From: Gemmatimonadales bacterium
Lineage (GTDB): Bacteria; Gemmatimonadota; Gemmatimonadetes; Longimicrobiales; Gaopeijiaceae
Assembly (NCBI GenBank): GCA_007695195.1
Contig: REEG01000152.1
Location: 1-64,000, forward strand
Reading direction: 5' to 3'
DNA: 64,000 nt
The position numbers were made by a program, and so were the translations under genes. How positions within the stretch are numbered: position 1 is the first letter of the stretch; each line of letters opens with the position of its first letter. The notes beneath the pieces are model-generated. The model saw nothing but the letters and a program-made list of their open reading frames with translations, searched no databases and was not told where the DNA came from. Below, one piece after another: positions 1 through 64,000 of the stretch.

Positions 1-10
1 CCTCACGGAG

Positions 11-110
11 GGGAGGGATTGTGACGGGGCGTTCATCGTTGTGACGGGGCGTTCAGGGTTGTGACGGGGCACCCCAGCGTTGCGGCAATGCGTGAAGCAT
101 TGCGGCATGA
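11..110. repeat. Short direct repeats with 20-bp period
   Basis: The decamer GTGACGGGGC starts at 21, 41 and 61, exactly 20 bp apart, each preceded by TT. The same 20-bp phase continues with TGCGGCA at 81 and 101. An inverted repeat lies inside the second half (GCAATGC at 85-91, GCATTGC at 97-103). A 20-bp period is not a multiple of three, so the pattern is unlikely to come from protein repeats. I see no gene here. The units are too short and have no unique spacers, so this is not a CRISPR array. Confidence 0.75.
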
Positions 111-208
111 GCGCAAGACGGCACCATGGCTCAAGAGACGCTGGGCGTTGACCCCGGTCAAGTCCCGAAGCCGATCCTTTCGCCTGATCCGGTGCTATCA
201 GAAGGCGA

Positions 209-283
209 GGGAGAGGTCCGATCTCTCTCCCGTATTGTCGCAGGAACCATCCCGTATTCGCGCCGTATTCGCGCAGGAACCAT
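209..283. repeat. Inverted repeat and duplicated 20-bp block before the PfpI-like gene
   Basis: An inverted repeat GGGAGAG (209-215) / CTCTCCC (225-231) is followed by two near-identical 20-bp blocks at 231-250 and 264-283. Both blocks start CGTATT and end CAGGAACCAT, and a third partial copy of the first half starts at 253. The stretch 120-308 otherwise holds nothing I can support as a gene. A reading frame runs through it into the downstream gene, but the good ribosome-binding site is at 309. Confidence 0.6.
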
Positions 284-308
284 TGAACCCGAAACCGAGG
301 AGATATCC

Positions 309-908
309 ATGGACGGCCAGAAGATTCTCATGCTGGTAGGAGACTTTGTGGAGGACTACGAGGTCATGGTCCCCTTCCAGGCGCTCCAGATGGTGGGTCA
401 CCACGTCCACGCCGTGTGCCCGGACAAGAAGGCCGGGCAGAAGGTGGCCACCGCCATCCACGACTTCGAAGGCGATCAGACCTACTCGGAGAAGCCCGGT
501 CACGGCTTTGCCCTGAACGCCACCTTCTCCGAAGTTGAGGTGGAGACCTACGATGCCCTCGTCGTTCCCGGTGGACGGGCACCGGAGTACATTCGCCTCA
601 ATGATCGTGTGCTGGAGATGGTCCGTCACTTCCACGAAGCGGACAAGCCCATTGCCGCCGTGTGCCACGGGGTTCAGCTTCTGGCCGCCGCCGGCGTCCT
701 GGAGGGGCGGACGCTCACAGGGTATCCCGCCTGCGGACCCGAGGTGACGCTGGCCGGAGGGCACTTCCAGGAGGTGGAGCCCACCGAGGTGGTCACGGAC
801 GGGAAGCTGGTGACCTCTCCGGCCTGGCCGGGTCATCCCAAGTGGCTCGCCGCCTTCCTGGAGGTCCTGGGGACCCGGATCGAACACCGGACCGCGGCGG
901 CCGTCTGA
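309..908 (+). CDS. DJ-1/PfpI family protein
   Basis: A 199-residue protein with the whole DJ-1/PfpI fold. Glu16 sits in an EDYE segment, a VPGGRAPEY turn is at residues 86-94, and the nucleophile-elbow cysteine Cys119 is followed by His120 in AAVCHG. This family includes glutamine-amidotransferase-like proteases, chaperones and glyoxalase/deglycase enzymes. The sequence fits the PfpI-like branch, but the substrate cannot be told. The start at 309 is chosen because GAGGAG lies 7 bases upstream; an in-frame upstream extension to 126 is low-complexity and repeat-derived. It stands alone, convergent with the next gene across a strong hairpin. Confidence 0.85.
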
Positions 909-921
909 TGGAAGAACGGGC

Positions 922-953
922 ACGGCCCCACCGGCCGGATCCGGTGGGGCCGT
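922..953. terminator. Perfect 13-bp hairpin between convergent genes
   Basis: The left arm 922-934 (ACGGCCCCACCGG) is perfectly complementary to the right arm 941-953, with a six-base loop. It starts 13 bases after the PfpI-like stop and lies 25 bases from the end of the convergent membrane-protein gene. There is no T tract on either strand, so it could be a bidirectional stem for Rho-assisted stopping or mRNA 3'-end protection rather than a classical intrinsic terminator. Confidence 0.6.
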
Positions 954-977
954 TGGGGTTCGCCGAGGGGTCGGAGG

Positions 978-1244
978 TCAACCAACGCGGCCTGTGACTC
1001 CTCGGCTGAGTCCCGTCCCCACCCCGAGGCCCAGTGCCACGGCGGTGCCGGCGCCCACAATGGGGGCGATGGCCACCACCGGCGCGGCCAGAACGGCGAC
1101 GCCTACCCCGGCGATGAGTCCGGCGGCCATGGGTCGTTCCGCCACCCTCGTGTACCGGAGACGGCGCGAAGACCAGTCCCGCGTGCGAGCGTGTCCGAAC
1201 CAGGCTGCAGTGGCGGCAATGAAGAGGGCGAGAATGGCGGTCAT
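978..1244 (-). CDS. Small hydrophobic membrane protein, unknown function
   Basis: An 88-residue protein with a hydrophobic N-terminal helix (residues 1-16), a basic middle stretch (residues 18-37, with many Arg) and a long Gly/Ala/Val-rich hydrophobic region (about 39-78) that could form one or two membrane helices. I do not recognise a family. The start is supported by GGAGAG a few bases upstream on the minus strand. A longer in-frame extension upstream is rejected because it runs antisense to the alpha/beta hydrolase gene. The gene is divergent from that hydrolase and convergent with the PfpI-like gene. Confidence 0.55.
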   Translation of the reverse strand: MTAILALFIAATAAWFGHARTRDWSSRRLRYTRVAERPMAAGLIAGVGVAVLAAPVVAIAPIVGAGTAVALGLGVGTGLSRGVTGRVG

Positions 1245-1448
1245 GACATCTCTCCGGAAGATCGGATGGGGATCGGGCGGTCCCGACACAGGGACTTCTC
1301 CCTTCCCTACGAATGGGAGGCGCCCAGGTTTCAACCTCGGACCCGCACCCCGTTCCCCAACCGTCCGGTCCCGACCCGTGCCACCTTCCACGACCACGGG
1401 TGACCATGGGATCTCCACCGCATCCTCCTCCCACCTCCCGGCCGTCTG

Positions 1449-2288
1449 ATGGCCACCCGGGCCCTGCGTTGGACCGGCTTCCTCCTGATCCTGGGGGCTT
1501 TCCTGTACCTGCTCATTTCCCCTCGGGTCGCCGAGCGACTGGTCTTCCTTCCCGACGTCTCCCATCCGGGATCGCCTCCCGCCCTGGCCGGGGTTTCCGG
1601 CGAAGAGGTGTGGCTGGAGGCATCGGACGGGGTACGCGTACGGGGCTGGTGGTGGGAAGTCAACTCCAAGGCTCCCGCCGTCCTCTTCTTCCATGGGAAT
1701 GCGGGACACCTGGGGCATCGGGTCTTCACGGCTCGGGAGTTGGTGGAGCGGGGACTCTCCGTCTTCGTCCTGGGCTACCGTGGGTATGGAGGAGCCGAGG
1801 GAATCCCCACCGAGGCGGGGGTACTCCGGGATGGTGAGGCGGCCCTCCGCTGGGTGGTCGCCAGATCGGGCGGGGAAGACCGGGTCGTGCTCCACGGCCG
1901 CTCCCTGGGTGGCTTCGTGGCATTGGGCGTCGCTTCACGGTCCGACCCAGCCCCGGCCGGTGTGGTGGTGGAATCCTCCTTCACATCCCTGGAAGAGATG
2001 GCTCGGGTGGTCTATCCCTTCCTGCCGCGCTTTCTCTTTCGCCGGTTGCGCGGTCACTTCGACAACGAGGCCGCGGCCCGGTCACTGGCGTCGCCCATGC
2101 TGGTCATCCATGGAACGGCGGATGACATGATCCCCACCGGGATGGGAGCCCGGCTGGTGGAGGCCGCCGGGGGGCGCGCCGAGTGGCTGCAGGTGGAAGG
2201 AGCCGGTCACAATGATCTCCCCCTGGTGGGTGGGGAGGAGTACTGGGACCGGGTTGCCGCCTTCGCACGGGAGGTGACGGCGCGCTGA
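1449..2288 (+). CDS. Membrane-anchored alpha/beta hydrolase (BEM46/ABHD-like)
   Basis: A 279-residue protein with one N-terminal hydrophobic helix (about residues 9-24), so probably anchored with the catalytic domain in the periplasm. The fold elements are clear: oxyanion segment HGNAG (82-86), nucleophile elbow GRSLGG with Ser152, an acid in GTADDMIP (Asp225 or Asp226) and the catalytic His254 in GAGHND. This matches serine hydrolases of the BEM46/ABHD13 type; the substrate is unknown. The gene stands alone, divergent from the small membrane protein. Confidence 0.85.
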   Translation: MATRALRWTGFLLILGAFLYLLISPRVAERLVFLPDVSHPGSPPALAGVSGEEVWLEASDGVRVRGWWWEVNSKAPAVLFFHGNAGHLGHRVFTARELVERGLSVFVLGYRGYGGAEGIPTEAGVLRDGEAALRWVVARSGGEDRVVLHGRSLGGFVALGVASRSDPAPAGVVVESSFTSLEEMARVVYPFLPRFLFRRLRGHFDNEAAARSLASPMLVIHGTADDMIPTGMGARLVEAAGGRAEWLQVEGAGHNDLPLVGGEEYWDRVAAFAREVTAR

Positions 2289-2413
2289 TCGGCTTGCTCT
2301 CGGCATGGGGGTGGCTACATCGTTCGGTGCCCCGCCGCCCAGACGGCGGCCCTCGGACGCCGATCGTTCACCTCTGCGTCGGTTGATCAACACCCTTCTC
2401 CTGGAGACTCCGG

Positions 2414-3988
2414 ATGCTTCCAGCCTCTCTTCGTGCGTGCAGGTCCTTCGCTCCCATCCGACGCCGCCGGTCCATGGCGGCGAGATCCAGTGCCCCACCT
2501 CTTCGTGCCGGAGCCGCCGCCGCCCTGGCGGTCCTGCTCCTGACCCTCCCGGCGGCGCCGGCCGAGAGCCAGCAGCAGATCCCCATCCCCGCCGACACCA
2601 CGGTGGTCACCGAGCACACGGTGACCATCGGTGGCGAGACCATCCCGTACCGGGCCACAGCGGGAACCATGCCCGTCTACGACTCGGACAACCAGGCCAT
2701 CGCATCGGTCTTCTACGTGTACTATGAGCGCACCGATGTGCAGGACCGCACCCGTCGGCCCCTCACCTTCTCCTTCAACGGGGGCCCCGGCTCCGCCTCG
2801 GTGTGGATGCACATCGGCTACACCGGCCCCCGCTTCCTGAACATCGACGACGAGGGCTTCCCGGTTCAGCCCTACGGGTTCTCCGAGAACCCCCACTCCA
2901 TCCTGGACGTGACGGACATCGTCTTCGTGGACCCGGTGAACACCGGATACTCCCGTCCGCTGGAAGGGGTGGATCCGAGCCAGTTCTTCGGCGTGCAGAA
3001 TGACATCAACTACCTGGCCGAGTGGATCCGCCTCTTCGTCACCCGCCAGGAGCGGTGGGCCTCTCCCAAGTACCTCATCGGGGAGAGCTACGGGACCACC
3101 CGGGTGGCGGGGCTGGCGGGCCGCCTCCAGAACTCCCGGTGGATGTACCTGAACGGTGTGGTCCTGGTCTCGCCCACCAGCATGGGGGTGGATCGGGGGG
3201 GACCGGTGGGAGAAGCCATCCTCCTCCCTCACTACGCCGCCACGGCCTGGTACCACGAGGCGCTGGAGCCGGATCTACAGGCCCGGGACCTTTCGGAGAT
3301 CCTCCCCGAGGTGGAGGAGTTCACCATCGAGGAGTACATCCCGGCGCTGAGCCGGGGCGGCTTCCTGGACGAGGCGCGGCGGGACGAGATCGCCCGACAG
3401 GTGGCCCGCTATTCCGGCACCTCCGTGGACTTCGTGCGAAACAACAACCTCTCCATCCCCATTACCCGGTGGAGGAAGGAACTCCTGAGGGATCGGGGCC
3501 TCACCGTGGGGCGTCTGGACTCCCGGTATCGGGGAATCGACCGGGATGACGGGGGGATCAACTACGACTTCGATCCGGCGCTCACCGCCTGGAACCATTC
3601 GTTCACCCCGGCCATCAACATCTACCTCCGCACCGAACTGGGGTACGAGACCGACCTGCAGTACAACATCTTCGGGCCGGTGAGTCCGTGGGAGCGAGCC
3701 TCCGACAACACGGCCGAGAATCTGCGTCAGGCCATGGCCCAGAACCCCTTCCTCCACACCATGATCCAGGCCGGCTACTACGACGGCGGGACCGACTACT
3801 TCGGCGCCAAGTACACCATGTGGCGCATGGATCCGTCGGGGAAGCTCCGGGACCGGTTCCGCTTCGAGACCTACCGGAGCGGCCATATGATGTACCTGAG
3901 ACAGGAAGACCTGGAAACCTCCAACGAGCACATCCGGGAGTTCATCCGGGCTTCCATTCCACCCGAGGGGACGCCGGCCATGCACTGA
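2414..3988 (+). CDS. Secreted S10 family serine carboxypeptidase-like protein
   Basis: A 524-residue exported peptidase. The N-terminus has a basic stretch, then a hydrophobic Ala/Leu segment ending near an Ala-x-Ala site (about residues 30-50). The S10 signature is present: FNGGPGS (121-127) for the oxyanion hole, GESYG with nucleophile Ser225, Asp461 in GGTD and His491 in SGHMMY. These enzymes remove C-terminal residues from peptides in the periplasm or outside the cell. The start at 2414 has GGAG seven bases upstream; 2474 is a later alternative. It is convergent with the iron permease gene, with only about 40 bases between them. Confidence 0.9.
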   Translation: MLPASLRACRSFAPIRRRRSMAARSSAPPLRAGAAAALAVLLLTLPAAPAESQQQIPIPADTTVVTEHTVTIGGETIPYRATAGTMPVYDSDNQAIASVFYVYYERTDVQDRTRRPLTFSFNGGPGSASVWMHIGYTGPRFLNIDDEGFPVQPYGFSENPHSILDVTDIVFVDPVNTGYSRPLEGVDPSQFFGVQNDINYLAEWIRLFVTRQERWASPKYLIGESYGTTRVAGLAGRLQNSRWMYLNGVVLVSPTSMGVDRGGPVGEAILLPHYAATAWYHEALEPDLQARDLSEILPEVEEFTIEEYIPALSRGGFLDEARRDEIARQVARYSGTSVDFVRNNNLSIPITRWRKELLRDRGLTVGRLDSRYRGIDRDDGGINYDFDPALTAWNHSFTPAINIYLRTELGYETDLQYNIFGPVSPWERASDNTAENLRQAMAQNPFLHTMIQAGYYDGGTDYFGAKYTMWRMDPSGKLRDRFRFETYRSGHMMYLRQEDLETSNEHIREFIRASIPPEGTPAMH

Positions 3989-4028
3989 GGGGGCGAGGTG
4001 GGATGTGGCGGGCGGGCTCCAGGCCTAC

Positions 4029-5825
4029 TCAGGTGGCCTGGGCCCCGCCCGCTCCCTCCCGGGCGGCCCCCACCAGATCCCCGGCACCCGCCGGAACGCC
4101 CCCCGTGGCCTTGGGCTTCGGCTCCTCCCCGTCCGGACCTCCCGTTTCTCCCCGCTCCCGCCCGATGAGGCGGTTGATGAGGACCACGGGGAGCAGTCCC
4201 ACCATCACGATGAGAAGGGCGGGGAGAGCCGATTCGGCCACCTGTTCATCCATGGCCAACTGGAAGGCCCGGGTGGCCAGGGTGTCGAAGTCGAAGGGGC
4301 GCAGGATCAGGGTGAGGGGGAGTTCCTTCAGGACATCCACGAAGACAAGGAGCCCGGCGGACAGCAGCGTCCCCTTCAGAAGCGGCACATTCACCCGTCG
4401 GAGGGTCCGGAGGGGCGGAGAGCCCAGGGAACGGGACGTCTCATCCAGATTCCCGCAGATCCGCTCGAACCCCGAGTCCACCGGATTCAGGGCCACCGCC
4501 AGGAACCGCACCACGTAGGCGAAGACCAGAGCCGCCACCGTCCCGGTGAGAAGAAGCCCCACCCCGGACCCGGTGATGGGGGCCAGGAGTTCGAGCAGCC
4601 TGCGATCCACCCAGATGAAGGGCACCAGCACCCCCACGGCGATCACCGCTCCCGGGATGGAGTAACCCAGCGACGATGCCCGCGACGCCAGGCGGAGAAG
4701 GGGCGTGGGCGAGAGGCGGACCGAATAGACGATGATAAGGGCCGCCGCCACGGCGATGAGGGCCGAGACGAGGGCGAGCCCGAAGGAGTTGAGGGCCAGC
4801 CAGAGGAAGCGCCGATCCAGCGCCTCGGGCACAACCTCCGCCGTCCACACCAGAAGCTGCCCCACCGGAACAACGAACCCCAACACCACGGGCACGGTGC
4901 ACGCCCCGGTGGCGAGCCAGGCCCGAGCCCCCCGAAGGCGAAAGGGAGCCACCGGGCGAAAGCGGCTGCTCCCGTGATCGAAGCGGGCCCGACCCCGCTG
5001 CGCCCGTTCCGCCAGGATGAGGAGGAAGACGAACGCCAGGAGGCAGGCCGAGAGGCGAATGGCCGAAGGGGTGTCGCCCAGGGAGAACCAGGCCCGGAAG
5101 ATCCCGGTGGTGAAGGTCGAGACGCCGAAGTACTTCACGGCACCGTATTCGTTCAGGACCTCCATGAGGACCAGGGTCACACCGGCCACCACGGCGGGGC
5201 GCGCCATGGGGAGGGCCACCTGGCGGAACGAAGCCCACCCACTCTTCCCCAGGATCCGTGACGTCTCCAGGATGCCGCCGGACTGCTTCAGGAAGGAGGC
5301 CCGGGTGATGAGGTAGACGTACGGGTACAGGACCAGGGAGAGGATGAAGACGGCCCCGGGCAGAGACATGAGACCGGTGCGAATGGATGCCGTGGTGACG
5401 GGATCCAGGAAGATCTGCAGCACGCCCTGCACCGGACCGGAGTGGGACAGGACCTCCGCGTAGGTGTAGGCCATGATGTAGGTGGGCATGGCCAGCGGGA
5501 GGATCAGTCCCGTCTCCAGGAAGCGCCGTCCGGGAAACTCACAGGTGGCCACCAACCACGCCGTCCCCACCCCGATGACCAGGGTCAGTACACCCACCCC
5601 CAGAGCCAGGATGGCCGAGTTGCCCAGATAGTCGGCCAGGACCGTGGAGGCCAGGTGCCTCCACGTATCGCTGGACTCCCCGAAGATCCCCAGAAGTACC
5701 GAGGCGAGGGGAAGAAGCACCAACGCCACGATGGCGAAGGTGACGAGGGTCCAGGGGGTGAGGTGGGCCCGGAGCCGGGGCCGGAAGCGGTCCCGGGCCC
5801 AGCCCCGGGAGAAGGCTATCGCCAT
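4029..5825 (-). CDS. Iron(III)-type ABC transporter permease (FbpB/ThiP-like, fused repeat)
   Basis: A 598-residue polytopic protein formed of two similar halves, each with about six membrane helices. Each half carries the EAA-type loop that docks the ATPase: one in ETSRILGKSGWASFRQVALP, a second in the C-terminal half starting ETSRSLGSPP. Fused double-domain permeases of this kind occur in FbpABC-type ferric iron and thiamine importers. The start overlaps the stop of the upstream binding-protein gene by 10 bases, showing translational coupling. No ATPase gene follows; the next gene is convergent. Confidence 0.88.
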   Translation of the reverse strand: MAIAFSRGWARDRFRPRLRAHLTPWTLVTFAIVALVLLPLASVLLGIFGESSDTWRHLASTVLADYLGNSAILALGVGVLTLVIGVGTAWLVATCEFPGRRFLETGLILPLAMPTYIMAYTYAEVLSHSGPVQGVLQIFLDPVTTASIRTGLMSLPGAVFILSLVLYPYVYLITRASFLKQSGGILETSRILGKSGWASFRQVALPMARPAVVAGVTLVLMEVLNEYGAVKYFGVSTFTTGIFRAWFSLGDTPSAIRLSACLLAFVFLLILAERAQRGRARFDHGSSRFRPVAPFRLRGARAWLATGACTVPVVLGFVVPVGQLLVWTAEVVPEALDRRFLWLALNSFGLALVSALIAVAAALIIVYSVRLSPTPLLRLASRASSLGYSIPGAVIAVGVLVPFIWVDRRLLELLAPITGSGVGLLLTGTVAALVFAYVVRFLAVALNPVDSGFERICGNLDETSRSLGSPPLRTLRRVNVPLLKGTLLSAGLLVFVDVLKELPLTLILRPFDFDTLATRAFQLAMDEQVAESALPALLIVMVGLLPVVLINRLIGRERGETGGPDGEEPKPKATGGVPAGAGDLVGAAREGAGGAQAT

Positions 5826-6880
5826 CCGGCCCGGTCGAAGATCCGCACCGCTTCGTTGTTCAACTCACCGAGCTGCGCCAGGGGAAGGGGATCGGACCGG
5901 AACTCCCCCCACGCCTGAAGCGTGGGCGCCCAGGCCACCCCGGGCCGGACCGGATACTCGAAGTTGGCTTCGGCGAAGGCGCGCTGCGCTTCTTCACTCA
6001 CGAGGAATTCGATGAGCTGCAGGGCATGGGCCCGATTGGGGGCGTGGGCCGTGACTCCGATTCCGGACACGTTGACGTGGGCTCCCCGGTCGTCCTGGTT
6101 GGGGAAGAGGATCCCCACCCGCTGTGCCAACTGCCGACTCTCGGCGTCTTCCGAGTTCAGGAGCCGTCCCACGTAGTAGGAGTTCACCAGCGCCACATCG
6201 CCGATCCCCGCCGCCACGTCCCGGATCTGATCGGTGTCGTTGCCCTGCGGCGCCCGAGCGAAGTTCGCCACCACGCCCTCGGCCCAGGCCTCGGCCTCTT
6301 CCACCCCCACGGCCGCCACCAGCGAAGCCATGTGGGAGATGTTGTAGATGTTCTCCGAGCTCCGGGCCACCACCCGTCCGGTCCACTCCTCGTCGGCCAG
6401 ATCCTCATAGCGCTCCAGGAGCTCCGGATCGACCCGGTCCCTGGCGTAGGCCACGATGCGCACCCGACGGGTCAGACCGTACCAGAACCCCTCCGGATCC
6501 CGGTAGTCCATGGGCACGGCCTCGTCCAGCAGATCGCTGGAGACGGGCTGGAGGAGGCCCCGCTCCCGGGCACGGTGCAAGCGACCCGCATCCACCGTGA
6601 TGAGGACATCGGCGGGGGAGGCCTGTCCTTCCCGCTCCAGGCGGGCGATGAGCTCATCCGCCGAGGCGCTCACCACTCGGACCCGGATGCCTGAAAGCTC
6701 GGTGAACCGCTGGAAGAGCGCCTCGTCGGTATCGTAATGACGATGGCTGTAGACATTCACCACCGGCTCCGACTCGTCCTGGCACCCCTGGAGGGAGAAT
6801 GCCAGAACCAGGGTTGGCACCAGGAGGAGGCTCCCCAGCACCCGACGAGCGGTCGGTCGGTTGGAAGGTGAGTGGATCAT
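5816..6880 (-). CDS. Ferric-iron-type substrate-binding lipoprotein (FutA/FbpA-like)
   Basis: A 354-residue periplasmic binding protein with a lipoprotein signal: a hydrophobic stretch ends in LQGC, with Cys33 as lipidation site. The mature part starts with NVYSHRHYDTDE and later has NSYYVGRL. These are the positions where FutA/FbpA proteins place the tyrosines that hold Fe(III). The start at 6880 has AAGGGA upstream; a 56-residue extension is rejected because it would swallow the promoter region with the palindrome at 6966-6986. It overlaps the permease gene, so the two are co-translated. Iron is the most likely substrate, inferred from motifs only. Confidence 0.88.
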   Translation of the reverse strand: MIHSPSNRPTARRVLGSLLLVPTLVLAFSLQGCQDESEPVVNVYSHRHYDTDEALFQRFTELSGIRVRVVSASADELIARLEREGQASPADVLITVDAGRLHRARERGLLQPVSSDLLDEAVPMDYRDPEGFWYGLTRRVRIVAYARDRVDPELLERYEDLADEEWTGRVVARSSENIYNISHMASLVAAVGVEEAEAWAEGVVANFARAPQGNDTDQIRDVAAGIGDVALVNSYYVGRLLNSEDAESRQLAQRVGILFPNQDDRGAHVNVSGIGVTAHAPNRAHALQLIEFLVSEEAQRAFAEANFEYPVRPGVAWAPTLQAWGEFRSDPLPLAQLGELNNEAVRIFDRAGWR

Positions 6881-6965
6881 GGTCCCTTGTTGGATCGAGA
6901 GGAAGGAGTCGGGCTGGATGCCGTCATCCTCCGTATGGACGGGGTCGGCAAATGGACGCCTGGTG

Positions 6966-6986
6966 GGTTGAGAACGAATCTCAACC
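6966..6986. promoter_or_regulatory. Fur-like palindromic operator before the iron uptake pair
   Basis: GGTTGAGA (6966-6973) and TCTCAACC (6979-6986) form a perfect 8-bp inverted repeat around ACGAA. The core TTGAGAACGAATCTCAA closely resembles Fur boxes of the TTGAGAATGATTCTCAA type. It lies about 86 bases upstream of the binding-lipoprotein start, in the only sizeable gap before that operon. Iron repression by a Fur-family regulator is inferred from motif and context. Confidence 0.6.
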
Positions 6987-7013
6987 AGTCCCGCCGAAAA
7001 ATCCAGACCGGCC

Positions 7014-7035
7014 CCGGCCCGCCGGGGCGGGCCGG
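7014..7035 (-). terminator. GC-rich hairpin after the SDR gene
   Basis: CCGGCCCGCC (7014-7023) and GGCGGGCCGG (7026-7035) form a very stable stem that begins 9 bases past the SDR stop codon on the minus strand. Five T residues follow on that strand, but about 14 bases after the stem, so termination may be imperfect. It separates the SDR gene from the iron operon promoter. Confidence 0.5.
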
Positions 7036-7044
7036 GCGGAGGCG

Positions 7045-7791
7045 TCACCCGTCACCCAGGGTCAGGGTCAGGGTCGCTCCGTTCACCACCCGTGCCCGAC
7101 CACCGGCGAGAAATACACAGACTGCCGCGATTTCCTGGGGTGGAATCCAGGTCGAGGTGTCGGCGTCGGGCATGGCGGACCGGTTCCCGGGCGTGTCGAT
7201 GATGGAGGGAAGGATGGCATTTGCGGTGATCCCGTGGCTGGCCCCCTCCCGGGCCAGCGCCTGGGTGAGGTTCAGCACGGCGGCCTTGGCGGCACCGTAG
7301 GCCGACATGCTCGCCGCCCCACCCCGCACGGCGGGGAAGGCGGAGACGTTCACGATTCGTCCCCACCCCCTGGCCTTCATGGCGGGGAAAGCCGCCCGCG
7401 AGGTCAGAAATGCCGTGGTGGCGTTCATGGCCATCATCCGTGACCAGGTGGAAGGATCGGTCTCTTCCACCGGAGCCATGGCGAATCCGCCTGCGAGGTT
7501 GAGCACCACATCCGGACCCCGGATTCCCCCCTGGTCCTGCTGTGTGGAGGTGTGGGAGGCCCGGATCACCCGGCTCACCACATCCGGATCCGTCAGGTCG
7601 GCATCGGGGTGGAACTTGACCCGATCCGAAGCCGCCCCCAGGAGGTCGTTCACAGCGTCGATCTCCGAGGGATCCAGAACGGGCACGTGAACGCGGGAGC
7701 CGGCCTCCACGAAGGACCGCACCACATGGCGGCCCAGGGCCCCCGTCCCACCGGTGACGAGAACGGTGCGTCGATCGAGTCCGTCGGTCAT
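7045..7791 (-). CDS. SDR family oxidoreductase
   Basis: A 248-residue classical short-chain dehydrogenase/reductase. The nucleotide-binding glycine motif TGGTGALG is at residues 13-20, NLAGG at 98-102 and Asn123 in the helix-4 position. The catalytic Ser150, Tyr165 and Lys169 (YGAAK) are all present. The cofactor cannot be assigned with confidence and the substrate is unknown. A strong AGAGAGGG site precedes the start. The gene is divergent from the aminopeptidase gene; the shared 244-bp gap 7792-8035 should hold both promoters, but I could not pick convincing hexamers. Confidence 0.85.
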   Translation of the reverse strand: MTDGLDRRTVLVTGGTGALGRHVVRSFVEAGSRVHVPVLDPSEIDAVNDLLGAASDRVKFHPDADLTDPDVVSRVIRASHTSTQQDQGGIRGPDVVLNLAGGFAMAPVEETDPSTWSRMMAMNATTAFLTSRAAFPAMKARGWGRIVNVSAFPAVRGGAASMSAYGAAKAAVLNLTQALAREGASHGITANAILPSIIDTPGNRSAMPDADTSTWIPPQEIAAVCVFLAGGRARVVNGATLTLTLGDG

Positions 7792-8035
7792 CTGCCCTCT
7801 CTTTGCTGAGTGATGGAGTGAGTGGGGTCCAGTGCCCCGGTTCCTCTCCGCGCCTTACACCGGGAGCCCGACGGGGTTGCCGGTGTACCTGCAGAAGGCC
7901 CGCCCCATGCCTTGCCCCGGGAACGCGGCACGGCCTACCTTTTCAGGCTTCCCGGATCGGTGGGCTTCAGCATCGCCGACCCTTCCCCGGGGCCCCGTAT
8001 CTACCCACACGCCACCTCCCGATCCAGGCTCCGCC

Positions 8036-9577
8036 ATGAGACTTCACTATCTGGCCGCATCTCCCTGGGACCAGGCCGCCGATCTTCTGGCCCTCGTCAT
8101 CTTCCAGCAGAATGGAGACGAAGGGTTGGACGAACCGGCCCTGGAACTCGATCGCCGGCTGGGCGGACTTCTTCGTCAGGCTCTGGACGATGGCGATTTC
8201 CGGGGTAGGGAAGAGGATCGCCTCGACTTCTTCCTCCCCGGCGCTACGCCTGGGCCACGTCGGGCGGTGATCCTGGGCGGAGGGAAGGTGGCAGAGGCCG
8301 ATGCCGATCTGGTGCGCCGCTGCGCCGGGCGCGCCGTTCGTGCCGCCGAGTCCCGGTCCCTTACCCGGGTCCACTTCGTCCTCCCGGACCGGAGCCACCT
8401 CCCCGCGTCCATCCCGGACGATGTGGCCGTGCAGGCGGCGGCAGAGGGGCTGGGCCTGGCCGCCTGGGACTTCCGGGAGCTCAAGGGCGCTCCCTCAAGT
8501 CCTGAGTCCGCGCCTCCCCCACTTCTGGAAGAGGGTTGGGTCCACGCTCCCTGGGAAGGGTCGGGGGATGTGGGTCCGCGGGCCGTGGAGGTGGCGGCCG
8601 CGGTGGTGGCGGGGCAGAACCTGGCGCGCGATCTCCAGTGGAGGCCCGGGAACATCGCAACACCCACCCACCTGGCCGAGGTGGCCCAGGAGCTGGGCAG
8701 GGAGCACGGTCTGGCTGTGCGGATCCTGGGACCTGCCGAGATGGAGGAGGAGAGGATGGGCGCCCTCCTCTCGGTCGCTCGCGGATCGGACCAGGAACCC
8801 CGGCTCATGGTCCTGGAGCATCGGGGCGGAGGCGATGAGGCTCCCCTGGCGCTGGTGGGGAAGGGGCTGACCTTCGACTCAGGGGGCATCTCCCTCAAGC
8901 CCGCCGCGGGGATGGAAGACATGAAGTACGACATGTCCGGAGGTGCGGCGGTGCTGGGGGCCATGAAGACCGTGGCCATGCTGGACCTCCCGGTGAATGT
9001 GGTGGGGGTGGTCCCCTCATCGGAGAATCTGGTGAACGGCTCGGCCAACAAGCCCGGCGACGTGGTCACCACCCGGGCCGGCAAGACGGTGGAGATCATC
9101 AATACCGATGCCGAGGGTCGCCTGATTCTCTGCGATGCCCTCTCCTGGGTGGTGGACCACCATGCGCCCCAGGCTGTGGTGGACTGCGCCACCCTCACCG
9201 GAGCCTGCGTAACGGCGCTGGGGCATCACGCGGCGGCGGTCATGGGTACCGACGAGACCCTCATCGACCAATTGCGATCTGCCGGGGACGCTTCGGGAGA
9301 GCGGTGCTGGCCCCTCCCCCTCTGGAAAGCGTACCGGAAACAGTTGGAAAGCCCCGTGGCCGACCTGAAGAATGTGGGAGGTCGCCCGGCCGGCTCCATC
9401 ACCGCGGGGTGGTTCCTGGCGGAATTCGTGGGAGACACGCCCTGGGCCCATCTGGACATTGCGGGGACGGCCTATGGAACCGAGGAGCTCCCCTATCAGC
9501 GGAAGGGTGGCTTCGGATTCCCCACACGCCTCCTGGTGGAATGGGTCAGGAGCCGGGCGGATCGGCGCCGGTCATGA
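8036..9577 (+). CDS. pepA: Leucyl aminopeptidase (M17)
   Basis: A 513-residue cytosolic di-metal aminopeptidase. The C-terminal catalytic domain has GKGLTFDSGG with Lys276 and Asp281, and the family signature NTDAEGRL at 356-363 with the metal ligands Asp358 and Glu360 and the bicarbonate-site Arg362. The N-terminal third is the variable PepA N domain. It releases N-terminal residues from peptides during turnover. Start 8036 gives the expected N-terminus MRLHYL; a 68-residue in-frame extension upstream is low-complexity. Its stop overlaps the start of the TonB-plug protein (ATGA), so the two are translationally coupled. Confidence 0.93.
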   Translation: MRLHYLAASPWDQAADLLALVIFQQNGDEGLDEPALELDRRLGGLLRQALDDGDFRGREEDRLDFFLPGATPGPRRAVILGGGKVAEADADLVRRCAGRAVRAAESRSLTRVHFVLPDRSHLPASIPDDVAVQAAAEGLGLAAWDFRELKGAPSSPESAPPPLLEEGWVHAPWEGSGDVGPRAVEVAAAVVAGQNLARDLQWRPGNIATPTHLAEVAQELGREHGLAVRILGPAEMEEERMGALLSVARGSDQEPRLMVLEHRGGGDEAPLALVGKGLTFDSGGISLKPAAGMEDMKYDMSGGAAVLGAMKTVAMLDLPVNVVGVVPSSENLVNGSANKPGDVVTTRAGKTVEIINTDAEGRLILCDALSWVVDHHAPQAVVDCATLTGACVTALGHHAAAVMGTDETLIDQLRSAGDASGERCWPLPLWKAYRKQLESPVADLKNVGGRPAGSITAGWFLAEFVGDTPWAHLDIAGTAYGTEELPYQRKGGFGFPTRLLVEWVRSRADRRRS

Positions 9578-11514
9578 CACCCCTTCCCGGAGCCGCCGTC
9601 TGGCTCTTCGTGTCCCTCCTGGTCCCCCAGGACGCTCCGGCCGCCGACACGCTGACGGTCCCGGATACCCTGGTACCGCCTGCCACAGAGGTGCTGGAAG
9701 AGGAGCCGGAGGAGGATGAGGACGTCCATGACGACGACGACCCGGTGGTGCCCAGGAACCTGCCTTCCCTCCCCAGACCCGTACCGGCGGAGTGGGGAAC
9801 GGGAGTCTGGGAGTGGGACCGGGAGGCCCTTGAATCCAGCCGTGCCCTGACCCTGGGAGAGCTCCTGGAGCATGTCCCCGGCCTGGTGGCGATTCGAGGC
9901 GGAGACCTGGGGCACCCCATGGCGGTCACCACCATGGGGGCCGGGCCGGGCCGGGTGCGCATCTTCGCCGATGGAGCCGAGCTGGCTCCCATGGACGGCG
10001 GGGTGGTGGATGTGACGCGGATCGGACTGGTGGGGCTCGACCGGATCCGGGTGGAACGGCGACCGGGGGAGCTCCGTGTCGAGATGGTGGGGATGCAGAT
10101 GGTGGACCCGCGCGTCTACTCCCTGGTGGAGGTGGGGACCGGCGACCTCCAGACCAATATGTTCCGGGGGACCTTCGCCCACCCGGACGCCATGGGCGGC
10201 AATGTGCTGCTGGCCCTGGACCGGGTGGATACCGACGGTCCGGCCCGGCAGGAGCGGGGAGCGGCCTTCGGCGTCCACCTGCGGCACACCCTGATCCGGA
10301 GTGATCGGGCGGGGTTGGCGTGGTCGGTGCGGCGCATGACCTCGAGGCGGCTGCCCTCTCTCTACCAACCCGGCGACGTGAACCGGAGCGACCTGAACCT
10401 GCAGGGGCGCTACCGGGTCCGGGACCACCTTCTGGCCGATGCTTTCGTCCACCGCTCGGCGGTGGCGCCCGGTGCGGAGGAGACCGATCCCGACAGTCTC
10501 ATCATGGATGAGGCACGAACGCAGGTCGGGCTTCGTCTCGCCATGGATCGAGGTGATTGGTGGGCCGAATCGGAGATTCGATTCCAGGGTGGTCCCGGTT
10601 GGGCCGACGAGGTCCAGGGCCTCCGGGCGGGAGGAATGATCCCCGGGTGGGTGGGGGCATCCGGGTCGGTGGAGCGCCAGGGGTGGGCCGATGAATCGGG
10701 CATCAATCTGCACGGGCGCATCTGGACCCGGCCGGTGGGAGGTCTGTCCTTCTTTGTGGAAGGGGAGTCGGGATCCCGCGCCGTGCCCTACTTCGTGGCC
10801 CCCCTCCCTCCGCCGGACCCGCAGCCCGAGAACGGGCCCGAGAACGGGGAAGAGGACGATCATACCGGGGAGGATCCGGACCCAGAGGAACCGGTGGATG
10901 AGCCGGAACCCCGAGCCCCCCCCCGCTTCGACGAATCCACCGCGTTCCGGGTCGGCGGCGAATTCCGCCGAGGAGGCCTGACCCTGGGGGCTGCCTTCCT
11001 GGCTGTGGAGCCCGATTCCCTCCGACCCACCGGACTTCCCTTCGACCGTGAGGGGGTGACGCTCCCCGGCACTCGCCGGACAGGGGTGGAGTTCCACGGA
11101 CGTGTCCCCCTCACGCGACTCCTGGATGGACTGGCCCTGACAGGTCAGGGGCAGATCTGGGATGAGGCCGAGGGGTGGAGCTACGGACCCGAGAAGAACT
11201 GGGACGTGGCGCTGCGCTACCACAACGTGTTCTTCGACACACGCAACCTGGAGATCTGGGGAGACGTGGGGATGCGAGGCCGGGGAGCCATGTGGGTACC
11301 CGAGGCCGGTGGCATGGGCGGGGGCCTGGACGCGCTCCAGCGGGTGCCGGTGAATCAGGCCTACTACGCCCGCATCCAGGCTCGGGTGGTTTCGGCTCGG
11401 ATCTTCATCCAGTGGGAGAATCTCAGTTTCCGCAGGGAGAATCAGGATATCCCCGGCCGGATCCTTCCCCAGACCCGAGCCATGTACGGCGTCAGATGGA
11501 CCCTCTGGAATTGA
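9574..11514 (+). CDS. Compact TonB-plug outer-membrane barrel protein
   Basis: A 646-residue exported protein with a short signal-like N-terminus, then a strongly acidic segment (residues 41-56, mostly Glu and Asp). A TonB-receptor-like plug follows (LGELLEHVPGLVAIRGG near residue 95). The rest alternates in the manner of beta strands and ends in an aromatic strand, MYGVRWTLWN, typical of outer-membrane barrels. A second acidic, Pro-rich insert lies at about residues 410-454 and would form a surface loop. At this length it has fewer strands or shorter loops than usual TonB receptors. The substrate is unknown. It overlaps pepA by four bases. Confidence 0.75.
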   Translation: MTPLPGAAVWLFVSLLVPQDAPAADTLTVPDTLVPPATEVLEEEPEEDEDVHDDDDPVVPRNLPSLPRPVPAEWGTGVWEWDREALESSRALTLGELLEHVPGLVAIRGGDLGHPMAVTTMGAGPGRVRIFADGAELAPMDGGVVDVTRIGLVGLDRIRVERRPGELRVEMVGMQMVDPRVYSLVEVGTGDLQTNMFRGTFAHPDAMGGNVLLALDRVDTDGPARQERGAAFGVHLRHTLIRSDRAGLAWSVRRMTSRRLPSLYQPGDVNRSDLNLQGRYRVRDHLLADAFVHRSAVAPGAEETDPDSLIMDEARTQVGLRLAMDRGDWWAESEIRFQGGPGWADEVQGLRAGGMIPGWVGASGSVERQGWADESGINLHGRIWTRPVGGLSFFVEGESGSRAVPYFVAPLPPPDPQPENGPENGEEDDHTGEDPDPEEPVDEPEPRAPPRFDESTAFRVGGEFRRGGLTLGAAFLAVEPDSLRPTGLPFDREGVTLPGTRRTGVEFHGRVPLTRLLDGLALTGQGQIWDEAEGWSYGPEKNWDVALRYHNVFFDTRNLEIWGDVGMRGRGAMWVPEAGGMGGGLDALQRVPVNQAYYARIQARVVSARIFIQWENLSFRRENQDIPGRILPQTRAMYGVRWTLWN

Positions 11515-11567
11515 CGACGCCGGGCCGGAATACCCCAGCCCCCTTCAGAATGGTAGGAATGGTAGGG

Positions 11568-11597
11568 TTGAAGCGAGGGGCGGGCTTCCATTAACAT
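11568..11597 (+). promoter_or_regulatory. Candidate promoter immediately before yicC
   Basis: TTGAAG (11568-11573) is spaced 18 bases from TAACAT (11592-11597). If used, transcription would start only a few bases before the yicC start at 11607, giving a nearly leaderless mRNA. Just upstream, ATGGTAGG is repeated in tandem (about 11550-11566). The call rests on hexamers and location alone. Confidence 0.35.
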
Positions 11598-11606
11598 GAC
11601 GGCTTC

Positions 11607-12512
11607 ATGAGCACCCTACCCATACGGAGCATGACCGGGTTCGGGTCGGCCGAGGCAGTGGCCGGCTCCAGCCGAGTCCGGATCGAAATCCGAACCGTCA
11701 ACCACCGGTACCTCAAGGTTCAGAGCCACCTCCCGGCAGGGCTGGAGGCACTGCAGCCCGCCTTCGAGCGATGGATCCGGTCGGAGGTGGCTCGGGGGCA
11801 TGTATCGCTGACCCTTTCCCTGGAACCGGCCGACACCGAAGGGGACTGGACCGTGCCGGTGCAGATGGATCGGGCCCGGGCGTACCGGGACGCACTCCGC
11901 CGCCTCCAGGACCAACTGGGGCTCGGTGGCTCGGTGGACGTGGCGTTGCTGGCAGGGTTTCGGGATATCTTCCAGCCCACCGAGCGGGAACCGGTCCCGG
12001 ACGCCCTGAGTGAAGAGGATGTGGAGCCGGTACTCCGAGCGGCGCTCACCCGCCTGGGAGCCATGCGGGTGGAAGAAGGGCAGCGTCTGGCCAGCGATCT
12101 GGAATCCCGGCTTGGAGCCATGGAAGACCAACTCGTCCGGATCCGGGACGCGGCACCCCGGCGGCTTCTGGCGGAACGGGACCGACTCCGGGAGCGCATC
12201 CAGGAGCTTCTGGGCGCCGACATCCCGGTGGATGAGGAACGGATTGCCCGGGAGGTAGCGCACCTGGCCGACCGCTGGGACATCCACGAGGAATTGGTGC
12301 GCCTGTCGTCGCATATCCAGATGTTCCGGGAGACGCTGGAGTCCGGCGCCGCCGACGGGGTGGGGAAGCGCTTCGGTTTCATTGCGCAGGAAATGCTGCG
12401 AGAGGTCAACACCATCGGGTCAAAGGCCAACGACGCCGAGATCGCCGCTCGCGTGGTGACCCTCAAGGAAGAGGTGGAGCGTCTCAGGGAGCAGCTGGAG
12501 AACGTCGAGTGA
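11607..12512 (+). CDS. yicC: YicC family protein (putative endoribonuclease)
   Basis: A 301-residue protein with the YicC N-terminus IRSMTGFGSAEA (residues 6-17) and the family C-terminus (KRFGFIAQEMLREVNTIGSK, DAEIAARVVTLKEEVERLREQ). The middle is charged and helical. YicC proteins have been described as endoribonucleases acting in RNA turnover and are typically found upstream of gmk and rpoZ, as here. Its stop codon overlaps the GTG start of gmk, indicating coupled translation. Confidence 0.93.
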   Translation: MSTLPIRSMTGFGSAEAVAGSSRVRIEIRTVNHRYLKVQSHLPAGLEALQPAFERWIRSEVARGHVSLTLSLEPADTEGDWTVPVQMDRARAYRDALRRLQDQLGLGGSVDVALLAGFRDIFQPTEREPVPDALSEEDVEPVLRAALTRLGAMRVEEGQRLASDLESRLGAMEDQLVRIRDAAPRRLLAERDRLRERIQELLGADIPVDEERIAREVAHLADRWDIHEELVRLSSHIQMFRETLESGAADGVGKRFGFIAQEMLREVNTIGSKANDAEIAARVVTLKEEVERLREQLENVE

Positions 12513-13186
12513 TCACGGGACTTCCGCACCGACCCTGCCCCCTGGTCCTTGCGGCCCCGAGCGGGACGGGCAAGACCACCATCGCCCATGCGCTGGTAGA
12601 CCGCTTCGATCACTTCGTATTCTCCGTCTCGGCCACGACCCGGCCGGCCCGGACCGGCGAGGTGGACGGCCGGGATTATGAATTCGTGAGCCGCGAGCGC
12701 TTTCGCGCCATGATCGAGGGTGACGAACTGGTGGAGTGGGCTGAGGTGCACGGGAACCTCTACGGAACCCCGGCCCGGAATCTGGAGGCGGCCCAGGCCC
12801 GGGGAGAGCACGTGGTCCTGGACATCGATGTCCAGGGCGCTCAGCAGATCCGACGGCGGATTCCCGAAGCGGTCCTGGTCTTCATCTTCCCCCCTTCGGC
12901 CGAGACCCTCTGGACCCGACTTACGGCCCGGGGTACGGAAGAGCTCGATGAGGTCCGGCGGCGGCTCCGGGCGGGACGACACGAACTGGAAGAGGCCATC
13001 CACTTCGACTACATCGTGGTCAACGAGGACCTGGAGCGGGCTGTGGCCCGAGTGAGGGCCATCGTTGAAGCCGAGAGCCACCGGCCTCGGAGAATCCTGG
13101 ACTTCGGCGGCCAGGTCCGGAGACTCCGGGGTGAGATCGACGGGGTGATCCGGACCGGGGACAACGACTCTCGCCCTTCGGAGTAG
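12509..13186 (+). CDS. gmk: Guanylate kinase
   Basis: A 225-residue enzyme that phosphorylates GMP to GDP with ATP. The P-loop is APSGTGKTT (16-24). The GMP-binding segment follows (SATTRPARTGEVDGRDYEFV, with the key Arg and Tyr), then the HGNLYGTP motif and DIDVQGAQQ. The start is a GTG overlapping the yicC stop (GTGA); no better start lies between it and the P-loop. Position between yicC and rpoZ is the classic arrangement. The last 20-25 residues extend beyond the conserved core. Confidence 0.95.
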   Translation: MITGLPHRPCPLVLAAPSGTGKTTIAHALVDRFDHFVFSVSATTRPARTGEVDGRDYEFVSRERFRAMIEGDELVEWAEVHGNLYGTPARNLEAAQARGEHVVLDIDVQGAQQIRRRIPEAVLVFIFPPSAETLWTRLTARGTEELDEVRRRLRAGRHELEEAIHFDYIVVNEDLERAVARVRAIVEAESHRPRRILDFGGQVRRLRGEIDGVIRTGDNDSRPSE

Positions 13187-13248
13187 TATCCAAGTCGAGT
13201 CCATCCGTGTAGCTTCCGACACACAGACCATCCAAGCGAGGCACTGAC

Positions 13249-13464
13249 ATGCAGGTTCGCACGCCGAATGAAGTAGCCCGGAACACCGGGAGCAAGTACC
13301 TGGGAGTGCTCGTGGCGGCCAAGTACGCTCGGGAACTCAATGCGCTCCCCCGTGACCTCAAGCCACTCGGTCAGGAGAAGAAGCTCACGACCCGGTCTCT
13401 TGAGGCCCTCACCTCGGGGCAGATCGAATTCCGCCTGGTAGGGCGGCGACGCCGGGAGATCTGA
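13249..13464 (+). CDS. rpoZ: RNA polymerase omega subunit
   Basis: A 71-residue protein in the usual place after gmk. The middle segment (VAAKYARELNALP, then KKLTTRSLEALTSGQIEF) matches the omega fold helices that clamp the C-terminal tail of the beta-prime subunit. Omega assists RNA polymerase assembly and, in many bacteria, ppGpp response. The omega motif usually written VxxRARQL is diverged to VAAKYAREL. Four bases separate it from the coaBC start, so they are one operon. Confidence 0.85.
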   Translation: MQVRTPNEVARNTGSKYLGVLVAAKYARELNALPRDLKPLGQEKKLTTRSLEALTSGQIEFRLVGRRRREI

Positions 13465-13468
13465 CATC

Positions 13469-14731
13469 GTGTTCCCCTGGAGCCTGCAACCCCGCCGGCC
13501 ATGGCAGGGGAGGCGGGTCGTTCTGGGTGTGACCGGGGGAATCGCGGCGTACAAGAGTATACAGTTGGCCAGGGACCTCACCCTTCTGGGCTCCCAGGTC
13601 GACGTGGTCATGACCGAAGCGGCTCGCCGGTTCGTGGGGCCCCTTTCATTCGAAGGGGTCACGGGCCGGCGTGTGGCCCGATCGCTCTGGTCCGCCGACG
13701 GTTCAGCCCTGCACCTCTCCCTGGGCCGGGACGCTCATCTCTTCGTGGTCGCTCCCGCCACCGCCGACTTCCTGGCACGGGCCGCCCACGGACGGGCCGA
13801 CGACCTGCTCACCACCGTGCTCCTTGCCACCCGGGCACCGGTCCTCCTGGCCCCGGCCATGAACCACCGGATGTGGGATCACCCCCAGACCGGGGCCAAT
13901 GTGCAGCACTGCCGGGACCGCCTGGGATATCACATCCTCGGGCCCCATGAGGGGCGCCTGGGAGCGGGAGAGGGGAGCGGGATGGGGCGGATGGTCGAGC
14001 CTTCCCATATCGTGGAGTGGTGCGGACGTCTGCTGTCGGGACGCACCGGATCCCTCTCCGGCCGCTCCGTCCTGGTCACGGCCGGCCCCACCCGCGAGCC
14101 CCTGGATCCGGTCCGCTTCCTGGGGAACCGTTCGTCCGGGCGCATGGGGTTTTCCGTGGCCCGGGAGGCGTGGTTGAGAGGGGCCGATGTGACACTGGTC
14201 TCCGGGCCGTCCAGCCTCCCGGATCCCGTGGGGATTCGAGTGATTCGGGTCGAGACCGCCCGAGACATGCTGGGAGCCGTGGAGGCCCATGTCGCCTCGG
14301 CCCAGATTGTGGTCTACGCCGCGGCCGTCGCCGATTACCGGCCCATGAAGCCCGCGAGCCGGAAGACGCGCAAGTCCCACACCGGTGACCGCCTCACGGT
14401 GGAGTTGGGTGTGAATCCCGACATCGCCGCCGAAACCGCTTCGCTGACACCGGCCGGCGGAATCCGGGTCGGCTTCGCTCTCGAGACCGATGACCTGCTG
14501 GAGCGAGCCGGTGAGAAGCTGCGTGCCAAGGGGTTCGACCTCATCGTGGCGAATCCGGCAGGTGAGGATGACGCCGGCTTCGACGTGGACACGAACCGGG
14601 TCACGATCCTGGATCGACACGGCGGTACCCAGGACCTCCCCCTGCTCCTGAAGGACGAGGTGGCCGGGCGGATCCTGGACCGGGTAGAGTCCCTGTTGGA
14701 GGGAGGTATGGCATCGGGGGCAGCCCTTTGA
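13469..14731 (+). CDS. coaBC: Bifunctional phosphopantothenoylcysteine decarboxylase/synthetase
   Basis: A 420-residue fusion for two steps of coenzyme A synthesis. The CoaC flavoprotein half has GVTGGIAAYKS (20-30), catalytic His82 and PAMNHRMW (129-136). The CoaB half has TAGPTREPLDPVRFLGNRSSG and a Lys-rich segment near residue 300. Oddly, the CoaC flap, usually LACG-x-x-G-x-GRM, reads LGAGEGSGMGRM (164-175). The usual catalytic cysteine is therefore Ala166 and there is one extra residue. The start is GTG, four bases after rpoZ. Its stop overlaps the TTG start of the glycosylase gene. Confidence 0.92.
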   Translation: MFPWSLQPRRPWQGRRVVLGVTGGIAAYKSIQLARDLTLLGSQVDVVMTEAARRFVGPLSFEGVTGRRVARSLWSADGSALHLSLGRDAHLFVVAPATADFLARAAHGRADDLLTTVLLATRAPVLLAPAMNHRMWDHPQTGANVQHCRDRLGYHILGPHEGRLGAGEGSGMGRMVEPSHIVEWCGRLLSGRTGSLSGRSVLVTAGPTREPLDPVRFLGNRSSGRMGFSVAREAWLRGADVTLVSGPSSLPDPVGIRVIRVETARDMLGAVEAHVASAQIVVYAAAVADYRPMKPASRKTRKSHTGDRLTVELGVNPDIAAETASLTPAGGIRVGFALETDDLLERAGEKLRAKGFDLIVANPAGEDDAGFDVDTNRVTILDRHGGTQDLPLLLKDEVAGRILDRVESLLEGGMASGAAL

Positions 14732-15615
14732 ACGGTGGAACGCCGGGAAGGGAATCGGCCGCCTCCAGCGGGAGAGGGAACTCCGGGGGAACGGATGACA
14801 AGGATCTCAGGGAGGCCGTCGCCCGGTTCCTCGTGCAGAGGGCCGAATTGGGGCAGGGTCCCATGGTGTTCGACTCCCTCCCCGCCGAGCGGGCCCTGGA
14901 GATCCTTCGTGGCTCCTTCGTGGTCACACCTGCATCGGGAGGAGACCCGGCGGCGGCACGAAGGGAGGTAGCCGAGGCTCCAGGCCCCACGGTGGCCCCA
15001 TTGGCTATGGTTCGGCCCGATAAGGTCATACAGCCTGGGAGTTCGGACGGATTCGATCCTCCGGCAGACTACGACGCCCTCAGGTCTGCGGCGATCCAGT
15101 GTACCCGGTGTGGCCTGGCCGACGGACGGACGCAGGTCGTCTTCTCCGATGGGCATCCGGATGCGTCGGTGATGGTGGTGGGCGAAGCGCCGGGCGCCAA
15201 TGAGGACCGGACAGGGCTCCCCTTCGTGGGCCGAGCCGGAAAGCTGCTGGATCTCATCCTGGCTTCGGTGGATCTCTCCCGGGAGCGCAACGTCTACATC
15301 TGCAATGTCCTCAAGTGTCGCCCACCTGGAAACCGGAACCCCCTGCCCCATGAGATCGAGACGTGTTCGCCCTGGCTGCGCCGGCAGATCGAACTGGTGA
15401 GGCCCCGGGCGATCCTGGCGGTGGGGACCTTCTCCGGTCGACTGCTGAGTGGTCGGGACGTGGCGCTCGGGAAGCTGAGAGGCCAGGTTTACACCTATCA
15501 GGGGATCCCTCTGGTGGTGACGTACCACCCGGCCGCCTTGCTCCGGAATCCGCGTTGGGTCCGGCCCACCTGGGATGATTTCCAACTCCTGCGCGGAATC
15601 CTCGAGAGGAGCTGA
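14728..15615 (+). CDS. Family 4 (iron-sulfur) uracil-DNA glycosylase
   Basis: A 295-residue DNA repair enzyme that removes uracil from DNA. The catalytic domain starts near residue 115. Four cysteines (Cys125, Cys128, Cys197, Cys213) give the [4Fe-4S] pattern of family 4. The catalytic motif is GEAPGANED (152-160) and the C-terminal motif YHPAALLR (266-273). The first 110 residues are low-complexity and probably flexible, as in other long family-4 proteins. The start is a TTG overlapping the coaBC stop; a later start is possible because the N-terminus is not conserved. Confidence 0.92.
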   Translation: MNGGTPGRESAASSGRGNSGGTDDKDLREAVARFLVQRAELGQGPMVFDSLPAERALEILRGSFVVTPASGGDPAAARREVAEAPGPTVAPLAMVRPDKVIQPGSSDGFDPPADYDALRSAAIQCTRCGLADGRTQVVFSDGHPDASVMVVGEAPGANEDRTGLPFVGRAGKLLDLILASVDLSRERNVYICNVLKCRPPGNRNPLPHEIETCSPWLRRQIELVRPRAILAVGTFSGRLLSGRDVALGKLRGQVYTYQGIPLVVTYHPAALLRNPRWVRPTWDDFQLLRGILERS

Positions 15616-15620
15616 TTCCG

Positions 15621-17159
15621 GTGGAGCTCCACCGGACCCGGCCGCCGTCCCCATCCCATTCAGCCCTGCCGTCTTACGTGGCTTCCTTTCCCGCACCCTC
15701 CGCCGGCCCTGGCCTGGACGATTCCCCCGCCCCGTCGGGGCGGGCCTCGGCCTATGATCGGGATCCACCCTTCTCCGGGCAGGCAGAGGTGTCCGTCCTG
15801 GCCGGGATTCTCCTGGATCCCGAGTCCATCCACCAGATCGAGGATGTGGTGGATGACACCATGTTCTATCTGGAGGCGCACCGGACCCTCTTTCGCGGGA
15901 TGCGGCACCTCTATGAACGACGGGTGGTGGTGGATGTGGTCACCCTGGGGGATCACCTGCGCTCCACGGGGGAGTTGGACCGGGCCGGGGGCGAGGAATA
16001 CCTGGCCGAACTCCTGGACGCGGTGCCCACGGCGGCCAACATCAAGTACCACGCCCGGATCATCCGCGACAAGGCCCTGCTACGAAGGCTCATCGAGGCG
16101 TCCACCCGGACCATCCAGGATGCCCATGCACCGGGTGAGCGGAGCGTGGAAGAGCTGGTGGACGAGGCGGAATCCAGGGTGTTCCAGATCGGCAAGAGTC
16201 ACGACCGTGGTGGCTTCGTCTGGATCAAGGATCTACTCTGGAAGGCCTTCGAGAACATCGAAGCGCTCCAGAAGAGCGACGGCGGCCTCACCGGCGTCCC
16301 CACCGGATTCCGCACACTGGACCGGATGACCACGGGCCTGCAGAAGGGAGATCTGGTGATCGTGGCGGCTCGGCCCGCCATGGGGAAGACCTCCTGGGTT
16401 CTGAATGTGGCGCAGAACGCCGCCATCGATCACAAGGTTCCCGTGGCCATCTTCTCGCTGGAGATGTCCAAGGAACAGTTGGTGCATCGACTCCTCTGCG
16501 CCGAAGCCCGGGTCGATGCCCAGAAACTCCGTACCGGCCGGCTCTCGCCTTCCGATTACCAGCGGATCGGGACGGCGGGTGCCAAGCTCAACACCGCACC
16601 GATCTGGATCGACGACTCCCCCGGCGGAAGCGTCCTGGAGATGCGGGCCAAGGCCCGGAGGCTCAAGGCGGACGGGGGGCTGGGCCTCCTGGTCATCGAC
16701 TACCTGCAGCTCATGGCGGGCTCGGGTCGACAGGAAAGCCGACAGCAGGAGGTCAGCCAGATCTCCAGAGGACTGAAGGGGCTGGCCCGGGAACTGGAGG
16801 TTCCCGTCATCGCCCTTTCCCAGCTCTCCCGGGGTCCGGAGCAGCGAACCGACCACCGTCCACAGCTTTCCGATCTCCGCGATTCCGGGTCCATCGAGCA
16901 GGATGCCGATCTGGTCATGTTCCTGTACCGGCCCGAGTACTACAGTTCCACCGGACAGGACGAGGATGGAAACGCGCTGGAGGGGAAGGCGGAATTGATC
17001 GTGGGCAAGCAGCGGAACGGTCCCACCGGAACGGTGGAACTCTACTTCCACAAGGCTTACACCCGCTTCGATGACACGGCGCCGGAACCCCGGGAGGGGA
17101 GTTTCGTCGGCGGGGCCGGAAGCGGAGGTGGAGGAGAACGGGATGATCTCCCCTTCTGA
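15621..17159 (+). CDS. dnaB: Replicative DNA helicase DnaB
   Basis: A 512-residue hexameric helicase. The N-terminal DnaB domain (about residues 52-160) is followed by the RecA-like domain with Walker A ARPAMGKT (250-257), Walker B LLVIDYLQLM and the conserved SRGPEQRTDHRPQLSDLRDS segment including the arginine finger region. The first 45 residues are Pro/Ser-rich and disordered. The C-terminus is unusual: a Gly-rich linker (VGGAGSGGGGER) leads to DDLPF, which looks like the tip of single-strand binding protein. The last codons overlap the ispD start by 17 bases. GTG start, five bases after the glycosylase stop. Confidence 0.95.
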   Translation: MELHRTRPPSPSHSALPSYVASFPAPSAGPGLDDSPAPSGRASAYDRDPPFSGQAEVSVLAGILLDPESIHQIEDVVDDTMFYLEAHRTLFRGMRHLYERRVVVDVVTLGDHLRSTGELDRAGGEEYLAELLDAVPTAANIKYHARIIRDKALLRRLIEASTRTIQDAHAPGERSVEELVDEAESRVFQIGKSHDRGGFVWIKDLLWKAFENIEALQKSDGGLTGVPTGFRTLDRMTTGLQKGDLVIVAARPAMGKTSWVLNVAQNAAIDHKVPVAIFSLEMSKEQLVHRLLCAEARVDAQKLRTGRLSPSDYQRIGTAGAKLNTAPIWIDDSPGGSVLEMRAKARRLKADGGLGLLVIDYLQLMAGSGRQESRQQEVSQISRGLKGLARELEVPVIALSQLSRGPEQRTDHRPQLSDLRDSGSIEQDADLVMFLYRPEYYSSTGQDEDGNALEGKAELIVGKQRNGPTGTVELYFHKAYTRFDDTAPEPREGSFVGGAGSGGGGERDDLPF

Positions 17160-17847
17160 CCTGCTGGGCGGTGTGGGCCTGGCCGTCCCGGCGGCGGGGA
17201 TGGGTCGCCGGATGGGCGGGGCTCGGAAGCCGTTTCTCCGGATGGCCGGCGAACCCCTTCTGGTTCACGCCCTTCGCCCCTTCCTGGCTCTGCCGGAGGT
17301 GACGGCGGTGGTGGTGGCCATGGCACCGGACGATGTGGAGGCCCCGCCACCCTGGCTCATGGAGATGGATCCGCGCATCCGGGTCGTCGCCGGTGGGGAG
17401 ACCCGTCTGGAATCCGTGGGCAACGCGCTGGATGCGCTTCCTCCCGAACTGCCCATCCTGGCGGTCCACGACGCCGCTCGCCCCATGATCTCCGGAGCGG
17501 TGATCCGCGCCTGCATCGATCGGGCTCGCACGGGAGTGGGCGTCGTGGCCGGTTGGCCCGTGGTGGACACCCTCAAGGAGGTGGACGAAAAGGGTCGGAT
17601 CGTGGCCACACCCGATCGAAGCCGGTTCTGGCGTGCCCAGACACCACAGGTCTTCCCGGCCGGAATCCTCCGGGAGGCCTACAAGAGGGCCCGGGAGGTC
17701 GATCTGGGCGCCACCGACGACGCGGCCCTGGTGGCCTGGATCGGGGGAGAGGTACAGATGGTGAAGGCCGACCCGTGGAATCTGAAGGTGACCCATCCAC
17801 AGGATCTGGCCCTGGCTGAAACCCTCCTCCGGGAGCTCCCCCGGTGA
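17143..17847 (+). CDS. ispD: 2-C-methyl-D-erythritol 4-phosphate cytidylyltransferase
   Basis: A 234-residue enzyme of the non-mevalonate isoprenoid pathway; it transfers CMP from CTP to methylerythritol phosphate. The nucleotide-binding loop VPAAGMGRRMGG is near the N-terminus, with HDAARP in the middle and AQTPQVF towards the end, all characteristic. The start at 17143 has GGAGG and GGAG sites upstream and overlaps the dnaB 3' end. A longer in-frame start at 17071 lies inside dnaB without a good site. Confidence 0.93.
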   Translation: MISPSDLLGGVGLAVPAAGMGRRMGGARKPFLRMAGEPLLVHALRPFLALPEVTAVVVAMAPDDVEAPPPWLMEMDPRIRVVAGGETRLESVGNALDALPPELPILAVHDAARPMISGAVIRACIDRARTGVGVVAGWPVVDTLKEVDEKGRIVATPDRSRFWRAQTPQVFPAGILREAYKRAREVDLGATDDAALVAWIGGEVQMVKADPWNLKVTHPQDLALAETLLRELPR

Positions 17848-17887
17848 CCACCGCTCTCGCATGATGCCCCTTCCCCCAGGAACGGAT

Positions 17888-18427
17888 ATGGACCGGAACG
17901 AACAGGACGACAAGCCCTTCAACCTCCTCTTCGTCTGCACGGGAAATACCTGCCGCAGTCCCATGGCCGAGGCCCTGGCCCGAAGCCTGGCCCGGAGGCG
18001 GGGCCTGGATCGGATGACGGTGAAGTCGGCGGGAGTGGCCGCTCTTCCTGGAATGGAAGCCGCCGGCGGCGCCGTGCGGGCCGCAGAGAGACGGGGCCTC
18101 AAGCTCCATGACCATCGGAGCCGTCCGCTGGATCCGGAGTTGGCCACCTGGGCCGACCTGATCCTGACCATGTCCCCCAACCATCTGCCGGCGGTGGTGG
18201 CCACCGGCGGGGGCGACCGGGTGGCAGTCATCACCAGCTTCATCGGGTCTCTGGCCGGTCCCGACGAGGAACACGAAGGGCGTGGACTGCCATCCACCGG
18301 GGTCCCCGACCCGTTCGGAGGACCGGATGAACTGTACGAACTGACCATGGATGAACTCGAGCGGCTCGTGGATCAGGTCCTGGATCGACTTGCACCCGTG
18401 GTGGAAGAAGAGGAGACCGATTCATGA
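17888..18427 (+). CDS. Low-molecular-weight protein phosphatase, arginine-phosphatase-like
   Basis: A 179-residue cysteine phosphatase. The P-loop is CTGNTCRS with Cys17 and Arg23; the general-acid Asp is in a VPDPFGG segment near residue 137. In the YwlE protein of Bacillus, threonine at the position of Thr21 here (CTGNTC rather than CxGNIC) is what makes the enzyme prefer phosphoarginine over phosphotyrosine. No McsB-type arginine kinase is in this window. Start 17888 has AGGAACGG upstream; an ATG at 17861 is the alternative. The stop overlaps aroE (ATGA). Confidence 0.85.
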   Translation: MDRNEQDDKPFNLLFVCTGNTCRSPMAEALARSLARRRGLDRMTVKSAGVAALPGMEAAGGAVRAAERRGLKLHDHRSRPLDPELATWADLILTMSPNHLPAVVATGGGDRVAVITSFIGSLAGPDEEHEGRGLPSTGVPDPFGGPDELYELTMDELERLVDQVLDRLAPVVEEEETDS

Positions 18428-19278
18428 CGGGCCGGTCGCCCATTACCTCCACCACCCGTACGCTGGCCCTCCTGGGAGACCCGGTGGGCCACTCCCTCTC
18501 TCCGGCAATCCAGAACGCGGCCATGGAGGCGGCGGGATTGGATGGGGTGTACGTGGCCCTTCGTGCGGTGGAGGGAGATCTCGCCGGGCTCATGCGGGGA
18601 CTGGCGGCGGCCGGCGGGGGGGGAAACGTCACCCTCCCGCACAAGGAGCGCGCCGCCGCCGCCGTGGACCGACCCACCGAGGCCGTGCGACGGACGGGGG
18701 CCTGCAACACGTTCTGGTACGAAGATGGGGAGATCCACGGAGACAACACGGATGTGGAGGGCCTGCGACGAGCCGTTCACGCCCATCTCCAGGACTCCCT
18801 GGACGGGGCACGGGTGCTGATCCTTGGCGCCGGTGGCGCGGCCAGGGCGGCGCTGGCCGCCGTTCTCGATGATGGGGCGGCGGAGGTTGAGATCCATAAC
18901 CGGACGGTGGAGCGGGCCAGGGCCGTGGCTCGCCGGTTAGGTGGGAGCCGCACCCGGGTCATCGAGACCCGGGTTGACCTGAAGGGAAGGAGCTACGATC
19001 TGGTCCTGAACGCCACGAGACTTGGGCTTCACCCCGAGGATCCCCTCCCCCTGGGCCCGGAGCATGAGGTGAACACCCCGGCCCTTCTGGACCTGGTCTA
19101 CACGCCCGGCGAAACGGAGTGGGTCCGTCAGGCCCGGGCGGCGGGCATCCACGCCATGGATGGTGGGGAGATGCTGGTGCAGCAGGGGGCAGTGGCCTTC
19201 GAGCGGTGGTGGGGAATCCCGGGCCCGGCCCATGTGATGAGGGCGGAGTTGGACCGACTTCGTCGATCGGGAGTCTGA
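18424..19278 (+). CDS. aroE: Shikimate dehydrogenase
   Basis: A 284-residue NADPH-dependent enzyme of the aromatic amino acid pathway, reducing dehydroshikimate to shikimate. The substrate-binding segment GDPVGHSLSP (18-27), catalytic Lys74 in NVTLPHKE and Asp110 in NTDVEG are all present. The NADP motif GAGGAARAAL follows, with NRT marking the NADPH-preferring loop, and the GGEMLVQQGAVAFERW signature is near the C-terminus. Four-base overlap with the phosphatase gene shows coupling. Confidence 0.95.
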   Translation: MTGRSPITSTTRTLALLGDPVGHSLSPAIQNAAMEAAGLDGVYVALRAVEGDLAGLMRGLAAAGGGGNVTLPHKERAAAAVDRPTEAVRRTGACNTFWYEDGEIHGDNTDVEGLRRAVHAHLQDSLDGARVLILGAGGAARAALAAVLDDGAAEVEIHNRTVERARAVARRLGGSRTRVIETRVDLKGRSYDLVLNATRLGLHPEDPLPLGPEHEVNTPALLDLVYTPGETEWVRQARAAGIHAMDGGEMLVQQGAVAFERWWGIPGPAHVMRAELDRLRRSGV

Positions 19279-19281
19279 CGC

Positions 19282-20043
19282 GTGGCCCGGACCGCCCTGA
19301 CCCGGGGCTGGGGGCGAGTCCTCCACCTGCTCCTGCCTCCGGCCTGCGTCGGTTGCGGGGGCGCGCTGGCGCCTGGCGAGGGACGGGTGTGCCCCGGATG
19401 CCGGACCCGACTCACCGAGCCCTCCCACCCCAGGTGCCCCCGGTGCCAGGCGCCTTGGGGGACCGGTGTCCCAGCAGATCGGCCATGCCCGGAGTGTCAG
19501 GATTGGCCGGCTTCGCTGGAGGCCGCTCGCTCGGCCTTCGTGCTCTCCGCGCCCGCCGATCGATTCGTCTACGCCCTCAAGTACGGTGGATGGCCCGAGG
19601 TGGCTGGTTTCATGGCCGCTCGAATGGTGGCGCTCCTGACACCGGAGGAACGAAGCGGGCCATGGGTCCTGGTCCCGGTCCCCACGACCCCCTCTCGCCA
19701 ACGGACACGGGGGTACAACCAGGCTGAACTCCTGGCCCGGGAGGTGGCCCGGAAGACCGGCCTCCCCCTGGAACACGCGCTTCAAAGGAAGGAGGGTGGA
19801 GGTACCCAGGTCGCCTTGCACCGGCAAGAACGCCGGGCTAACGTCGAAGGGGCCTTTGAAGCGATGGACGGCGCCCACAGCCGCCTTCGGGGCCGCCCGG
19901 TTCTCCTCGTGGATGATGTGTTGACTACGGGAGCCACAGGGTATGCGGCAGCCGACGCACTCACTGTGGGAGCGGCCGCCGCCCGTGTCCGGCTCATTAC
20001 ATTTGCGCGATCCCTGCCGCAGGAGGATGACGTTCACCCCTGA
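19282..20043 (+). CDS. ComF family phosphoribosyltransferase-like protein
   Basis: A 253-residue protein with two N-terminal CxxC zinc ribbons (Cys22/25 with Cys37/40, and Cys52/55 with Cys69/72) and a type I phosphoribosyltransferase domain. The PRPP-binding motif [12 protein letters not shown] is at about 208-219 and the [12 protein letters not shown] segment upstream. ComF proteins are linked to DNA uptake in competent bacteria and to DNA metabolism, but their reaction is unclear. GTG start three bases after aroE. This closes the run that began at yicC. Confidence 0.9.
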
Positions 20044-20044
20044 A

Positions 20045-20087
20045 GGGCGGGATGGGATGGGGCGGTGGGATAGGGTGGGGTAGCGGG
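20045..20087 (+). other. G-run array, potential G-quadruplexes in the gap leader
   Basis: Eight runs of three or four G lie within 43 bases on the coding strand, at 20045, 20049, 20054, 20059, 20067, 20073, 20077 and 20085. The loops are one to four bases. This meets the usual (G3 N1-7) x4 rule twice over. It starts two bases after the comF stop codon and ends 64 bases before the gap start. Whether it is transcribed as the gap leader is not known. Confidence 0.7.
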
Positions 20088-20150
20088 ATACGATGGAGGT
20101 CAGGACCATTTCACTCAATGCAATCAAAATTCCAGGGAGTCCATAAGACC

Positions 20151-21178
20151 ATGGCAATTCGTGTAGGCATCAACGGGTTCGGACGCATCGGCCGCCTCGT
20201 GCTACGAGCGGTGATGGAATCAGGGAAGGACGATGTGGAGGTTGTGGCGGTCAATGATCTCACCGACGCATCGACGCTGGCACACCTGTTCAAGTACGAC
20301 TCGGTTCATGGCACCTTTCCAGGCCGGGTCGAGGTGATGGAGGGAGGAATTCGCATCGATGGTCGCGAGGTCAAGGTTCTGAGTGAGCCGAACCCCGAAA
20401 AGCTGCCCTGGGGCGAGTTGGGTGTTCACATCGTGGTGGAGTCGTCCGGTCGGTTCACAAGCCGTGACCAGGCGGCTCAACACCTGGCCGCCGGAGCCGA
20501 AAAGGTCCTCATCTCAGCCCCGGGGAAGAACGAGGATGTGACGGTGGTGCTGGGTGTGAACCACGACAGCTATGATCCGGAGAACCACCACGTCATCTCC
20601 AATGCCAGTTGCACCACCAACTGTCTTGCGCCGGTGGTGAGGGTTCTCCTGGAGCGGTTCGGCTTCGTTCGGGGGCTTATGACCACCATCCACTCCTACA
20701 CCAACGACCAGACGACCCTGGACGCTCCCCACAAGGATCTACGCCGGGCCCGTGCCGCCGCCGTCTCCATGATCCCCACCTCCACAGGAGCCGCCCGGGC
20801 CACCTCCCTGGTCCTCCCGGAGGTGGAGGGGAAGCTGGATGGGATGGCCATCCGCGTCCCCACGCCCAACGTCTCTCTGGTGGATCTGGTTGCCGAAGTG
20901 GAGAAGGACGTCACCGTTGACGAGGTGAATCTGGCCTTTCGGGAAATGGCCATGGGTCCCATGGCGGGGATCCTGGATGTGGCCGAGGAACTTCTTGTTT
21001 CCATCGACTTTGTGGGGAATCCTGCTTCATCCATCGTGGATCTGGCCAGCACCTCCGTGACTCAGGGACGCATGGTCAAGGTCCTGGCCTGGTACGACAA
21101 TGAGTGGGGCTACTCCATGCGGATCCTGGACATGGTCCGCTACATCGGCGAGCGCCTGGATACGGGAGACGCCGCCTG

Positions 21179-21179
<1 letters not shown>
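20151..21179 (+). CDS. gap: Glyceraldehyde-3-phosphate dehydrogenase
   Basis: A 342-residue glycolytic enzyme converting glyceraldehyde 3-phosphate to 1,3-bisphosphoglycerate. The Rossmann motif INGFGRIGR is at the N-terminus, catalytic Cys154 in [12 protein letters not shown], the catalytic His about 27 residues later in IHSYTNDQ, and the C-terminal [11 protein letters not shown] signature. Start 20151 gives the canonical [11 protein letters not shown]; an earlier in-frame start would translate the G-run array. The stop overlaps the pgk start (TGATG). Confidence 0.97.
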
Positions 21180-22422
<1,243 letters not shown>

Positions 22423-22426
<4 letters not shown>

Positions 22427-23196
22427 GCGGTGGCGGCAAGGTGGTGGCCGGAAACTGGAAGATGAACCTCGGCCCCCGGGAAGCGCTTGATTTTCCCTCG
22501 GGGCTTCGCGTCCCGGACGGATCGGCGGCCGAGATCCTGCTCTTCCCACCGGCGATTTCGCTGGCTGGACTCCGGGAGGGGCTCGAGCGGTCCGGCCTCT
22601 CGCACCGCGTCGGACTGGGGGTTCAGAACGTGTATTTCGAAGAGGCCGGCGCGTACACCGGAGAGACATCGGTGTCCATGGCGGCGGCGGCGGGGGCCGG
22701 CCATGTCCTGGTGGGACATTCGGAACGCCGCCACGTCTTCGGCGAAACCGATGCCGATACGGCCCGGAAGGTGGCGGCGGTTCTCCGGGGCGGATTGATC
22801 CCGGTGCTCTGCGTCGGTGAAAACCTCGACGAGCGGGAGGCGGGGCGCGTCGAGGAAGTCATCCTGCGCCAGTTGGAAACGGTGCTGGCGTCCGAAACGA
22901 TCCGCGCACCCCTGGGATCAGGTGCCCGTTTCCTCCTCGCCTATGAACCGGTCTGGGCCATCGGGACCGGGAAGACGGCGACGCCGGAAGACGCGTCCGC
23001 CGCCCACGCGGTGCTGCGATCCCACCTCGTTGAACGCCTGGGAGACAGGGGCAGAGAAGTCCCCATCCTCTACGGCGGGTCCGTGAACCCGGACAATGCG
23101 GGCGAGCTCATGTCCGCCGACGAGGTGGATGGAGTGCTGGTGGGGGGGGCGTCACTGGACCCCGATGGGTTCTCACGCATCATCCACGCGGCCTGA
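22423..23196 (+). CDS. tpiA: Triosephosphate isomerase
   Basis: A 257-residue TIM barrel interconverting dihydroxyacetone phosphate and glyceraldehyde 3-phosphate. Asn11 and Lys13 (GNWKMN), His99 (GHSERR) and the catalytic base Glu175 (AYEPVWAIGTGKTA) are all present, as is the YGGSVNPDN phosphate loop. It overlaps the pgk stop by four bases. A small hairpin, CCCCGC / GCGGGG (23211-23227), follows the stop but has no T tract. Confidence 0.97.
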
Positions 23197-23245
23197 ACCT
23201 CCCCCATCGTCCCCGCAGGTAGCGGGGAAATGATTGGCCGGACCG

Positions 23246-23274
23246 TTGACACGGAGTGGCCGGCCCGTGACCTT
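23246..23274 (+). promoter_or_regulatory. Possible secG promoter
   Basis: A perfect TTGACA (23246-23251) lies 75 bases upstream of secG, in the gap after tpiA. With 17-base spacing the second hexamer is GACCTT (23269-23274), a poor match. The TTGACA is convincing by comparison with other promoters in this window, the -10 is not. Confidence 0.35.
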
Positions 23275-23320
23275 TCCATGCTGATCTGGAATCTTCCGAC
23301 AGCGGCCCGGACCCAAGCTC

Positions 23321-23692
23321 ATGTACACCGTCTTTCTCTCCCTTCTCGTCATCATCGGCGTCTTCCTCATCGTCATCGTTCTTCTGCAGGCAGGGAAGGG
23401 CGGTGGACTTGCCGCCATGGGTGGAGGTGTGACCTCGACCGAAGGGGTTCTGGGCGGCCGACAGGCCACCACATTTCTGGTGAGGGCCACCTGGGCGGCA
23501 GGAGCCGCCTTCATGGTGCTCGCTCTGATCCTGGCCATCCTGTCGTCTCGGGCGCAGGCTCCTGGATCCATCCTGCAGCAGGATCTCCAGCAGATTCCGA
23601 CCCAGCCGGCCCCGGTGATCCCGGGAACGGGGGATACTGATCCGGCCCCGCCGGCCGGTGGAGATGACGGAGTTCTTCCCGAACAGCCCTGA
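23321..23692 (+). CDS. secG: Protein-export membrane protein SecG
   Basis: A 123-residue small subunit of the SecYEG translocon. Two membrane helices (about residues 2-22 and 52-74) flank the SecG loop with QAGKGGGLAAMGGG and TRATFLV-like residues. The C-terminal 45 residues are Pro/Asp/Gly-rich and disordered. It lies behind tpiA, a common place for secG. A strong intrinsic terminator follows. Confidence 0.92.
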   Translation: MYTVFLSLLVIIGVFLIVIVLLQAGKGGGLAAMGGGVTSTEGVLGGRQATTFLVRATWAAGAAFMVLALILAILSSRAQAPGSILQQDLQQIPTQPAPVIPGTGDTDPAPPAGGDDGVLPEQP

Positions 23693-23723
23693 GTCGAGGG
23701 TGGTATCGTTCCGGCCGGGCTTT

Positions 23724-23771
23724 GCCGCCTCCCGCACCTTCCCACGGAAGGGTTCGGGGGGCGGCTTTTTT
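23724..23771 (+). terminator. Intrinsic terminator after secG
   Basis: The stem GCCGCCTCCCG (23724-23734) pairs with CGGGGGGCGGC (23755-23765) with one G-T wobble, followed at once by six T residues. It lies 32 bases after the secG stop. This is the clearest Rho-independent terminator in the window and closes the gap-pgk-tpiA-secG unit. Confidence 0.9.
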
Positions 23772-23797
23772 CTTTCCTCGGTGCCGACCTCCGGTCT

Positions 23798-23825
23798 TTG
23801 ACAGGGGACGCCGCCAAATTAGACT
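23798..23825 (+). promoter_or_regulatory. Sigma-70-type promoter for the E2 gene
   Basis: TTGACA (23798-23803) is followed after 16 bases by TAGACT (23820-23825). It sits directly behind the secG terminator and about 110 bases before the E2 start, so E2 is probably its own transcription unit. Confidence 0.65.
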
Positions 23826-23935
23826 CCTTGGGTCATGGTGTGGATGGGGATGATCTTCTGATCCCATGAGGCAAGAATAAGTCCTTCCCTCCCATGCCGG
23901 TCCCTTCCCACTCCTACGGACGACGGAGAATCAAC

Positions 23936-25336
23936 GTGGCTCGGATCGAAGTCCCCATGCCCCAGATGGGCGAATCCATCGCTGAAGGCACGGTCTCGAA
24001 GTGGCTCAAGAACGTCGGCGACACGGTCGAGCGGGATGAGCCCATCCTCGAGATCTCCACGGACAAGGTCGACGCCGAGATTCCGGCTCCCCAATCGGGT
24101 ACGCTGGTCGAGGTGGCAGTACAGGAGGGCGAGACCGTTGAAGTGGGAACCATCGTAGCCTACCTGGACACGGAGGGCGGGGCGTCGCCGGCGGCGACTG
24201 CGGAGAAGCCGGCCCCCGAGCCCGAACCGGAGCCCGAGGCGGCTCCTTCCCAGGCCCGGGCGCCGGATTCCACTCCCTCGCCCCAAGCCACGCCCGGTAA
24301 GGCAGCGGCCCGGCCCGGGTCGGAGGAGGAGCGGCTTCGCCAGCGTTCGACTCCTGTGGTTCGACGGATGGCCGAGGAACACGGCGTGGATCTCGCCGGC
24401 GTCGACGGAAGCGGCTTCGCTGGCCGGGTCACCAAGCAGGACCTCCAAGCCCACCTGGAGCGCCTCGAAGAGCAGCGTTTGGAGCCGGCCGCCGCCGCCG
24501 CTGCCCCTGCGCAGACGGCTGCTCCGGCCTCCCGGCCGGCGCCTGCGGCCCGGTCCGACGCCGCTGCGGCTCCTTCGGACCTCTGGACCACCTTCTACAG
24601 AGAGGTCCAGAATCCAGAGTTCCCCGTGCGGGAGGCGGACCGGGTGGAGCCCATGGACAAGATCCGACGGCTCACCGCCGAACACATGGTCGTGGCCAAG
24701 CGCGTGGCCCCGCATGTGCACTCCTTCATCGAGATCGACTTCACCCGCATCGACCAGATCCGCCGGGAGAGCAAGAAGCGCTGGGCGGACCAGGGGGCCA
24801 GGGTGAGCTTCACTGCCTTCGTGGTCTGGGCCCTCTCTCGGGTACTCCGGGATTATCCCACGCTGAACGCCACGGCTTCGGGGAACAACATCATCTACCG
24901 GGGGAATGTGAACATCGGGATCGCCGTGGATCTGGATCCGGGGCTCATCGTCCCGGTCATCCGTGACGCGGACCACCTCTCGTTGGTGGGGATCGGCAAG
25001 AAGATCGTGGACCTGGCCGACCGGGCTCGCTCCCGGCAGTTGGCCCCGCAGGAGATCCAGGGAGCCACCTTCTCCATCACCAATCCCGGCGTACTGGGGA
25101 CCATGGTGGGCTTGCCCATCATCCCCAAGGGCACGGCCGGGATCCTCGGCACCGGCGCCATCGAGAAGCGGGTGGTGGTAGTGGAGGACCCCACCACCGG
25201 TGGCGACTCCATCGCCATCCGGAAGCGCTCCATCTTCTCCCTCGGATACGATCACCGGATCGTGGATGGAGCCGATGCCGCCCGCTTCCTCGCCGATCTG
25301 AAGGAAGTGATGGAGACCTTCCCCGAAGACGGCTGA
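23936..25336 (+). CDS. Dihydrolipoamide acyltransferase, E2 of a 2-oxo acid dehydrogenase
   Basis: A 466-residue E2 core protein. One N-terminal lipoyl domain has the lipoylated Lys44 in EISTDKVDAE. An Ala/Pro/Glu-rich linker leads to a peripheral-subunit-binding domain (about 137-172, TPVVRRMAEEHGVDLAGVDG), a second Ala/Pro linker, and the acyltransferase domain with His440 and Asp444 in DHRIVDGA. Pyruvate, 2-oxoglutarate and branched-chain complexes share this layout; the sequence alone does not decide. No E1 or E3 gene is near. GTG start at 23936 has GGAG upstream; an ATG at 23894 is less likely. Confidence 0.88.
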   Translation: MARIEVPMPQMGESIAEGTVSKWLKNVGDTVERDEPILEISTDKVDAEIPAPQSGTLVEVAVQEGETVEVGTIVAYLDTEGGASPAATAEKPAPEPEPEPEAAPSQARAPDSTPSPQATPGKAAARPGSEEERLRQRSTPVVRRMAEEHGVDLAGVDGSGFAGRVTKQDLQAHLERLEEQRLEPAAAAAAPAQTAAPASRPAPAARSDAAAAPSDLWTTFYREVQNPEFPVREADRVEPMDKIRRLTAEHMVVAKRVAPHVHSFIEIDFTRIDQIRRESKKRWADQGARVSFTAFVVWALSRVLRDYPTLNATASGNNIIYRGNVNIGIAVDLDPGLIVPVIRDADHLSLVGIGKKIVDLADRARSRQLAPQEIQGATFSITNPGVLGTMVGLPIIPKGTAGILGTGAIEKRVVVVEDPTTGGDSIAIRKRSIFSLGYDHRIVDGADAARFLADLKEVMETFPEDG

Positions 25337-25366
25337 CGCGTTCCCGGGGCACGTGGTTGCAGGTGG

Positions 25367-25400
25367 AAGGGGAGGGGGGCGGTCCGCCCCCCTCCCCTTT
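25367..25400. terminator. 16-bp perfect hairpin between E2 and rnhA
   Basis: The arms 25367-25382 and 25384-25399 are perfectly complementary (AAGGGGAGGGGGGCGG and its complement). They end in TTT on the plus strand and, read from the minus strand, also in TT. It lies 31 bases after the E2 stop and 13 bases before the end of the convergent rnhA, so it can serve both genes. The T runs are short. Confidence 0.7.
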
Positions 25401-25412
25401 CGCGGCTTCAGG

Positions 25413-26000
25413 TCAGGTCATGGCTTCGGGGGCTTGGAACTCCATGAAATCCAGATAGCGCCCGGCGCCCTCGCGCTCCTCCCGGAGCCATTCCTCGAAG
25501 CCAGAGGGCTCAAGCCCCTCGGAAGAGTCCTGCTCCCGGGCCGCACGAACGGCCAGATCGTTGGCGTATTCGTTTCTGGCATGGCCGGCGTGCCCCCGGA
25601 CCCACTTCCACTCCACCTCATGGCGCTGGGTGCTCCGGTCCAACTCCTTCCAGAGCTCCAGATTCTCGATGGGTCCCGCCTTCCGCTTCCACCCCCGGCG
25701 CCGCCAGCCGTGGATCCATTCGGTGATCCCCTTGACCAGATACTGGGAATCGGAGACGAATCGGACCCGACACGGCTTCTTCAACCGGGACAGACCTTCA
25801 ATGGCACTCCGGAGAGCCATCCGATTGTTGGTCGTGTCGGTCTCGGAGATCCAGTAATCCCGGCGGACCCACCGGGAGCCGTCCCAGAACTCCACCAGAC
25901 CTGCTGCGCCGCCGGGGTTCGCCCGATCCTGGAACTGGTTCCCGAGACAGGACTCATCGGCATGGATCATGACGAAGGGGGGGCGTTGGGCTTCACTCAC
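25413..26000 (-). CDS. rnhA: Ribonuclease H family protein
   Basis: A 195-residue RNase H-fold enzyme that cuts RNA in RNA-DNA hybrids. The four acidic residues are visible: Asp15 in HADESCLGN, Glu68 in NNRMALRSAIE, Asp84 in VSDSQYL and Asp148 in NEYANDLA. The first motif differs from the usual DGSCxGNPGPGG: it has Glu after the Asp and an insert of about six residues before NPGG. About 45 residues extend beyond the usual C-terminus. A GTG start at 26000 is chosen because longer versions would cross the carA promoter; the site before it is weak. Confidence 0.85.
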   Translation of the reverse strand: MSEAQRPPFVMIHADESCLGNQFQDRANPGGAAGLVEFWDGSRWVRRDYWISETDTTNNRMALRSAIEGLSRLKKPCRVRFVSDSQYLVKGITEWIHGWRRRGWKRKAGPIENLELWKELDRSTQRHEVEWKWVRGHAGHARNEYANDLAVRAAREQDSSEGLEPSGFEEWLREEREGAGRYLDFMEFQAPEAMT

Positions 26001-26124
26001 GGCAAATGGTTCCGTTGGAGGGTGGACGACGCTGACGACACCGGAGGCGCCGATTGGAACGTGACGAAGGGAGGTGCGTGAACGACGCCCTGTCAACCCT
26101 GGGCCGTTCCGCCATGGGTCCGTG

Positions 26125-26152
26125 TTGACGGGGTCCCCCGTGGTCCTACATT
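26125..26152 (+). promoter_or_regulatory. Promoter for carA with palindromic spacer
   Basis: TTGACG (26125-26130) and TACATT (26147-26152) are 16 bases apart, 44 bases upstream of carA. Between them lies an inverted repeat ACGGGG (26128-26133) / CCCCGT (26136-26141). Promoter function is inferred from position and hexamers; the palindrome could be an operator or chance in GC-rich DNA. Confidence 0.6.
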
Positions 26153-26195
26153 CCGGGCATCGATCCATATCCATTCCCACCTTCCCGGGGGTCCT

Positions 26196-27335
26196 GTGCC
26201 ATTTGAGCTCCAGCCCACCTATCTGCTTCTGGAAGACGGTCGTCGCTTCGATGGAACCGGTCTCGGCGCGGTGGGGGTCGCCCTCGGCGAAGTGGTCTTC
26301 AATACGGCCATGACCGGGTACCAGGAGGTCCTGACGGATCCCTCCTACACGGGTCAGCTCGTCACCATGACCTACCCCCTCATCGGGAACTACGGGGTGA
26401 ACGATGAGGACCGGGAGTCGGACGTCCCCGCCGTGGCCGGCTTCATCGTGCGGGAGGCGGCTCGGACTCCCTCGTCATGGCGGTCCACAGGATCCCTCCA
26501 GGAGTACCTCGTCGACCATGGCGTGGTGGGAATCCAGGGAATCGATACCCGGGCCCTGACGCTGCATATCCGGGAGCGCGGCGCCATGCGCGGCGCCATT
26601 GCTCCGGCGGAGGTGGCCGAGGCCCATACGCTGGAGAGGATCCTGGCCCACCCCCGCATGGAGGGCTCGGATCTGGCCTGCGGGGTGTCGACGGATCGCC
26701 GGTACGAGATCCCTGCCCGCGGCGAGGAGCGCTTCCACGTGGTGGCCTATGATTTCGGGGTGAAAGCCCACTCCCCGCGGCTCCTGGCCGAGAGAGGGTG
26801 CCGGGTGACCGTGGTCCCGGCCTCGACCCCCCTCACCGAGATTCGGGAAATGGCGCCGGACGGTATCTTCATCTCCAACGGCCCCGGAGATCCGGCGGCG
26901 GTAGCGGAAGCCATCCGCGACATCCGGGACCTGGCGGAGGCGGGAGTCCCCATCTTCGGGATCTGCCTGGGACACCAGCTCATCTCCCGGGCCTTCGGGG
27001 CGGAGACCTACAAGCTTCCGTTCGGGCATCATGGTGCCAACCACCCCGTGCGTTCCCTTGATGGAAATCGGGTTGAGATCACGTCGCAGAATCACGGCTT
27101 CGCGGTCCGGGGCGGGGAAACACCGGAGGCGGGCATCCCCGGCGCCCCCGACCTCCGTGTGACCCACCTGAACCTCTACGACGGGACCGTGGAGGGGGTG
27201 GAGCATCGGGAGCTTCCGGTGTTCTCCGTCCAGTATCATCCGGAGTCGGCGCCTGGACCCCATGACTCCCGCTACCTCTTTGATCATTTCCTGGCATTGA
27301 TGGAGGGTCGGACCGAGCGGTCGCAATCCGCTTGA
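26196..27335 (+). CDS. carA: Carbamoyl-phosphate synthase small subunit
   Basis: A 379-residue glutaminase subunit that supplies ammonia to CarB for arginine and pyrimidine synthesis. The N-terminal CarA domain has LEDGRRFDG and FNTAMTGYQEVLTDPSY. The class I amidotransferase domain has nucleophile Cys257 in GICLGHQL and His348 with Glu350 in YHPES. The start is GTG at 26196. carB is not in this window, so the two subunits are encoded apart or carB lies elsewhere. Confidence 0.95.
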   Translation: MPFELQPTYLLLEDGRRFDGTGLGAVGVALGEVVFNTAMTGYQEVLTDPSYTGQLVTMTYPLIGNYGVNDEDRESDVPAVAGFIVREAARTPSSWRSTGSLQEYLVDHGVVGIQGIDTRALTLHIRERGAMRGAIAPAEVAEAHTLERILAHPRMEGSDLACGVSTDRRYEIPARGEERFHVVAYDFGVKAHSPRLLAERGCRVTVVPASTPLTEIREMAPDGIFISNGPGDPAAVAEAIRDIRDLAEAGVPIFGICLGHQLISRAFGAETYKLPFGHHGANHPVRSLDGNRVEITSQNHGFAVRGGETPEAGIPGAPDLRVTHLNLYDGTVEGVEHRELPVFSVQYHPESAPGPHDSRYLFDHFLALMEGRTERSQSA

Positions 27336-27361
27336 CCGTCCATCGGGAGCGGGGTTACCCT
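27332..27361 (+). promoter_or_regulatory. Candidate promoter for the HU gene
   Basis: TTGACC (27332-27337, overlapping the carA stop) is 18 bases from TACCCT (27356-27361). The same 18-base spacing and a similar TACCTT hexamer occur at the nuo promoter. The -10 match is partial, so this stays tentative. Confidence 0.4.
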
Positions 27362-27389
27362 TGCGCCCGTCTTACAGGGTCCCGCTCCC
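27345..27389 (+). other. Bulged long hairpin between carA and the HU gene
   Basis: GGGAGCGGG (27345-27353) pairs with CCCGCTCCC (27381-27389), and inside it ACCC (27357-27360) pairs with GGGT (27377-27380). The result is a 13-bp stem with a three-base bulge and a 16-base loop. It starts 10 bases after the carA stop and lacks a T tract. It could protect the carA 3' end, terminate with Rho, or act in the HU leader. Confidence 0.5.
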
Positions 27390-27451
27390 TCGCATGGCGG
27401 CCCTGTCCCCGGAACCTTGGATGTGCCGGCAGAACCCGGACGGAGGATTGA

Positions 27452-27757
27452 ATGACAAAGGCGGATCTCGTGGAGCAGGTTGCAGAAGCCATCGGACCCG
27501 GAGTCACCAAGAAGGATTGTGCCATGGTGGTCGACGGCTTCCTGGGCGCCGTTCGACAGGCGCTAGCCGAAGGGGAGCACATCGAGATCCGCGGCTTCGG
27601 GACGTTCAAGGTCCGTCGGCGGGAGGCCCGCACCGCCCGAAACCCACGAACCGGAGAGGCTGTGGAAGTGCCGGCTCGGCACGTCCCGGTCTTCAAGCCG
27701 TCGAAGCACATGCGGGCCCAGGTGACCCGAGGAGCAAAGAGACGCGCCGACGATTGA
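27452..27757 (+). CDS. HU/IHF family DNA-binding protein
   Basis: A 101-residue nucleoid protein. The N-terminal helices begin MTKADLVEQVAEAI; the DNA-binding arm carries GFGTFKVRRREARTARNPRTG and PARHVPVFKPSK, the HU/IHF signature, with Pro at the arm tip region. These proteins bend DNA and compact the nucleoid; whether it is HU (homodimer) or an IHF-like subunit cannot be told. The tail is Arg/Lys-rich. Confidence 0.93.
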   Translation: MTKADLVEQVAEAIGPGVTKKDCAMVVDGFLGAVRQALAEGEHIEIRGFGTFKVRRREARTARNPRTGEAVEVPARHVPVFKPSKHMRAQVTRGAKRRADD

Positions 27758-27889
27758 TGGCGGGGCCATGATCCGTCGGGGGTGGCCTTCGCGCTCTTTG
27801 CTGGACGAGGATCGGTCTCCCCCCGTTCCACCCCTTCGATTTAACGCTCCTTCACCCCGGGGCATCCTCCAAACTGTGGACTTGGTGCG

Positions 27890-28468
27890 ATGACGGCCCC
27901 GATGCAGAATCCCGATCCGGAAGAAGATCGACCGGACGGACCTCTCGTCCAGCGAGCCCGGGCGGGAGACAGGGGTGCCATGGGCGAATTGATCAATCGC
28001 CACCAGGGAGTGGTGTACCGGTTCCTGGTGGGTCTGCTCGGGGACGAGGAGTTGGCGGCTGATACCACCCAGGAAACCTTTGTCCGGGCGCTTGGAAACA
28101 TCGCCGGATTCCGGGGTGACTCGACGTTTCGCACCTGGCTCCTGGCCATCGCCCGCAACGAGGCCCGGGGAGCCATGCGGCGCAGGGTGCGTCGAAGGGA
28201 ATTTACGCTGGACGACGCACCCCCGCTGCAGGATCAGGCAGCGGGACCGGAGCATGTCACCCTTGGACGAGCCGAGGTGGGAAGGATCCGTACAGCGTTG
28301 GACAGCCTGCCTCCGAAGCAGAAGATGAGCGTGTCCCTGCGACTCTTCGACGGATTGAGCTTTCGGGAGATCGGGCGGGCCATCGATTCGTCGGAGGGAG
28401 CGGCCCGGGTGAATTACCACCACGGGATCAGACGACTGAGGGAGTTGCTGGATGACAGAGGAAACTAG
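27890..28468 (+). CDS. ECF-type RNA polymerase sigma factor
   Basis: A 192-residue two-domain sigma factor. Region 2 (about residues 30-95) has the LINRHQGVVYRFLVGLLGDEELAADTTQETFVRA type sequence and a STFRTWLLAIARN helix for -10 recognition. Region 4 (about 125-185) has LDSLPPKQKMSVSLRLFDG and a helix-turn-helix SFREIGRAIDSSEGAARV. The following gene overlaps it by 17 bases and encodes a zinc-type anti-sigma factor, the usual pairing. I see no clear autoregulated promoter in the 132 bases upstream. Confidence 0.92.
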   Translation: MTAPMQNPDPEEDRPDGPLVQRARAGDRGAMGELINRHQGVVYRFLVGLLGDEELAADTTQETFVRALGNIAGFRGDSTFRTWLLAIARNEARGAMRRRVRRREFTLDDAPPLQDQAAGPEHVTLGRAEVGRIRTALDSLPPKQKMSVSLRLFDGLSFREIGRAIDSSEGAARVNYHHGIRRLRELLDDRGN

Positions 28469-28994
28469 GCACGGATGGAACGGGTCGGGCTGCGCTCGCG
28501 CCGTCGACCTCCTTCCACTTCACGTCCGAGGGAGCATTTCAGATGCTTGCGACGTGCTCTGGCTCGAGGAGCATGTGAGCCGCTGTGACTCCTGTCGGGC
28601 CGAGGCCGTCTTTCTGGAACGGCTTCTTTCTTCCCGTCGGGAGGCTCCAGCCGGGTTGGCGGCTGCCGTCATGGCGCGGCTGGAGGATGCCACAGTTTCC
28701 ATGCCCTCCAGGGTGCCCGACGCCCCCGGTTCGATCCCGAACCGGCCGCACCTCCCACCCAGGCGTTTCGGGGGCTGGGCTGTGTCGGTGGCGGCCGTCC
28801 TCGTTCTGGCCCTGGGGATCGGGACCTTCTGGATGGCCGAGTCCAATGTGGCCGGTGACCTCTTCCTCTCCGCATTCCTGGAAGACGGGGACGAACCCGG
28901 GAATCAGGACGAGTGGATGGTGGCCGGAGCGCCGGTCCTGGATGCCCTGCCGGACGAGGTGCTTCTCGCCCTGGTGACTGAGGGGGCGTGGTGA
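28452..28994 (+). CDS. Zinc-binding transmembrane anti-sigma factor
   Basis: A 180-residue protein with the ZAS signature His41-x3-Cys45-x2-Cys48 in the cytoplasmic N-terminal domain. One membrane helix follows (about 108-127), then an acidic periplasmic tail of about 50 residues. Such proteins hold their sigma factor at the membrane until a signal releases it. Overlap with the sigma gene ensures matched synthesis. Its end overlaps the possible GTG start of the next gene. Confidence 0.88.
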   Translation: MTEETRHGWNGSGCARAVDLLPLHVRGSISDACDVLWLEEHVSRCDSCRAEAVFLERLLSSRREAPAGLAAAVMARLEDATVSMPSRVPDAPGSIPNRPHLPPRRFGGWAVSVAAVLVLALGIGTFWMAESNVAGDLFLSAFLEDGDEPGNQDEWMVAGAPVLDALPDEVLLALVTEGAW

Positions 28995-29023
28995 AGGTCC
29001 ATTCGATGGCGCCCCGGAGCGGA

Positions 29024-29554
29024 ATGATGACCTCTCGTCGCCGGCTATCCCCACGGGCCTGCCTCAGGGCAGGAGCCACGGCAGCCGTTCTCCTCATGGG
29101 CGCCATCCTCCTCCCAGCGGCTCCGGTCCTGGCCCAGTCGGGGCCGACGCCGCAGGCCCAGGAGATGACGAGAGAGGAAATGCTGGCGGCCATCCACGCC
29201 CAGTTCGAGCGTGAGATGGTTCAGGAACTGGGGCTGGATCGGCAGACCATGGGGGCCATTCGGGACGTCATGACCTCCATGGTTGAGCGACGCCGGGACC
29301 TCTATCAGCGCCGCCGAGCGCTCAGAACCCTATCCCGGGAATTCCACGAGACAGGTGGAGACGAAGCGACGGCACGGCGTATCCTTTCGGAAACAAGGGC
29401 CATCCGATCCCAGGAAGCGCTTCTCGAGGCCGAGGAGGAGTCGCAACTTCTGCAGATCATGTCACCGGCGGAAGTTCTCCGCTTCCAGGCTCTTCGTGAC
29501 GACTTCAACGAACGGATCCGTCGTATGCATCGTGGCCGGATCGACGGTATCTGA
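29024..29554 (+). CDS. Periplasmic Spy/CpxP-like helical protein
   Basis: A 176-residue secreted protein: a basic N-terminus and hydrophobic stretch ending in an APVLAQS signal-peptidase site, then an almost wholly helical, charged mature part. It contains MTREEMLAAI, long Arg/Glu-rich helices and a second LQIMSPAEVLRFQALRDDF segment, resembling the paired LTxxQ regions of Spy/CpxP chaperones though not exactly. Start 29024 has GGAG five bases upstream and gives a normal signal peptide; a GTG at 28988, overlapping the anti-sigma stop, is the alternative. Placed with the ECF pair, it may be the sensor or the protective output. Confidence 0.65.
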   Translation: MMTSRRRLSPRACLRAGATAAVLLMGAILLPAAPVLAQSGPTPQAQEMTREEMLAAIHAQFEREMVQELGLDRQTMGAIRDVMTSMVERRRDLYQRRRALRTLSREFHETGGDEATARRILSETRAIRSQEALLEAEEESQLLQIMSPAEVLRFQALRDDFNERIRRMHRGRIDGI

Positions 29555-29593
29555 ACGATCCCATCCCATCACCGGACGCGGTGACCAATTCCG

Positions 29594-29622
29594 TTGACAC
29601 TCCTGCGGGGTGCGCATAGGTT
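29594..29622 (+). promoter_or_regulatory. Promoter for mdh
   Basis: TTGACA (29594-29599) and TAGGTT (29617-29622) are 17 bases apart, 48 bases before the mdh start. An inverted repeat TCACCG (29569-29574) / CGGTGA (29579-29584) lies just upstream of the -35 and could be an operator or the end of the preceding unit. Confidence 0.6.
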
Positions 29623-29669
29623 CCGGCGGTTCCTCTGCCCCTGTATCGCCCTCCCCCGGGAGTTCAAAC

Positions 29670-30593
29670 ATGAAGAAAATCACGGTCGTCGGTGCCGGTA
29701 ACGTCGGTGCATCCGCAGCCTATCGAGTAGCTCAGTTGGAGCTCGCCCGCGAGGTCGTCCTGGTGGACATCGCCGAGGGAATTCCCGAGGGCAAGGCTCT
29801 GGATCAGTGGGAGAGCGCGCCGGTTGAGGGCTTTGACACCCGGGTTGTGGGTTCGTCCTCCTACGACCTGTCCGAGGGATCGGATCTCTTCATCGTCACC
29901 GCCGGCCTCGCCCGGAAGCCGGGCATGAGTCGGGACGACCTCCTCAAGACCAACGCGGGAATCGTGGAGTCGGTGTCCAGGGAGATCGCACGGGTCGCGC
30001 CGGACTCCATCATCATCGTGGTGTCCAATCCCCTGGACGTCATGTCCTACGTGGCCATGAAGACCACCGGTTTCCCCCGGGAGCGGGTCCTGGGAATGGC
30101 GGGAGTTCTCGATACCGCCAGGTTCCGCTCCTTCATTGCCATGGAGTTGGACTGCTCGGTAGAGGACATCCAGGCCCTGGTTCTGGGTGGACACGGCGAC
30201 ACCATGGTACCGCTGGTCAACTACACTTCGGTGAGCGGTATTCCCCTGACCCAGCTCCTTCCCAGGGATCGCATCGATGCCCTCATCGATCGGACCCGGA
30301 ATGGGGGCGCCGAGATCGTCGGCTATCTCAAGACAGGCAGCGCCTACTACGCTCCGGCCACGGCGGCGGTGCAGATGGCCGAGGCCATCTGCCGGCACAA
30401 GCGTCGGATCCTTCCGTGCGCCGCCTACCTCCAAGGGGAGTATGGACAGGAAGACATCTTCCTGGGTGTACCGTGTCGAATTGGAGAGGGAGGGCTTCTG
30501 GACATCATCGAGGTCGAATTGACGGACGAGGAGCGGGCTCAGCTCGAGAACAGCGCCGAGGCCGTGCGTTCCACCATTGCGAAGCTCGGTTGA
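29670..30593 (+). CDS. mdh: Malate dehydrogenase (LDH-like type)
   Basis: A 307-residue NAD-dependent enzyme oxidising malate to oxaloacetate. The Rossmann motif GAGNVGASAA starts at residue 8, Asp33 follows the second strand (NAD preference), and ARKPGMSR (81-88) carries the two substrate arginines that mark malate rather than lactate specificity. Asn120 and His175 in GGHGDTMVP are catalytic. Start 29670 has CGGGAG upstream. It precedes sdhCAB, so consecutive TCA-cycle steps are neighbours. Confidence 0.96.
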   Translation: MKKITVVGAGNVGASAAYRVAQLELAREVVLVDIAEGIPEGKALDQWESAPVEGFDTRVVGSSSYDLSEGSDLFIVTAGLARKPGMSRDDLLKTNAGIVESVSREIARVAPDSIIIVVSNPLDVMSYVAMKTTGFPRERVLGMAGVLDTARFRSFIAMELDCSVEDIQALVLGGHGDTMVPLVNYTSVSGIPLTQLLPRDRIDALIDRTRNGGAEIVGYLKTGSAYYAPATAAVQMAEAICRHKRRILPCAAYLQGEYGQEDIFLGVPCRIGEGGLLDIIEVELTDEERAQLENSAEAVRSTIAKLG

Positions 30594-30721
30594 GTGGATC
30601 CTCCGCCGCCCCGTGGGGTTGGCGAACTCGTTCCTGAGCCTTTGTCCGTCAGGGAGCCGCCCCTGCACCCCCGCGCCACTTCCGGGTTGAGGGGCGGCGA
30701 AACCTCCAAGGAGCTCTGCTC

Positions 30722-31417
30722 ATGCGCCGCGTGTTGACGCTCTATCGGTCTTCGGTGGGGAAGAAGATCATGATGGCCATCTCCGGCCTCATTCTCTTCG
30801 GATTCATCGTTGCGCACATGGTGGGCAACCTCAAGGCCTTCCAGTCGCCCAACGGGGACGGTACCCATCCCCTCGACACCTACGCCGAATTCCTCCGGGA
30901 GGTGGGATATCCATTGGTCCCGGAGGGCGGGATCCTCTGGGCGTTCCGTCTCGTGCTTCTGGCGGCGGTGGGTGTTCATATCATCGCCGCCATCCAACTC
31001 TGGTCCGGAGCACGAACGGCGCGGCCGAGCCGGTACCGGAAGGAAGACTCGCAGGTCTTTTCCTATGCATCCCGGACCATGCGTTGGGGCGGGGTCATCG
31101 TGGCCGCCTTCGTGGTCTACCACATCCTCCACTTCACCACGGGCCATGTCCATCCGGACTTCGAGTATGGGCGAGTCTACGACAACCTGGTGGTGGGATT
31201 CCAGAACCCGCTGGTGGCCGGCTTCTACATCGTGGCGGTGGGGGCGCTCTGTCTGCACCTCTATCACGGTCTCTGGAGCGTGTTCACCACTCTCGGCGTT
31301 CAGAACCGGAAGATCGACCGGATCCGGCGTCCACTGGCCGCTGGGATCTCCGTCGTGCTCTTCGTGGGCTTCGTGTCGGTTCCCCTGGCCGTTCTGACCC
31401 GGATCCTGACGCTCTGA
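30722..31417 (+). CDS. sdhC: Succinate dehydrogenase cytochrome b subunit
   Basis: A 231-residue membrane subunit with five predicted helices, the size of type B anchors that bind two hemes. Histidines suited to heme ligation lie in the helices at IVAHMVGN, VGVHIIAA, YHILHF and LHLYHGLWS. There is no separate SdhD gene, consistent with type B enzymes that reduce quinone (often menaquinone) with one anchor. AAGGAG precedes the start. The 128-base gap from mdh has no clear promoter. Confidence 0.93.
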   Translation: MRRVLTLYRSSVGKKIMMAISGLILFGFIVAHMVGNLKAFQSPNGDGTHPLDTYAEFLREVGYPLVPEGGILWAFRLVLLAAVGVHIIAAIQLWSGARTARPSRYRKEDSQVFSYASRTMRWGGVIVAAFVVYHILHFTTGHVHPDFEYGRVYDNLVVGFQNPLVAGFYIVAVGALCLHLYHGLWSVFTTLGVQNRKIDRIRRPLAAGISVVLFVGFVSVPLAVLTRILTL

Positions 31418-31479
31418 GCTGACCCCCCCTTGGCCCCGGGACGAGCAGGGCCCCCCTTCCCGTGAAATCGGAGATGTGA

Positions 31480-33399
31480 GTGCATATGGAGCTCGACGCC
31501 AAGATTCCGGACGGTCCCATCGCCGAGAAGTGGACACGCCGCCAGTTCGAGATGAAGCTGATCAATCCGTCCAACAAACGGAAATACAAGGTCATCGTGG
31601 TGGGGACCGGACTGGCCGGTGGAGCCGCCGCCGCCACCATGGGTGAACTGGGCTATGATGTCCACTGCTTCACCTACCATGACTCGCCCCGCCGGGCCCA
31701 TTCCATCTCTGCCCAGGGGGGCATCAACGCCGCCAAGAACTACCAGGGCGACGGGGACTCCGTCTTCCGCCTCTTCTATGACACGGTGAAGGGCGGGGAC
31801 TTCCGCTCCCGGGAGGCCAACGTCTACCGGTTGGCCGAGCTATCCCTGAACATCATCGATCAGGCGGTGGCCCAGGGCGTGCCCTTCGCCCGTGAGTACG
31901 GGGGACTGCTGGACAACCGGTCCTTCGGTGGAGCGCAGGTCTCCCGGACCTTCTACGCTCGCGGGCAGACGGGCCAGCAGCTTCTCCTGGGGTGCTATCA
32001 GGCGCTGGAACGTCAGATCCACGAGGGTGCCGTGAAGATGTACAACCGGCACGAGATGATGGATGTGGTGATCGTGGATGGACGGGCCCGGGGGATCGTC
32101 ACTCGCCACCTGGTCACAGGAAAGATCGAGGCCCACATGGCCGATGCCGTGGTCCTGGGGACCGGAGGCTATTCCAACGTCTTCTTCCTCTCGACCAACG
32201 CCAAGGCGTGCAACGTCACGTCGATATGGCGAGCCGCCAAGCGCGGGGCCGGCTTCGCCAATCCCTGTTTCACCCAGATCCACCCCACCTGCATTCCCCA
32301 GAGCGGCGAATACCAGTCCAAGCTCACCCTCATGAGTGAGTCGCTCCGGAATGACGGCCGGATCTGGGTCCCCAAGAAAGCTGGCGACGATCGTCGGGCC
32401 GGGGACATCCCCGAGTCCGAGCGGGATTACTACCTCGAACGCCTCTATCCCTCGTTCGGAAACCTTTCGCCCCGGGACATCGCTTCACGACGGGCCAAGG
32501 AGCTGGTGGATGCGGGGCACGGCGTGGGGCCGCTCAACAACGGCGTCTATCTGGACTTCCGGGACGCCATCCAGCGCCTGGGGAAGGGCAAGGTACAAGA
32601 GCGCTACGGCAACCTCTTCCAGATGTATGAGAAGATCACGGGAGAGGATCCGTACTCGGTTCCCATGCGCATCTTCCCGGCCCCCCACTACACCATGGGG
32701 GGGCTCTGGGTGGATTACGACCTCATGACCAACATCCCCGGCTTGTTCGCCATCGGTGAGGCGAACTTCTCGGATCACGGCGCGAACCGGTTGGGTGCAT
32801 CGGCCCTCATGCAGGGGCTGGCCGACGGCTACTTCATCCTTCCCCTCACCGTGGGGAACTACCTGGCCGAAGCCCCTCGCGGCGGTGTCGACCCGGACCA
32901 CCCGGCGGCTCGGGACGTCATCGCCGAGACCACGGCGCTCCAGGAGAGGCTTCTGGCCGCCAATGGGAAACGGAGCGTCGACTCCTTCCACATGGAGTTG
33001 GGACGGATCGTCTGGGATCACTGCGGAATGGCCCGCAACGACAGCGGTCTCAAGGAAGCGCTGAAGCGGATCCCGGAGCTTCGGGAGGAGTTCTGGCGGG
33101 ACGTGAAGGTGCCCGGCAGTGGAGCCGATCTGAACCAGTCGCTGGAGAAGGCCGGACGGGTGGCGGACTTCATGGAGTTCGCCGAGATCATGTGTTGGGA
33201 CGCTCTGACCCGAGATGAGTCCTGCGGCGCCCATTACCGCGAGGAACATGTGACTGAGGAGGGTGAGGCCAAGCGGGACGACGAGAACTTCCTCCACGGT
33301 GCGGTGTGGGAGTTCAAGGGCGCAGGCGAGGAGCCTGTCCGACACGAGGAGCCTCTCCACTTCGAACACGTGCCCCTCTCACAGAGGAGCTACAAGTAA
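31480..33399 (+). CDS. sdhA: Succinate dehydrogenase flavoprotein subunit
   Basis: A 639-residue catalytic subunit. The FAD-binding GTGLAGG is at 42-48, His74 in [10 protein letters not shown] is the expected covalent FAD site, and the conserved active-site regions IHPTCIP and [20 protein letters not shown] are present. The sequence is of the type B (Bacillus/epsilon-like) kind, matching the single-anchor SdhC. A GTG at 31480 is six bases from GGAG; an ATG at 31486 is nearly as good. The stop overlaps the sdhB start (TAATG). Confidence 0.96.
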
Positions 33400-34160
33400 T
33401 GAAGCTGAAGCTGCATATCTGGCGTCAGGCGAGCCCCCAGGCCAAGGGGGAATTCAAGGCCTACGATCTGGACGGTGTGTCTCCCCACATGTCGTTCCTG
33501 GACATGTTGGACCTCCTGAACGAGCAGATCCTCCACGAGGGTGGAGAACCGGTGGCGTTCGAGCACGACTGCCGGGAGGGGATCTGCGGAACGTGTGGTA
33601 TGGTCATCAATGGAATCGCCCACGGGCCGGAGAAGCTCATTACGGCCTGCCAGCTCCACATGAGGACCTTCAACGACGGCGACGAGATCTGGATCGAGCC
33701 TTGGCGGGCCGCCGCGTTCCCGGTCATGAAGGATCTGGTGGTGGAACGGGCCGCCTTCGACCGGATCATCCAGTCCGGTGGGTACATCTCGGTCCGGTCG
33801 GGGAGCGCCCAGGACGCCAATGCCATTCCCATTCCCAAGGAAGACGCGGACCGAGCCTTCGACGCGGCGGCGTGTATCGGCTGCGGTGCCTGCGTGGCCG
33901 CCTGTCCCAACGCCTCGGCCATGCTCTTCACTGCCGCCAAGGCCGCGCACCTCTCCTATCTGCCCCAGGGCCAGACGGAGCGGCTGCAACGGGCTGCCAA
34001 CATGGTCACGGCCCACGATGAGGAAGGCTTCGGCAACTGTACCAACCACGGTGCCTGCCAGGAGGTCTGTCCCAAGGGAATCAGCGTCGACTACATCGGG
34101 CGCCTGAATCGCGACCTCCTCAAGGCGACCCTGTCGGGCGTCGAGGTCTCGACCCGCTGA
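33399..34160 (+). CDS. sdhB: Succinate dehydrogenase iron-sulfur subunit
   Basis: A 253-residue electron-transfer subunit. The [2Fe-2S] ligands are Cys58, Cys63, Cys66 and Cys84. The C-terminal domain has [13 protein letters not shown] and [14 protein letters not shown] for the [4Fe-4S] and [3Fe-4S] clusters. The start has GAGGAG upstream and overlaps the sdhA stop. It ends the sdhCAB operon; a long inverted repeat follows. Confidence 0.96.
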
Positions 34161-34183
34161 CCCCAGCACGTCCTCGGCTTGCC

Positions 34184-34225
34184 GGTACCCCACCGTCCCC
34201 GTAACATCTCCGGCGGTGGGGTACC
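34184..34225. repeat. 12-bp perfect inverted repeat between sdhB and the M14 gene
   Basis: GGTACCCCACCG (34184-34195) and its exact complement CGGTGGGGTACC (34214-34225) flank an 18-base spacer. It starts 24 bases after sdhB and ends 12 bases before the next start codon. No T run follows. It may be a terminator stem for sdhCAB, an operator, or a leader structure hiding the next ribosome-binding site, since that site would lie at its right edge. Confidence 0.6.
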
Positions 34226-34237
34226 CAGGTCACATTG

Positions 34238-36943
34238 ATGGAGCCGGCGCCCCGACCCCACCGGTCCGGCCCCCGTGATCCCTTCCATATGCCCTTTCTC
34301 GTCCGTCAGGGGCTCCAGCAGCCACACCCCACATCCCGTTTCCGTTCCGCCTCACTTGGCCTGCTGGCGGTTCTCCTGACCTTCGCCGCGTTTCCCGGCA
34401 CAGGCCCGTCATTCCTTGAGGCGCAGGCCCCCACCTTCGAGGAGGTGGTGGGATTCGACCTGGGCCACGGCATGGTGCAGCACCATGAGATGGTCCGGTA
34501 TCTGGAAGCCCTCGCCGCATCGTCGGATCGGGTCCGTCTGGTGAACCAGGGGCGGAGTATCGAGGGCAGGGACCTCTGGATGGTGGTGGTTTCGGACCCG
34601 GCGAACCTGCAACGCCTGGATGAGATCCGGGAGGTGGCGCGGCGCCTCAACGATCCCCGGGGTACATCCCGCTCCGAAGCCGAAGCGCTTCTGGTGGACC
34701 AACCGGTCATCAGTTGGATCGGGGGCACCCTCCACGGCTTCGAACTCTCGGGGACCGAAGCCGTCCTCATGGCGCTGGAACGGCTCACCACCTCCGACGA
34801 CGCCGAGACCCGGCGCATTCTGCAGGAGTCGGTGGTTCTCCTCGATCCCATCCTGAACCCCGATGGGCGGGACCACTTCGTCCTTCACAATCTCCGGACC
34901 CTGGGCCGGGTGCCGGCGTCGGACCGGCGGGATTGGTCCAATGACTTCACCGGATGGGAGGCGCGGAGATATCGGACCAACCACTACTACCACGATCCCA
35001 ATCGGGACTGGTTCGCCCACGTCTTCCCCGAGACCCGGGCCCGGGTGACCACGGTGCGGGACTGGCGTCCCCAGATCCTGGTGGATATCCACGAGATGGG
35101 CGCCGACGTGGAGTTCTACTTCGATCCGCCCACCGACCCCATCAACCCCTTCTTCCCGGACTTCGGGACCTGGGGATTCGAGCTCTTCGGTGCCGCCTAC
35201 CGGGAGGCTTTCGACGAGGCCGGGTTCGAGTACATGACCGAGGAGCGCTTCACCTTCTTCTTCCCCGGGTTCCTTACAGCGTTCGGGTCATACCAGGGCG
35301 GGGTGGGGATGCTTTTCGAACAGGGATCCACCCGGGGCCTCGCCATGACCCGTGCCGACGGATCGGTCCGGACCTTCCGGGATGCCGTGGACCAGCAGTA
35401 CGTGGCCACGTGGACGGCGCTGGTGACCGCCGCCGACCACCGGGAAGAGCTGCTCTCCCGGTACGACCAGGGACACCGGGACGCGGTGGCCGACGGAGAG
35501 TCGGGGATCCGGCGCTACATCCTGCCTGCCGGAGAGGCCGACCCCCATCATCTGCGGGAACTGGTGGATCTCCTTCTGCGGAACGGCATCGAGGTGGACC
35601 GCCTCACCGAAGAGGTCCGCATCGGCGGACTTCGCGACCGGACCGGCGCCGGTGCCGGCGAGCGCACCTTCCCTGTGGGAAGCTACGTGGTGGAGGCCGC
35701 CCAGCCACGCAACCGGATGATCCGGGTTCTCCTGGAGCCCGAAACCCCGGTACCTGCCCCCTTCCTGGAGCTGGCCCGGGAACGAATCGACCGCGGCGAG
35801 AACCCCCGGTTCTACGATGTCACCTCCTTCTCACTCCCCCTCTTCTTCAACCAGCCGGCGTTCTCGTCGTCGGCCGGCGGCGCGCTTCCGGTGGAACGGG
35901 TGACGGAAACCGCCGATGGCTCCCAGGCTCCCGGAGCACGAGCCGCCTACGCCTATCTCCTGGATGGACACAATTCCCGGTCCCTCTCGGTGGCGGCGCA
36001 TCTGAGGGAGCGAGGATACCGCATGGCCTTCCTGGCGGCCCCCACGCAGATCGGCGGTGAGGTTGTCCCGTCCGGGTCCATCGTGGTCCGGACGGGACAG
36101 AACGAAGCATCCGTCCATGACTCGGTGCGGGAGTTGGCCATCCGCTTCGGCGTTGCGGTGCGGCCGGTGGATTCAGGGGCAGGGGACCCGGGCTTCCCGG
36201 CGCTGGGGACGGGGGATGCCTTCCCCATGGTCCTCCCCCGCATTGCCCTGGTGGCCGAGGGGCCGGTGGACGCCTACTCCTTCGGATACGCATGGGGCAC
36301 GCTGGACTGGCAGTACGAGATCCCCAACACCGTGATCCGGGCCGAGAGCCTGGGCGGTGCCGACCTGGGGGACTTCAATGTTCTGGTGATCCCCGAGGCC
36401 CCGGCGGGAGCCCTGGCCCGGCTGCTGGGCGAAGCAGGTATGGAAAGCCTGCGGCATTGGGTCCGGCACGGGGGGACGCTCATCACCATCGGGGCCGCCG
36501 TGGACTTCGCCCGTGATCCCCTCGGACTCCTGTCCCTACGGAGCTGGTACGACACCGAGGCCGGAGCCGATGCCGTCCCCTACGACGCGGTGGGCGCCTT
36601 CTTCCGCGGTGAGTTGAACCGGGCCTACTGGCTCGCTTCCGGGATTCCCACAGGAGAGCTTCCGGTTCAGGTGCGCTCCTCGCGCCTCTACCTCGCTCCC
36701 ACAGGGAGCCCATCCGCCGGGCGACGGGTTGTGGGCACCTTCGCCTCCGACGACCTCAATATGTCCGGGCACGCCTGGCCCGAAACCCTGGAGCGGGCTC
36801 CGGGCACCGTGTTCGCATACGAGGAACGAATCGGCTCCGGGCGGGTCATCGCTTTCTCCGAGGATGTGAACTTCCGCGGGTACTGGAGGGGGGGACAGCG
36901 CCTCTTCCTCAATGCCGCCGTCCTCGGACCCAGCGCGCCCTGA
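34238..36943 (+). CDS. Secreted M14 zinc carboxypeptidase with C-terminal amidotransferase-like region
   Basis: A 901-residue exported peptidase. The signal-like hydrophobic stretch is near residues 40-62. The M14 domain shows the zinc ligands in TLHGFELSGTE (HxxE) and DIHEMG, the substrate Arg in NRDW, and a likely catalytic Glu in FEQGST. The C-terminal half has a region resembling amidotransferase-like folds (NVLVIPEAPAGAL, HGGTLITIGAA) often seen behind such M14 domains. It would trim peptides outside the cytoplasm. ATG 34238 is preferred; TTG 34235 and ATG 34289 are alternatives. Confidence 0.85.
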   Translation: MEPAPRPHRSGPRDPFHMPFLVRQGLQQPHPTSRFRSASLGLLAVLLTFAAFPGTGPSFLEAQAPTFEEVVGFDLGHGMVQHHEMVRYLEALAASSDRVRLVNQGRSIEGRDLWMVVVSDPANLQRLDEIREVARRLNDPRGTSRSEAEALLVDQPVISWIGGTLHGFELSGTEAVLMALERLTTSDDAETRRILQESVVLLDPILNPDGRDHFVLHNLRTLGRVPASDRRDWSNDFTGWEARRYRTNHYYHDPNRDWFAHVFPETRARVTTVRDWRPQILVDIHEMGADVEFYFDPPTDPINPFFPDFGTWGFELFGAAYREAFDEAGFEYMTEERFTFFFPGFLTAFGSYQGGVGMLFEQGSTRGLAMTRADGSVRTFRDAVDQQYVATWTALVTAADHREELLSRYDQGHRDAVADGESGIRRYILPAGEADPHHLRELVDLLLRNGIEVDRLTEEVRIGGLRDRTGAGAGERTFPVGSYVVEAAQPRNRMIRVLLEPETPVPAPFLELARERIDRGENPRFYDVTSFSLPLFFNQPAFSSSAGGALPVERVTETADGSQAPGARAAYAYLLDGHNSRSLSVAAHLRERGYRMAFLAAPTQIGGEVVPSGSIVVRTGQNEASVHDSVRELAIRFGVAVRPVDSGAGDPGFPALGTGDAFPMVLPRIALVAEGPVDAYSFGYAWGTLDWQYEIPNTVIRAESLGGADLGDFNVLVIPEAPAGALARLLGEAGMESLRHWVRHGGTLITIGAAVDFARDPLGLLSLRSWYDTEAGADAVPYDAVGAFFRGELNRAYWLASGIPTGELPVQVRSSRLYLAPTGSPSAGRRVVGTFASDDLNMSGHAWPETLERAPGTVFAYEERIGSGRVIAFSEDVNFRGYWRGGQRLFLNAAVLGPSAP

Positions 36944-36989
36944 CCTGGGACATGGGCCATCACAACAGGGAGTTCACGGAGAAGGATTC

Positions 36990-37499
36990 ATGACCACTGC
37001 TCACGCCTCGACGCCCCGCACCCGCTCTGCCCTTGCCCTACCAGGTCTCGGCCGGCTTTCCTCTGCCCTTGTCGTTGCGCTGGGCCTGCTCCTGGCAGGT
37101 TGCCTGGACGGCACCACCACCGGCGTCGACCCGGCTCCCACGGTGGACGAGGTGGAGTTCTCGCCCATCTTCGACATCGATCTCTCGGCCATGGAGGAGC
37201 GCCCATCGGGGCTCTGGGTCCGAGAGGACATTGTGCCCGAAGACGGCACCCGGGCGGGGGAGTTCGACCTCGTGGTGGTGGATTACGTGCTCTGGCTACC
37301 CAACGGGGAGGAGGCCGACCGGGGACGGCTCGACTTCGTCCCCGCCGGAGGGCAGCTCATCGCCGGATTCACCGAAGGTGTGTTGGGGATGCGGGAGGGT
37401 GGACGGCGACTTCTCCTGGTTCCGCCGCATCTGGCGTATGGGGGGCGGGACTGGCTCGTCTTCCGGGTGGACCTCATTTCCGTGAACCCCCGGGACTGA
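36990..37499 (+). CDS. FKBP-type prolyl isomerase-like lipoprotein
   Basis: A 169-residue protein with a lipoprotein signal (LLAGC, Cys38) and a short FKBP domain. The core LIAGFTEGVLGMREGGRRLLLVPP is split here only by its length limit: it runs from about residue 121 to 147 and ends with HLAYG, the FKBP signature, where Tyr of the usual AYG lines the active site. The domain lacks several loops of full FKBPs, so isomerase activity is uncertain. It is 46 bases from the M14 gene and may be co-transcribed. Confidence 0.75.
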   Translation: MTTAHASTPRTRSALALPGLGRLSSALVVALGLLLAGCLDGTTTGVDPAPTVDEVEFSPIFDIDLSAMEERPSGLWVREDIVPEDGTRAGEFDLVVVDYVLWLPNGEEADRGRLDFVPAGGQLIAGFTEGVLGMREGGRRLLLVPPHLAYGGRDWLVFRVDLISVNPRD

Positions 37500-37521
37500 G
37501 GGCAGGGGAGGAGCGGATGCC

Positions 37522-37543
37522 GGGATCGGACCGGCCCGATCCC
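37522..37543. terminator. Hairpin between convergent FKBP and dcd genes
   Basis: GGGATCGG (37522-37529) pairs perfectly with CCGATCCC (37536-37543) around a six-base loop. It fills the 45-base gap between the two convergent genes and abuts the dcd stop. No T tract on either side. Confidence 0.5.
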
Positions 37544-37544
37544 C

Positions 37545-38099
37545 TCAGAGCCGGGGTAGGGTCACTCCCACCTGGTTCTGGTACTTCCCCTTTCGGTCGG
37601 CGTACGCCACCTCAGGCTCCTCGTCTCCCTGGAAGAAGATGAGCTGCGCGATCCCCTCGTTGGCGTAGATCTTCGCCGGCAGGGGGGTCGTGTTTGAGAT
37701 CTCCAGGGTGAGGAAGCCCTCCCACGTCGGCTCCAGCGGCGTCACGTTCACGATGATGCCGCAGCGTGCGTACGTGCTCTTCCCCACGCACAGCACCAGG
37801 GTGTCCCTCGGCACACGGAAGTACTCCACGGTCCGGGCAAGGGCGAAGGAGTTGGGTGGGATCAGGCACGTATCGGCGTGCACATCCACGAACGACCGGT
37901 CATCGAAGCGCTTGGGGTCCACCACCACGTTGTGGACATTGGTGAATACCTTGAATTCAGGCGCCACCCGGATGTCGTATCCGTACGACGAGACCCCGTA
38001 GGAGATGACCCCGGCACGAACCTGACCCGGCTCGAAAGGTTCGATCATCCCGTGGTTCTCACTCATCTTCCGGATCCAGCGGTCGCTTCGAATGGTCAT
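37545..38099 (-). CDS. dcd: dCTP deaminase
   Basis: A 184-residue trimeric enzyme converting dCTP to dUTP for thymidylate synthesis. The family motif [21 protein letters not shown] (given here as GKSTYARCG followed by [10 protein letters not shown]) holds the Arg and the catalytic Glu. The N-terminal SYGYDIRV and C-terminal [10 protein letters not shown] are also typical. It could be a bifunctional deaminase/dUTPase, which sequence alone does not settle. It diverges from nuo across a 290-base gap. Confidence 0.94.
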
Positions 38100-38277
38100 G
38101 ACGGTGGTTCAAGGGTGGAGGGGCCGGCGAGAACTGCACACCGGCCTACGACCGGGGCAGATCTCCGAAACGGGTGGGAACATGGCGAGCGAGGGGCTAC
38201 TTCACAAGGCTGGAGCGGGGTCGGTGGGAGGTCCCGAGCTTGGGCCTCGGCCGGCTCCAGGCGCAGCGGGTGTCCAG

Positions 38278-38332
38278 TTCGGGTGTCGGGTGGCAATTCG
38301 GGTTGACACCCTTCGACGGTTTCGGGTACCTT
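38278..38332 (+). promoter_or_regulatory. nuo promoter with overlapping repeats
   Basis: TTGACA (38303-38308) and TACCTT (38327-38332) are 18 bases apart; transcription would start near 38340, leaving an A/T-rich leader of about 50 bases. GGGTGTC (38281-38287) and GACACCC (38305-38311) form an inverted repeat with 17-base spacing that covers the -35. TTCGGGT occurs three times (38278, 38297, 38321). Both could be operator elements. The rest of the 38100-38389 gap shows nothing I can name. Confidence 0.65.
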
Positions 38333-38389
38333 TTGGCGCCGATAAGACAAGCTAAATGCTCTTAAGAATTATTCCTGCCACGGCGGACC

Positions 38390-38746
38390 ATGACGGAAAG
38401 CTACCTCCCGGTGCTGATCCTCCTGGGCGTCTCCATCGTGAATGCTGTGGGGATGCTGGCGGCTGCTCACATCCTCAACCCTCGACGGGCGACGCCTGAG
38501 AAGGACATGCCTTACGAGTCCGGGATGGTGCCTCTCGGGGACACCCGGGCTCGGTTCTCGGTGAAATTCTACACCGTGGCCATCAGCTTCATCATCTTCG
38601 ACCTTGAGGCCATCTTTCTCATCCCGTGGGCTGTGGAGATGCGGACGTTGGGGTGGGAGGGATTCATCGCCGTCTCCATCTTCATGGCCATCCTGGTGGT
38701 CGGGTTCGTCTACGAGTGGCGGAAGGGAGGTCTGGACTGGGAATGA
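38390..38746 (+). CDS. nuoA: NADH-quinone oxidoreductase subunit A
   Basis: A 118-residue membrane subunit with three helices. The conserved loop [21 protein letters not shown] and the acidic [13 protein letters not shown] helix are typical; this loop lies at the quinone-site junction with NuoD and NuoH. It is the first gene of a complete 14-gene NDH-1 operon. Its stop overlaps the nuoB start (ATGA). Confidence 0.96.
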
Positions 38747-39438
38747 GTGATACCACTAGCGTGCGCCAAACCCCGTCAGCGGCGGGAAGTGGACTGCCGG
38801 GCGGGATCTTCGGAGAGGGGACGCCCACCTTTCTGACCACGAAGGTGGACTTCGTGGTGAACTGGGCCCGCAGGAATTCCCTCTGGCCCATGCCCTTCGG
38901 AACGGCGTGCTGCGCCATCGAGATGATGGCCTCGGCCGCGTCCAACAACGATCTGGCTCGTTTCGGGATGGAGCGGATGTCGTTCTCCCCGAGACAGGCC
39001 GACGTCCTGATCTGCGCCGGACGCGTTCCGTACAAGCTGGCGCCGGTGCTCAGAAGGATCTGGGACCAGATGCCCCAGCCCAAGTGGGCGGTGTCCATGG
39101 GTGCCTGTGCATCGTCGGGAGGAGTCTTCGACGCGTACTCCATGGTGCAGGGGATCGACACCATCATCCCGGTGGATGTCTACGTGCCGGGATGTCCCCC
39201 TCGGCCCGAGGCCCTCATCTACGGCCTCATCATGATCCAGGAGAAGATCCGGGGCGAAACGCTGGGACAACATGCCCGGAACCGGGCGGAAGACCCGGCA
39301 GCCGTCGGCCGTCCCAGAGCCGATGCCGCCGAGGTTGAGGCGCTCTCCCACCCCTTCGGCAACTCAACAAACCAGAATCGGGCCAGCGGTCTTGTGCCCG
39401 GGATCCCCACCGTGCGGCCGGGAGATCGAATTCCCTGA
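38743..39438 (+). CDS. nuoB: NADH-quinone oxidoreductase subunit B
   Basis: A 231-residue subunit carrying cluster N2, the last iron-sulfur centre before quinone. Ligand cysteines are in [19 protein letters not shown] and [10 protein letters not shown]. The first 25 residues and about 50 C-terminal residues extend beyond the conserved core. It is translationally coupled to nuoA. Confidence 0.96.
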
Positions 39439-39491
39439 CAGTTCCCGGCGTTCCAGGGGACCCGTCCGCCAACCAGATGAGGAGAGGTGGG

Positions 39492-40250
39492 ATGAGTATG
39501 GAAGGAGGATCCGGCTACAAGGACGTTCCAGGCCCGGCAGAGGAAACGGGTGCGCTGGTCAGCATGCCCAGTGGCCTGGAGCGTGCCCACGCTACCGTTC
39601 CGGTGCTCAAGGAGCGTTTCGAAGACGCTTTTCTTCGCCACGAAGTGGTAGCCGGAGATGAGCATGTGGTTTTCGTCGCCCGGGACCGGCTCTACGAGGT
39701 TCTCCAGTGGCTGAAGACCGACCCCGATCACGCCTACAACTTCCTCTCCGACGTGACCGCCGTGGATTACGGCGGTGGCCGGCCCATCCAGATGGTGTAC
39801 CAACTGTATTCCATCCCGCACCGGCGTGTCCTCCGGGTCAAGGCCGAGGTCCCGTTGTCGGATCTGGAGGTGGATTCGGTGGTTCCGCTCTGGTCGGCGG
39901 CCAACTGGTTGGAGCGGGAAGTCTACGACATGTTCGGGGTCCGATTCCGGAATCATCCGGATCTTCGCAGGATCCTCATGCCGGAGGTTTACGCGGAGGG
40001 TCATCCACTCCGGAAGGATTTCCCTTTGCGGGGGCGGTTCTCCCGAGCCGAACAGACCCGTCGGGCCCTGGCCCAGGCTCCGGAAGACTACTACATCCCC
40101 TCCGACTTCGGTCCCGGACGGGACTTTCAGGTGGTGGGTTGGCAGGAAGTTGGCGGAGAACCGGTGCCGGTGAAGGAAGGAAGTGCGCAAGAGCGAAAAG
40201 CGTCTCCGCCTCCCGCCAGCGGCTCCCCTCCGGACCCAACCCGGTCCTGA
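39492..40250 (+). CDS. nuoC: NADH-quinone oxidoreductase subunit C
   Basis: A 252-residue hydrophilic subunit with the 30-kDa signature WLEREVYDMFGVRFRNHPDL and the following RRILMPE and GHPLRKDFPL. NuoC and NuoD are separate here, unlike in E. coli. The start at 39492 is chosen because GGAGAGG lies six bases upstream; an ATG at 39477 precedes that site. The C-terminus carries a Lys/Pro/Ser-rich tail of about 30 residues. Confidence 0.94.
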   Translation: MSMEGGSGYKDVPGPAEETGALVSMPSGLERAHATVPVLKERFEDAFLRHEVVAGDEHVVFVARDRLYEVLQWLKTDPDHAYNFLSDVTAVDYGGGRPIQMVYQLYSIPHRRVLRVKAEVPLSDLEVDSVVPLWSAANWLEREVYDMFGVRFRNHPDLRRILMPEVYAEGHPLRKDFPLRGRFSRAEQTRRALAQAPEDYYIPSDFGPGRDFQVVGWQEVGGEPVPVKEGSAQERKASPPPASGSPPDPTRS

Positions 40251-40278
40251 CCCCTTCATTCCAGCGACCCCGCCGTCC

Positions 40279-41556
40279 ATGTCGAAGAAGACCATTGAAC
40301 TCGAGGTGAGTCGGACCCCGGAGATGGGAATGGATTTCCGTCCCGCTCCCGGACCGATGCAACCCGTGGACCTGGCCGAGCCCGACCTCCAATCCGAGCG
40401 GATGCTCATCAATGTGGGGCCACAGCATCCGGCCACCCACGGTGTGCTCCGCCTTGTCCTGGAGTTGGACGGCGAAACCGTGGTGCGGTGTGTTCCCCAC
40501 ATCGGCTACCTGCACTCATCCTTTGAGAAGCTGGGTGAGTACCGGACCTGGAATCAGGTGATCCCGCTGACGGACCGGATGGACTACCTGGCGCCCCTCA
40601 TCTACAACTGCGCCTACGCCATGGCGGTGGAGAAGATGATGGGGGTGGAGGTGACCGAGCGGTGCAAGATCACCCGGGTCATCATGATGGAGTTGGACCG
40701 CATCTTCTCGCACCTCCTCTGGTTGGGAACCTGGGCCATTGATGTGGGCGCCTTCACTCCCTTCCTCTACGCCTTCCAGCAGCGCGAGAAGGTGTACAAG
40801 CTCCACGAGGCCTACACCGGAGCCCGAATCACCACCTCCGCGACCCGGATCGGTGGCATGATGTCGGACATGCCGGAGGGATGGGACGTGGGAGTCCGGA
40901 AGTTCATCAACGAACTCCCCCGCACCATGGACGAGATCGAATCCCTCCTCTCCCACAACGCCATCCACATCGGTCGCACCCAGGGCGTCGGCGTCATCAG
41001 CGCGGAAGACGCCATCGACATGGGGCTTTCCGGACCCAATCTCCGAGCCACAGGGGTGCCGTACGACGTCCGCAAGGACCGGCCGTACTACGACTACGAA
41101 ACGTACGAATTCGAGGTTCCCATCGGGGAGTACGGGGACTGCTACGATCGCTACATGGTTCGCCTCGAGGAGATCCGCCAGAGCTGCCGGATCCTCCATC
41201 AGGCGCTGGACCGCCTCCCCGAGGGTCCCATGAATGTGGATGATCCCCGCGTCATCCTCCCCTCCAAGACGGACCTCATGAATGATATGGAGTCCATGAT
41301 CCATCACTTCAAGCTGGTCATGGAGGGCGTCAAGGCGCCTCCCGGGGAGTCCCACTTCTCAGTGGAGGGGTCCAAGGGGGAGCTTGGTATGTACGTGGTG
41401 AGTGACGGGGGCTCGAAGCCCGTCCGGTGGCGGGTTCGACCGCCTTCCTTCGTCAATCTGGCCGCCATCCCCCAGCTGGTGGAAGGCGGCCTCCTGGCCG
41501 ACGTGATCATGGTGAACGCCAGTCTGGACATCGTCCTGGGAGAGATCGACCGGTGA
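40279..41556 (+). CDS. nuoD: NADH-quinone oxidoreductase subunit D
   Basis: A 425-residue subunit forming the quinone site with NuoB. The loop NVGPQHPATHGVLR with its conserved His, the HIGYLHSSFEKLGEYRTWNQ region and the C-terminal IVLGEIDR are diagnostic. The first 40 residues are variable. The start at 40279 is the first ATG past nuoC; an earlier in-frame ATG lies within nuoC. The stop overlaps the nuoE GTG start. Confidence 0.95.
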   Translation: MSKKTIELEVSRTPEMGMDFRPAPGPMQPVDLAEPDLQSERMLINVGPQHPATHGVLRLVLELDGETVVRCVPHIGYLHSSFEKLGEYRTWNQVIPLTDRMDYLAPLIYNCAYAMAVEKMMGVEVTERCKITRVIMMELDRIFSHLLWLGTWAIDVGAFTPFLYAFQQREKVYKLHEAYTGARITTSATRIGGMMSDMPEGWDVGVRKFINELPRTMDEIESLLSHNAIHIGRTQGVGVISAEDAIDMGLSGPNLRATGVPYDVRKDRPYYDYETYEFEVPIGEYGDCYDRYMVRLEEIRQSCRILHQALDRLPEGPMNVDDPRVILPSKTDLMNDMESMIHHFKLVMEGVKAPPGESHFSVEGSKGELGMYVVSDGGSKPVRWRVRPPSFVNLAAIPQLVEGGLLADVIMVNASLDIVLGEIDR

Positions 41557-42233
41557 GTGACTCGAGCACGGATCCCGGCGGGAAGGCCCGCCCCTTCCGG
41601 AACCCCGGATGGGCCGGCAACACCGGCGAGTACGATCTGACGGAGGAGCAGGTCCGCGGTCTGGATTACGTGGGCCAGCGACCAGTGGAGGGAGGTCACC
41701 CCGGGGCGGCGGCCACGTATCCCTACATGCTGGCCGACCGGACCCCGGAAGCTCCACTCTTCGAAGGGCCCTACGAGGAGCGGTTTCAGAAGATCCGCTC
41801 CCGTTTCCCCACGGCCCAGGGTGCCCTTCTGCCTACGCTGAACCTGGCGCAGGAGGTCCGGGGGCACGTGTCCCAGGAGACCATGCGTGAGGTGGCCGCC
41901 CTTCTGGGGCTCTCCGACGCCTACGTCCGGGGAGTCGCCTCGTTCTACACCATGTACAACAAGCGGGAGGTCGGGCGTTTCCTGATCCAGGTCTGCACCA
42001 ACATCTCCTGCAACCTGTGCGGCGGAGACGAAGTGCTGGCGGCCTTCCTGGAACACACCGAAACCGAACTCGGCGAGATCTCCGCCGACGGCCTCTTCAC
42101 CGTCATGGAGGTGGAGTGTCTGGCGGCTTGTGGCACCCCTACCGCCGTACAGATCAACTCCCGCTACTTCGAGAACGTCACCCCGGACGGCGTGCCGGCC
42201 CTTCTGGACCGTCTTCGCAGCGAGGTCAACTGA
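41553..42233 (+). CDS. nuoE: NADH-quinone oxidoreductase subunit E
   Basis: A 226-residue subunit with the thioredoxin-like [2Fe-2S] (N1a) domain: ligands Cys148, Cys153, Cys189 and Cys193 in CTNISC and ECLAAC. About 70 residues precede the usual NuoE helical domain, making this longer than most. The GTG start overlaps the nuoD stop. Together with NuoF and NuoG it forms the NADH-oxidising module. Confidence 0.94.
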   Translation: MSDSSTDPGGKARPFRNPGWAGNTGEYDLTEEQVRGLDYVGQRPVEGGHPGAAATYPYMLADRTPEAPLFEGPYEERFQKIRSRFPTAQGALLPTLNLAQEVRGHVSQETMREVAALLGLSDAYVRGVASFYTMYNKREVGRFLIQVCTNISCNLCGGDEVLAAFLEHTETELGEISADGLFTVMEVECLAACGTPTAVQINSRYFENVTPDGVPALLDRLRSEVN

Positions 42234-42234
42234 C

Positions 42235-43527
42235 ATGGCGTACCCCTACACGCATGAGAAGGAGGTCCGCGTCCTCAGTCGAGGGTGGGGGGACCCACGC
42301 ACACGCACCCTTGAGGGCTGGAAGGCCATGGGGGGCTACACAGCCCTGCCCAAGGCCCTGGAAATGGGGCGAGCCCAGGTCATCGACGAGGTGAAGGCAT
42401 CGGGGCTGCGGGGCAGGGGAGGGGCCGGGTTCCCCACCGGGATCAAGTGGTCCTTCATGCCCGGCGAGAAGAAGGGAGCCCATTACCTCTGCTGCAACGC
42501 CGATGAATCGGAGCCCGGTACCTTCAAGGACCGGGAACTCCTGCGTTGGACACCGCATCAGCTCATCGAGGGCTGCCTCATCGGCGCCTACGCCATCCAG
42601 GCTGACCACGTCTTCATCTACTGCAGGGGCGAGTTCTTCGAGGCGACCCAGGTTCTCTCCCGGGCCGTGGAGGAGGCCTACGAAGCCGGCTACGCCGGGA
42701 AGAACATCCTGGGATCCGGTCACGACATCGACATCACCGTCTTCGCCGGCGCCGGCGCCTACATCTGCGGGGAGGAGACGGCCCTCATGAACTCCATCGA
42801 GGGCCGCCGTGGGCTTCCCCGGGTCAAGCCCCCGTTTCCCGCCGCCGTGGGGCTCTTCGGAAAGCCCACCACCATCAACAATGTGGAGACCCTCTCCAGC
42901 ATCCCCCACATCGTGAACAACGGAGGCTCGTGGTACCGGCAGTGGGGCACCGAGAAGAGCCCGGGAACCAAGCTCTTCTGCGTGAGCGGTCACGTCCGTC
43001 GCCCCGGCAACTACGAACTCCCCCTGGGCTTCCCCCTGGAAGAGCTCATCTACGATGTGTGCGGTGGCTTTCGGGAGGGTCGCTCCCTGAAGGCGGTGAT
43101 CCCCGGCGGCAGTTCCGTGCCCATCATGTCCGCAACGGACTGCGAAGGGTGCACACTGGACTACGAGGGTGTGGTAGAGAAGGGCTCCATGCTGGGATGC
43201 GCTTCGGTCATCATCATGGACGATTCCACCAACATCGTGAAGCAGGTCCGCCGTATGGTGGACTTCTACGCCCACGAGTCGTGCGGCCAGTGCACACCGT
43301 GCCGGGAAGGAACGCAGTGGCTCTCCAGGATCCTGGTCCGCATCGAGAATGGTCGCGGGACCGAAGAGGACCTGGAGACCCTGCTGGAGCTGGGGAATCA
43401 GATGACCGGGACCACCATCTGTGTCCTCTCCGACTCCGCCGCCGCCCCCGTGGCCTCATCCATCCAGAAGTTCCGGGATGACTATCTGGCCCTGATTCGC
43501 CGTGGAGAGAAGGTGGGCGCGGCCTGA
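42235..43527 (+). CDS. nuoF: NADH-quinone oxidoreductase subunit F
   Basis: A 430-residue subunit that binds FMN and NADH and carries cluster N3. The flavin/NADH motifs are GLRGRGGAGFPTG and CNADESEPGTFKDR, with GAGAYICGEETAL further on. Cluster N3 ligands are in SCGQCTPCREG and the later TTICVLSDSA cysteine. It starts one base after the nuoE stop. Confidence 0.97.
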   Translation: MAYPYTHEKEVRVLSRGWGDPRTRTLEGWKAMGGYTALPKALEMGRAQVIDEVKASGLRGRGGAGFPTGIKWSFMPGEKKGAHYLCCNADESEPGTFKDRELLRWTPHQLIEGCLIGAYAIQADHVFIYCRGEFFEATQVLSRAVEEAYEAGYAGKNILGSGHDIDITVFAGAGAYICGEETALMNSIEGRRGLPRVKPPFPAAVGLFGKPTTINNVETLSSIPHIVNNGGSWYRQWGTEKSPGTKLFCVSGHVRRPGNYELPLGFPLEELIYDVCGGFREGRSLKAVIPGGSSVPIMSATDCEGCTLDYEGVVEKGSMLGCASVIIMDDSTNIVKQVRRMVDFYAHESCGQCTPCREGTQWLSRILVRIENGRGTEEDLETLLELGNQMTGTTICVLSDSAAAPVASSIQKFRDDYLALIRRGEKVGAA

Positions 43528-43560
43528 TGGGCCGCCCCTACCGCTCCGGAGCTTTCGACC

Positions 43561-45168
43561 ATGTCTGAATTCACCCAGCCCCAGGAAACGGTCACCCTCA
43601 CCATCGACGGACGGGAGGTCACGGTTCCCCCGGGAACCACCATCCTCCAGGCCGCCGAGAGTACGGGAAACCGGATTCCCCACTACTGCTACCACCCGGG
43701 CCTGTCCGCTCCGGCCCAGTGCCGCCTCTGCCTCGTGGAGGTGGAGGGGGCACCCAAGCTGCAACCGTCCTGCGTCACCCAGGTTCGGGACGGTCAGGTG
43801 GTCCACACCGCCAGCGAGAAGGCCAAGGGGATGCGACAGGGGGTTCTGGAGTTCTATCTGGCCAACCACCCGCTGGACTGCCCCATCTGTGACCAGTCCG
43901 GCGAGTGCAAACTCCAGGACTACGTTCACGAAGAAGGGCGCAAGCACGGTCGGAGCCGGGAGCCCAAGCGGGTCTTCGGGCGCGACGACTTCGGCGGCGA
44001 CGTTCTCTTCTACGGCGACCGCTGCGTCATGTGTACACGCTGTGTGCGCTTCATGAACGAGGTGGCCCAGGATCCCCGTCTCACCGTGGTGGAGCGGGGC
44101 AACCGCTCCGTCATCGACACCTTCTTCGAAGACGGGGTGGATGGCTCTCCCTACGCCGGGAACATCGTGGACATCTGTCCGGTGGGCGCCCTGGTTTCCA
44201 AGGACTTCCTCCACAAGGCCCGCGCCTGGGATCTGGATCACACGCCCAGTATCTGCCCGAACTGCTCCCAGGGCTGCAACATCGATCTCCATGTCCGGGA
44301 CAACCGGGTCCAGCGTCTGAAGCCCCGGGCGAATCCGGAGGTGAACGGCCACTGGATGTGTGATTACGGTCGCCACCGGTTCGAATGGATGAATCGGGAC
44401 GACCGCCTCACCCGTCCGCTGGTTCGGGAGGCGGGGGAAGCGCGGCCGGCGGAGTGGGGCGCGGCGCTCTCGGAACTGCTGGAGCGCCTGGAAGAGGCAC
44501 GTCCCATCCGGGCTGTAGCCTCCCCCTTCGCCTCGACGGAAGAGTTGGCGGCGCTGCGCCGGGTGGTGGATGCCCTGGGCGGCGGGGAGATCCTCTTCCG
44601 TTCTCCCGAAGCCGACGAGGAGATTCCACTCCCTGGATTTCCGCAACTGGCCCGCCGGAGGGACCTTAGCCCCAACCGGCGCACGGCCGAGCTGCTCGGG
44701 ATGGAGCGGGTGGGTGATGCACAGGGTCGGGGGGGCCTGGAATCCCTCGCGGACTACACCGGAACCCTCATCGTTCTGGGTGATGCCCTGGCCGACATGG
44801 ACGCGGACTTCGGCCGCCAGGCAGCCCTCTACCTGTATCTGGGCAGCCATCCTTCGGCGGCGGCCGGCCAGGCCGATGTGGTCCTCCCCATTCCCACCTT
44901 CGCCGAACAGGAAGGCACCTTCATCAACGGCGAGGGCCGGGTGCAGCGCTTCTGGCCCGGACTGATCGGACCGGAGCAGGCTCGACCGGCCTGGATGCCC
45001 CTGGGTGTGGTGCTCTCCAGACTGGGGGTCGGCAACCTCCCGGGAAGCGCCGGCGAGGCCTTCCTGGCCGCTACCGAAGTCCTGCCCGAACTGCAGGGAC
45101 TCCGGCACGAAACCATCGGCACCCGGGGAGCCATTCTCAATGAACCCGTGCTTCTGGCCGGCTCCTGA
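43561..45168 (+). CDS. nuoG: NADH-quinone oxidoreductase subunit G, short form
   Basis: A 535-residue subunit. N1b ligands are Cys43, Cys54, Cys57 and Cys71; N5 uses His103, Cys107, Cys110 and Cys116; N4 ligands are in CVMCTRC and ICPVGAL. The extra N7 site is also intact: Cys232, Cys235, Cys239 and Cys267, matching Cx2Cx3Cx27C. The following molybdopterin-oxidoreductase-like region is cut to about 260 residues, where E. coli and Thermus forms are far longer. The retained C-terminal part has QADVVLPIPTFAEQEGTFIN. Confidence 0.94.
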   Translation: MSEFTQPQETVTLTIDGREVTVPPGTTILQAAESTGNRIPHYCYHPGLSAPAQCRLCLVEVEGAPKLQPSCVTQVRDGQVVHTASEKAKGMRQGVLEFYLANHPLDCPICDQSGECKLQDYVHEEGRKHGRSREPKRVFGRDDFGGDVLFYGDRCVMCTRCVRFMNEVAQDPRLTVVERGNRSVIDTFFEDGVDGSPYAGNIVDICPVGALVSKDFLHKARAWDLDHTPSICPNCSQGCNIDLHVRDNRVQRLKPRANPEVNGHWMCDYGRHRFEWMNRDDRLTRPLVREAGEARPAEWGAALSELLERLEEARPIRAVASPFASTEELAALRRVVDALGGGEILFRSPEADEEIPLPGFPQLARRRDLSPNRRTAELLGMERVGDAQGRGGLESLADYTGTLIVLGDALADMDADFGRQAALYLYLGSHPSAAAGQADVVLPIPTFAEQEGTFINGEGRVQRFWPGLIGPEQARPAWMPLGVVLSRLGVGNLPGSAGEAFLAATEVLPELQGLRHETIGTRGAILNEPVLLAGS

Positions 45169-45264
45169 TCCCGCGGACCGTACGCCCTCGGCATCGCGCC
45201 TCCCCCGCCTCACTGGGCGGCGAGTCTCGGTGCATTCCACGGACGCCCTCAAACGACGGCTCGG

Positions 45265-46572
45265 ATGAATGACCTCTCGCTGACGGCCTTCGTCATCACC
45301 TCATCCATCAAGGTGCTGACGGTCTTTTCCGTACTCCTGGCCTCGGTGGCGCTCATGACCCTGGTGGAGCGCCGCCTTGCGGGCTTCATCCAGGACCGCC
45401 TCGGACCGAACCGGGTGGGACCTTTTGGGATCCTGCAGCCGGCGGCGGATGGAATCAAGAACATCCTGAAGGAAGAGACGATGCCGGGAACGGCCAATCG
45501 CTTCTTCTTCGTTCTGGCACCGGCGCTGGCCATCGTCCCCGGCGTCATGACCTTTGCCGTGGTTCCCTTCGCCGCCCCGCTCCCCACACCGTGGGGGACG
45601 GTGGGAATGGTGATCGCCGATATCCCCATCGGCATCCTGTACATCCTGGCACTCTCGTCGCTGGGGGTTTACGGCCTTTTCCTGGCAGGGTGGGCATCCA
45701 ACAACAAGTACGCCTTCCTGGGTGGGCTCCGCTCGGCCTCCCAGATGGTGAGTTACGAGGTGGCACTGGGGCTCTCCATCATCCCGGTGCTCATGCTGGC
45801 GGGAAACGTCACCCTCACGGAGATCATCTGGCAGCAGCAGCAGTTGGGCTTCTGGTACATCCTGCCCCTGTCGCTGGCCTTCATCCTCTTCGTGATCTCG
45901 GCCTTCGCCGAGACGAACCGGCTCCCCTTCGACCTCCCCGAGGCCGAATCGGAACTGGTCACCGGATACCACACCGAGTATTCCGGCATGAAGTTCTCCA
46001 TGTTCTTCATCGCCGAGTACTCCCACATCCTCACCGCGTCGGCCCTCATGGCCACGCTCTTCCTGGGAGGGTGGAGCATTCCATTCTGGTCCGGTGACCA
46101 CCTCTTCTGGCACGACGGGATGCTCATCTCCGGATTCACTGCGGCGGGAGAGCCCATGGCGGCCCAGGGAGCCTGGTGGACCACACTCCTCACCTTCCTC
46201 TCCTTCGCCGTGAAGACGGCATTCTTCATCGGGGTCTTCATGTGGGTTCGGTGGACGCTCCCCCGATTCCGCTATGATCAGGTGATGCACCTGGGGTGGA
46301 AGGTGATGCTCCCGGTGGCCCTGGCCTACGTCATGCTCGTGGCGGCGACGATCCTGGTCCTGGATCAGGTGGGGGTGGAAGGGTTCCTCTTCGGAGCCAT
46401 CCTCACCGCGGTGAGCGCCGCCTGCACCGGCGTCTTCGTCTTCGTGGTGGACAGCGACCGACTCATCTCCGGTTCATCGGTATCGGGAACGGACCGGGCG
46501 GTCCGGTCTCCGGTTCGGCAGGTCCGCCGTCCGGCGCTGGAGCCCCGAGCCGGCTCGGGAGTGAACCCATGA
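45265..46572 (+). CDS. nuoH: NADH-quinone oxidoreductase subunit H
   Basis: A 435-residue membrane subunit with eight or nine helices linking the quinone site to the proton pumps. Signature stretches are ERRLAGFIQDRLGPNRVGP, QPAADGIKNILKEE and AETNRLPFDLPEAESELV. About 40 residues after the last helix are basic and Ser/Pro-rich, an extension of unknown role. It is separated from nuoG by 96 bases with no clear promoter. Confidence 0.96.
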   Translation: MNDLSLTAFVITSSIKVLTVFSVLLASVALMTLVERRLAGFIQDRLGPNRVGPFGILQPAADGIKNILKEETMPGTANRFFFVLAPALAIVPGVMTFAVVPFAAPLPTPWGTVGMVIADIPIGILYILALSSLGVYGLFLAGWASNNKYAFLGGLRSASQMVSYEVALGLSIIPVLMLAGNVTLTEIIWQQQQLGFWYILPLSLAFILFVISAFAETNRLPFDLPEAESELVTGYHTEYSGMKFSMFFIAEYSHILTASALMATLFLGGWSIPFWSGDHLFWHDGMLISGFTAAGEPMAAQGAWWTTLLTFLSFAVKTAFFIGVFMWVRWTLPRFRYDQVMHLGWKVMLPVALAYVMLVAATILVLDQVGVEGFLFGAILTAVSAACTGVFVFVVDSDRLISGSSVSGTDRAVRSPVRQVRRPALEPRAGSGVNP

Positions 46573-46624
46573 CTGCACGATCCCAAGAGAATTTCCCACG
46601 CACGACGCAGGGAGGCTAAGAGCT

Positions 46625-47125
46625 ATGGCAGCAACGGTTAAGGTCATGCGACGCCCCGACCCCGGGGAGACGTCCTACATCCGGGCCACCCTCAAGGGGA
46701 TGGCGCTCACCTTCAAGCACATGGTGAACCCGGACAAGGTGACGCTGCAGTACCCCGAAGAGCAGCCCGATCTCTCGCCCCGATGGCGCGGAACCCACCG
46801 CATGGAGGTCCACGCCGACGGGCGGCCCAAGTGCGTGGCCTGCGGACTCTGCCCCACCATCTGTCCAGCCAACTGCATCCGCCTCGTGGGAGGAGAAGAC
46901 GATCAGGGAAACCGCTACCCCATCGTCTACGAGATCGACGAGTTCCGCTGCATCTTCTGCGGAATGTGTCAGGAGGTATGCCCGGTGGAGGCCATCCACG
47001 TGGGGGTACACTTCGAGAACGCCGAATACACCCGCGACCGGTTCGTCTACGACCTGGACCGCCTCATGGAACAGGATCATCCCACGACCCTGCTCTGGGA
47101 TCCCTCCGACCCCCGCTCCGAATAA
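46625..47125 (+). CDS. nuoI: NADH-quinone oxidoreductase subunit I
   Basis: A 166-residue ferredoxin-like subunit with two [4Fe-4S] clusters (N6a, N6b). The ligand motifs are CVACGLCPTICP and CIFCGMCQEVCP. It passes electrons from NuoG to the N2 cluster in NuoB. GGAGG lies upstream of the start. Confidence 0.96.
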   Translation: MAATVKVMRRPDPGETSYIRATLKGMALTFKHMVNPDKVTLQYPEEQPDLSPRWRGTHRMEVHADGRPKCVACGLCPTICPANCIRLVGGEDDQGNRYPIVYEIDEFRCIFCGMCQEVCPVEAIHVGVHFENAEYTRDRFVYDLDRLMEQDHPTTLLWDPSDPRSE

Positions 47126-47131
47126 AGGCCC

Positions 47132-47656
47132 ATGGCCGACATCCTCTTCTTCATCTTCGCCGCCATGGCCATTGGTGGCGGCTTCGGGGTGGTGCTCCAG
47201 AAGAACCCGGTGGGCAGCCTCCTCTTCATGGTGGGGACCCTGGCCTCGGTGGCCGGGATCTACGTGCTCCTGGATGCCCACTTCCTGGCTGCCATCCAGG
47301 TCATGGTGTACGCCGGCGCCATCATGGTGCTCTTCCTCTTCGTCATCATGCTCCTGAATCTGGGCCACGACTATCGGGATGACATCAAGTCGGGGCTGGG
47401 TCTCTTCGCGGCCTTCGCCGTAACCGGCGCCATCGCCGGCCTCCTGGCCCGACAGCTCCGCGGAGCCGGCGACAACCCCCTGCTGGCCCACTTCCCGGGC
47501 CCCGAGGGGATGGAGCAACTCCTGGCGGAGCAGGGAGCCATCGGAGCCATCGCCCGTCCCCTCTTCACCGATTACGTGGTGGCCTTCGAGTTGACCGGAA
47601 TCCTGCTCCTGGTGGCCCTGGTGGGCGCCGTGGCCATCGCCAAACGGAGGGTCTGA
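47132..47656 (+). CDS. nuoJ: NADH-quinone oxidoreductase subunit J
   Basis: A 174-residue membrane subunit with five helices. The conserved third helix [20 protein letters not shown] includes the pi-bulge region important for coupling. It starts six bases after nuoI and is followed four bases later by nuoK. Confidence 0.95.
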
Positions 47657-47660
47657 CGCC

Positions 47661-47954
47661 ATGCTCGTCGAAGCCCTTGTCCTGAGCGCCATCCTCTTCG
47701 TCATCGGGACGCTGGGCGTCCTGGTCCGACGAAACGCCATCATCATGTTCCTCTGCATCGAGTTGCAGTTGAACGCGGTGAACCTCTCCTTCGTTGCCTT
47801 CTCTCGCTATCTGGGAATCGAGGGGCAGATCTACGTCTTCTTCGTCATGACGGTGGCGGCGGCGGAAGCGGCGGTTGGGTTGGCCATCATCATCTCCATC
47901 TTCCGCCACTACGAGTCGGTGAACGTGGAAAACTTCAACCTGCTGAAGTGGTGA
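47661..47954 (+). CDS. nuoK: NADH-quinone oxidoreductase subunit K
   Basis: A 97-residue membrane subunit with three helices. The two buried glutamates of the proton path are visible in [11 protein letters not shown] and [11 protein letters not shown]. It is the bacterial homologue of ND4L. Confidence 0.96.
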
Positions 47955-47958
47955 GCGC

Positions 47959-50100
47959 ATGAGCGAATCCACCTTGTCGGCCGTGGCCGCAGACGTGGGA
48001 CAGGTGGCAGGCGGAGGATTCGACCCGGTGCTCCCGGGGCTGATCCTCCTGCTCCCCCTCCTGGGCTTCGCGGTGAATGGCGCGCTCGCTCTGGCCTCGG
48101 GATCCCGGTCCGCCACCGCTCTGCGGGAGGGAAGGGAGGAGGATCACGCCTCCAGCGCCAGACCCCTCACCCATACCCTTCCCACCTGGGTGGGTCCCGG
48201 CGTGATGCTGGCGGCCTTCCTCCTGACGGCGGTGAACTTCGTCGGGATGCTGGGGGTGGAGCTCGCCGAGCCGGTAATCCGGACCTACTGGACGTGGATG
48301 GCCACCGGCGCCCTTTCCGTGGAGGCGGCCATCCAGTTGGACCAGCTCTCCCTGATCATGATGATGGTGATCACCGGCGTGGGCTTCCTCATCCACGTCT
48401 TCAGCGTGGGCTACATGAAGGAGGACCCGGGCTACCCGCGGTACTTCGCCTACCTGAATCTCTTCGTCTTCTTCATGCTCACCCTGGTCATGGGGGCGAA
48501 CTTCCCCATGATGTTCGTGGGGTGGGAAGGGGTGGGGCTCTGCTCCTATCTCCTCATCGGCTTCTGGTTCCGGGACCGGGAGAAGGCCAACGCCGGGAAG
48601 AAGGCCTTCATCGTGAACCGGGTGGGCGACTTCGGTCTTCTGGTGGCCATGTTCATCCTCTTCGCCGTCTTCGGGACGCTGGACTACCAGGCCATCTTCG
48701 GCGCGGCGCCGGACACACTGGTCTACGGCGGCGCCACGGTCACGGCCGTCACCCTCTTCCTCCTCCTGGGGGCAGCGGGGAAGAGCGCCCAGGTTCCGCT
48801 CTATGTGTGGCTCCCGGACGCCATGGCCGGCCCTACCCCGGTCTCGGCCCTCATCCACGCCGCTACCATGGTGACCGCCGGGGTCTACCTGGTGGCGCGT
48901 TCGTCGGTACTCTTCGCCATGGCACCGGTGGGAGCCGCGGCGGTGGCCACGGTGGGGGCCATCACGGCGCTCTTCGCCGCCACCATCGCCCTCAAGCAGT
49001 ATGACATCAAGAAGGTGCTGGCCTACTCCACCGTCTCCCAGTTGGGCTTCATGTTCATGGGGGTGGGGGTGGGAGCCTACGCCGCCGGGGTCTTCCACCT
49101 CATGACCCACGCCTTCTTCAAGGCTCTGCTCTTCCTGGGGGCCGGCGCCGTGATCCACTCCATGCATCACGCCCTCCACGCCACCCACAAGGATTGGGAT
49201 GCCCAGGACATGCGGAACATGGGGGGGCTCCGGCGCTTCATGCCGGCGACCTGGATCACCATGTGGGTGGCCACCCTGGCCATCGCCGGGATCTGGCCCT
49301 TCGCCGGCTTCTTCTCCAAGGATGAGATCATCTGGTACGTGGGGACGTCGGCGCCGGCGTCCGTCCTCTACACGGTGCTCTGGGGGATGGCCATCGCCAC
49401 GGCCCTCCTCACAGCCTTCTACATGACGCGGATGATGGTCATGACCTTCCACGGGCCCAACCGCACCGGAGGCGCCGAGGCGAAACACCTCCACGAGGCC
49501 CCCCTCAACATGACGATCCCACTGGGAATCCTGGCGGTCCTCTCGGTCTTCGGCGGGTGGATCAATGTGCCTGGATCTGTGAGGGACTCCTTCTTCGGCG
49601 GATTCGGGCTCCTCCCCATGTCGGACTGGCTGGATCGGTGGCTCGAGCCCCTCACCGCCACCGCCTACCAGATCCGGGTGGACCAGCTCGGGGCCTACGC
49701 CTCCACCTCGCCGGTGGGGGGTGGCCATGTCCTTTGGGGCGCCATCGCCACGGGGTTGGCGTTGGCCGTGGTCATCATCGGCGCCCGGGTGGTGGGAAGT
49801 CGGGAGATCCGCCCTGCGGTGGACTCCCCCGAGCCCACCGGATTCGGCAAGATTCTCCACGACAAGTGGTACGTGGACGAGCTCTACGATCGGATCCTCG
49901 TGCGGCCCATCCAGAGCCTCTCCCGGGCCTGCTGGCGCTGGATCGACCAGGTGATCATCGACGGGACGGTCAATGCCGTGGGCTCCATGGCCCGGGGCTT
50001 CGGCTGGTTCGGTTCACTGGTGCAGACGGGCCAGTTGAACACCTACGCCTTCATCCTGACCCTGGGTGCCCTGGTGGTGCTCGGCGTCCTGATCCTCTGA
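47959..50100 (+). CDS. nuoL: NADH-quinone oxidoreductase subunit L
   Basis: A 713-residue antiporter-like subunit, the terminal proton pump. The key Glu is in FVGWEGVGLCSYLLIGFW, the Lys in KSAQVPLYVWLPDAMAGPTP, and a His in the broken helix region HAATMVTAGVYL. The long C-terminal part would form the lateral amphipathic helix and its anchor. It includes a residue block (about 45-75) with a charged insert between the first two helices. Confidence 0.96.
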   Translation: MSESTLSAVAADVGQVAGGGFDPVLPGLILLLPLLGFAVNGALALASGSRSATALREGREEDHASSARPLTHTLPTWVGPGVMLAAFLLTAVNFVGMLGVELAEPVIRTYWTWMATGALSVEAAIQLDQLSLIMMMVITGVGFLIHVFSVGYMKEDPGYPRYFAYLNLFVFFMLTLVMGANFPMMFVGWEGVGLCSYLLIGFWFRDREKANAGKKAFIVNRVGDFGLLVAMFILFAVFGTLDYQAIFGAAPDTLVYGGATVTAVTLFLLLGAAGKSAQVPLYVWLPDAMAGPTPVSALIHAATMVTAGVYLVARSSVLFAMAPVGAAAVATVGAITALFAATIALKQYDIKKVLAYSTVSQLGFMFMGVGVGAYAAGVFHLMTHAFFKALLFLGAGAVIHSMHHALHATHKDWDAQDMRNMGGLRRFMPATWITMWVATLAIAGIWPFAGFFSKDEIIWYVGTSAPASVLYTVLWGMAIATALLTAFYMTRMMVMTFHGPNRTGGAEAKHLHEAPLNMTIPLGILAVLSVFGGWINVPGSVRDSFFGGFGLLPMSDWLDRWLEPLTATAYQIRVDQLGAYASTSPVGGGHVLWGAIATGLALAVVIIGARVVGSREIRPAVDSPEPTGFGKILHDKWYVDELYDRILVRPIQSLSRACWRWIDQVIIDGTVNAVGSMARGFGWFGSLVQTGQLNTYAFILTLGALVVLGVLIL

Positions 50101-50110
50101 GGCGGCGCAC

Positions 50111-51796
50111 ATGAGCGGACTCCTCCAAGCCTCCGCGTACGAGAGCTGGATCCTCCACGCCCTCATCTGGCTCCCTCTCCTGGGGATCCTGGGGGTCCTG
50201 GCATCGTCCGAGGAGAGGGCCAAGCATTTCGCCTTCGCCTGGACCTCCGGGCTCTTCGTCCTGAGCCTGGGCCTCCTGTGGGCCTTTGATCCGGCCGGCC
50301 CCCTCTTCCAGTTCACCAGTGACGCGCCCTGGATCGAACTGTGGGGGGTGGGCTACTCCCTGGGCATCGACGGGATCAGCCTCTTCATGATCCTGCTCAC
50401 CACTTTCATCATGCCGGTGGCGATCCTGGGGGCGTATCGGTACATCGGGGAGAAGCGTCGGGCCTTCTACGCCCTCATGCTCCTCCTGCAGACCGGGATC
50501 GTAGGGGTCTTCGCCTCCATGGACCTCTTTCTCTTCTACATCTTCTTCGAACTCACCCTGGTCCCCATGTACTTCATCGTGGGGGTGTGGGGAGGAGAGC
50601 GGCGGGTCTACGCGGCGGTGAAGTTCTTCCTCTACACCGCTCTCGGGTCACTCCTCATGTTGGTGGGGATCCTCTACCTGTACATCCAGGCCCAGGCCGG
50701 AGGAGCGCCCCCCTCGTTCCATTATCTGGAACTCCTGGGCACACCGCTGACTCTGGGTGAACAACTCTGGCTCTTTGCTGCTTTCGCCCTGGCCTTCGCC
50801 ATCAAGGTGCCACTCTTCCCGTTCCACACCTGGCTACCGGACGCCCACGTGGAAGCACCTACCCCGGGCTCGGTGGTGCTGGCGGCGGTACTCCTCAAGC
50901 TCGGGGCATACGGTTTCATCCGCTTCGTGCTCCCCTTCTTTCCGGACGCCGCGACTCACCCGACGGTGGTCATGGTCATGCTGGTGCTGGGGGTGGTGGG
51001 CATCATCTATGCCGCCTGGGTGGCGGCGGTGCAGCCCGACGCCAAGAAGCTGGTGGCCTACACCTCGGTGGCCCACATGGGGTTCGTGGTGCTGGGCATC
51101 TTCGCCCTCACCCTCAACGGACTCCAGGGCGGCCTCCTCGTCATGATCTCCCACGGAATCTCCACCGGTGCGCTCTTCCTGCTCCTGGGCATGCTCTACG
51201 AGCGTCGCCACACCCGGCTGATTGAGGACTTCGGGGGGCTCGCCCGGGTCGCGCCCCTCCTGGCCACCGCCTTCGTCATCACGGCGCTGGCGACCATCGG
51301 CGTCCCGGGAACCAGCGGATTCGTGGGTGAGTTCCTGGCCCTCCTGGGGACGTGGGAGCGCCACCCCATCATTGCCCTGGTGGGTACCACGGGAGTGATC
51401 TTCGCCGCCTACTACATGCTCCCCATGGTCCAGAAGATCCTCTTCAATGAGCTGGACCGTGAAGAGAATCGGACCATGCCTGATCTCAGCGGTCGGGAGA
51501 TCGCCGTCCTGGCTCCGCTGGTGGCGCTCATGGTGCTCCTCGGCGTCTTCCCCACGCCGGTGCTGGACCGGATGGAGCCCGGCGCCCGGGCCGTGGTGGA
51601 GTACGTGGAGGAAACCACCAGGGATGGCTCGCTTCTGGAGGCGGCTCGCCTCGACAGGGTAGATACACAGAGCCGGTTCGTACACGATTCGGGCCGGCAT
51701 GAGCTGTTGATCTCGCCGGATCCGACCTGGAGCTTGTCGGACCGGAGCGGTGCGTTCCGCATTCCCGACGACCACATCCTCAGGGATGAGGGCTGA
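50111..51796 (+). CDS. nuoM: NADH-quinone oxidoreductase subunit M
   Basis: A 561-residue antiporter-like pump subunit. The conserved Glu is in FFELTLVPMYF, the Lys in AIKVPLFPFHTWLPDAHVEA and the second Lys region in LLKLGAYGF. About 60 C-terminal residues after the last helix are polar. It begins 10 bases after nuoL and ends six bases before nuoN. Confidence 0.96.
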   Translation: MSGLLQASAYESWILHALIWLPLLGILGVLASSEERAKHFAFAWTSGLFVLSLGLLWAFDPAGPLFQFTSDAPWIELWGVGYSLGIDGISLFMILLTTFIMPVAILGAYRYIGEKRRAFYALMLLLQTGIVGVFASMDLFLFYIFFELTLVPMYFIVGVWGGERRVYAAVKFFLYTALGSLLMLVGILYLYIQAQAGGAPPSFHYLELLGTPLTLGEQLWLFAAFALAFAIKVPLFPFHTWLPDAHVEAPTPGSVVLAAVLLKLGAYGFIRFVLPFFPDAATHPTVVMVMLVLGVVGIIYAAWVAAVQPDAKKLVAYTSVAHMGFVVLGIFALTLNGLQGGLLVMISHGISTGALFLLLGMLYERRHTRLIEDFGGLARVAPLLATAFVITALATIGVPGTSGFVGEFLALLGTWERHPIIALVGTTGVIFAAYYMLPMVQKILFNELDREENRTMPDLSGREIAVLAPLVALMVLLGVFPTPVLDRMEPGARAVVEYVEETTRDGSLLEAARLDRVDTQSRFVHDSGRHELLISPDPTWSLSDRSGAFRIPDDHILRDEG

Positions 51797-51802
51797 GCCG
51801 TC

Positions 51803-53308
51803 ATGACACTCGATTTCGCTTCCAACGCCGACTACCTCTGGGTTCTCCTACCCGAGATCGTCCTCTCCGTATGGGCCATGGTGGTCCTCCTGGCAGGGGT
51901 AAGGCGGCCCGATGACCCCCCTGTGAACCCGGAGGTACTGGGTTGGCTTTCCCTGGTGGGCATTGCCCTGGCCGCCGGTGTGAATGGCTGGCTCTACGGG
52001 GTCACCTCCACCAATCCGGCGGCCATGATCACGGTGGATGGGTTCCGGCTCTTCTCCAACTGGATCTTCCTGTTGGGCGCAGCGCTGACCATCCTAATCG
52101 CGCCGGCTTACGTGGCCCGTCAGCGCCTGCAGGCCGGGGAATTCTACACCCTGATCCTCCTGGCGACGGTGGGGATGATGTTCATGGGGGGGACCCGTAA
52201 CCTGATCCTCCTCTTCCTGGCCCTGGAGACCATGTCCATCGCGGCGTACGTGCTCACCGCGTACAACCGCCGGGACCGTCGCTCGGCGGAAGGGGGCCTC
52301 AAGTACTTCCTTCTGGGCTCCTTCTCCTCCGGCTTCCTTCTCTACGGCATCGCCCTGGTGTGGGGAGCCACCGGGAGCGTTCACCTCCCGGAAATCGGGG
52401 CGACGGTTGAAGCGGGTGCAGGTTTCACGGGTCTGCTCCTGGCGGGGATGGCGCTCCTGGCCATCGGGTTTGCCTTCAAGGTGGCCGCCGTCCCCTTCCA
52501 TATGTGGACGCCTGACGTATACGAGGGGGCCCCGTCCCCCGCCACGGCCTTCATGGCGGCGGCGGTGAAGGCGGCCTCGTTCGTGGCCTTCGTCCGGGTC
52601 TTCATGGAAGCCTTCCCGGCTCTCTACGAATCCTGGTATCCCATCATGTGGTGGCTGGCGGCCTTCACCATGGTTATCGCCAATGTGGTGGCCCTGAGCC
52701 AGTCCAACGTGAAGCGGATGCTGGCCTACTCCTCGGTGGCTCACGGTGGGTATCTCCTGGTGGCGCTCGCCGCCGCCAACCAGATGGCCATGGCCGGGCT
52801 CCTCTTCTATCTCCTGGTGTACACGGTGATGACGGTAGGAGCGTTCGGGGTTCTCATGGTGGTGGCCCACCACGGAGAGGATCGACTGCAGGTGGAGGAC
52901 TACGCGGGATTCGGCGCCATGCGTCCGTTGCTGGCCGTACTCTTCACCATCTTCCTGCTCTCTCTGGCGGGCTTTCCGGGGACGGCAGGGTTCATGGCCA
53001 AGATCTACCTCCTGCAGGGGGCCGTGGACAGTCAACTCTGGACGCTGTCCATCCTCCTGGTCCTCACCACGGTGGTCTCCTACTACTATTATCTGCGGGT
53101 GGCCTGGTTCATGTGGATGCGCCCGGCTCCGGAGGGTCAGGTGGCCGCCTCCTTCTGGGCCCCGCTCCCCCTGAAGGTGGCTCTGGTGGCCGGAGCCGGG
53201 ATCATCCTCTACCTGGGGATCTTCCCCGGTGGGCTCCTGGACGAGGCCATGGCCAGCGCCGAGGGGCTGGGCCTGGCTCGGGACGTATTCCTGGGCCTAC
53301 GACCCTGA
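51803..53308 (+). CDS. nuoN: NADH-quinone oxidoreductase subunit N
   Basis: A 501-residue antiporter-like pump subunit, the last of the operon. The conserved Glu is in ALETMSIAAYVL and the Lys in AFKVAAVPFHMWTPDVYEG, followed by SPATAFMAAAVKAASF. With NuoA to NuoM this completes the usual 14 subunits in canonical order. No terminator is visible in the 51 bases before the next gene, so read-through is possible. Confidence 0.96.
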   Translation: MTLDFASNADYLWVLLPEIVLSVWAMVVLLAGVRRPDDPPVNPEVLGWLSLVGIALAAGVNGWLYGVTSTNPAAMITVDGFRLFSNWIFLLGAALTILIAPAYVARQRLQAGEFYTLILLATVGMMFMGGTRNLILLFLALETMSIAAYVLTAYNRRDRRSAEGGLKYFLLGSFSSGFLLYGIALVWGATGSVHLPEIGATVEAGAGFTGLLLAGMALLAIGFAFKVAAVPFHMWTPDVYEGAPSPATAFMAAAVKAASFVAFVRVFMEAFPALYESWYPIMWWLAAFTMVIANVVALSQSNVKRMLAYSSVAHGGYLLVALAAANQMAMAGLLFYLLVYTVMTVGAFGVLMVVAHHGEDRLQVEDYAGFGAMRPLLAVLFTIFLLSLAGFPGTAGFMAKIYLLQGAVDSQLWTLSILLVLTTVVSYYYYLRVAWFMWMRPAPEGQVAASFWAPLPLKVALVAGAGIILYLGIFPGGLLDEAMASAEGLGLARDVFLGLRP

Positions 53309-53359
53309 CCCTGCCGCCCTTCCCAACCATCGGATTTCCTCCTGACCAGCATTGACACC

Positions 53360-54754
53360 ATGCACATCTCCCGAGAGATCTTCCGCGAGTACGACATCCG
53401 CGGGATCGTTGGCCGGGACCTCACCCCTGACTTGTCACGAGCCGTGGGACGGGCCTATGGGACTCACATGCGGCGGGCCCTCACCGTCCCCACCCGGGCC
53501 GAACTGCCCGAGCTGCGGGTCGTGGTGGGCATGGACAACCGTCCCACCTCGCCGGCTCTGGCCCAGGCGCTGATCCAGGGTCTCCTGGAGAGTGGGATCT
53601 CCGTTCTGGAGCTGGGGGTCGTGCCGACTCCGGTGGTCTGGTGGGCCGAGCACATGGTGGACGGTGTCCATGGAGCCCTCCAGGTCACCGGGTCCCACAA
53701 CCCGGCCGACTGGAACGGCATCAAGATGACCCGGGAGACCCGCTCCCTTCACGGAGCGGAGATCCAGGCACTCCGGAGGACCATCGAAGCCGGCGCCTTC
53801 GAGGCAGGGGAGGGTACCCGGAGTTCGGCGCCGATCCTGGACCGGTACATCCAGGACCTGGTGGCCCGGCTCGGACAGGTGGATCCGGTGAAGGTCGTGG
53901 TGGACTGCGGGAATGGAACCGGGTCCGTGGCGGCACCCCAACTCCTGGAGGCCCTGGGTGTCCAGGTGATTCCCCTCTACTGCGAATCCGACGGCACCTT
54001 CCCCAATCACCATCCCGACCCCACGGTGGATGAGAATCTAGCCGACCTCATGGTCCGGGTGAGGGACGAAGGGGCCGACTTCGGCGTGGCCTTCGACGGG
54101 GACGCCGACCGGATCGGTGTGGTAGACGATGGGGGAAGGGTGGTCCGCGCCGACATCCTCCTCCTCCTCTTCGGCCTGGACCTCCTGCACCGCAAGGGGC
54201 CCGACCAGCTCCTCATCTTCGACGTGAAGTGCTCCCAGGTCCTCCCCGACGTCTATGAGGCGGCAGGGGGGCGCACCCTCATGTGGAAGACGGGACACTC
54301 CCTCATGAAGGAGAAGATGCGGGAGACGGGGGCCCCGCTGGCAGGTGAGCTCTCGGGGCACATCTGCTTCGGCGGCGACGAGTACCTGGGTATGGACGAT
54401 GCCCTCTTCTGCGCCGGATGGCTCGCCCGGATGCAGGCCGTAGCGGAGGAGCCCATCTCGGCCCAGGTGGACCGATTCCCCCCCACCGTGTCCACTCCCG
54501 AGATCCGCCTGGACGTCACCGAGACCCTGAAACGGGAGGTGGTGGAGCGGGCGCTGGAACGATTCTCCGATGAGTACGAGGTGAACACGGTGGACGGAGC
54601 CCGGATCCAGTTCGACAACGGCTGGGCCCTGATCCGGGCATCCAACACCCAGCCCGTTCTTGTTCTTCGTTTCGAGGCCGGGAACGAGGCTGCACTCCGG
54701 GAGATCAGGGACCTGGTGGAAGGGTGGCTGGAGGAGCAGGGCGTCCATGGCTGA
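53360..54754 (+). CDS. Phosphomannomutase/phosphoglucomutase
   Basis: A 464-residue phosphohexomutase interconverting hexose 6- and 1-phosphates for nucleotide sugar synthesis. The phosphoserine loop is TGSHNPADWNG, the metal site DGDADRIG, the sugar-ring loop GELSGH and the phosphate-binding C-terminal RASNTQP. Glu-Leu-Ser-Gly suggests activity on both glucose and mannose phosphates, as in AlgC. Its stop overlaps the UPF0182 start by eight bases. Confidence 0.93.
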   Translation: MHISREIFREYDIRGIVGRDLTPDLSRAVGRAYGTHMRRALTVPTRAELPELRVVVGMDNRPTSPALAQALIQGLLESGISVLELGVVPTPVVWWAEHMVDGVHGALQVTGSHNPADWNGIKMTRETRSLHGAEIQALRRTIEAGAFEAGEGTRSSAPILDRYIQDLVARLGQVDPVKVVVDCGNGTGSVAAPQLLEALGVQVIPLYCESDGTFPNHHPDPTVDENLADLMVRVRDEGADFGVAFDGDADRIGVVDDGGRVVRADILLLLFGLDLLHRKGPDQLLIFDVKCSQVLPDVYEAAGGRTLMWKTGHSLMKEKMRETGAPLAGELSGHICFGGDEYLGMDDALFCAGWLARMQAVAEEPISAQVDRFPPTVSTPEIRLDVTETLKREVVERALERFSDEYEVNTVDGARIQFDNGWALIRASNTQPVLVLRFEAGNEAALREIRDLVEGWLEEQGVHG

Positions 54755-57551
54755 ACCCAGGCTCCTCCGCTTTCTCGGGGGGATGCGGGGCCGGATGATC
54801 CTGGGGGGCTTCCTGGTCCTCCTCTTCGTCCTTCTCTTCATCCGGTGGGGCATCGCCCTCTACGTGGACCGCCTCTGGTTCGCGGCGGAAGGGGCATCCG
54901 CCGTCTTCACCACCCGACTCCTCTGGGAGTGGGGAGGGCGTCTTGGCGCCGGGTTCCTGGTGGGCATCCTCACCTGGGTGAACATGGATGTGGTCCTCAA
55001 AACCTTCAGCGGGATCCAGATCCGGCGGCGGGTGGGCGACCTGGTCATCCAGGAGCAGCTTCCCAACAGCTACATTCGCTGGGGCATGGGTGCTCTGTCA
55101 GCGCTGGTGGCGCTCTGGTTCGCCGCAGCGATTCCGCAGGGAACGGGGCTCCGATTCCTTCTCCTGCTGAACGCGCCCTCGTGGGGCATGGCCGAGCCGA
55201 TCTTCGGTCGGGATCTGGGCTTCTACCTGTTCCTTCTGCCGGTCCTGCAGGGGATCCTCACCTTCGGCATCGTGGTGACGGTCTTCCTGGCCATCATGGT
55301 GGTGGCGGGCTACTCGGCCACCGGCGCCATCGAGTGGGGTGGAGGTCAGATCCGCGTCCGTGACCAGACCCGGGTGCACCTGGGCGTCCTGGGATCGGTC
55401 TTCCTCTTTCTCCTGGCGGCCCGATTCCATCTGGCGCCGTACGGCCTGCTCCTGGACGGGAACTCGGCGGTCCAGGGCATCTTCGGCTACGCCGATGAGA
55501 ATGCCCGTATTCCCGCATACCGGTTCCTCACTTTCCTGGCCATGGCCGCCACGGCGGCCACCATCTGGTCCACCGTGCAGCGCCGACTCCTGCCGGCAAC
55601 ACTGTCGGTGGCGGCGCTGGGCATCGGAATCGTGGTGGCCGGCCAGGTGATCCCCTCCCTGGTGCAACGCTTTCAGGTGCAGCCCAACGAACTGGCTCGG
55701 GAGCGTCCCTACATCGAACAGGCCGTGGCCTTCACCCGGGAAGGCTTCGACCTGGCGGACCTGCAGCGGTCCCTCCACCCGTACCAACTTCCGACCCGGG
55801 AAGACTGGGATGTGATTCCGGACCGGCTGGACCGGCTCCCTGTGTGGACCGATCGGACCCTCCTGGCCACCTTCCGCCAGCTCGAGGCCCGCTTCGAGTA
55901 CTTCGACTTCCACCGGGTGGGGTTCAACCGCTACGACGGCCCCCGAGGGTTGGAGCCTGTGGCCGTCTCGGTCCGCGAGATCGATCCCAACCGGATCCCG
56001 GACCCGAACTGGCAGAACCTCCACCTCCGGGAACGCTTCATCTCGGGGCTGGGGGCGGTGGCTGGACAACTCAACCGACAGGACGGAAACGGCCGGCTTC
56101 CCGTCTTCCTGGGCGGTATTCCGCCCGAGTTCCGGGAAGAACTGGATCCTCCGCCGGCAGTCCGCCTGACCCGGCCCCAGGTTCACATCGGGAGCACACC
56201 CCAGCTCTACGCGGTCATCAACCCCACCGAGGAGTCCTTTCTCGCCCCGGATGGGAGCGCCGGTGTTCCCGGCGTCGACTTCCCGGAAGGGATTCTCATG
56301 GGATCCATCTTCCGGACCGCCCTACTGGCCTGGCACCTGCGGGACCCCAACCTCCTCTTCGCCGCCGAGGTGGAGCGGGACAGCCGGTTCGTCTTCCGCA
56401 GAGAGGTGCGGGAACGGGTGAATGCCCTGGCCCCCTTCCTCTTCCTGCCGGAGGAGCCCTACCCGGTCATCGTGGACGGCCGCATCGTCTGGATCCTGGA
56501 AGGGTTCACGGTAAGCCGAACGTTCCCCCTATCCACCGCCCATGCGGTGGACAATCGCCGCTCGGCCCGATACATGAGGAACTCGGTGAAGATCACGGTG
56601 GACGCCGTGACGGGCCGCACCGACCTGTACGCCGCCGATCCCGACGACCCGCTGCTTCAGGCCTACCGGGGCGCCTTTCCCACCCTCTTCCGCGAGTTGG
56701 ATGAGATGCCGCCGGAGCTGGCCCAGCACCTGCGCTACTCCACTCGTCTCCTGGATATCCAGAGCCGGGTCCTCCTCCAGTACCACCAGGAAGATCCAGC
56801 GGTCTTCCACGGACAGCAGGAGCGGTGGTCCGTCGCCACCGAACTGGCCTTCGACACCCGTCCGGTCCCCTACCGCCCCACCTACTCGTTCCTGACACTG
56901 CCTGGGGAAGAGGACGAGACGTTCGTCCTCTCCACCGTGTTCGTGCCCCAGGGAAGGGAGAACCTGGCGTCGTTTCTGGCCGGCCGCTGGAATCCCGGTG
57001 AGGGCCCGGAACTCCTCCTCTGGGACGTTCCGGTGGAGAGCCAGGTCCGGGGCCCTCGCCAGATCGAGGCACTCATCGAGCAGGATCCGGACATCTCCCA
57101 GCAGTTCTCACTCTGGCGTCAGGGAGGTAGCCAGGTCTGGACCGGACACCTCCATCTGGTGCCGGTTGGGAACACCCTCATCTACATGGAGCCCATCTTC
57201 CTGGCGGCGGACTCCGACGCCATCCCGGAGATTCGCCGATACGTGGTGAGTGACGGTCAACGGGTCGTCATGCACCCGTCCCTGCGGGGAGCCGTGGCCG
57301 GGCTCGCCCTGGGCTTGGAAGGGGTCGCCGACGGGGCCGTACCCGACCTGGTGGAGGGGGAACTGGCAGACCTGGTCCCCGAGGAGGTGCTGGAGCGTAT
57401 GGGCCAGGCCGGAGCCAACGAGGCCCTTCGCCTCCTGGAGCAGGCCGAGGAGCGCCTCCGTGCAGGGGACTGGGAAGGGTTCGGACGGAATCTGGGAGAC
57501 CTTCGGGATCTCCTGCGCAGACAGGCCGGCTCCGGCGGGGGGTCTCCTTGA
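54747..57551 (+). CDS. UPF0182 family large membrane protein
   Basis: A 934-residue protein of the COG1615/UPF0182 family, whose function is unknown. The first 300 residues hold about seven membrane helices, with the family pattern YVDRLWFAAEGASAVFTTR after the first helix. The remaining 630 residues form a large soluble part, probably periplasmic, with INPTEESFL-type and Tyr/Arg-rich segments and a short helical tail rich in Glu, Leu and Gly. It overlaps the mutase gene, a coupling that hints at a cell-envelope sugar role, but that is only inference. Confidence 0.88.
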   Translation: MAEPRLLRFLGGMRGRMILGGFLVLLFVLLFIRWGIALYVDRLWFAAEGASAVFTTRLLWEWGGRLGAGFLVGILTWVNMDVVLKTFSGIQIRRRVGDLVIQEQLPNSYIRWGMGALSALVALWFAAAIPQGTGLRFLLLLNAPSWGMAEPIFGRDLGFYLFLLPVLQGILTFGIVVTVFLAIMVVAGYSATGAIEWGGGQIRVRDQTRVHLGVLGSVFLFLLAARFHLAPYGLLLDGNSAVQGIFGYADENARIPAYRFLTFLAMAATAATIWSTVQRRLLPATLSVAALGIGIVVAGQVIPSLVQRFQVQPNELARERPYIEQAVAFTREGFDLADLQRSLHPYQLPTREDWDVIPDRLDRLPVWTDRTLLATFRQLEARFEYFDFHRVGFNRYDGPRGLEPVAVSVREIDPNRIPDPNWQNLHLRERFISGLGAVAGQLNRQDGNGRLPVFLGGIPPEFREELDPPPAVRLTRPQVHIGSTPQLYAVINPTEESFLAPDGSAGVPGVDFPEGILMGSIFRTALLAWHLRDPNLLFAAEVERDSRFVFRREVRERVNALAPFLFLPEEPYPVIVDGRIVWILEGFTVSRTFPLSTAHAVDNRRSARYMRNSVKITVDAVTGRTDLYAADPDDPLLQAYRGAFPTLFRELDEMPPELAQHLRYSTRLLDIQSRVLLQYHQEDPAVFHGQQERWSVATELAFDTRPVPYRPTYSFLTLPGEEDETFVLSTVFVPQGRENLASFLAGRWNPGEGPELLLWDVPVESQVRGPRQIEALIEQDPDISQQFSLWRQGGSQVWTGHLHLVPVGNTLIYMEPIFLAADSDAIPEIRRYVVSDGQRVVMHPSLRGAVAGLALGLEGVADGAVPDLVEGELADLVPEEVLERMGQAGANEALRLLEQAEERLRAGDWEGFGRNLGDLRDLLRRQAGSGGGSP

Positions 57552-57576
57552 TCGCCCCGGGAGCCCCCTCTAGCTT
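57548..57576 (+). promoter_or_regulatory. Promoter for sucCD
   Basis: TTGATC (57548-57553, overlapping the UPF0182 stop) is 17 bases from TAGCTT (57571-57576). The leader to sucC would be about 120 bases. I see no clear structure in that leader. Confidence 0.55.
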
Positions 57577-57704
57577 CAGCAGGCTATGGATCCGGCATTC
57601 GGACCATGGCACCATCGTCAGCATCCCGTCGCCCACCTCCTCGAGGCGTGCCGCCCCGGAACCGGCGGCGTGACGGCACCTCAAATCATCCACAGAGAGA
57701 TCGC

Positions 57705-58841
57705 ATGGATATCCACGAATACCAGGCGAAGGAGCTCTTCCGCGCCGCAGGGATTCCCGTCCCACCTGGCCGGGTCGCCACCTCTCCCGACGAGGCACGG
57801 CAGATCGCCCAGGAGTTGGGCGGGAAGGTGGTGGTCAAGGCTCAGGTCCACTCCGGAGGTCGGGGCAAGGCCGGCGGTGTGAAGCTGGCCTCTTCCCCCG
57901 ACGAGGCCGCCACCCATGCCGGCGCCATCCTGGGGATGTCCATCCGGGGGCTCGAGGTGAAGCGGGTGCTGGTGACGGTGGCGGAAGACATCGCCTCCGA
58001 GGCCTACGTGGGGATCCTGGTGGACCGGACCACGCAGCGGCCCATGTTCATGGTCTCCGCCGAGGGTGGGGTGGATATCGAGGAGGTGGCAGCCACGAAC
58101 CCCGATGCCATCCGGAAGCTGCGGGTGGATCCCCGGTACGGGCTCCTCCCCCACCAGGCTTACGGACTGGCCAACTTCCTCTACACGGACCCCGCGCAGG
58201 TGAAGCAGGCCACACGCATCATGGCCCAGCTCTACGAGGCCTTCATTGGGAATTCCTGCTCCCTGGCGGAGATCAACCCCCTCATCGTCACGCCGACAGG
58301 GGAGGTGAAGGCCATCGATGCCAAGGTCAGCATCGATGAGAGCGCCCTCTTCCGGCTCCCTGAAGTGGAGGCACTCCGGGACCTGGATGCGGAACCGGCT
58401 GCCGAGACCCTGGCCCGGGAAGCCGGCCTCTCCTTCGTGAAGCTCGACGGAAATGTGGGCTGCTGCGTGAACGGGGCCGGCCTGGCCATGGCGACCATGG
58501 ATCTGGTGAAGACCTACGGCGGTGAGCCGGCCAACTTCCTGGACATCGGAGGATCGTCCAATCCCGACAAGGTGGTGGCGGCCCTGGAGATCATCACCGC
58601 CGACCCCAACGTCAAGGCCATCCTCTTCAACATCTTCGGCGGCATCACCCGTTGCGATGATGTCGCCACGGGGATCGTGGAGGCCTCCCGCCGGATCCGC
58701 ATCGACACCCCCATCGTCATCCGTCTCACCGGCACCAACGAGGCGGAAGCGCTGGAAATCCTTGCGGAGGCCGGATTCTCGGCCTTCACCGGCATGGATG
58801 AGGTGGTCCAGAAGGCTGTGGACCTGGCGGCCCAGGCCTGA
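57705..58841 (+). CDS. sucC: Succinyl-CoA synthetase beta subunit
   Basis: A 378-residue subunit with an N-terminal ATP-grasp domain. [29 protein letters not shown] and the metal site in [12 protein letters not shown] are typical, as is the C-terminal [11 protein letters not shown] power helix region. It makes ATP or GTP from succinyl-CoA. GAGAGA precedes the start. It is 28 bases from sucD. Confidence 0.96.
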
Positions 58842-58869
58842 CCCGAACCCCACACGGAGAGTAACGCAG

Positions 58870-59757
58870 ATGTCGATCTTCATTGATGATTCGACCCGCC
58901 TCGTCGTTCAGGGGATCACGGGACGCGATGGTTCCTTCCACACGAGCCAGATGCTGGAGTACGGCACCCGGGTGGTGGCTGGTGTCACCCCGGGGAAGGG
59001 GGGACAGCACTTCACCGCCCTCAACGGTGATCGGGTTCCCATCTTCAACACGGTGGAAGAAGCCGTGGCCGAGGAAGGCGCCAACACGTCCGCCATCTAT
59101 GTGCCGCCCGCCTTCGCCGCCGGCGCCATTATGGAGTCCGCCGACGCCGGCATCCATTTCATCGTGGCCATCACCGAAGGGATTCCGGTGCTGGACATGA
59201 CCCGCGCAGCCCAGTTCGTGAAGGATCGGGGGGCACGGCTCCTGGGACCCAACTGCCCTGGAGCCATCTCTCCGGGTACCGCCAAGGTGGGGATCATTCC
59301 AGGGCAGATCACCACGCCGGGGCCGGTGGGCGTGGTCTCACGCTCCGGAACCCTCACCTACGAGGCGGTGGCACAGCTCACCGCCGCCGGAATCGGCCAG
59401 ACCACCTGTGTGGGAATCGGCGGGGATCCGGTGATCGGCACCGACTTCATCGATACCCTGCGGGCCTTCGGGGAAGATCCCGACACCGAGGCGGTGGTGA
59501 TGATCGGGGAGATCGGTGGCACCGACGAACAGGAGGCGGCGGCCTGGGCACGGGAGCACCTCCAGATTCCGGTGGTGGGATTCATCGCCGGCCAGACCGC
59601 CCCGCCCGGACGCCGCATGGGGCACGCCGGCGCCATCATTTCCGGTTCCTCGGGTACGGCCGAAGAGAAGATCAGGGCCTTCGAGGAGAACGGGATCGCG
59701 GTGGCGCGGCGGCCCGTGGACATCCGCGATCTGGTTCGGGAATGTCTCGGCGCGTAG
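58870..59757 (+). CDS. sucD: Succinyl-CoA synthetase alpha subunit
   Basis: A 295-residue CoA-binding subunit. The CoA motif [10 protein letters not shown] is at residues 17-26, NCPGAISPG in the middle, and the phosphorylated His252 in [13 protein letters not shown]. Forms the enzyme with SucC; together with mdh and sdhCAB it places four TCA enzymes in this window. Confidence 0.96.
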
Positions 59758-59815
59758 GCCTTCGAATCGGGCCGCCGGTCCGAACCTTCCCCTTCCGGGC
59801 TCACAGGCGGACCCC

Positions 59816-60679
59816 GTGAAGCTGGGAGATCTCCTCTTCGCCGAGAGGATCCGGATTCCGCTCCGGGCCCGGACCCTCAGGGACGCCGTCCTGGAGACGG
59901 GCACCCTGTTCGGGCCGACGGAGGGATCTCCCTTCGGGGGATCGGCATACCTTCAACTCGGGGCCAGCCCGTCGGGGCTGACACGCATGGGATCGGCCAC
60001 CGATCCGGGCCGTACCCGGGAGCCGTCCATCGCACTGGGGGTAGCCCCCCGGCCGCTGGAGGTGGAAGGCCTCTCCGAGGGCGAGACCGGACCACGCATC
60101 ATCCTCCTGGTACTCCTCCCGGTGGGGGTTGAGCGGGACGTGCGGTTCCGTATGGAAGCGGCCTTTTCCCATTCTGAGACCGAGGCGGCCATCCTGAGGA
60201 GTGGTAGCTCCGAGCAGCTTCTGGGACTCCGGAGACTCACCGAAATCGAACTCAAGGCCGCACTCCGGGTGGAGGATGTGATGGAGCCGGTGAGCTACCG
60301 GATCTACGCGGATACGCCGCTGGACGAGGTGCTGGATCTCATCGTGCGCCGCCGTCTCTCCACGGTCCCGGTGGTAGGGGAGGGTCTCCAGGTGCGGGGG
60401 ATCATCACCGCCGATGAGATCCTCCGGTACGCCCTGCGCTCCGCCGGCTCCCGACCGAAGCCCGGAGAGAATCCGCCTCTGGCCAGTGATGTCATGAGCC
60501 GCTCGGTCATGTGTGTCTCCGATGATGAACTCCTGGATGACGCGGCCCAACTCATGGCCAACCGCCACGTAGACCAACTCCCGGTAGTCCGGGACGGCGA
60601 GTTCGTCGGCTTCCTCAAGAGGGAAGACGTCCTGTCGGCGCTCTTCGGGCCGGCCGAGGTGGATGGCGGGAGAGACTGA
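59816..60679 (+). CDS. Fused PTS IIA-like (no active His) and CBS-pair protein
   Basis: A 287-residue protein. Residues 1-150 follow the pattern of fructose/mannitol-type PTS IIA domains (LGDLLFAERIRIPL at the start, SIALGVAPRPLEV, IILLVLLP, then a leucine-rich helix ending ELKAAL). The spot where IIA proteins have the phosphorylated His in a PHTR-type motif has none. Residues 152-210 and 225-280 are two CBS domains (VMEPVSYRIYADTPLDEVLDL and VMSRSVMCVSDDELLDDAAQ), which usually bind adenosine nucleotides. A GTG start at 59816 is chosen at the first conserved residue. It follows sucD by 58 bases. Confidence 0.7.
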   Translation: MKLGDLLFAERIRIPLRARTLRDAVLETGTLFGPTEGSPFGGSAYLQLGASPSGLTRMGSATDPGRTREPSIALGVAPRPLEVEGLSEGETGPRIILLVLLPVGVERDVRFRMEAAFSHSETEAAILRSGSSEQLLGLRRLTEIELKAALRVEDVMEPVSYRIYADTPLDEVLDLIVRRRLSTVPVVGEGLQVRGIITADEILRYALRSAGSRPKPGENPPLASDVMSRSVMCVSDDELLDDAAQLMANRHVDQLPVVRDGEFVGFLKREDVLSALFGPAEVDGGRD

Positions 60680-60805
60680 CCCTCCCGGACCTCCGCCATC
60701 ACCCAGCAGCCCCCCTGGCATGGGGGCGGGGTGGACTCCCGAACGGTTTCCGGATGCCTTCCGGGCCCGTTCCACACTCAAGTTCAATCGAAAGGTACCG
60801 ATCCA

Positions 60806-61225
60806 ATGAACCATACGTTGGCCATCATCAAGCCCGACGCCGTCGCCTCCCACAAGGCCGGCGCCATCCTGGCACACCTGGAGAAGGGGGGGTTCCGCGT
60901 GCGCGCCCTTCGGATGACCCGTCTGAATCCGGAACAGGCCCGCGCCTTCTATGCCGTCCACAGCGAGCGTCCCTTCTTCGAGTCGCTGGTGTCCTTCATG
61001 ACGTCGGGACCGGTGATTCCCATGGTCCTGGAGGCCGAGGGAGCGGTCCCGAAGCTGCGGGAAGCCATCGGCGCCACCGATCCGGCCGAGGCCGCCGAGG
61101 GCACCATCCGGGCACTTCATGCCGAGTCCAAGGAGCGCAACGCCATCCACGCCTCCGATTCGGATGAGAACGCCCGGAACGAAATCGCATTCTTCTTCAG
61201 CCAGTTCGACCTCCTCGGTCTCTGA
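60806..61225 (+). CDS. ndk: Nucleoside diphosphate kinase
   Basis: A 139-residue enzyme that balances nucleoside triphosphates. The catalytic His115 is in RNAIHASDS; the N-terminal LAIIKPDAVA and FYAVHSERPFF are also conserved. Its place after sucCD is common, as Ndk uses their nucleotide product. A small hairpin (GCCCCC 60709-60714, GGGGGC 60722-60727) lies in the 126-base gap upstream. Confidence 0.97.
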   Translation: MNHTLAIIKPDAVASHKAGAILAHLEKGGFRVRALRMTRLNPEQARAFYAVHSERPFFESLVSFMTSGPVIPMVLEAEGAVPKLREAIGATDPAEAAEGTIRALHAESKERNAIHASDSDENARNEIAFFFSQFDLLGL

Positions 61226-61274
61226 CCGGCTGCTCAGTACCCGGTTCTCCCTTCGTCCAGGCAACGGACCGCTC

Positions 61275-62261
61275 ATGGAAGACCCCACACTCTCTCCAGT
61301 CCAGAAAGTCGCCGTCATCGGCGCCGGAGCCGCAGGTCGCGGCGTCGCCCGAGCCCTGGCGGAAGCCGGGATCGATGTGCTTCTGGTGGAACGGGATTCC
61401 GAGACCCTCGAACGCCGGATGAAGGCTCTCCGGGAAGGGATGAACCGGGACATCGCCCGCTGGTCCATGACCGAGTCCGAACGGAATGCGACCCTATCCA
61501 GGATCCGGGGAATGGCAGGAATCCCCGATCTACGTGGCGTACCCATGGTCTTCGATTGCGCCACCGAGGACCTCAAGGAGAAGAAGGAGCTCCTGAGGGA
61601 GCTGGACCGCCGGGCCCCGCCCGGATGCCTCTTCCTCCTCAATACCTCGACGCTCTCCATCAGCACCCTGGCTGGATCCGTGTCCGAGGCTCGCAGGGAA
61701 GACTTCCTTGGGCTCCACTTCCTTCATCCTGTGTCCCGGATTCCCCTGGTGGAGCTGGTGCGGGGCCGGGATACCACGGACCGGGCCGTGGAGTTGGCCC
61801 GTAACCTGGCGAAGCGGCTCGGGAAGGAGGTCCTGGAGGTGGCGGAGTACCCTGGATACGTGACGAGCCGCCTTACGCTGACGCTCATCAACGAAGCCAT
61901 CCACCTGGTCATGGAGGGCGTTACCACCCGGGATGCCCTGGACCGGGCAATGAAGCTCCGTCTGGGCTCCACCCACGGCCCCCTGGCTCTGGCTGATGAG
62001 ATCGGTCTCGACTCCATCTTCCGTTCGCTGGAGGCGCTCTGGCAGGGACTCGGGCTCACCCAGTATCGGCCTGCGCCCCTCCTTCGTCGTATGGTGAACG
62101 AAGGATGGCTGGGCGAGAAGACGGGGCGCGGGTTCTACCTGTACGACGAAACGGGGAAACGGCTCAATGGGAAGGAGGAGATGATCCGTCCGCCCCTGGA
62201 ACGGCTCCTTGAGCCTGAGGGGGTTGCAGTGGGCGGAAACTCCACGGGGGATGGGCAATGA
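61275..62261 (+). CDS. 3-hydroxyacyl-CoA dehydrogenase family protein
   Basis: A 328-residue NAD-dependent enzyme of the 3-hydroxybutyryl-CoA dehydrogenase type. The Rossmann motif VIGAGAAGRGVA starts near residue 14 with Glu39 after the second strand. The catalytic Ser (NTSTLSI), His (LHFLHPV) and Asn (TLINEAIH) are present, and the C-terminal domain has GFYLYDETGK. It acts in beta-oxidation or butyrate-type metabolism; FadB fusion partners are absent. Its stop overlaps ackA by four bases, so the two are coupled. Confidence 0.9.
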   Translation: MEDPTLSPVQKVAVIGAGAAGRGVARALAEAGIDVLLVERDSETLERRMKALREGMNRDIARWSMTESERNATLSRIRGMAGIPDLRGVPMVFDCATEDLKEKKELLRELDRRAPPGCLFLLNTSTLSISTLAGSVSEARREDFLGLHFLHPVSRIPLVELVRGRDTTDRAVELARNLAKRLGKEVLEVAEYPGYVTSRLTLTLINEAIHLVMEGVTTRDALDRAMKLRLGSTHGPLALADEIGLDSIFRSLEALWQGLGLTQYRPAPLLRRMVNEGWLGEKTGRGFYLYDETGKRLNGKEEMIRPPLERLLEPEGVAVGGNSTGDGQ

Positions 62262-63454
62262 AGGTCCTGGTGCTCAATTCCGGCTCGTCATCCGTCAAGT
62301 ACCAGGTCATGGACACGGAGACGGAGCGGCCCCTGGTGACCGGGCTGGTGGAGCGCATCGGCAGCGGCGTGGCCATCCTGACGCAACACAGGCTCTCGGA
62401 CGGTGCCCGGATCAAGCAGTCTGGGTCCATCCTGGACCATCGGGATGCGGTGGGCGCCGTCCTGGACCTTCTCCGGGATCCCGAGAAGGGAGCGTTTTCC
62501 GGGACCGACGGTCCGGACGCCGTGGGACACCGCGTGGTCCATGGCGGTGAAGCCTTCACCGGCTCCGTTCGAATCGACGATCAGGTGGAAGACAGTATCC
62601 GCGACTGCATTGAACTGGCCCCCCTTCACAACCCGGCCAACCTGGCAGGCATCGTGGCGGCCCGCTTCCGTCTTCCGGACGTTCCCCACGTGGCCGTGTT
62701 CGACACCGCCTTCCACGCCACCCTTCCACCCCATGCGTTCCATTACGCCCTCCCGTACGTCCTGTATCGGCGCTACCGGATCCGCAGGTACGGCTTCCAT
62801 GGCACCAGCCACCGGCATGTGGGACGGCGCGCGGCTGAACTCCTGGGCCGGTCTCCCGAAGAGTTGCGGATCATTTCCCTCCACCTGGGAAATGGAGCTT
62901 CGGCGTGTGCCATCGCCGGCGGAAAGTCCGTGGACACCTCCATGGGATTCACCCCACTGGAAGGACTCGTCATGGGAACGCGATCAGGAGATCTGGACCC
63001 GGCGGTGGTCCTTCACGTCATGGCAAGGGAAGAGCTTTCGGCGGGAGACGCAGGGGCCATGCTGAACAAGCATTCCGGGCTCCTGGGGCTGTCCGGCATC
63101 TCCGGCGACATGCGGGATCTGGTGGAAGAGGAAGCGACCTCGGATCGGGCCCGTCTGGCACTGGACGTCTACGCCTATCGCATACGCAAGTACGTGGGTG
63201 CCTACGCCGCGGCCATGGGCGGTGTCGACGCCATCGCTTTCACCGGTGGCATCGGAGAGAACTCCGCCGCCATCCGGGCCCGGGCGCTCCAGGACCTGGG
63301 ATTCCTCGGGGTTGAGATCGACTCGGAGAGGAACCAGGAACTCACCGGCGGAGAGGAGGGTTCCTTCCAGGCCGGATCGGTGGATCTCCTGGTGATCCGA
63401 AGCGGTGAAGAGGTGACCATCGCTCGGGAAACGGAGCGGGTCCTCACTTCCTGA
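62258..63454 (+). CDS. ackA: Acetate kinase
   Basis: A 398-residue enzyme making ATP and acetate from acetyl phosphate. LVLNSGSSSVKYQ at the N-terminus, the HRVVHGGEAF loop, FDTAFHATLP, FHGTSHRHV, LHLGNGASACAI and FTGGIGENS are all diagnostic; the catalytic Asp is in FDTAFH. The phosphotransacetylase gene (pta) is not in this window. Confidence 0.96.
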   Translation: MKVLVLNSGSSSVKYQVMDTETERPLVTGLVERIGSGVAILTQHRLSDGARIKQSGSILDHRDAVGAVLDLLRDPEKGAFSGTDGPDAVGHRVVHGGEAFTGSVRIDDQVEDSIRDCIELAPLHNPANLAGIVAARFRLPDVPHVAVFDTAFHATLPPHAFHYALPYVLYRRYRIRRYGFHGTSHRHVGRRAAELLGRSPEELRIISLHLGNGASACAIAGGKSVDTSMGFTPLEGLVMGTRSGDLDPAVVLHVMAREELSAGDAGAMLNKHSGLLGLSGISGDMRDLVEEEATSDRARLALDVYAYRIRKYVGAYAAAMGGVDAIAFTGGIGENSAAIRARALQDLGFLGVEIDSERNQELTGGEEGSFQAGSVDLLVIRSGEEVTIARETERVLTS

Positions 63455-63461
63455 TGAAGGA

Positions 63462-63504
63462 TTGACACAACCCGTTTGCAGGCGGATCTTTCAAGGTCTA
63501 TGCT
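63462..63504 (+). promoter_or_regulatory. Possible promoter at the DUF177 gene
   Basis: A perfect TTGACA (63462-63467) lies 8 bases after the ackA stop. With normal spacing its second hexamer is GATCTT, a weak match. TTTGCA (63475-63480) with TATGCT (63499-63504) is another possible pair, but would overlap the start codon at 63500. One of them may drive the gene or one further downstream. Confidence 0.3.
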
Positions 63505-64000
63505 TACGGTATCCTTGACGGAGCTCGATCGGACAGGACCGATCCGGTTGCGCGACGAGATCTCCGGCGACGATCCACTCTGGTCCGACTGGGCCGGTGA
63601 ATTGATTTCGCCGGTCAGTGTGGACGTGAAGGTCTCGGCCACGCCCACGGGACAGGTTGTGGCCCTGGGACGCTTCCAGGCTCGCCTGGGCCGGGAGTGC
63701 AGGCGCTGCCTCGAACCGGTGGAAGTGTCGCTGGACGAGGAACTGACTCTGCTCTGGGTCCCCCCGGACCGCCGGCGGGGAGCGCCGTCCGATACCGACG
63801 AGAATGAAGGTGTTCGCCAGTTGGATCCTGTGGGAGACCAGTTGGACCTGAGCCCGGCGATCCGGGAAGAGGTGGTCCTTGCGGCCCCCGTGTTCGTGAC
63901 CTGCAGGGATGACTGCCGCGGACTGTGTCCGGTCTGCGGCATCAACCTGAACCAAGAAACCTGTGACTGTGACCCGGATGAGCCGGATCCCCGCTGGGAT
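63500..64000 (+). CDS. DUF177 (YceD family) protein, cut off at window end
   Basis: The frame from ATG 63500 is open for 167 codons to the window edge, so the gene is partial at its 3' end. Two cysteine pairs stand out: CRRC followed by LEPVEVSLDEE, the core motif of DUF177, and a C-terminal zinc-like group (CRDDCRGLCPVCGINLN and CDCD). YceD/DUF177 proteins are tied to ribosome and 23S rRNA biogenesis and are nearly always followed by rpmF (L32), then the plsX/fabH lipid genes. I expect rpmF just outside the window. Confidence 0.88.
   Translation, partial: MLTVSLTELDRTGPIRLRDEISGDDPLWSDWAGELISPVSVDVKVSATPTGQVVALGRFQARLGRECRRCLEPVEVSLDEELTLLWVPPDRRRGAPSDTDENEGVRQLDPVGDQLDLSPAIREEVVLAAPVFVTCRDDCRGLCPVCGINLNQETCDCDPDEPDPRWD

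Follow-up and report, generated by a model that had tools for sequence, protein, structure and literature searches.

PtsN (EIIA-Ntr), a soluble regulator of the PTS_EIIA_2 type (PF00359), acts by binding other proteins. According to a review, PtsN-type domains do so mostly in the unphosphorylated state, have partners as diverse as TrkA, KdpD, GlmS, and pyruvate dehydrogenase, and include an E. coli form that, when unphosphorylated, fished out SucC (PMC13104625). The AcuB protein of Bacilli (Bateman + ACT) places a CBS pair first and a small interaction domain, ACT, second, and is encoded near an acyl-CoA synthetase; it is described as a sensor of AMP or energy charge whose AMP-bound form inhibits the deacetylase AcuC (PMC13121692), or as a protein with Ap4A as its ligand (PMC13039410). 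The stand-alone CBS proteins DarB and CbpB also control partner enzymes through binding, and DarB is reported to act on Rel.

We analyzed a gene that joins both kinds of module. In the window, i.e., the whole 64,000-nucleotide stretch of contig REEG01000152.1 from a Gemmatimonadales bacterium, an open reading frame on the forward strand (59816-60679, stop included; coding positions 59816-60676) encodes a 287-residue protein with an EIIA(Ntr)-type domain followed by a CBS pair. Its GTG start aligns with the ATG or GTG starts of relatives, indicating that the reading frame is real. The neighboring genes, named from their sequences, lie on the same strand and confirm the earlier note in placing the fusion between sucCD and ndk. 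Upstream are the genes for the succinyl-CoA synthetase beta subunit (sucC, 57705-58841, with a start of our choosing) and alpha subunit (sucD, 58873-59757), the latter with an intact phosphohistidine motif (GHAGAI, His252) and ending 58 nt before the fusion gene. Following a 126 nt gap is the nucleoside diphosphate kinase gene ndk (60806-61225), with its active-site His115 intact, and then a 3-hydroxybutyryl-CoA dehydrogenase-like gene and ackA (together 61275-63454, also named from their sequences). The latter two genes also follow ndk in the window's genus and several relatives (e.g., L041, L082, L093, L096, L143), and the cluster can thus take in further energy enzymes. The gap between the fusion gene and ndk showed no RNA structure above shuffled sequences (z = 0.22), an Rfam scan of the window gave no match, and a crude-consensus search of positions 57000-64000 for terminator-like sites found none on the forward strand and two on the reverse strand. 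The genes of this cluster are presumably co-transcribed.

The N-terminal domain (residues 1-146, 59816-60253, forward strand) is predicted to adopt the EIIA fold. An AlphaFold2 model of the protein, computed from 43 sequences (the window's and those of homologous loci), had a pLDDT of 90.7. When its residues 1-144 were compared with solved structures by VIA-align, IIA-Ntr (PtsN) 1a6j was the closest EIIA fold among the matches listed (Z 16.3, rmsd 2.4 Å, 137 residues aligned), with further matches to 3urr, 4gqx, 2a0j, and 3oxp (Z 15.5-15.9); for a His-bearing orthologue, the model built on a separate alignment of that protein matched 1a6j with Z 18.8 over 146 residues. The earlier note had read this half as IIA-shaped and had proposed comparing residues 1-150 with EIIA-Fru and PtsN, and the predicted fold is indeed IIA-like. 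On single-sequence searches, the N-terminal half matched neither PF00359, even with E values allowed up to 1, nor any NCBIfam model. The Pfam score for EIIA declines along a series: 15 of 43 family members reach E ≤ 0.01 against PTS_EIIA_2, the best of them 5.8e-18, the His-less proteins L106, L113, and L127 match at 9.4e-6, 1.2e-3, and 5.6e-3 (the seven other proteins in that scan had no match or one with E above 0.03), and the window protein has none. Nevertheless, a profile built from the N domains of 16 His-less proteins, with no His-bearing row, matched the PtsN-type chains 2a0j (E 5.1e-6, positions 4-150) and 3oxp (E 1.9e-5), and His-less and His-bearing orthologous N domains aligned end to end in hhalign (probability 99.7, E 1.1e-25). 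The EIIA assignment, which escaped single-sequence Pfam, is therefore settled by the agreement of profiles and model, and the alignments point to common descent of the window's N domain with the His-bearing EIIA domain in the same gene position. A shorter, very divergent N domain is seen in one group of family members, L107, L114, L116-L119, L121, L123-L126, L129, L130, L132, and L133. Unlike PtsN, the window protein lacks the active-site His, is fused to a CBS pair, and is encoded within a sucCD-ndk cluster; a separate, His-bearing PtsN-like EIIA is encoded in the same genome (L159).

The loss of the phosphorylated His, which the earlier note had claimed, is evident from the alignments. In the His-bearing proteins of the order, the strand has the sequence LPHxRT-DAV; that of the window protein reads TRMGSAT, and the His position falls on S60 in one alignment set and on A61 in two others (codons 60-61, Ser and Ala, 59993-59998, forward strand), a non-His residue both ways. 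The earlier note had named, as one observation that would speak against this claim, a His conserved elsewhere in the domain; we looked for one within the genus and found none. H119, the only His of the EIIA domain encoded in the window, has no counterpart in any of the genus's four other genomes: L004 has no His there, and the others have theirs at 54/144 (L005), at 84/96 (L006), or at 148 (L007). A reading by eye that equated residues 75-81 (GVAPRPL) with the motif GVAIPH was dropped, as the family alignment puts this stretch after the His strand.

We compared 107 full-length proteins from one class of Gemmatimonadota, leaving out 13 CBS-only places and L056, which is cut by a contig end. The His is kept in 71 of the 72 proteins outside the window's family (f1) and in only one of the 35 within it (L051). 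In the other 34, the site is occupied by Leu (10), Ala (7), Ile (4), Asp (4), Gly (3), Ser (2), Val (2), Thr (1), or Phe (1). The sole full-length His-less protein outside f1, L210 (genome G252, family f6), has Tyr at the site (LLYFRT). On a FastTree phylogeny of the 107 CBS regions, which has few columns and for which no root was inferred, the His label requires two changes, compared to a mean of about 29 for shuffled labels; this agrees with a single loss inside f1 and another in L210. The change ran from His to His-less, since His is both the general state of EIIA domains and the state of the eight other families. As an orthologous gene, the fusion occurs throughout the class, and nearly all proteins outside f1 bear the His; the condition in which the protein is unlikely to pass phosphate, as the earlier note had suggested, is therefore derived and belongs to this one family. 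The genome of the His-keeping f1 member (G040) also contains a second, more distant sucCD pair (L161, contig 84); neither the fusion gene nor ndk was found in the stretch fetched around it.

The C-terminal half is a clear CBS pair, as the earlier note had recognized. It is the sole Pfam match of the window protein (E 4.8e-25, 88.1 bits against a cut-off of 24, in two stretches), and in VIA-align the model from about residue 148 onward matches CBS pairs, CBSX2 and AcuB ranking near the top. The AcuB chains, at Z 16.5-17.5 and 18-22% identity, belong to the best matches listed for this half, and the DarB/CbpB structures 6yj8 and 8acu match at 14-16% identity; the NCBIfam CbpB model scored 39.7, against a cut-off of 125. 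Unlike AcuB, the protein carries its EIIA domain first and ends soon after the second CBS motif, and no deacetylase gene was seen adjoining it; unlike DarB and CbpB, it has an EIIA domain.

In CBS pairs that bind adenylates, an S/T-x-x-D/E motif forms the ribose site, with the acid binding the ribose; CBS pairs are also known to bind SAM, c-di-AMP, and Ap4A. The first CBS motif of the window protein (about residues 148-206, 60257-60433, forward strand, boundaries approximate) has this signature as T198-x-x-E201, while in the second (residues 223-277, 60482-60646, forward strand, the best Pfam CBS stretch) Lys replaces Thr, giving K268-x-x-D271. At the first site, the acid is present in 69 of 72 His-bearing proteins and in 33 of the 35 that are His-less. 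At the second, where it lies three residues after the S/T, it is present in 68 of 72 His-bearing but only four of 35 His-less proteins; the window protein, unlike most His-less members, keeps it. Because a single event lies behind nearly all of the His-less proteins, the joint change of His and second CBS site counts as one observation. We therefore rejected it as proof of linked function, a pairing that is also broken by L210, which keeps the acid of the second site.

The position of the gene is fixed across the class. Our main survey covered 97 genomes, including the window's own; matches of some kind turned up in 89, many of them to CBS proteins that are unrelated, and 76 places in 76 genomes were accepted at E ≤ 4e-17. 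In all 76, ndk lies downstream on the same strand, and sucD lies upstream in 75, the exception (L056) ending at a contig edge. Among the remaining genomes, 15 contain sucD without the fusion gene and six gave no SucD match at E ≤ 1e-40. By state, the 91 loci comprise 30 His-bearing, 32 His-less, 13 CBS-only, one cut by a contig end, and 15 without the gene. A second survey matched 142 genomes, from which 62 loci (17 in genomes already counted) and five weak ones were examined. The 45 further genomes represent six of the class's families; ndk was present in 45 and sucD in 44, the exception (L177) starting at a contig edge; the five weak CBS-only matches (L225-L229) were discarded as other CBS proteins, with sucC, sucD, and ndk all absent from the fetched stretches. 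A contig scan overlapping the main survey, and hence left out of these counts, gave 65 loci with ndk in 65 and sucD in 63; all were titled as Gemmatimonadota or a subgroup of it except L099, which is titled Chloroflexi and has the same neighbors. The gene is thus found between sucD and ndk in nine families, and both the fusion and its context, whose conservation had been proposed as a check, are kept. Nevertheless, neither the gene nor its EIIA domain is indispensable, given the 15 gene-less loci and the 13 CBS-only forms.

We tentatively propose, at a little under even chances, that the fusion protein is a regulatory adaptor of succinyl-CoA synthetase, perhaps together with Ndk, that ancestrally combined PTS and adenylate control and that in the window's family retains the adenylate input. 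The regulated step would be the substrate-level phosphorylation of the TCA cycle, with the EIIA(Ntr)-type domain serving as the binding face and the CBS pair as the adenylate sensor. In the ancestral form, which most of the class retains, phosphate would reach the EIIA His by way of EI and HPr, and adenine nucleotides would be bound at the two CBS sites, such that the protein would read two inputs, PEP or nitrogen status and energy charge. In f1, loss of the His and of the usual second CBS motif would fix the EIIA domain in an unphosphorylated-like state, and the remaining CBS1-type site would gate binding. The most likely target would be SucC/SucD, or a complex of these with Ndk, whose activity the adaptor might either raise or lower. 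A regulator of a partner protein, as first suggested, remains the most sensible role, with the identity of the partner being our conjecture. The proposal draws on the gene order, the predicted folds, the direction of the His loss, the retention of the first CBS acid, the purifying selection on the N domain, and the presence of EI and HPr in the genome.

Several precedents are consistent with an adaptor of this kind. The fishing of SucC by PtsN, the work reportedly of Gravina 2021, would be matched here by the binding that we propose. In Pseudomonas, nucleoside diphosphate kinase is said to form a complex with succinate thiokinase. Binding of NDPK to succinate thiokinase is cited in PMC4668074. 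In E. coli, NPr and Ndk are both substrates of one phosphohistidine phosphatase, SixA (PMC12934123), which links the relay to Ndk. For the sensor, AcuB is an example of a Bateman protein that tunes an acyl-CoA synthetase system by energy charge (PMC13121692, PMC13039410). Other points count against an adaptor role, among them the dispensability of the gene and of its EIIA domain, the nearly single event behind the change of His and second CBS site, the atypical second CBS motif of the window protein, and the range of ligands that CBS pairs bind. The sucC-sucD-ndk adjacency exists without the gene, the three genes lying in direct succession in all 15 gene-less genomes with sucD, so the gene might be no more than a passenger in a stable operon. 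In addition, the N domain is the fast-evolving half, which is unusual for a conserved binding face: with the window protein as reference, identity to three genus mates is 39-43% in the N domain and 64-70% in the CBS half. It is unlikely, in our estimate, that a still more specific scheme holds throughout the class, namely an operon-encoded two-input switch on succinyl-CoA synthetase whose His reads the PEP-driven relay (or phosphate from SucD or Ndk) and whose two CBS sites read adenylates, with the window's family as a natural phospho-dead, one-input energy-charge switch in which His and second nucleotide site disappeared during a single stretch of evolution.

A rival reading, also unlikely, is that the protein is a nucleotide sensor acting on Ndk or on another protein, such as Rel, a transporter, or a transcription factor, and that the sucCD neighborhood reflects shared expression rather than a complex. 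The action of DarB on Rel and the breadth of PtsN partners would both allow this, and the gene directly downstream is ndk at every accepted place in the main survey. However, a general regulator would not require so tight a placement as the slot between sucD and ndk, which stays fixed across nine families.

It is improbable that the His-less N domain is a decaying, functionless remnant and that the CBS pair alone works. The 13 CBS-only forms among the 76 places and the divergence of the window's N domain past Pfam detection would fit such decay, but the EIIA fold is predicted with high confidence and 34 full-length f1 proteins retain the His-less domain. Moreover, we estimated dN/dS separately for the two halves by the Nei-Gojobori method, with some pairs near synonymous saturation. 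Six His-less pairs gave 0.21, 0.39, 0.25, 0.26, 0.28, and 0.12 for the N domain and 0.06-0.22 for the CBS half; four His-bearing pairs gave 0.14-0.46 and 0.03-0.50, respectively, the highest values coming from a pair (L057/L033) that is odd in both halves. The His-less N domain is therefore constrained, more loosely than the CBS half, and such values argue against its decay.

The adaptor proposal holds that f1 has lost its PTS input. EI and HPr are each present in 85 of the 97 genomes, and the window's genome (G000) encodes EI, an HPr that retains its His (LGMHARP), and a further EIIA whose PHCR motif is intact; the His loss is therefore not due to the disappearance of the relay. One locus of this genome (L159, contig 62, positions 1-10000) contains EI, HPr, the His-bearing PtsN-like EIIA, and open frames that we take, from their motifs, to be of the mannose-type IIA/IIB/IIC kind, all within 10 kb. 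Another (L160, contig 115, 2171-4792) is an 874-residue open frame with a second PF00359 domain at its end and a seemingly membrane-embedded N-terminal part, perhaps an antiporter-EIIA fusion. Among the 15 gene-less genomes (L144-L158), seven lack both EI and HPr, compared to two of the 76 genomes that have the gene. We set aside the association between absence of the gene and absence of EI and HPr as support, because close relatives carry most of its signal. It is very improbable that the EIIA domain is still phosphorylated on another residue, or docks HPr and reads its state while unphosphorylated: EI and HPr do occur in the genomes of 30 of the 32 His-less loci and EI is more often absent from gene-less genomes (7/15 vs. 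2/76, Fisher p = 2.4e-5, uncorrected for kinship), but no residue is conserved at the His site in f1 and the link to EI is not significant once kinship is allowed for (five independent pairs, median p = 1).

Both halves of the protein are of known kinds; what is new is that they are fused, that the fusion holds a constant position at sucCD-ndk, and that one family has lost the phosphosite. Our searches of the open-access literature found no paper on an EIIA-CBS architecture at sucCD-ndk, nor was a dedicated protein regulator of succinyl-CoA synthetase among the open-access papers listed. To our knowledge, no such regulator of the bacterial enzyme is known. If the adaptor proposal is true, a single protein would combine a PTS-type domain with a nucleotide sensor at the point where the TCA cycle carries out substrate-level phosphorylation. 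The class, with its His-bearing, His-less, CBS-only, and gene-less relatives, offers a comparative series in which a phosphorylation switch may be followed as it becomes a ligand switch.
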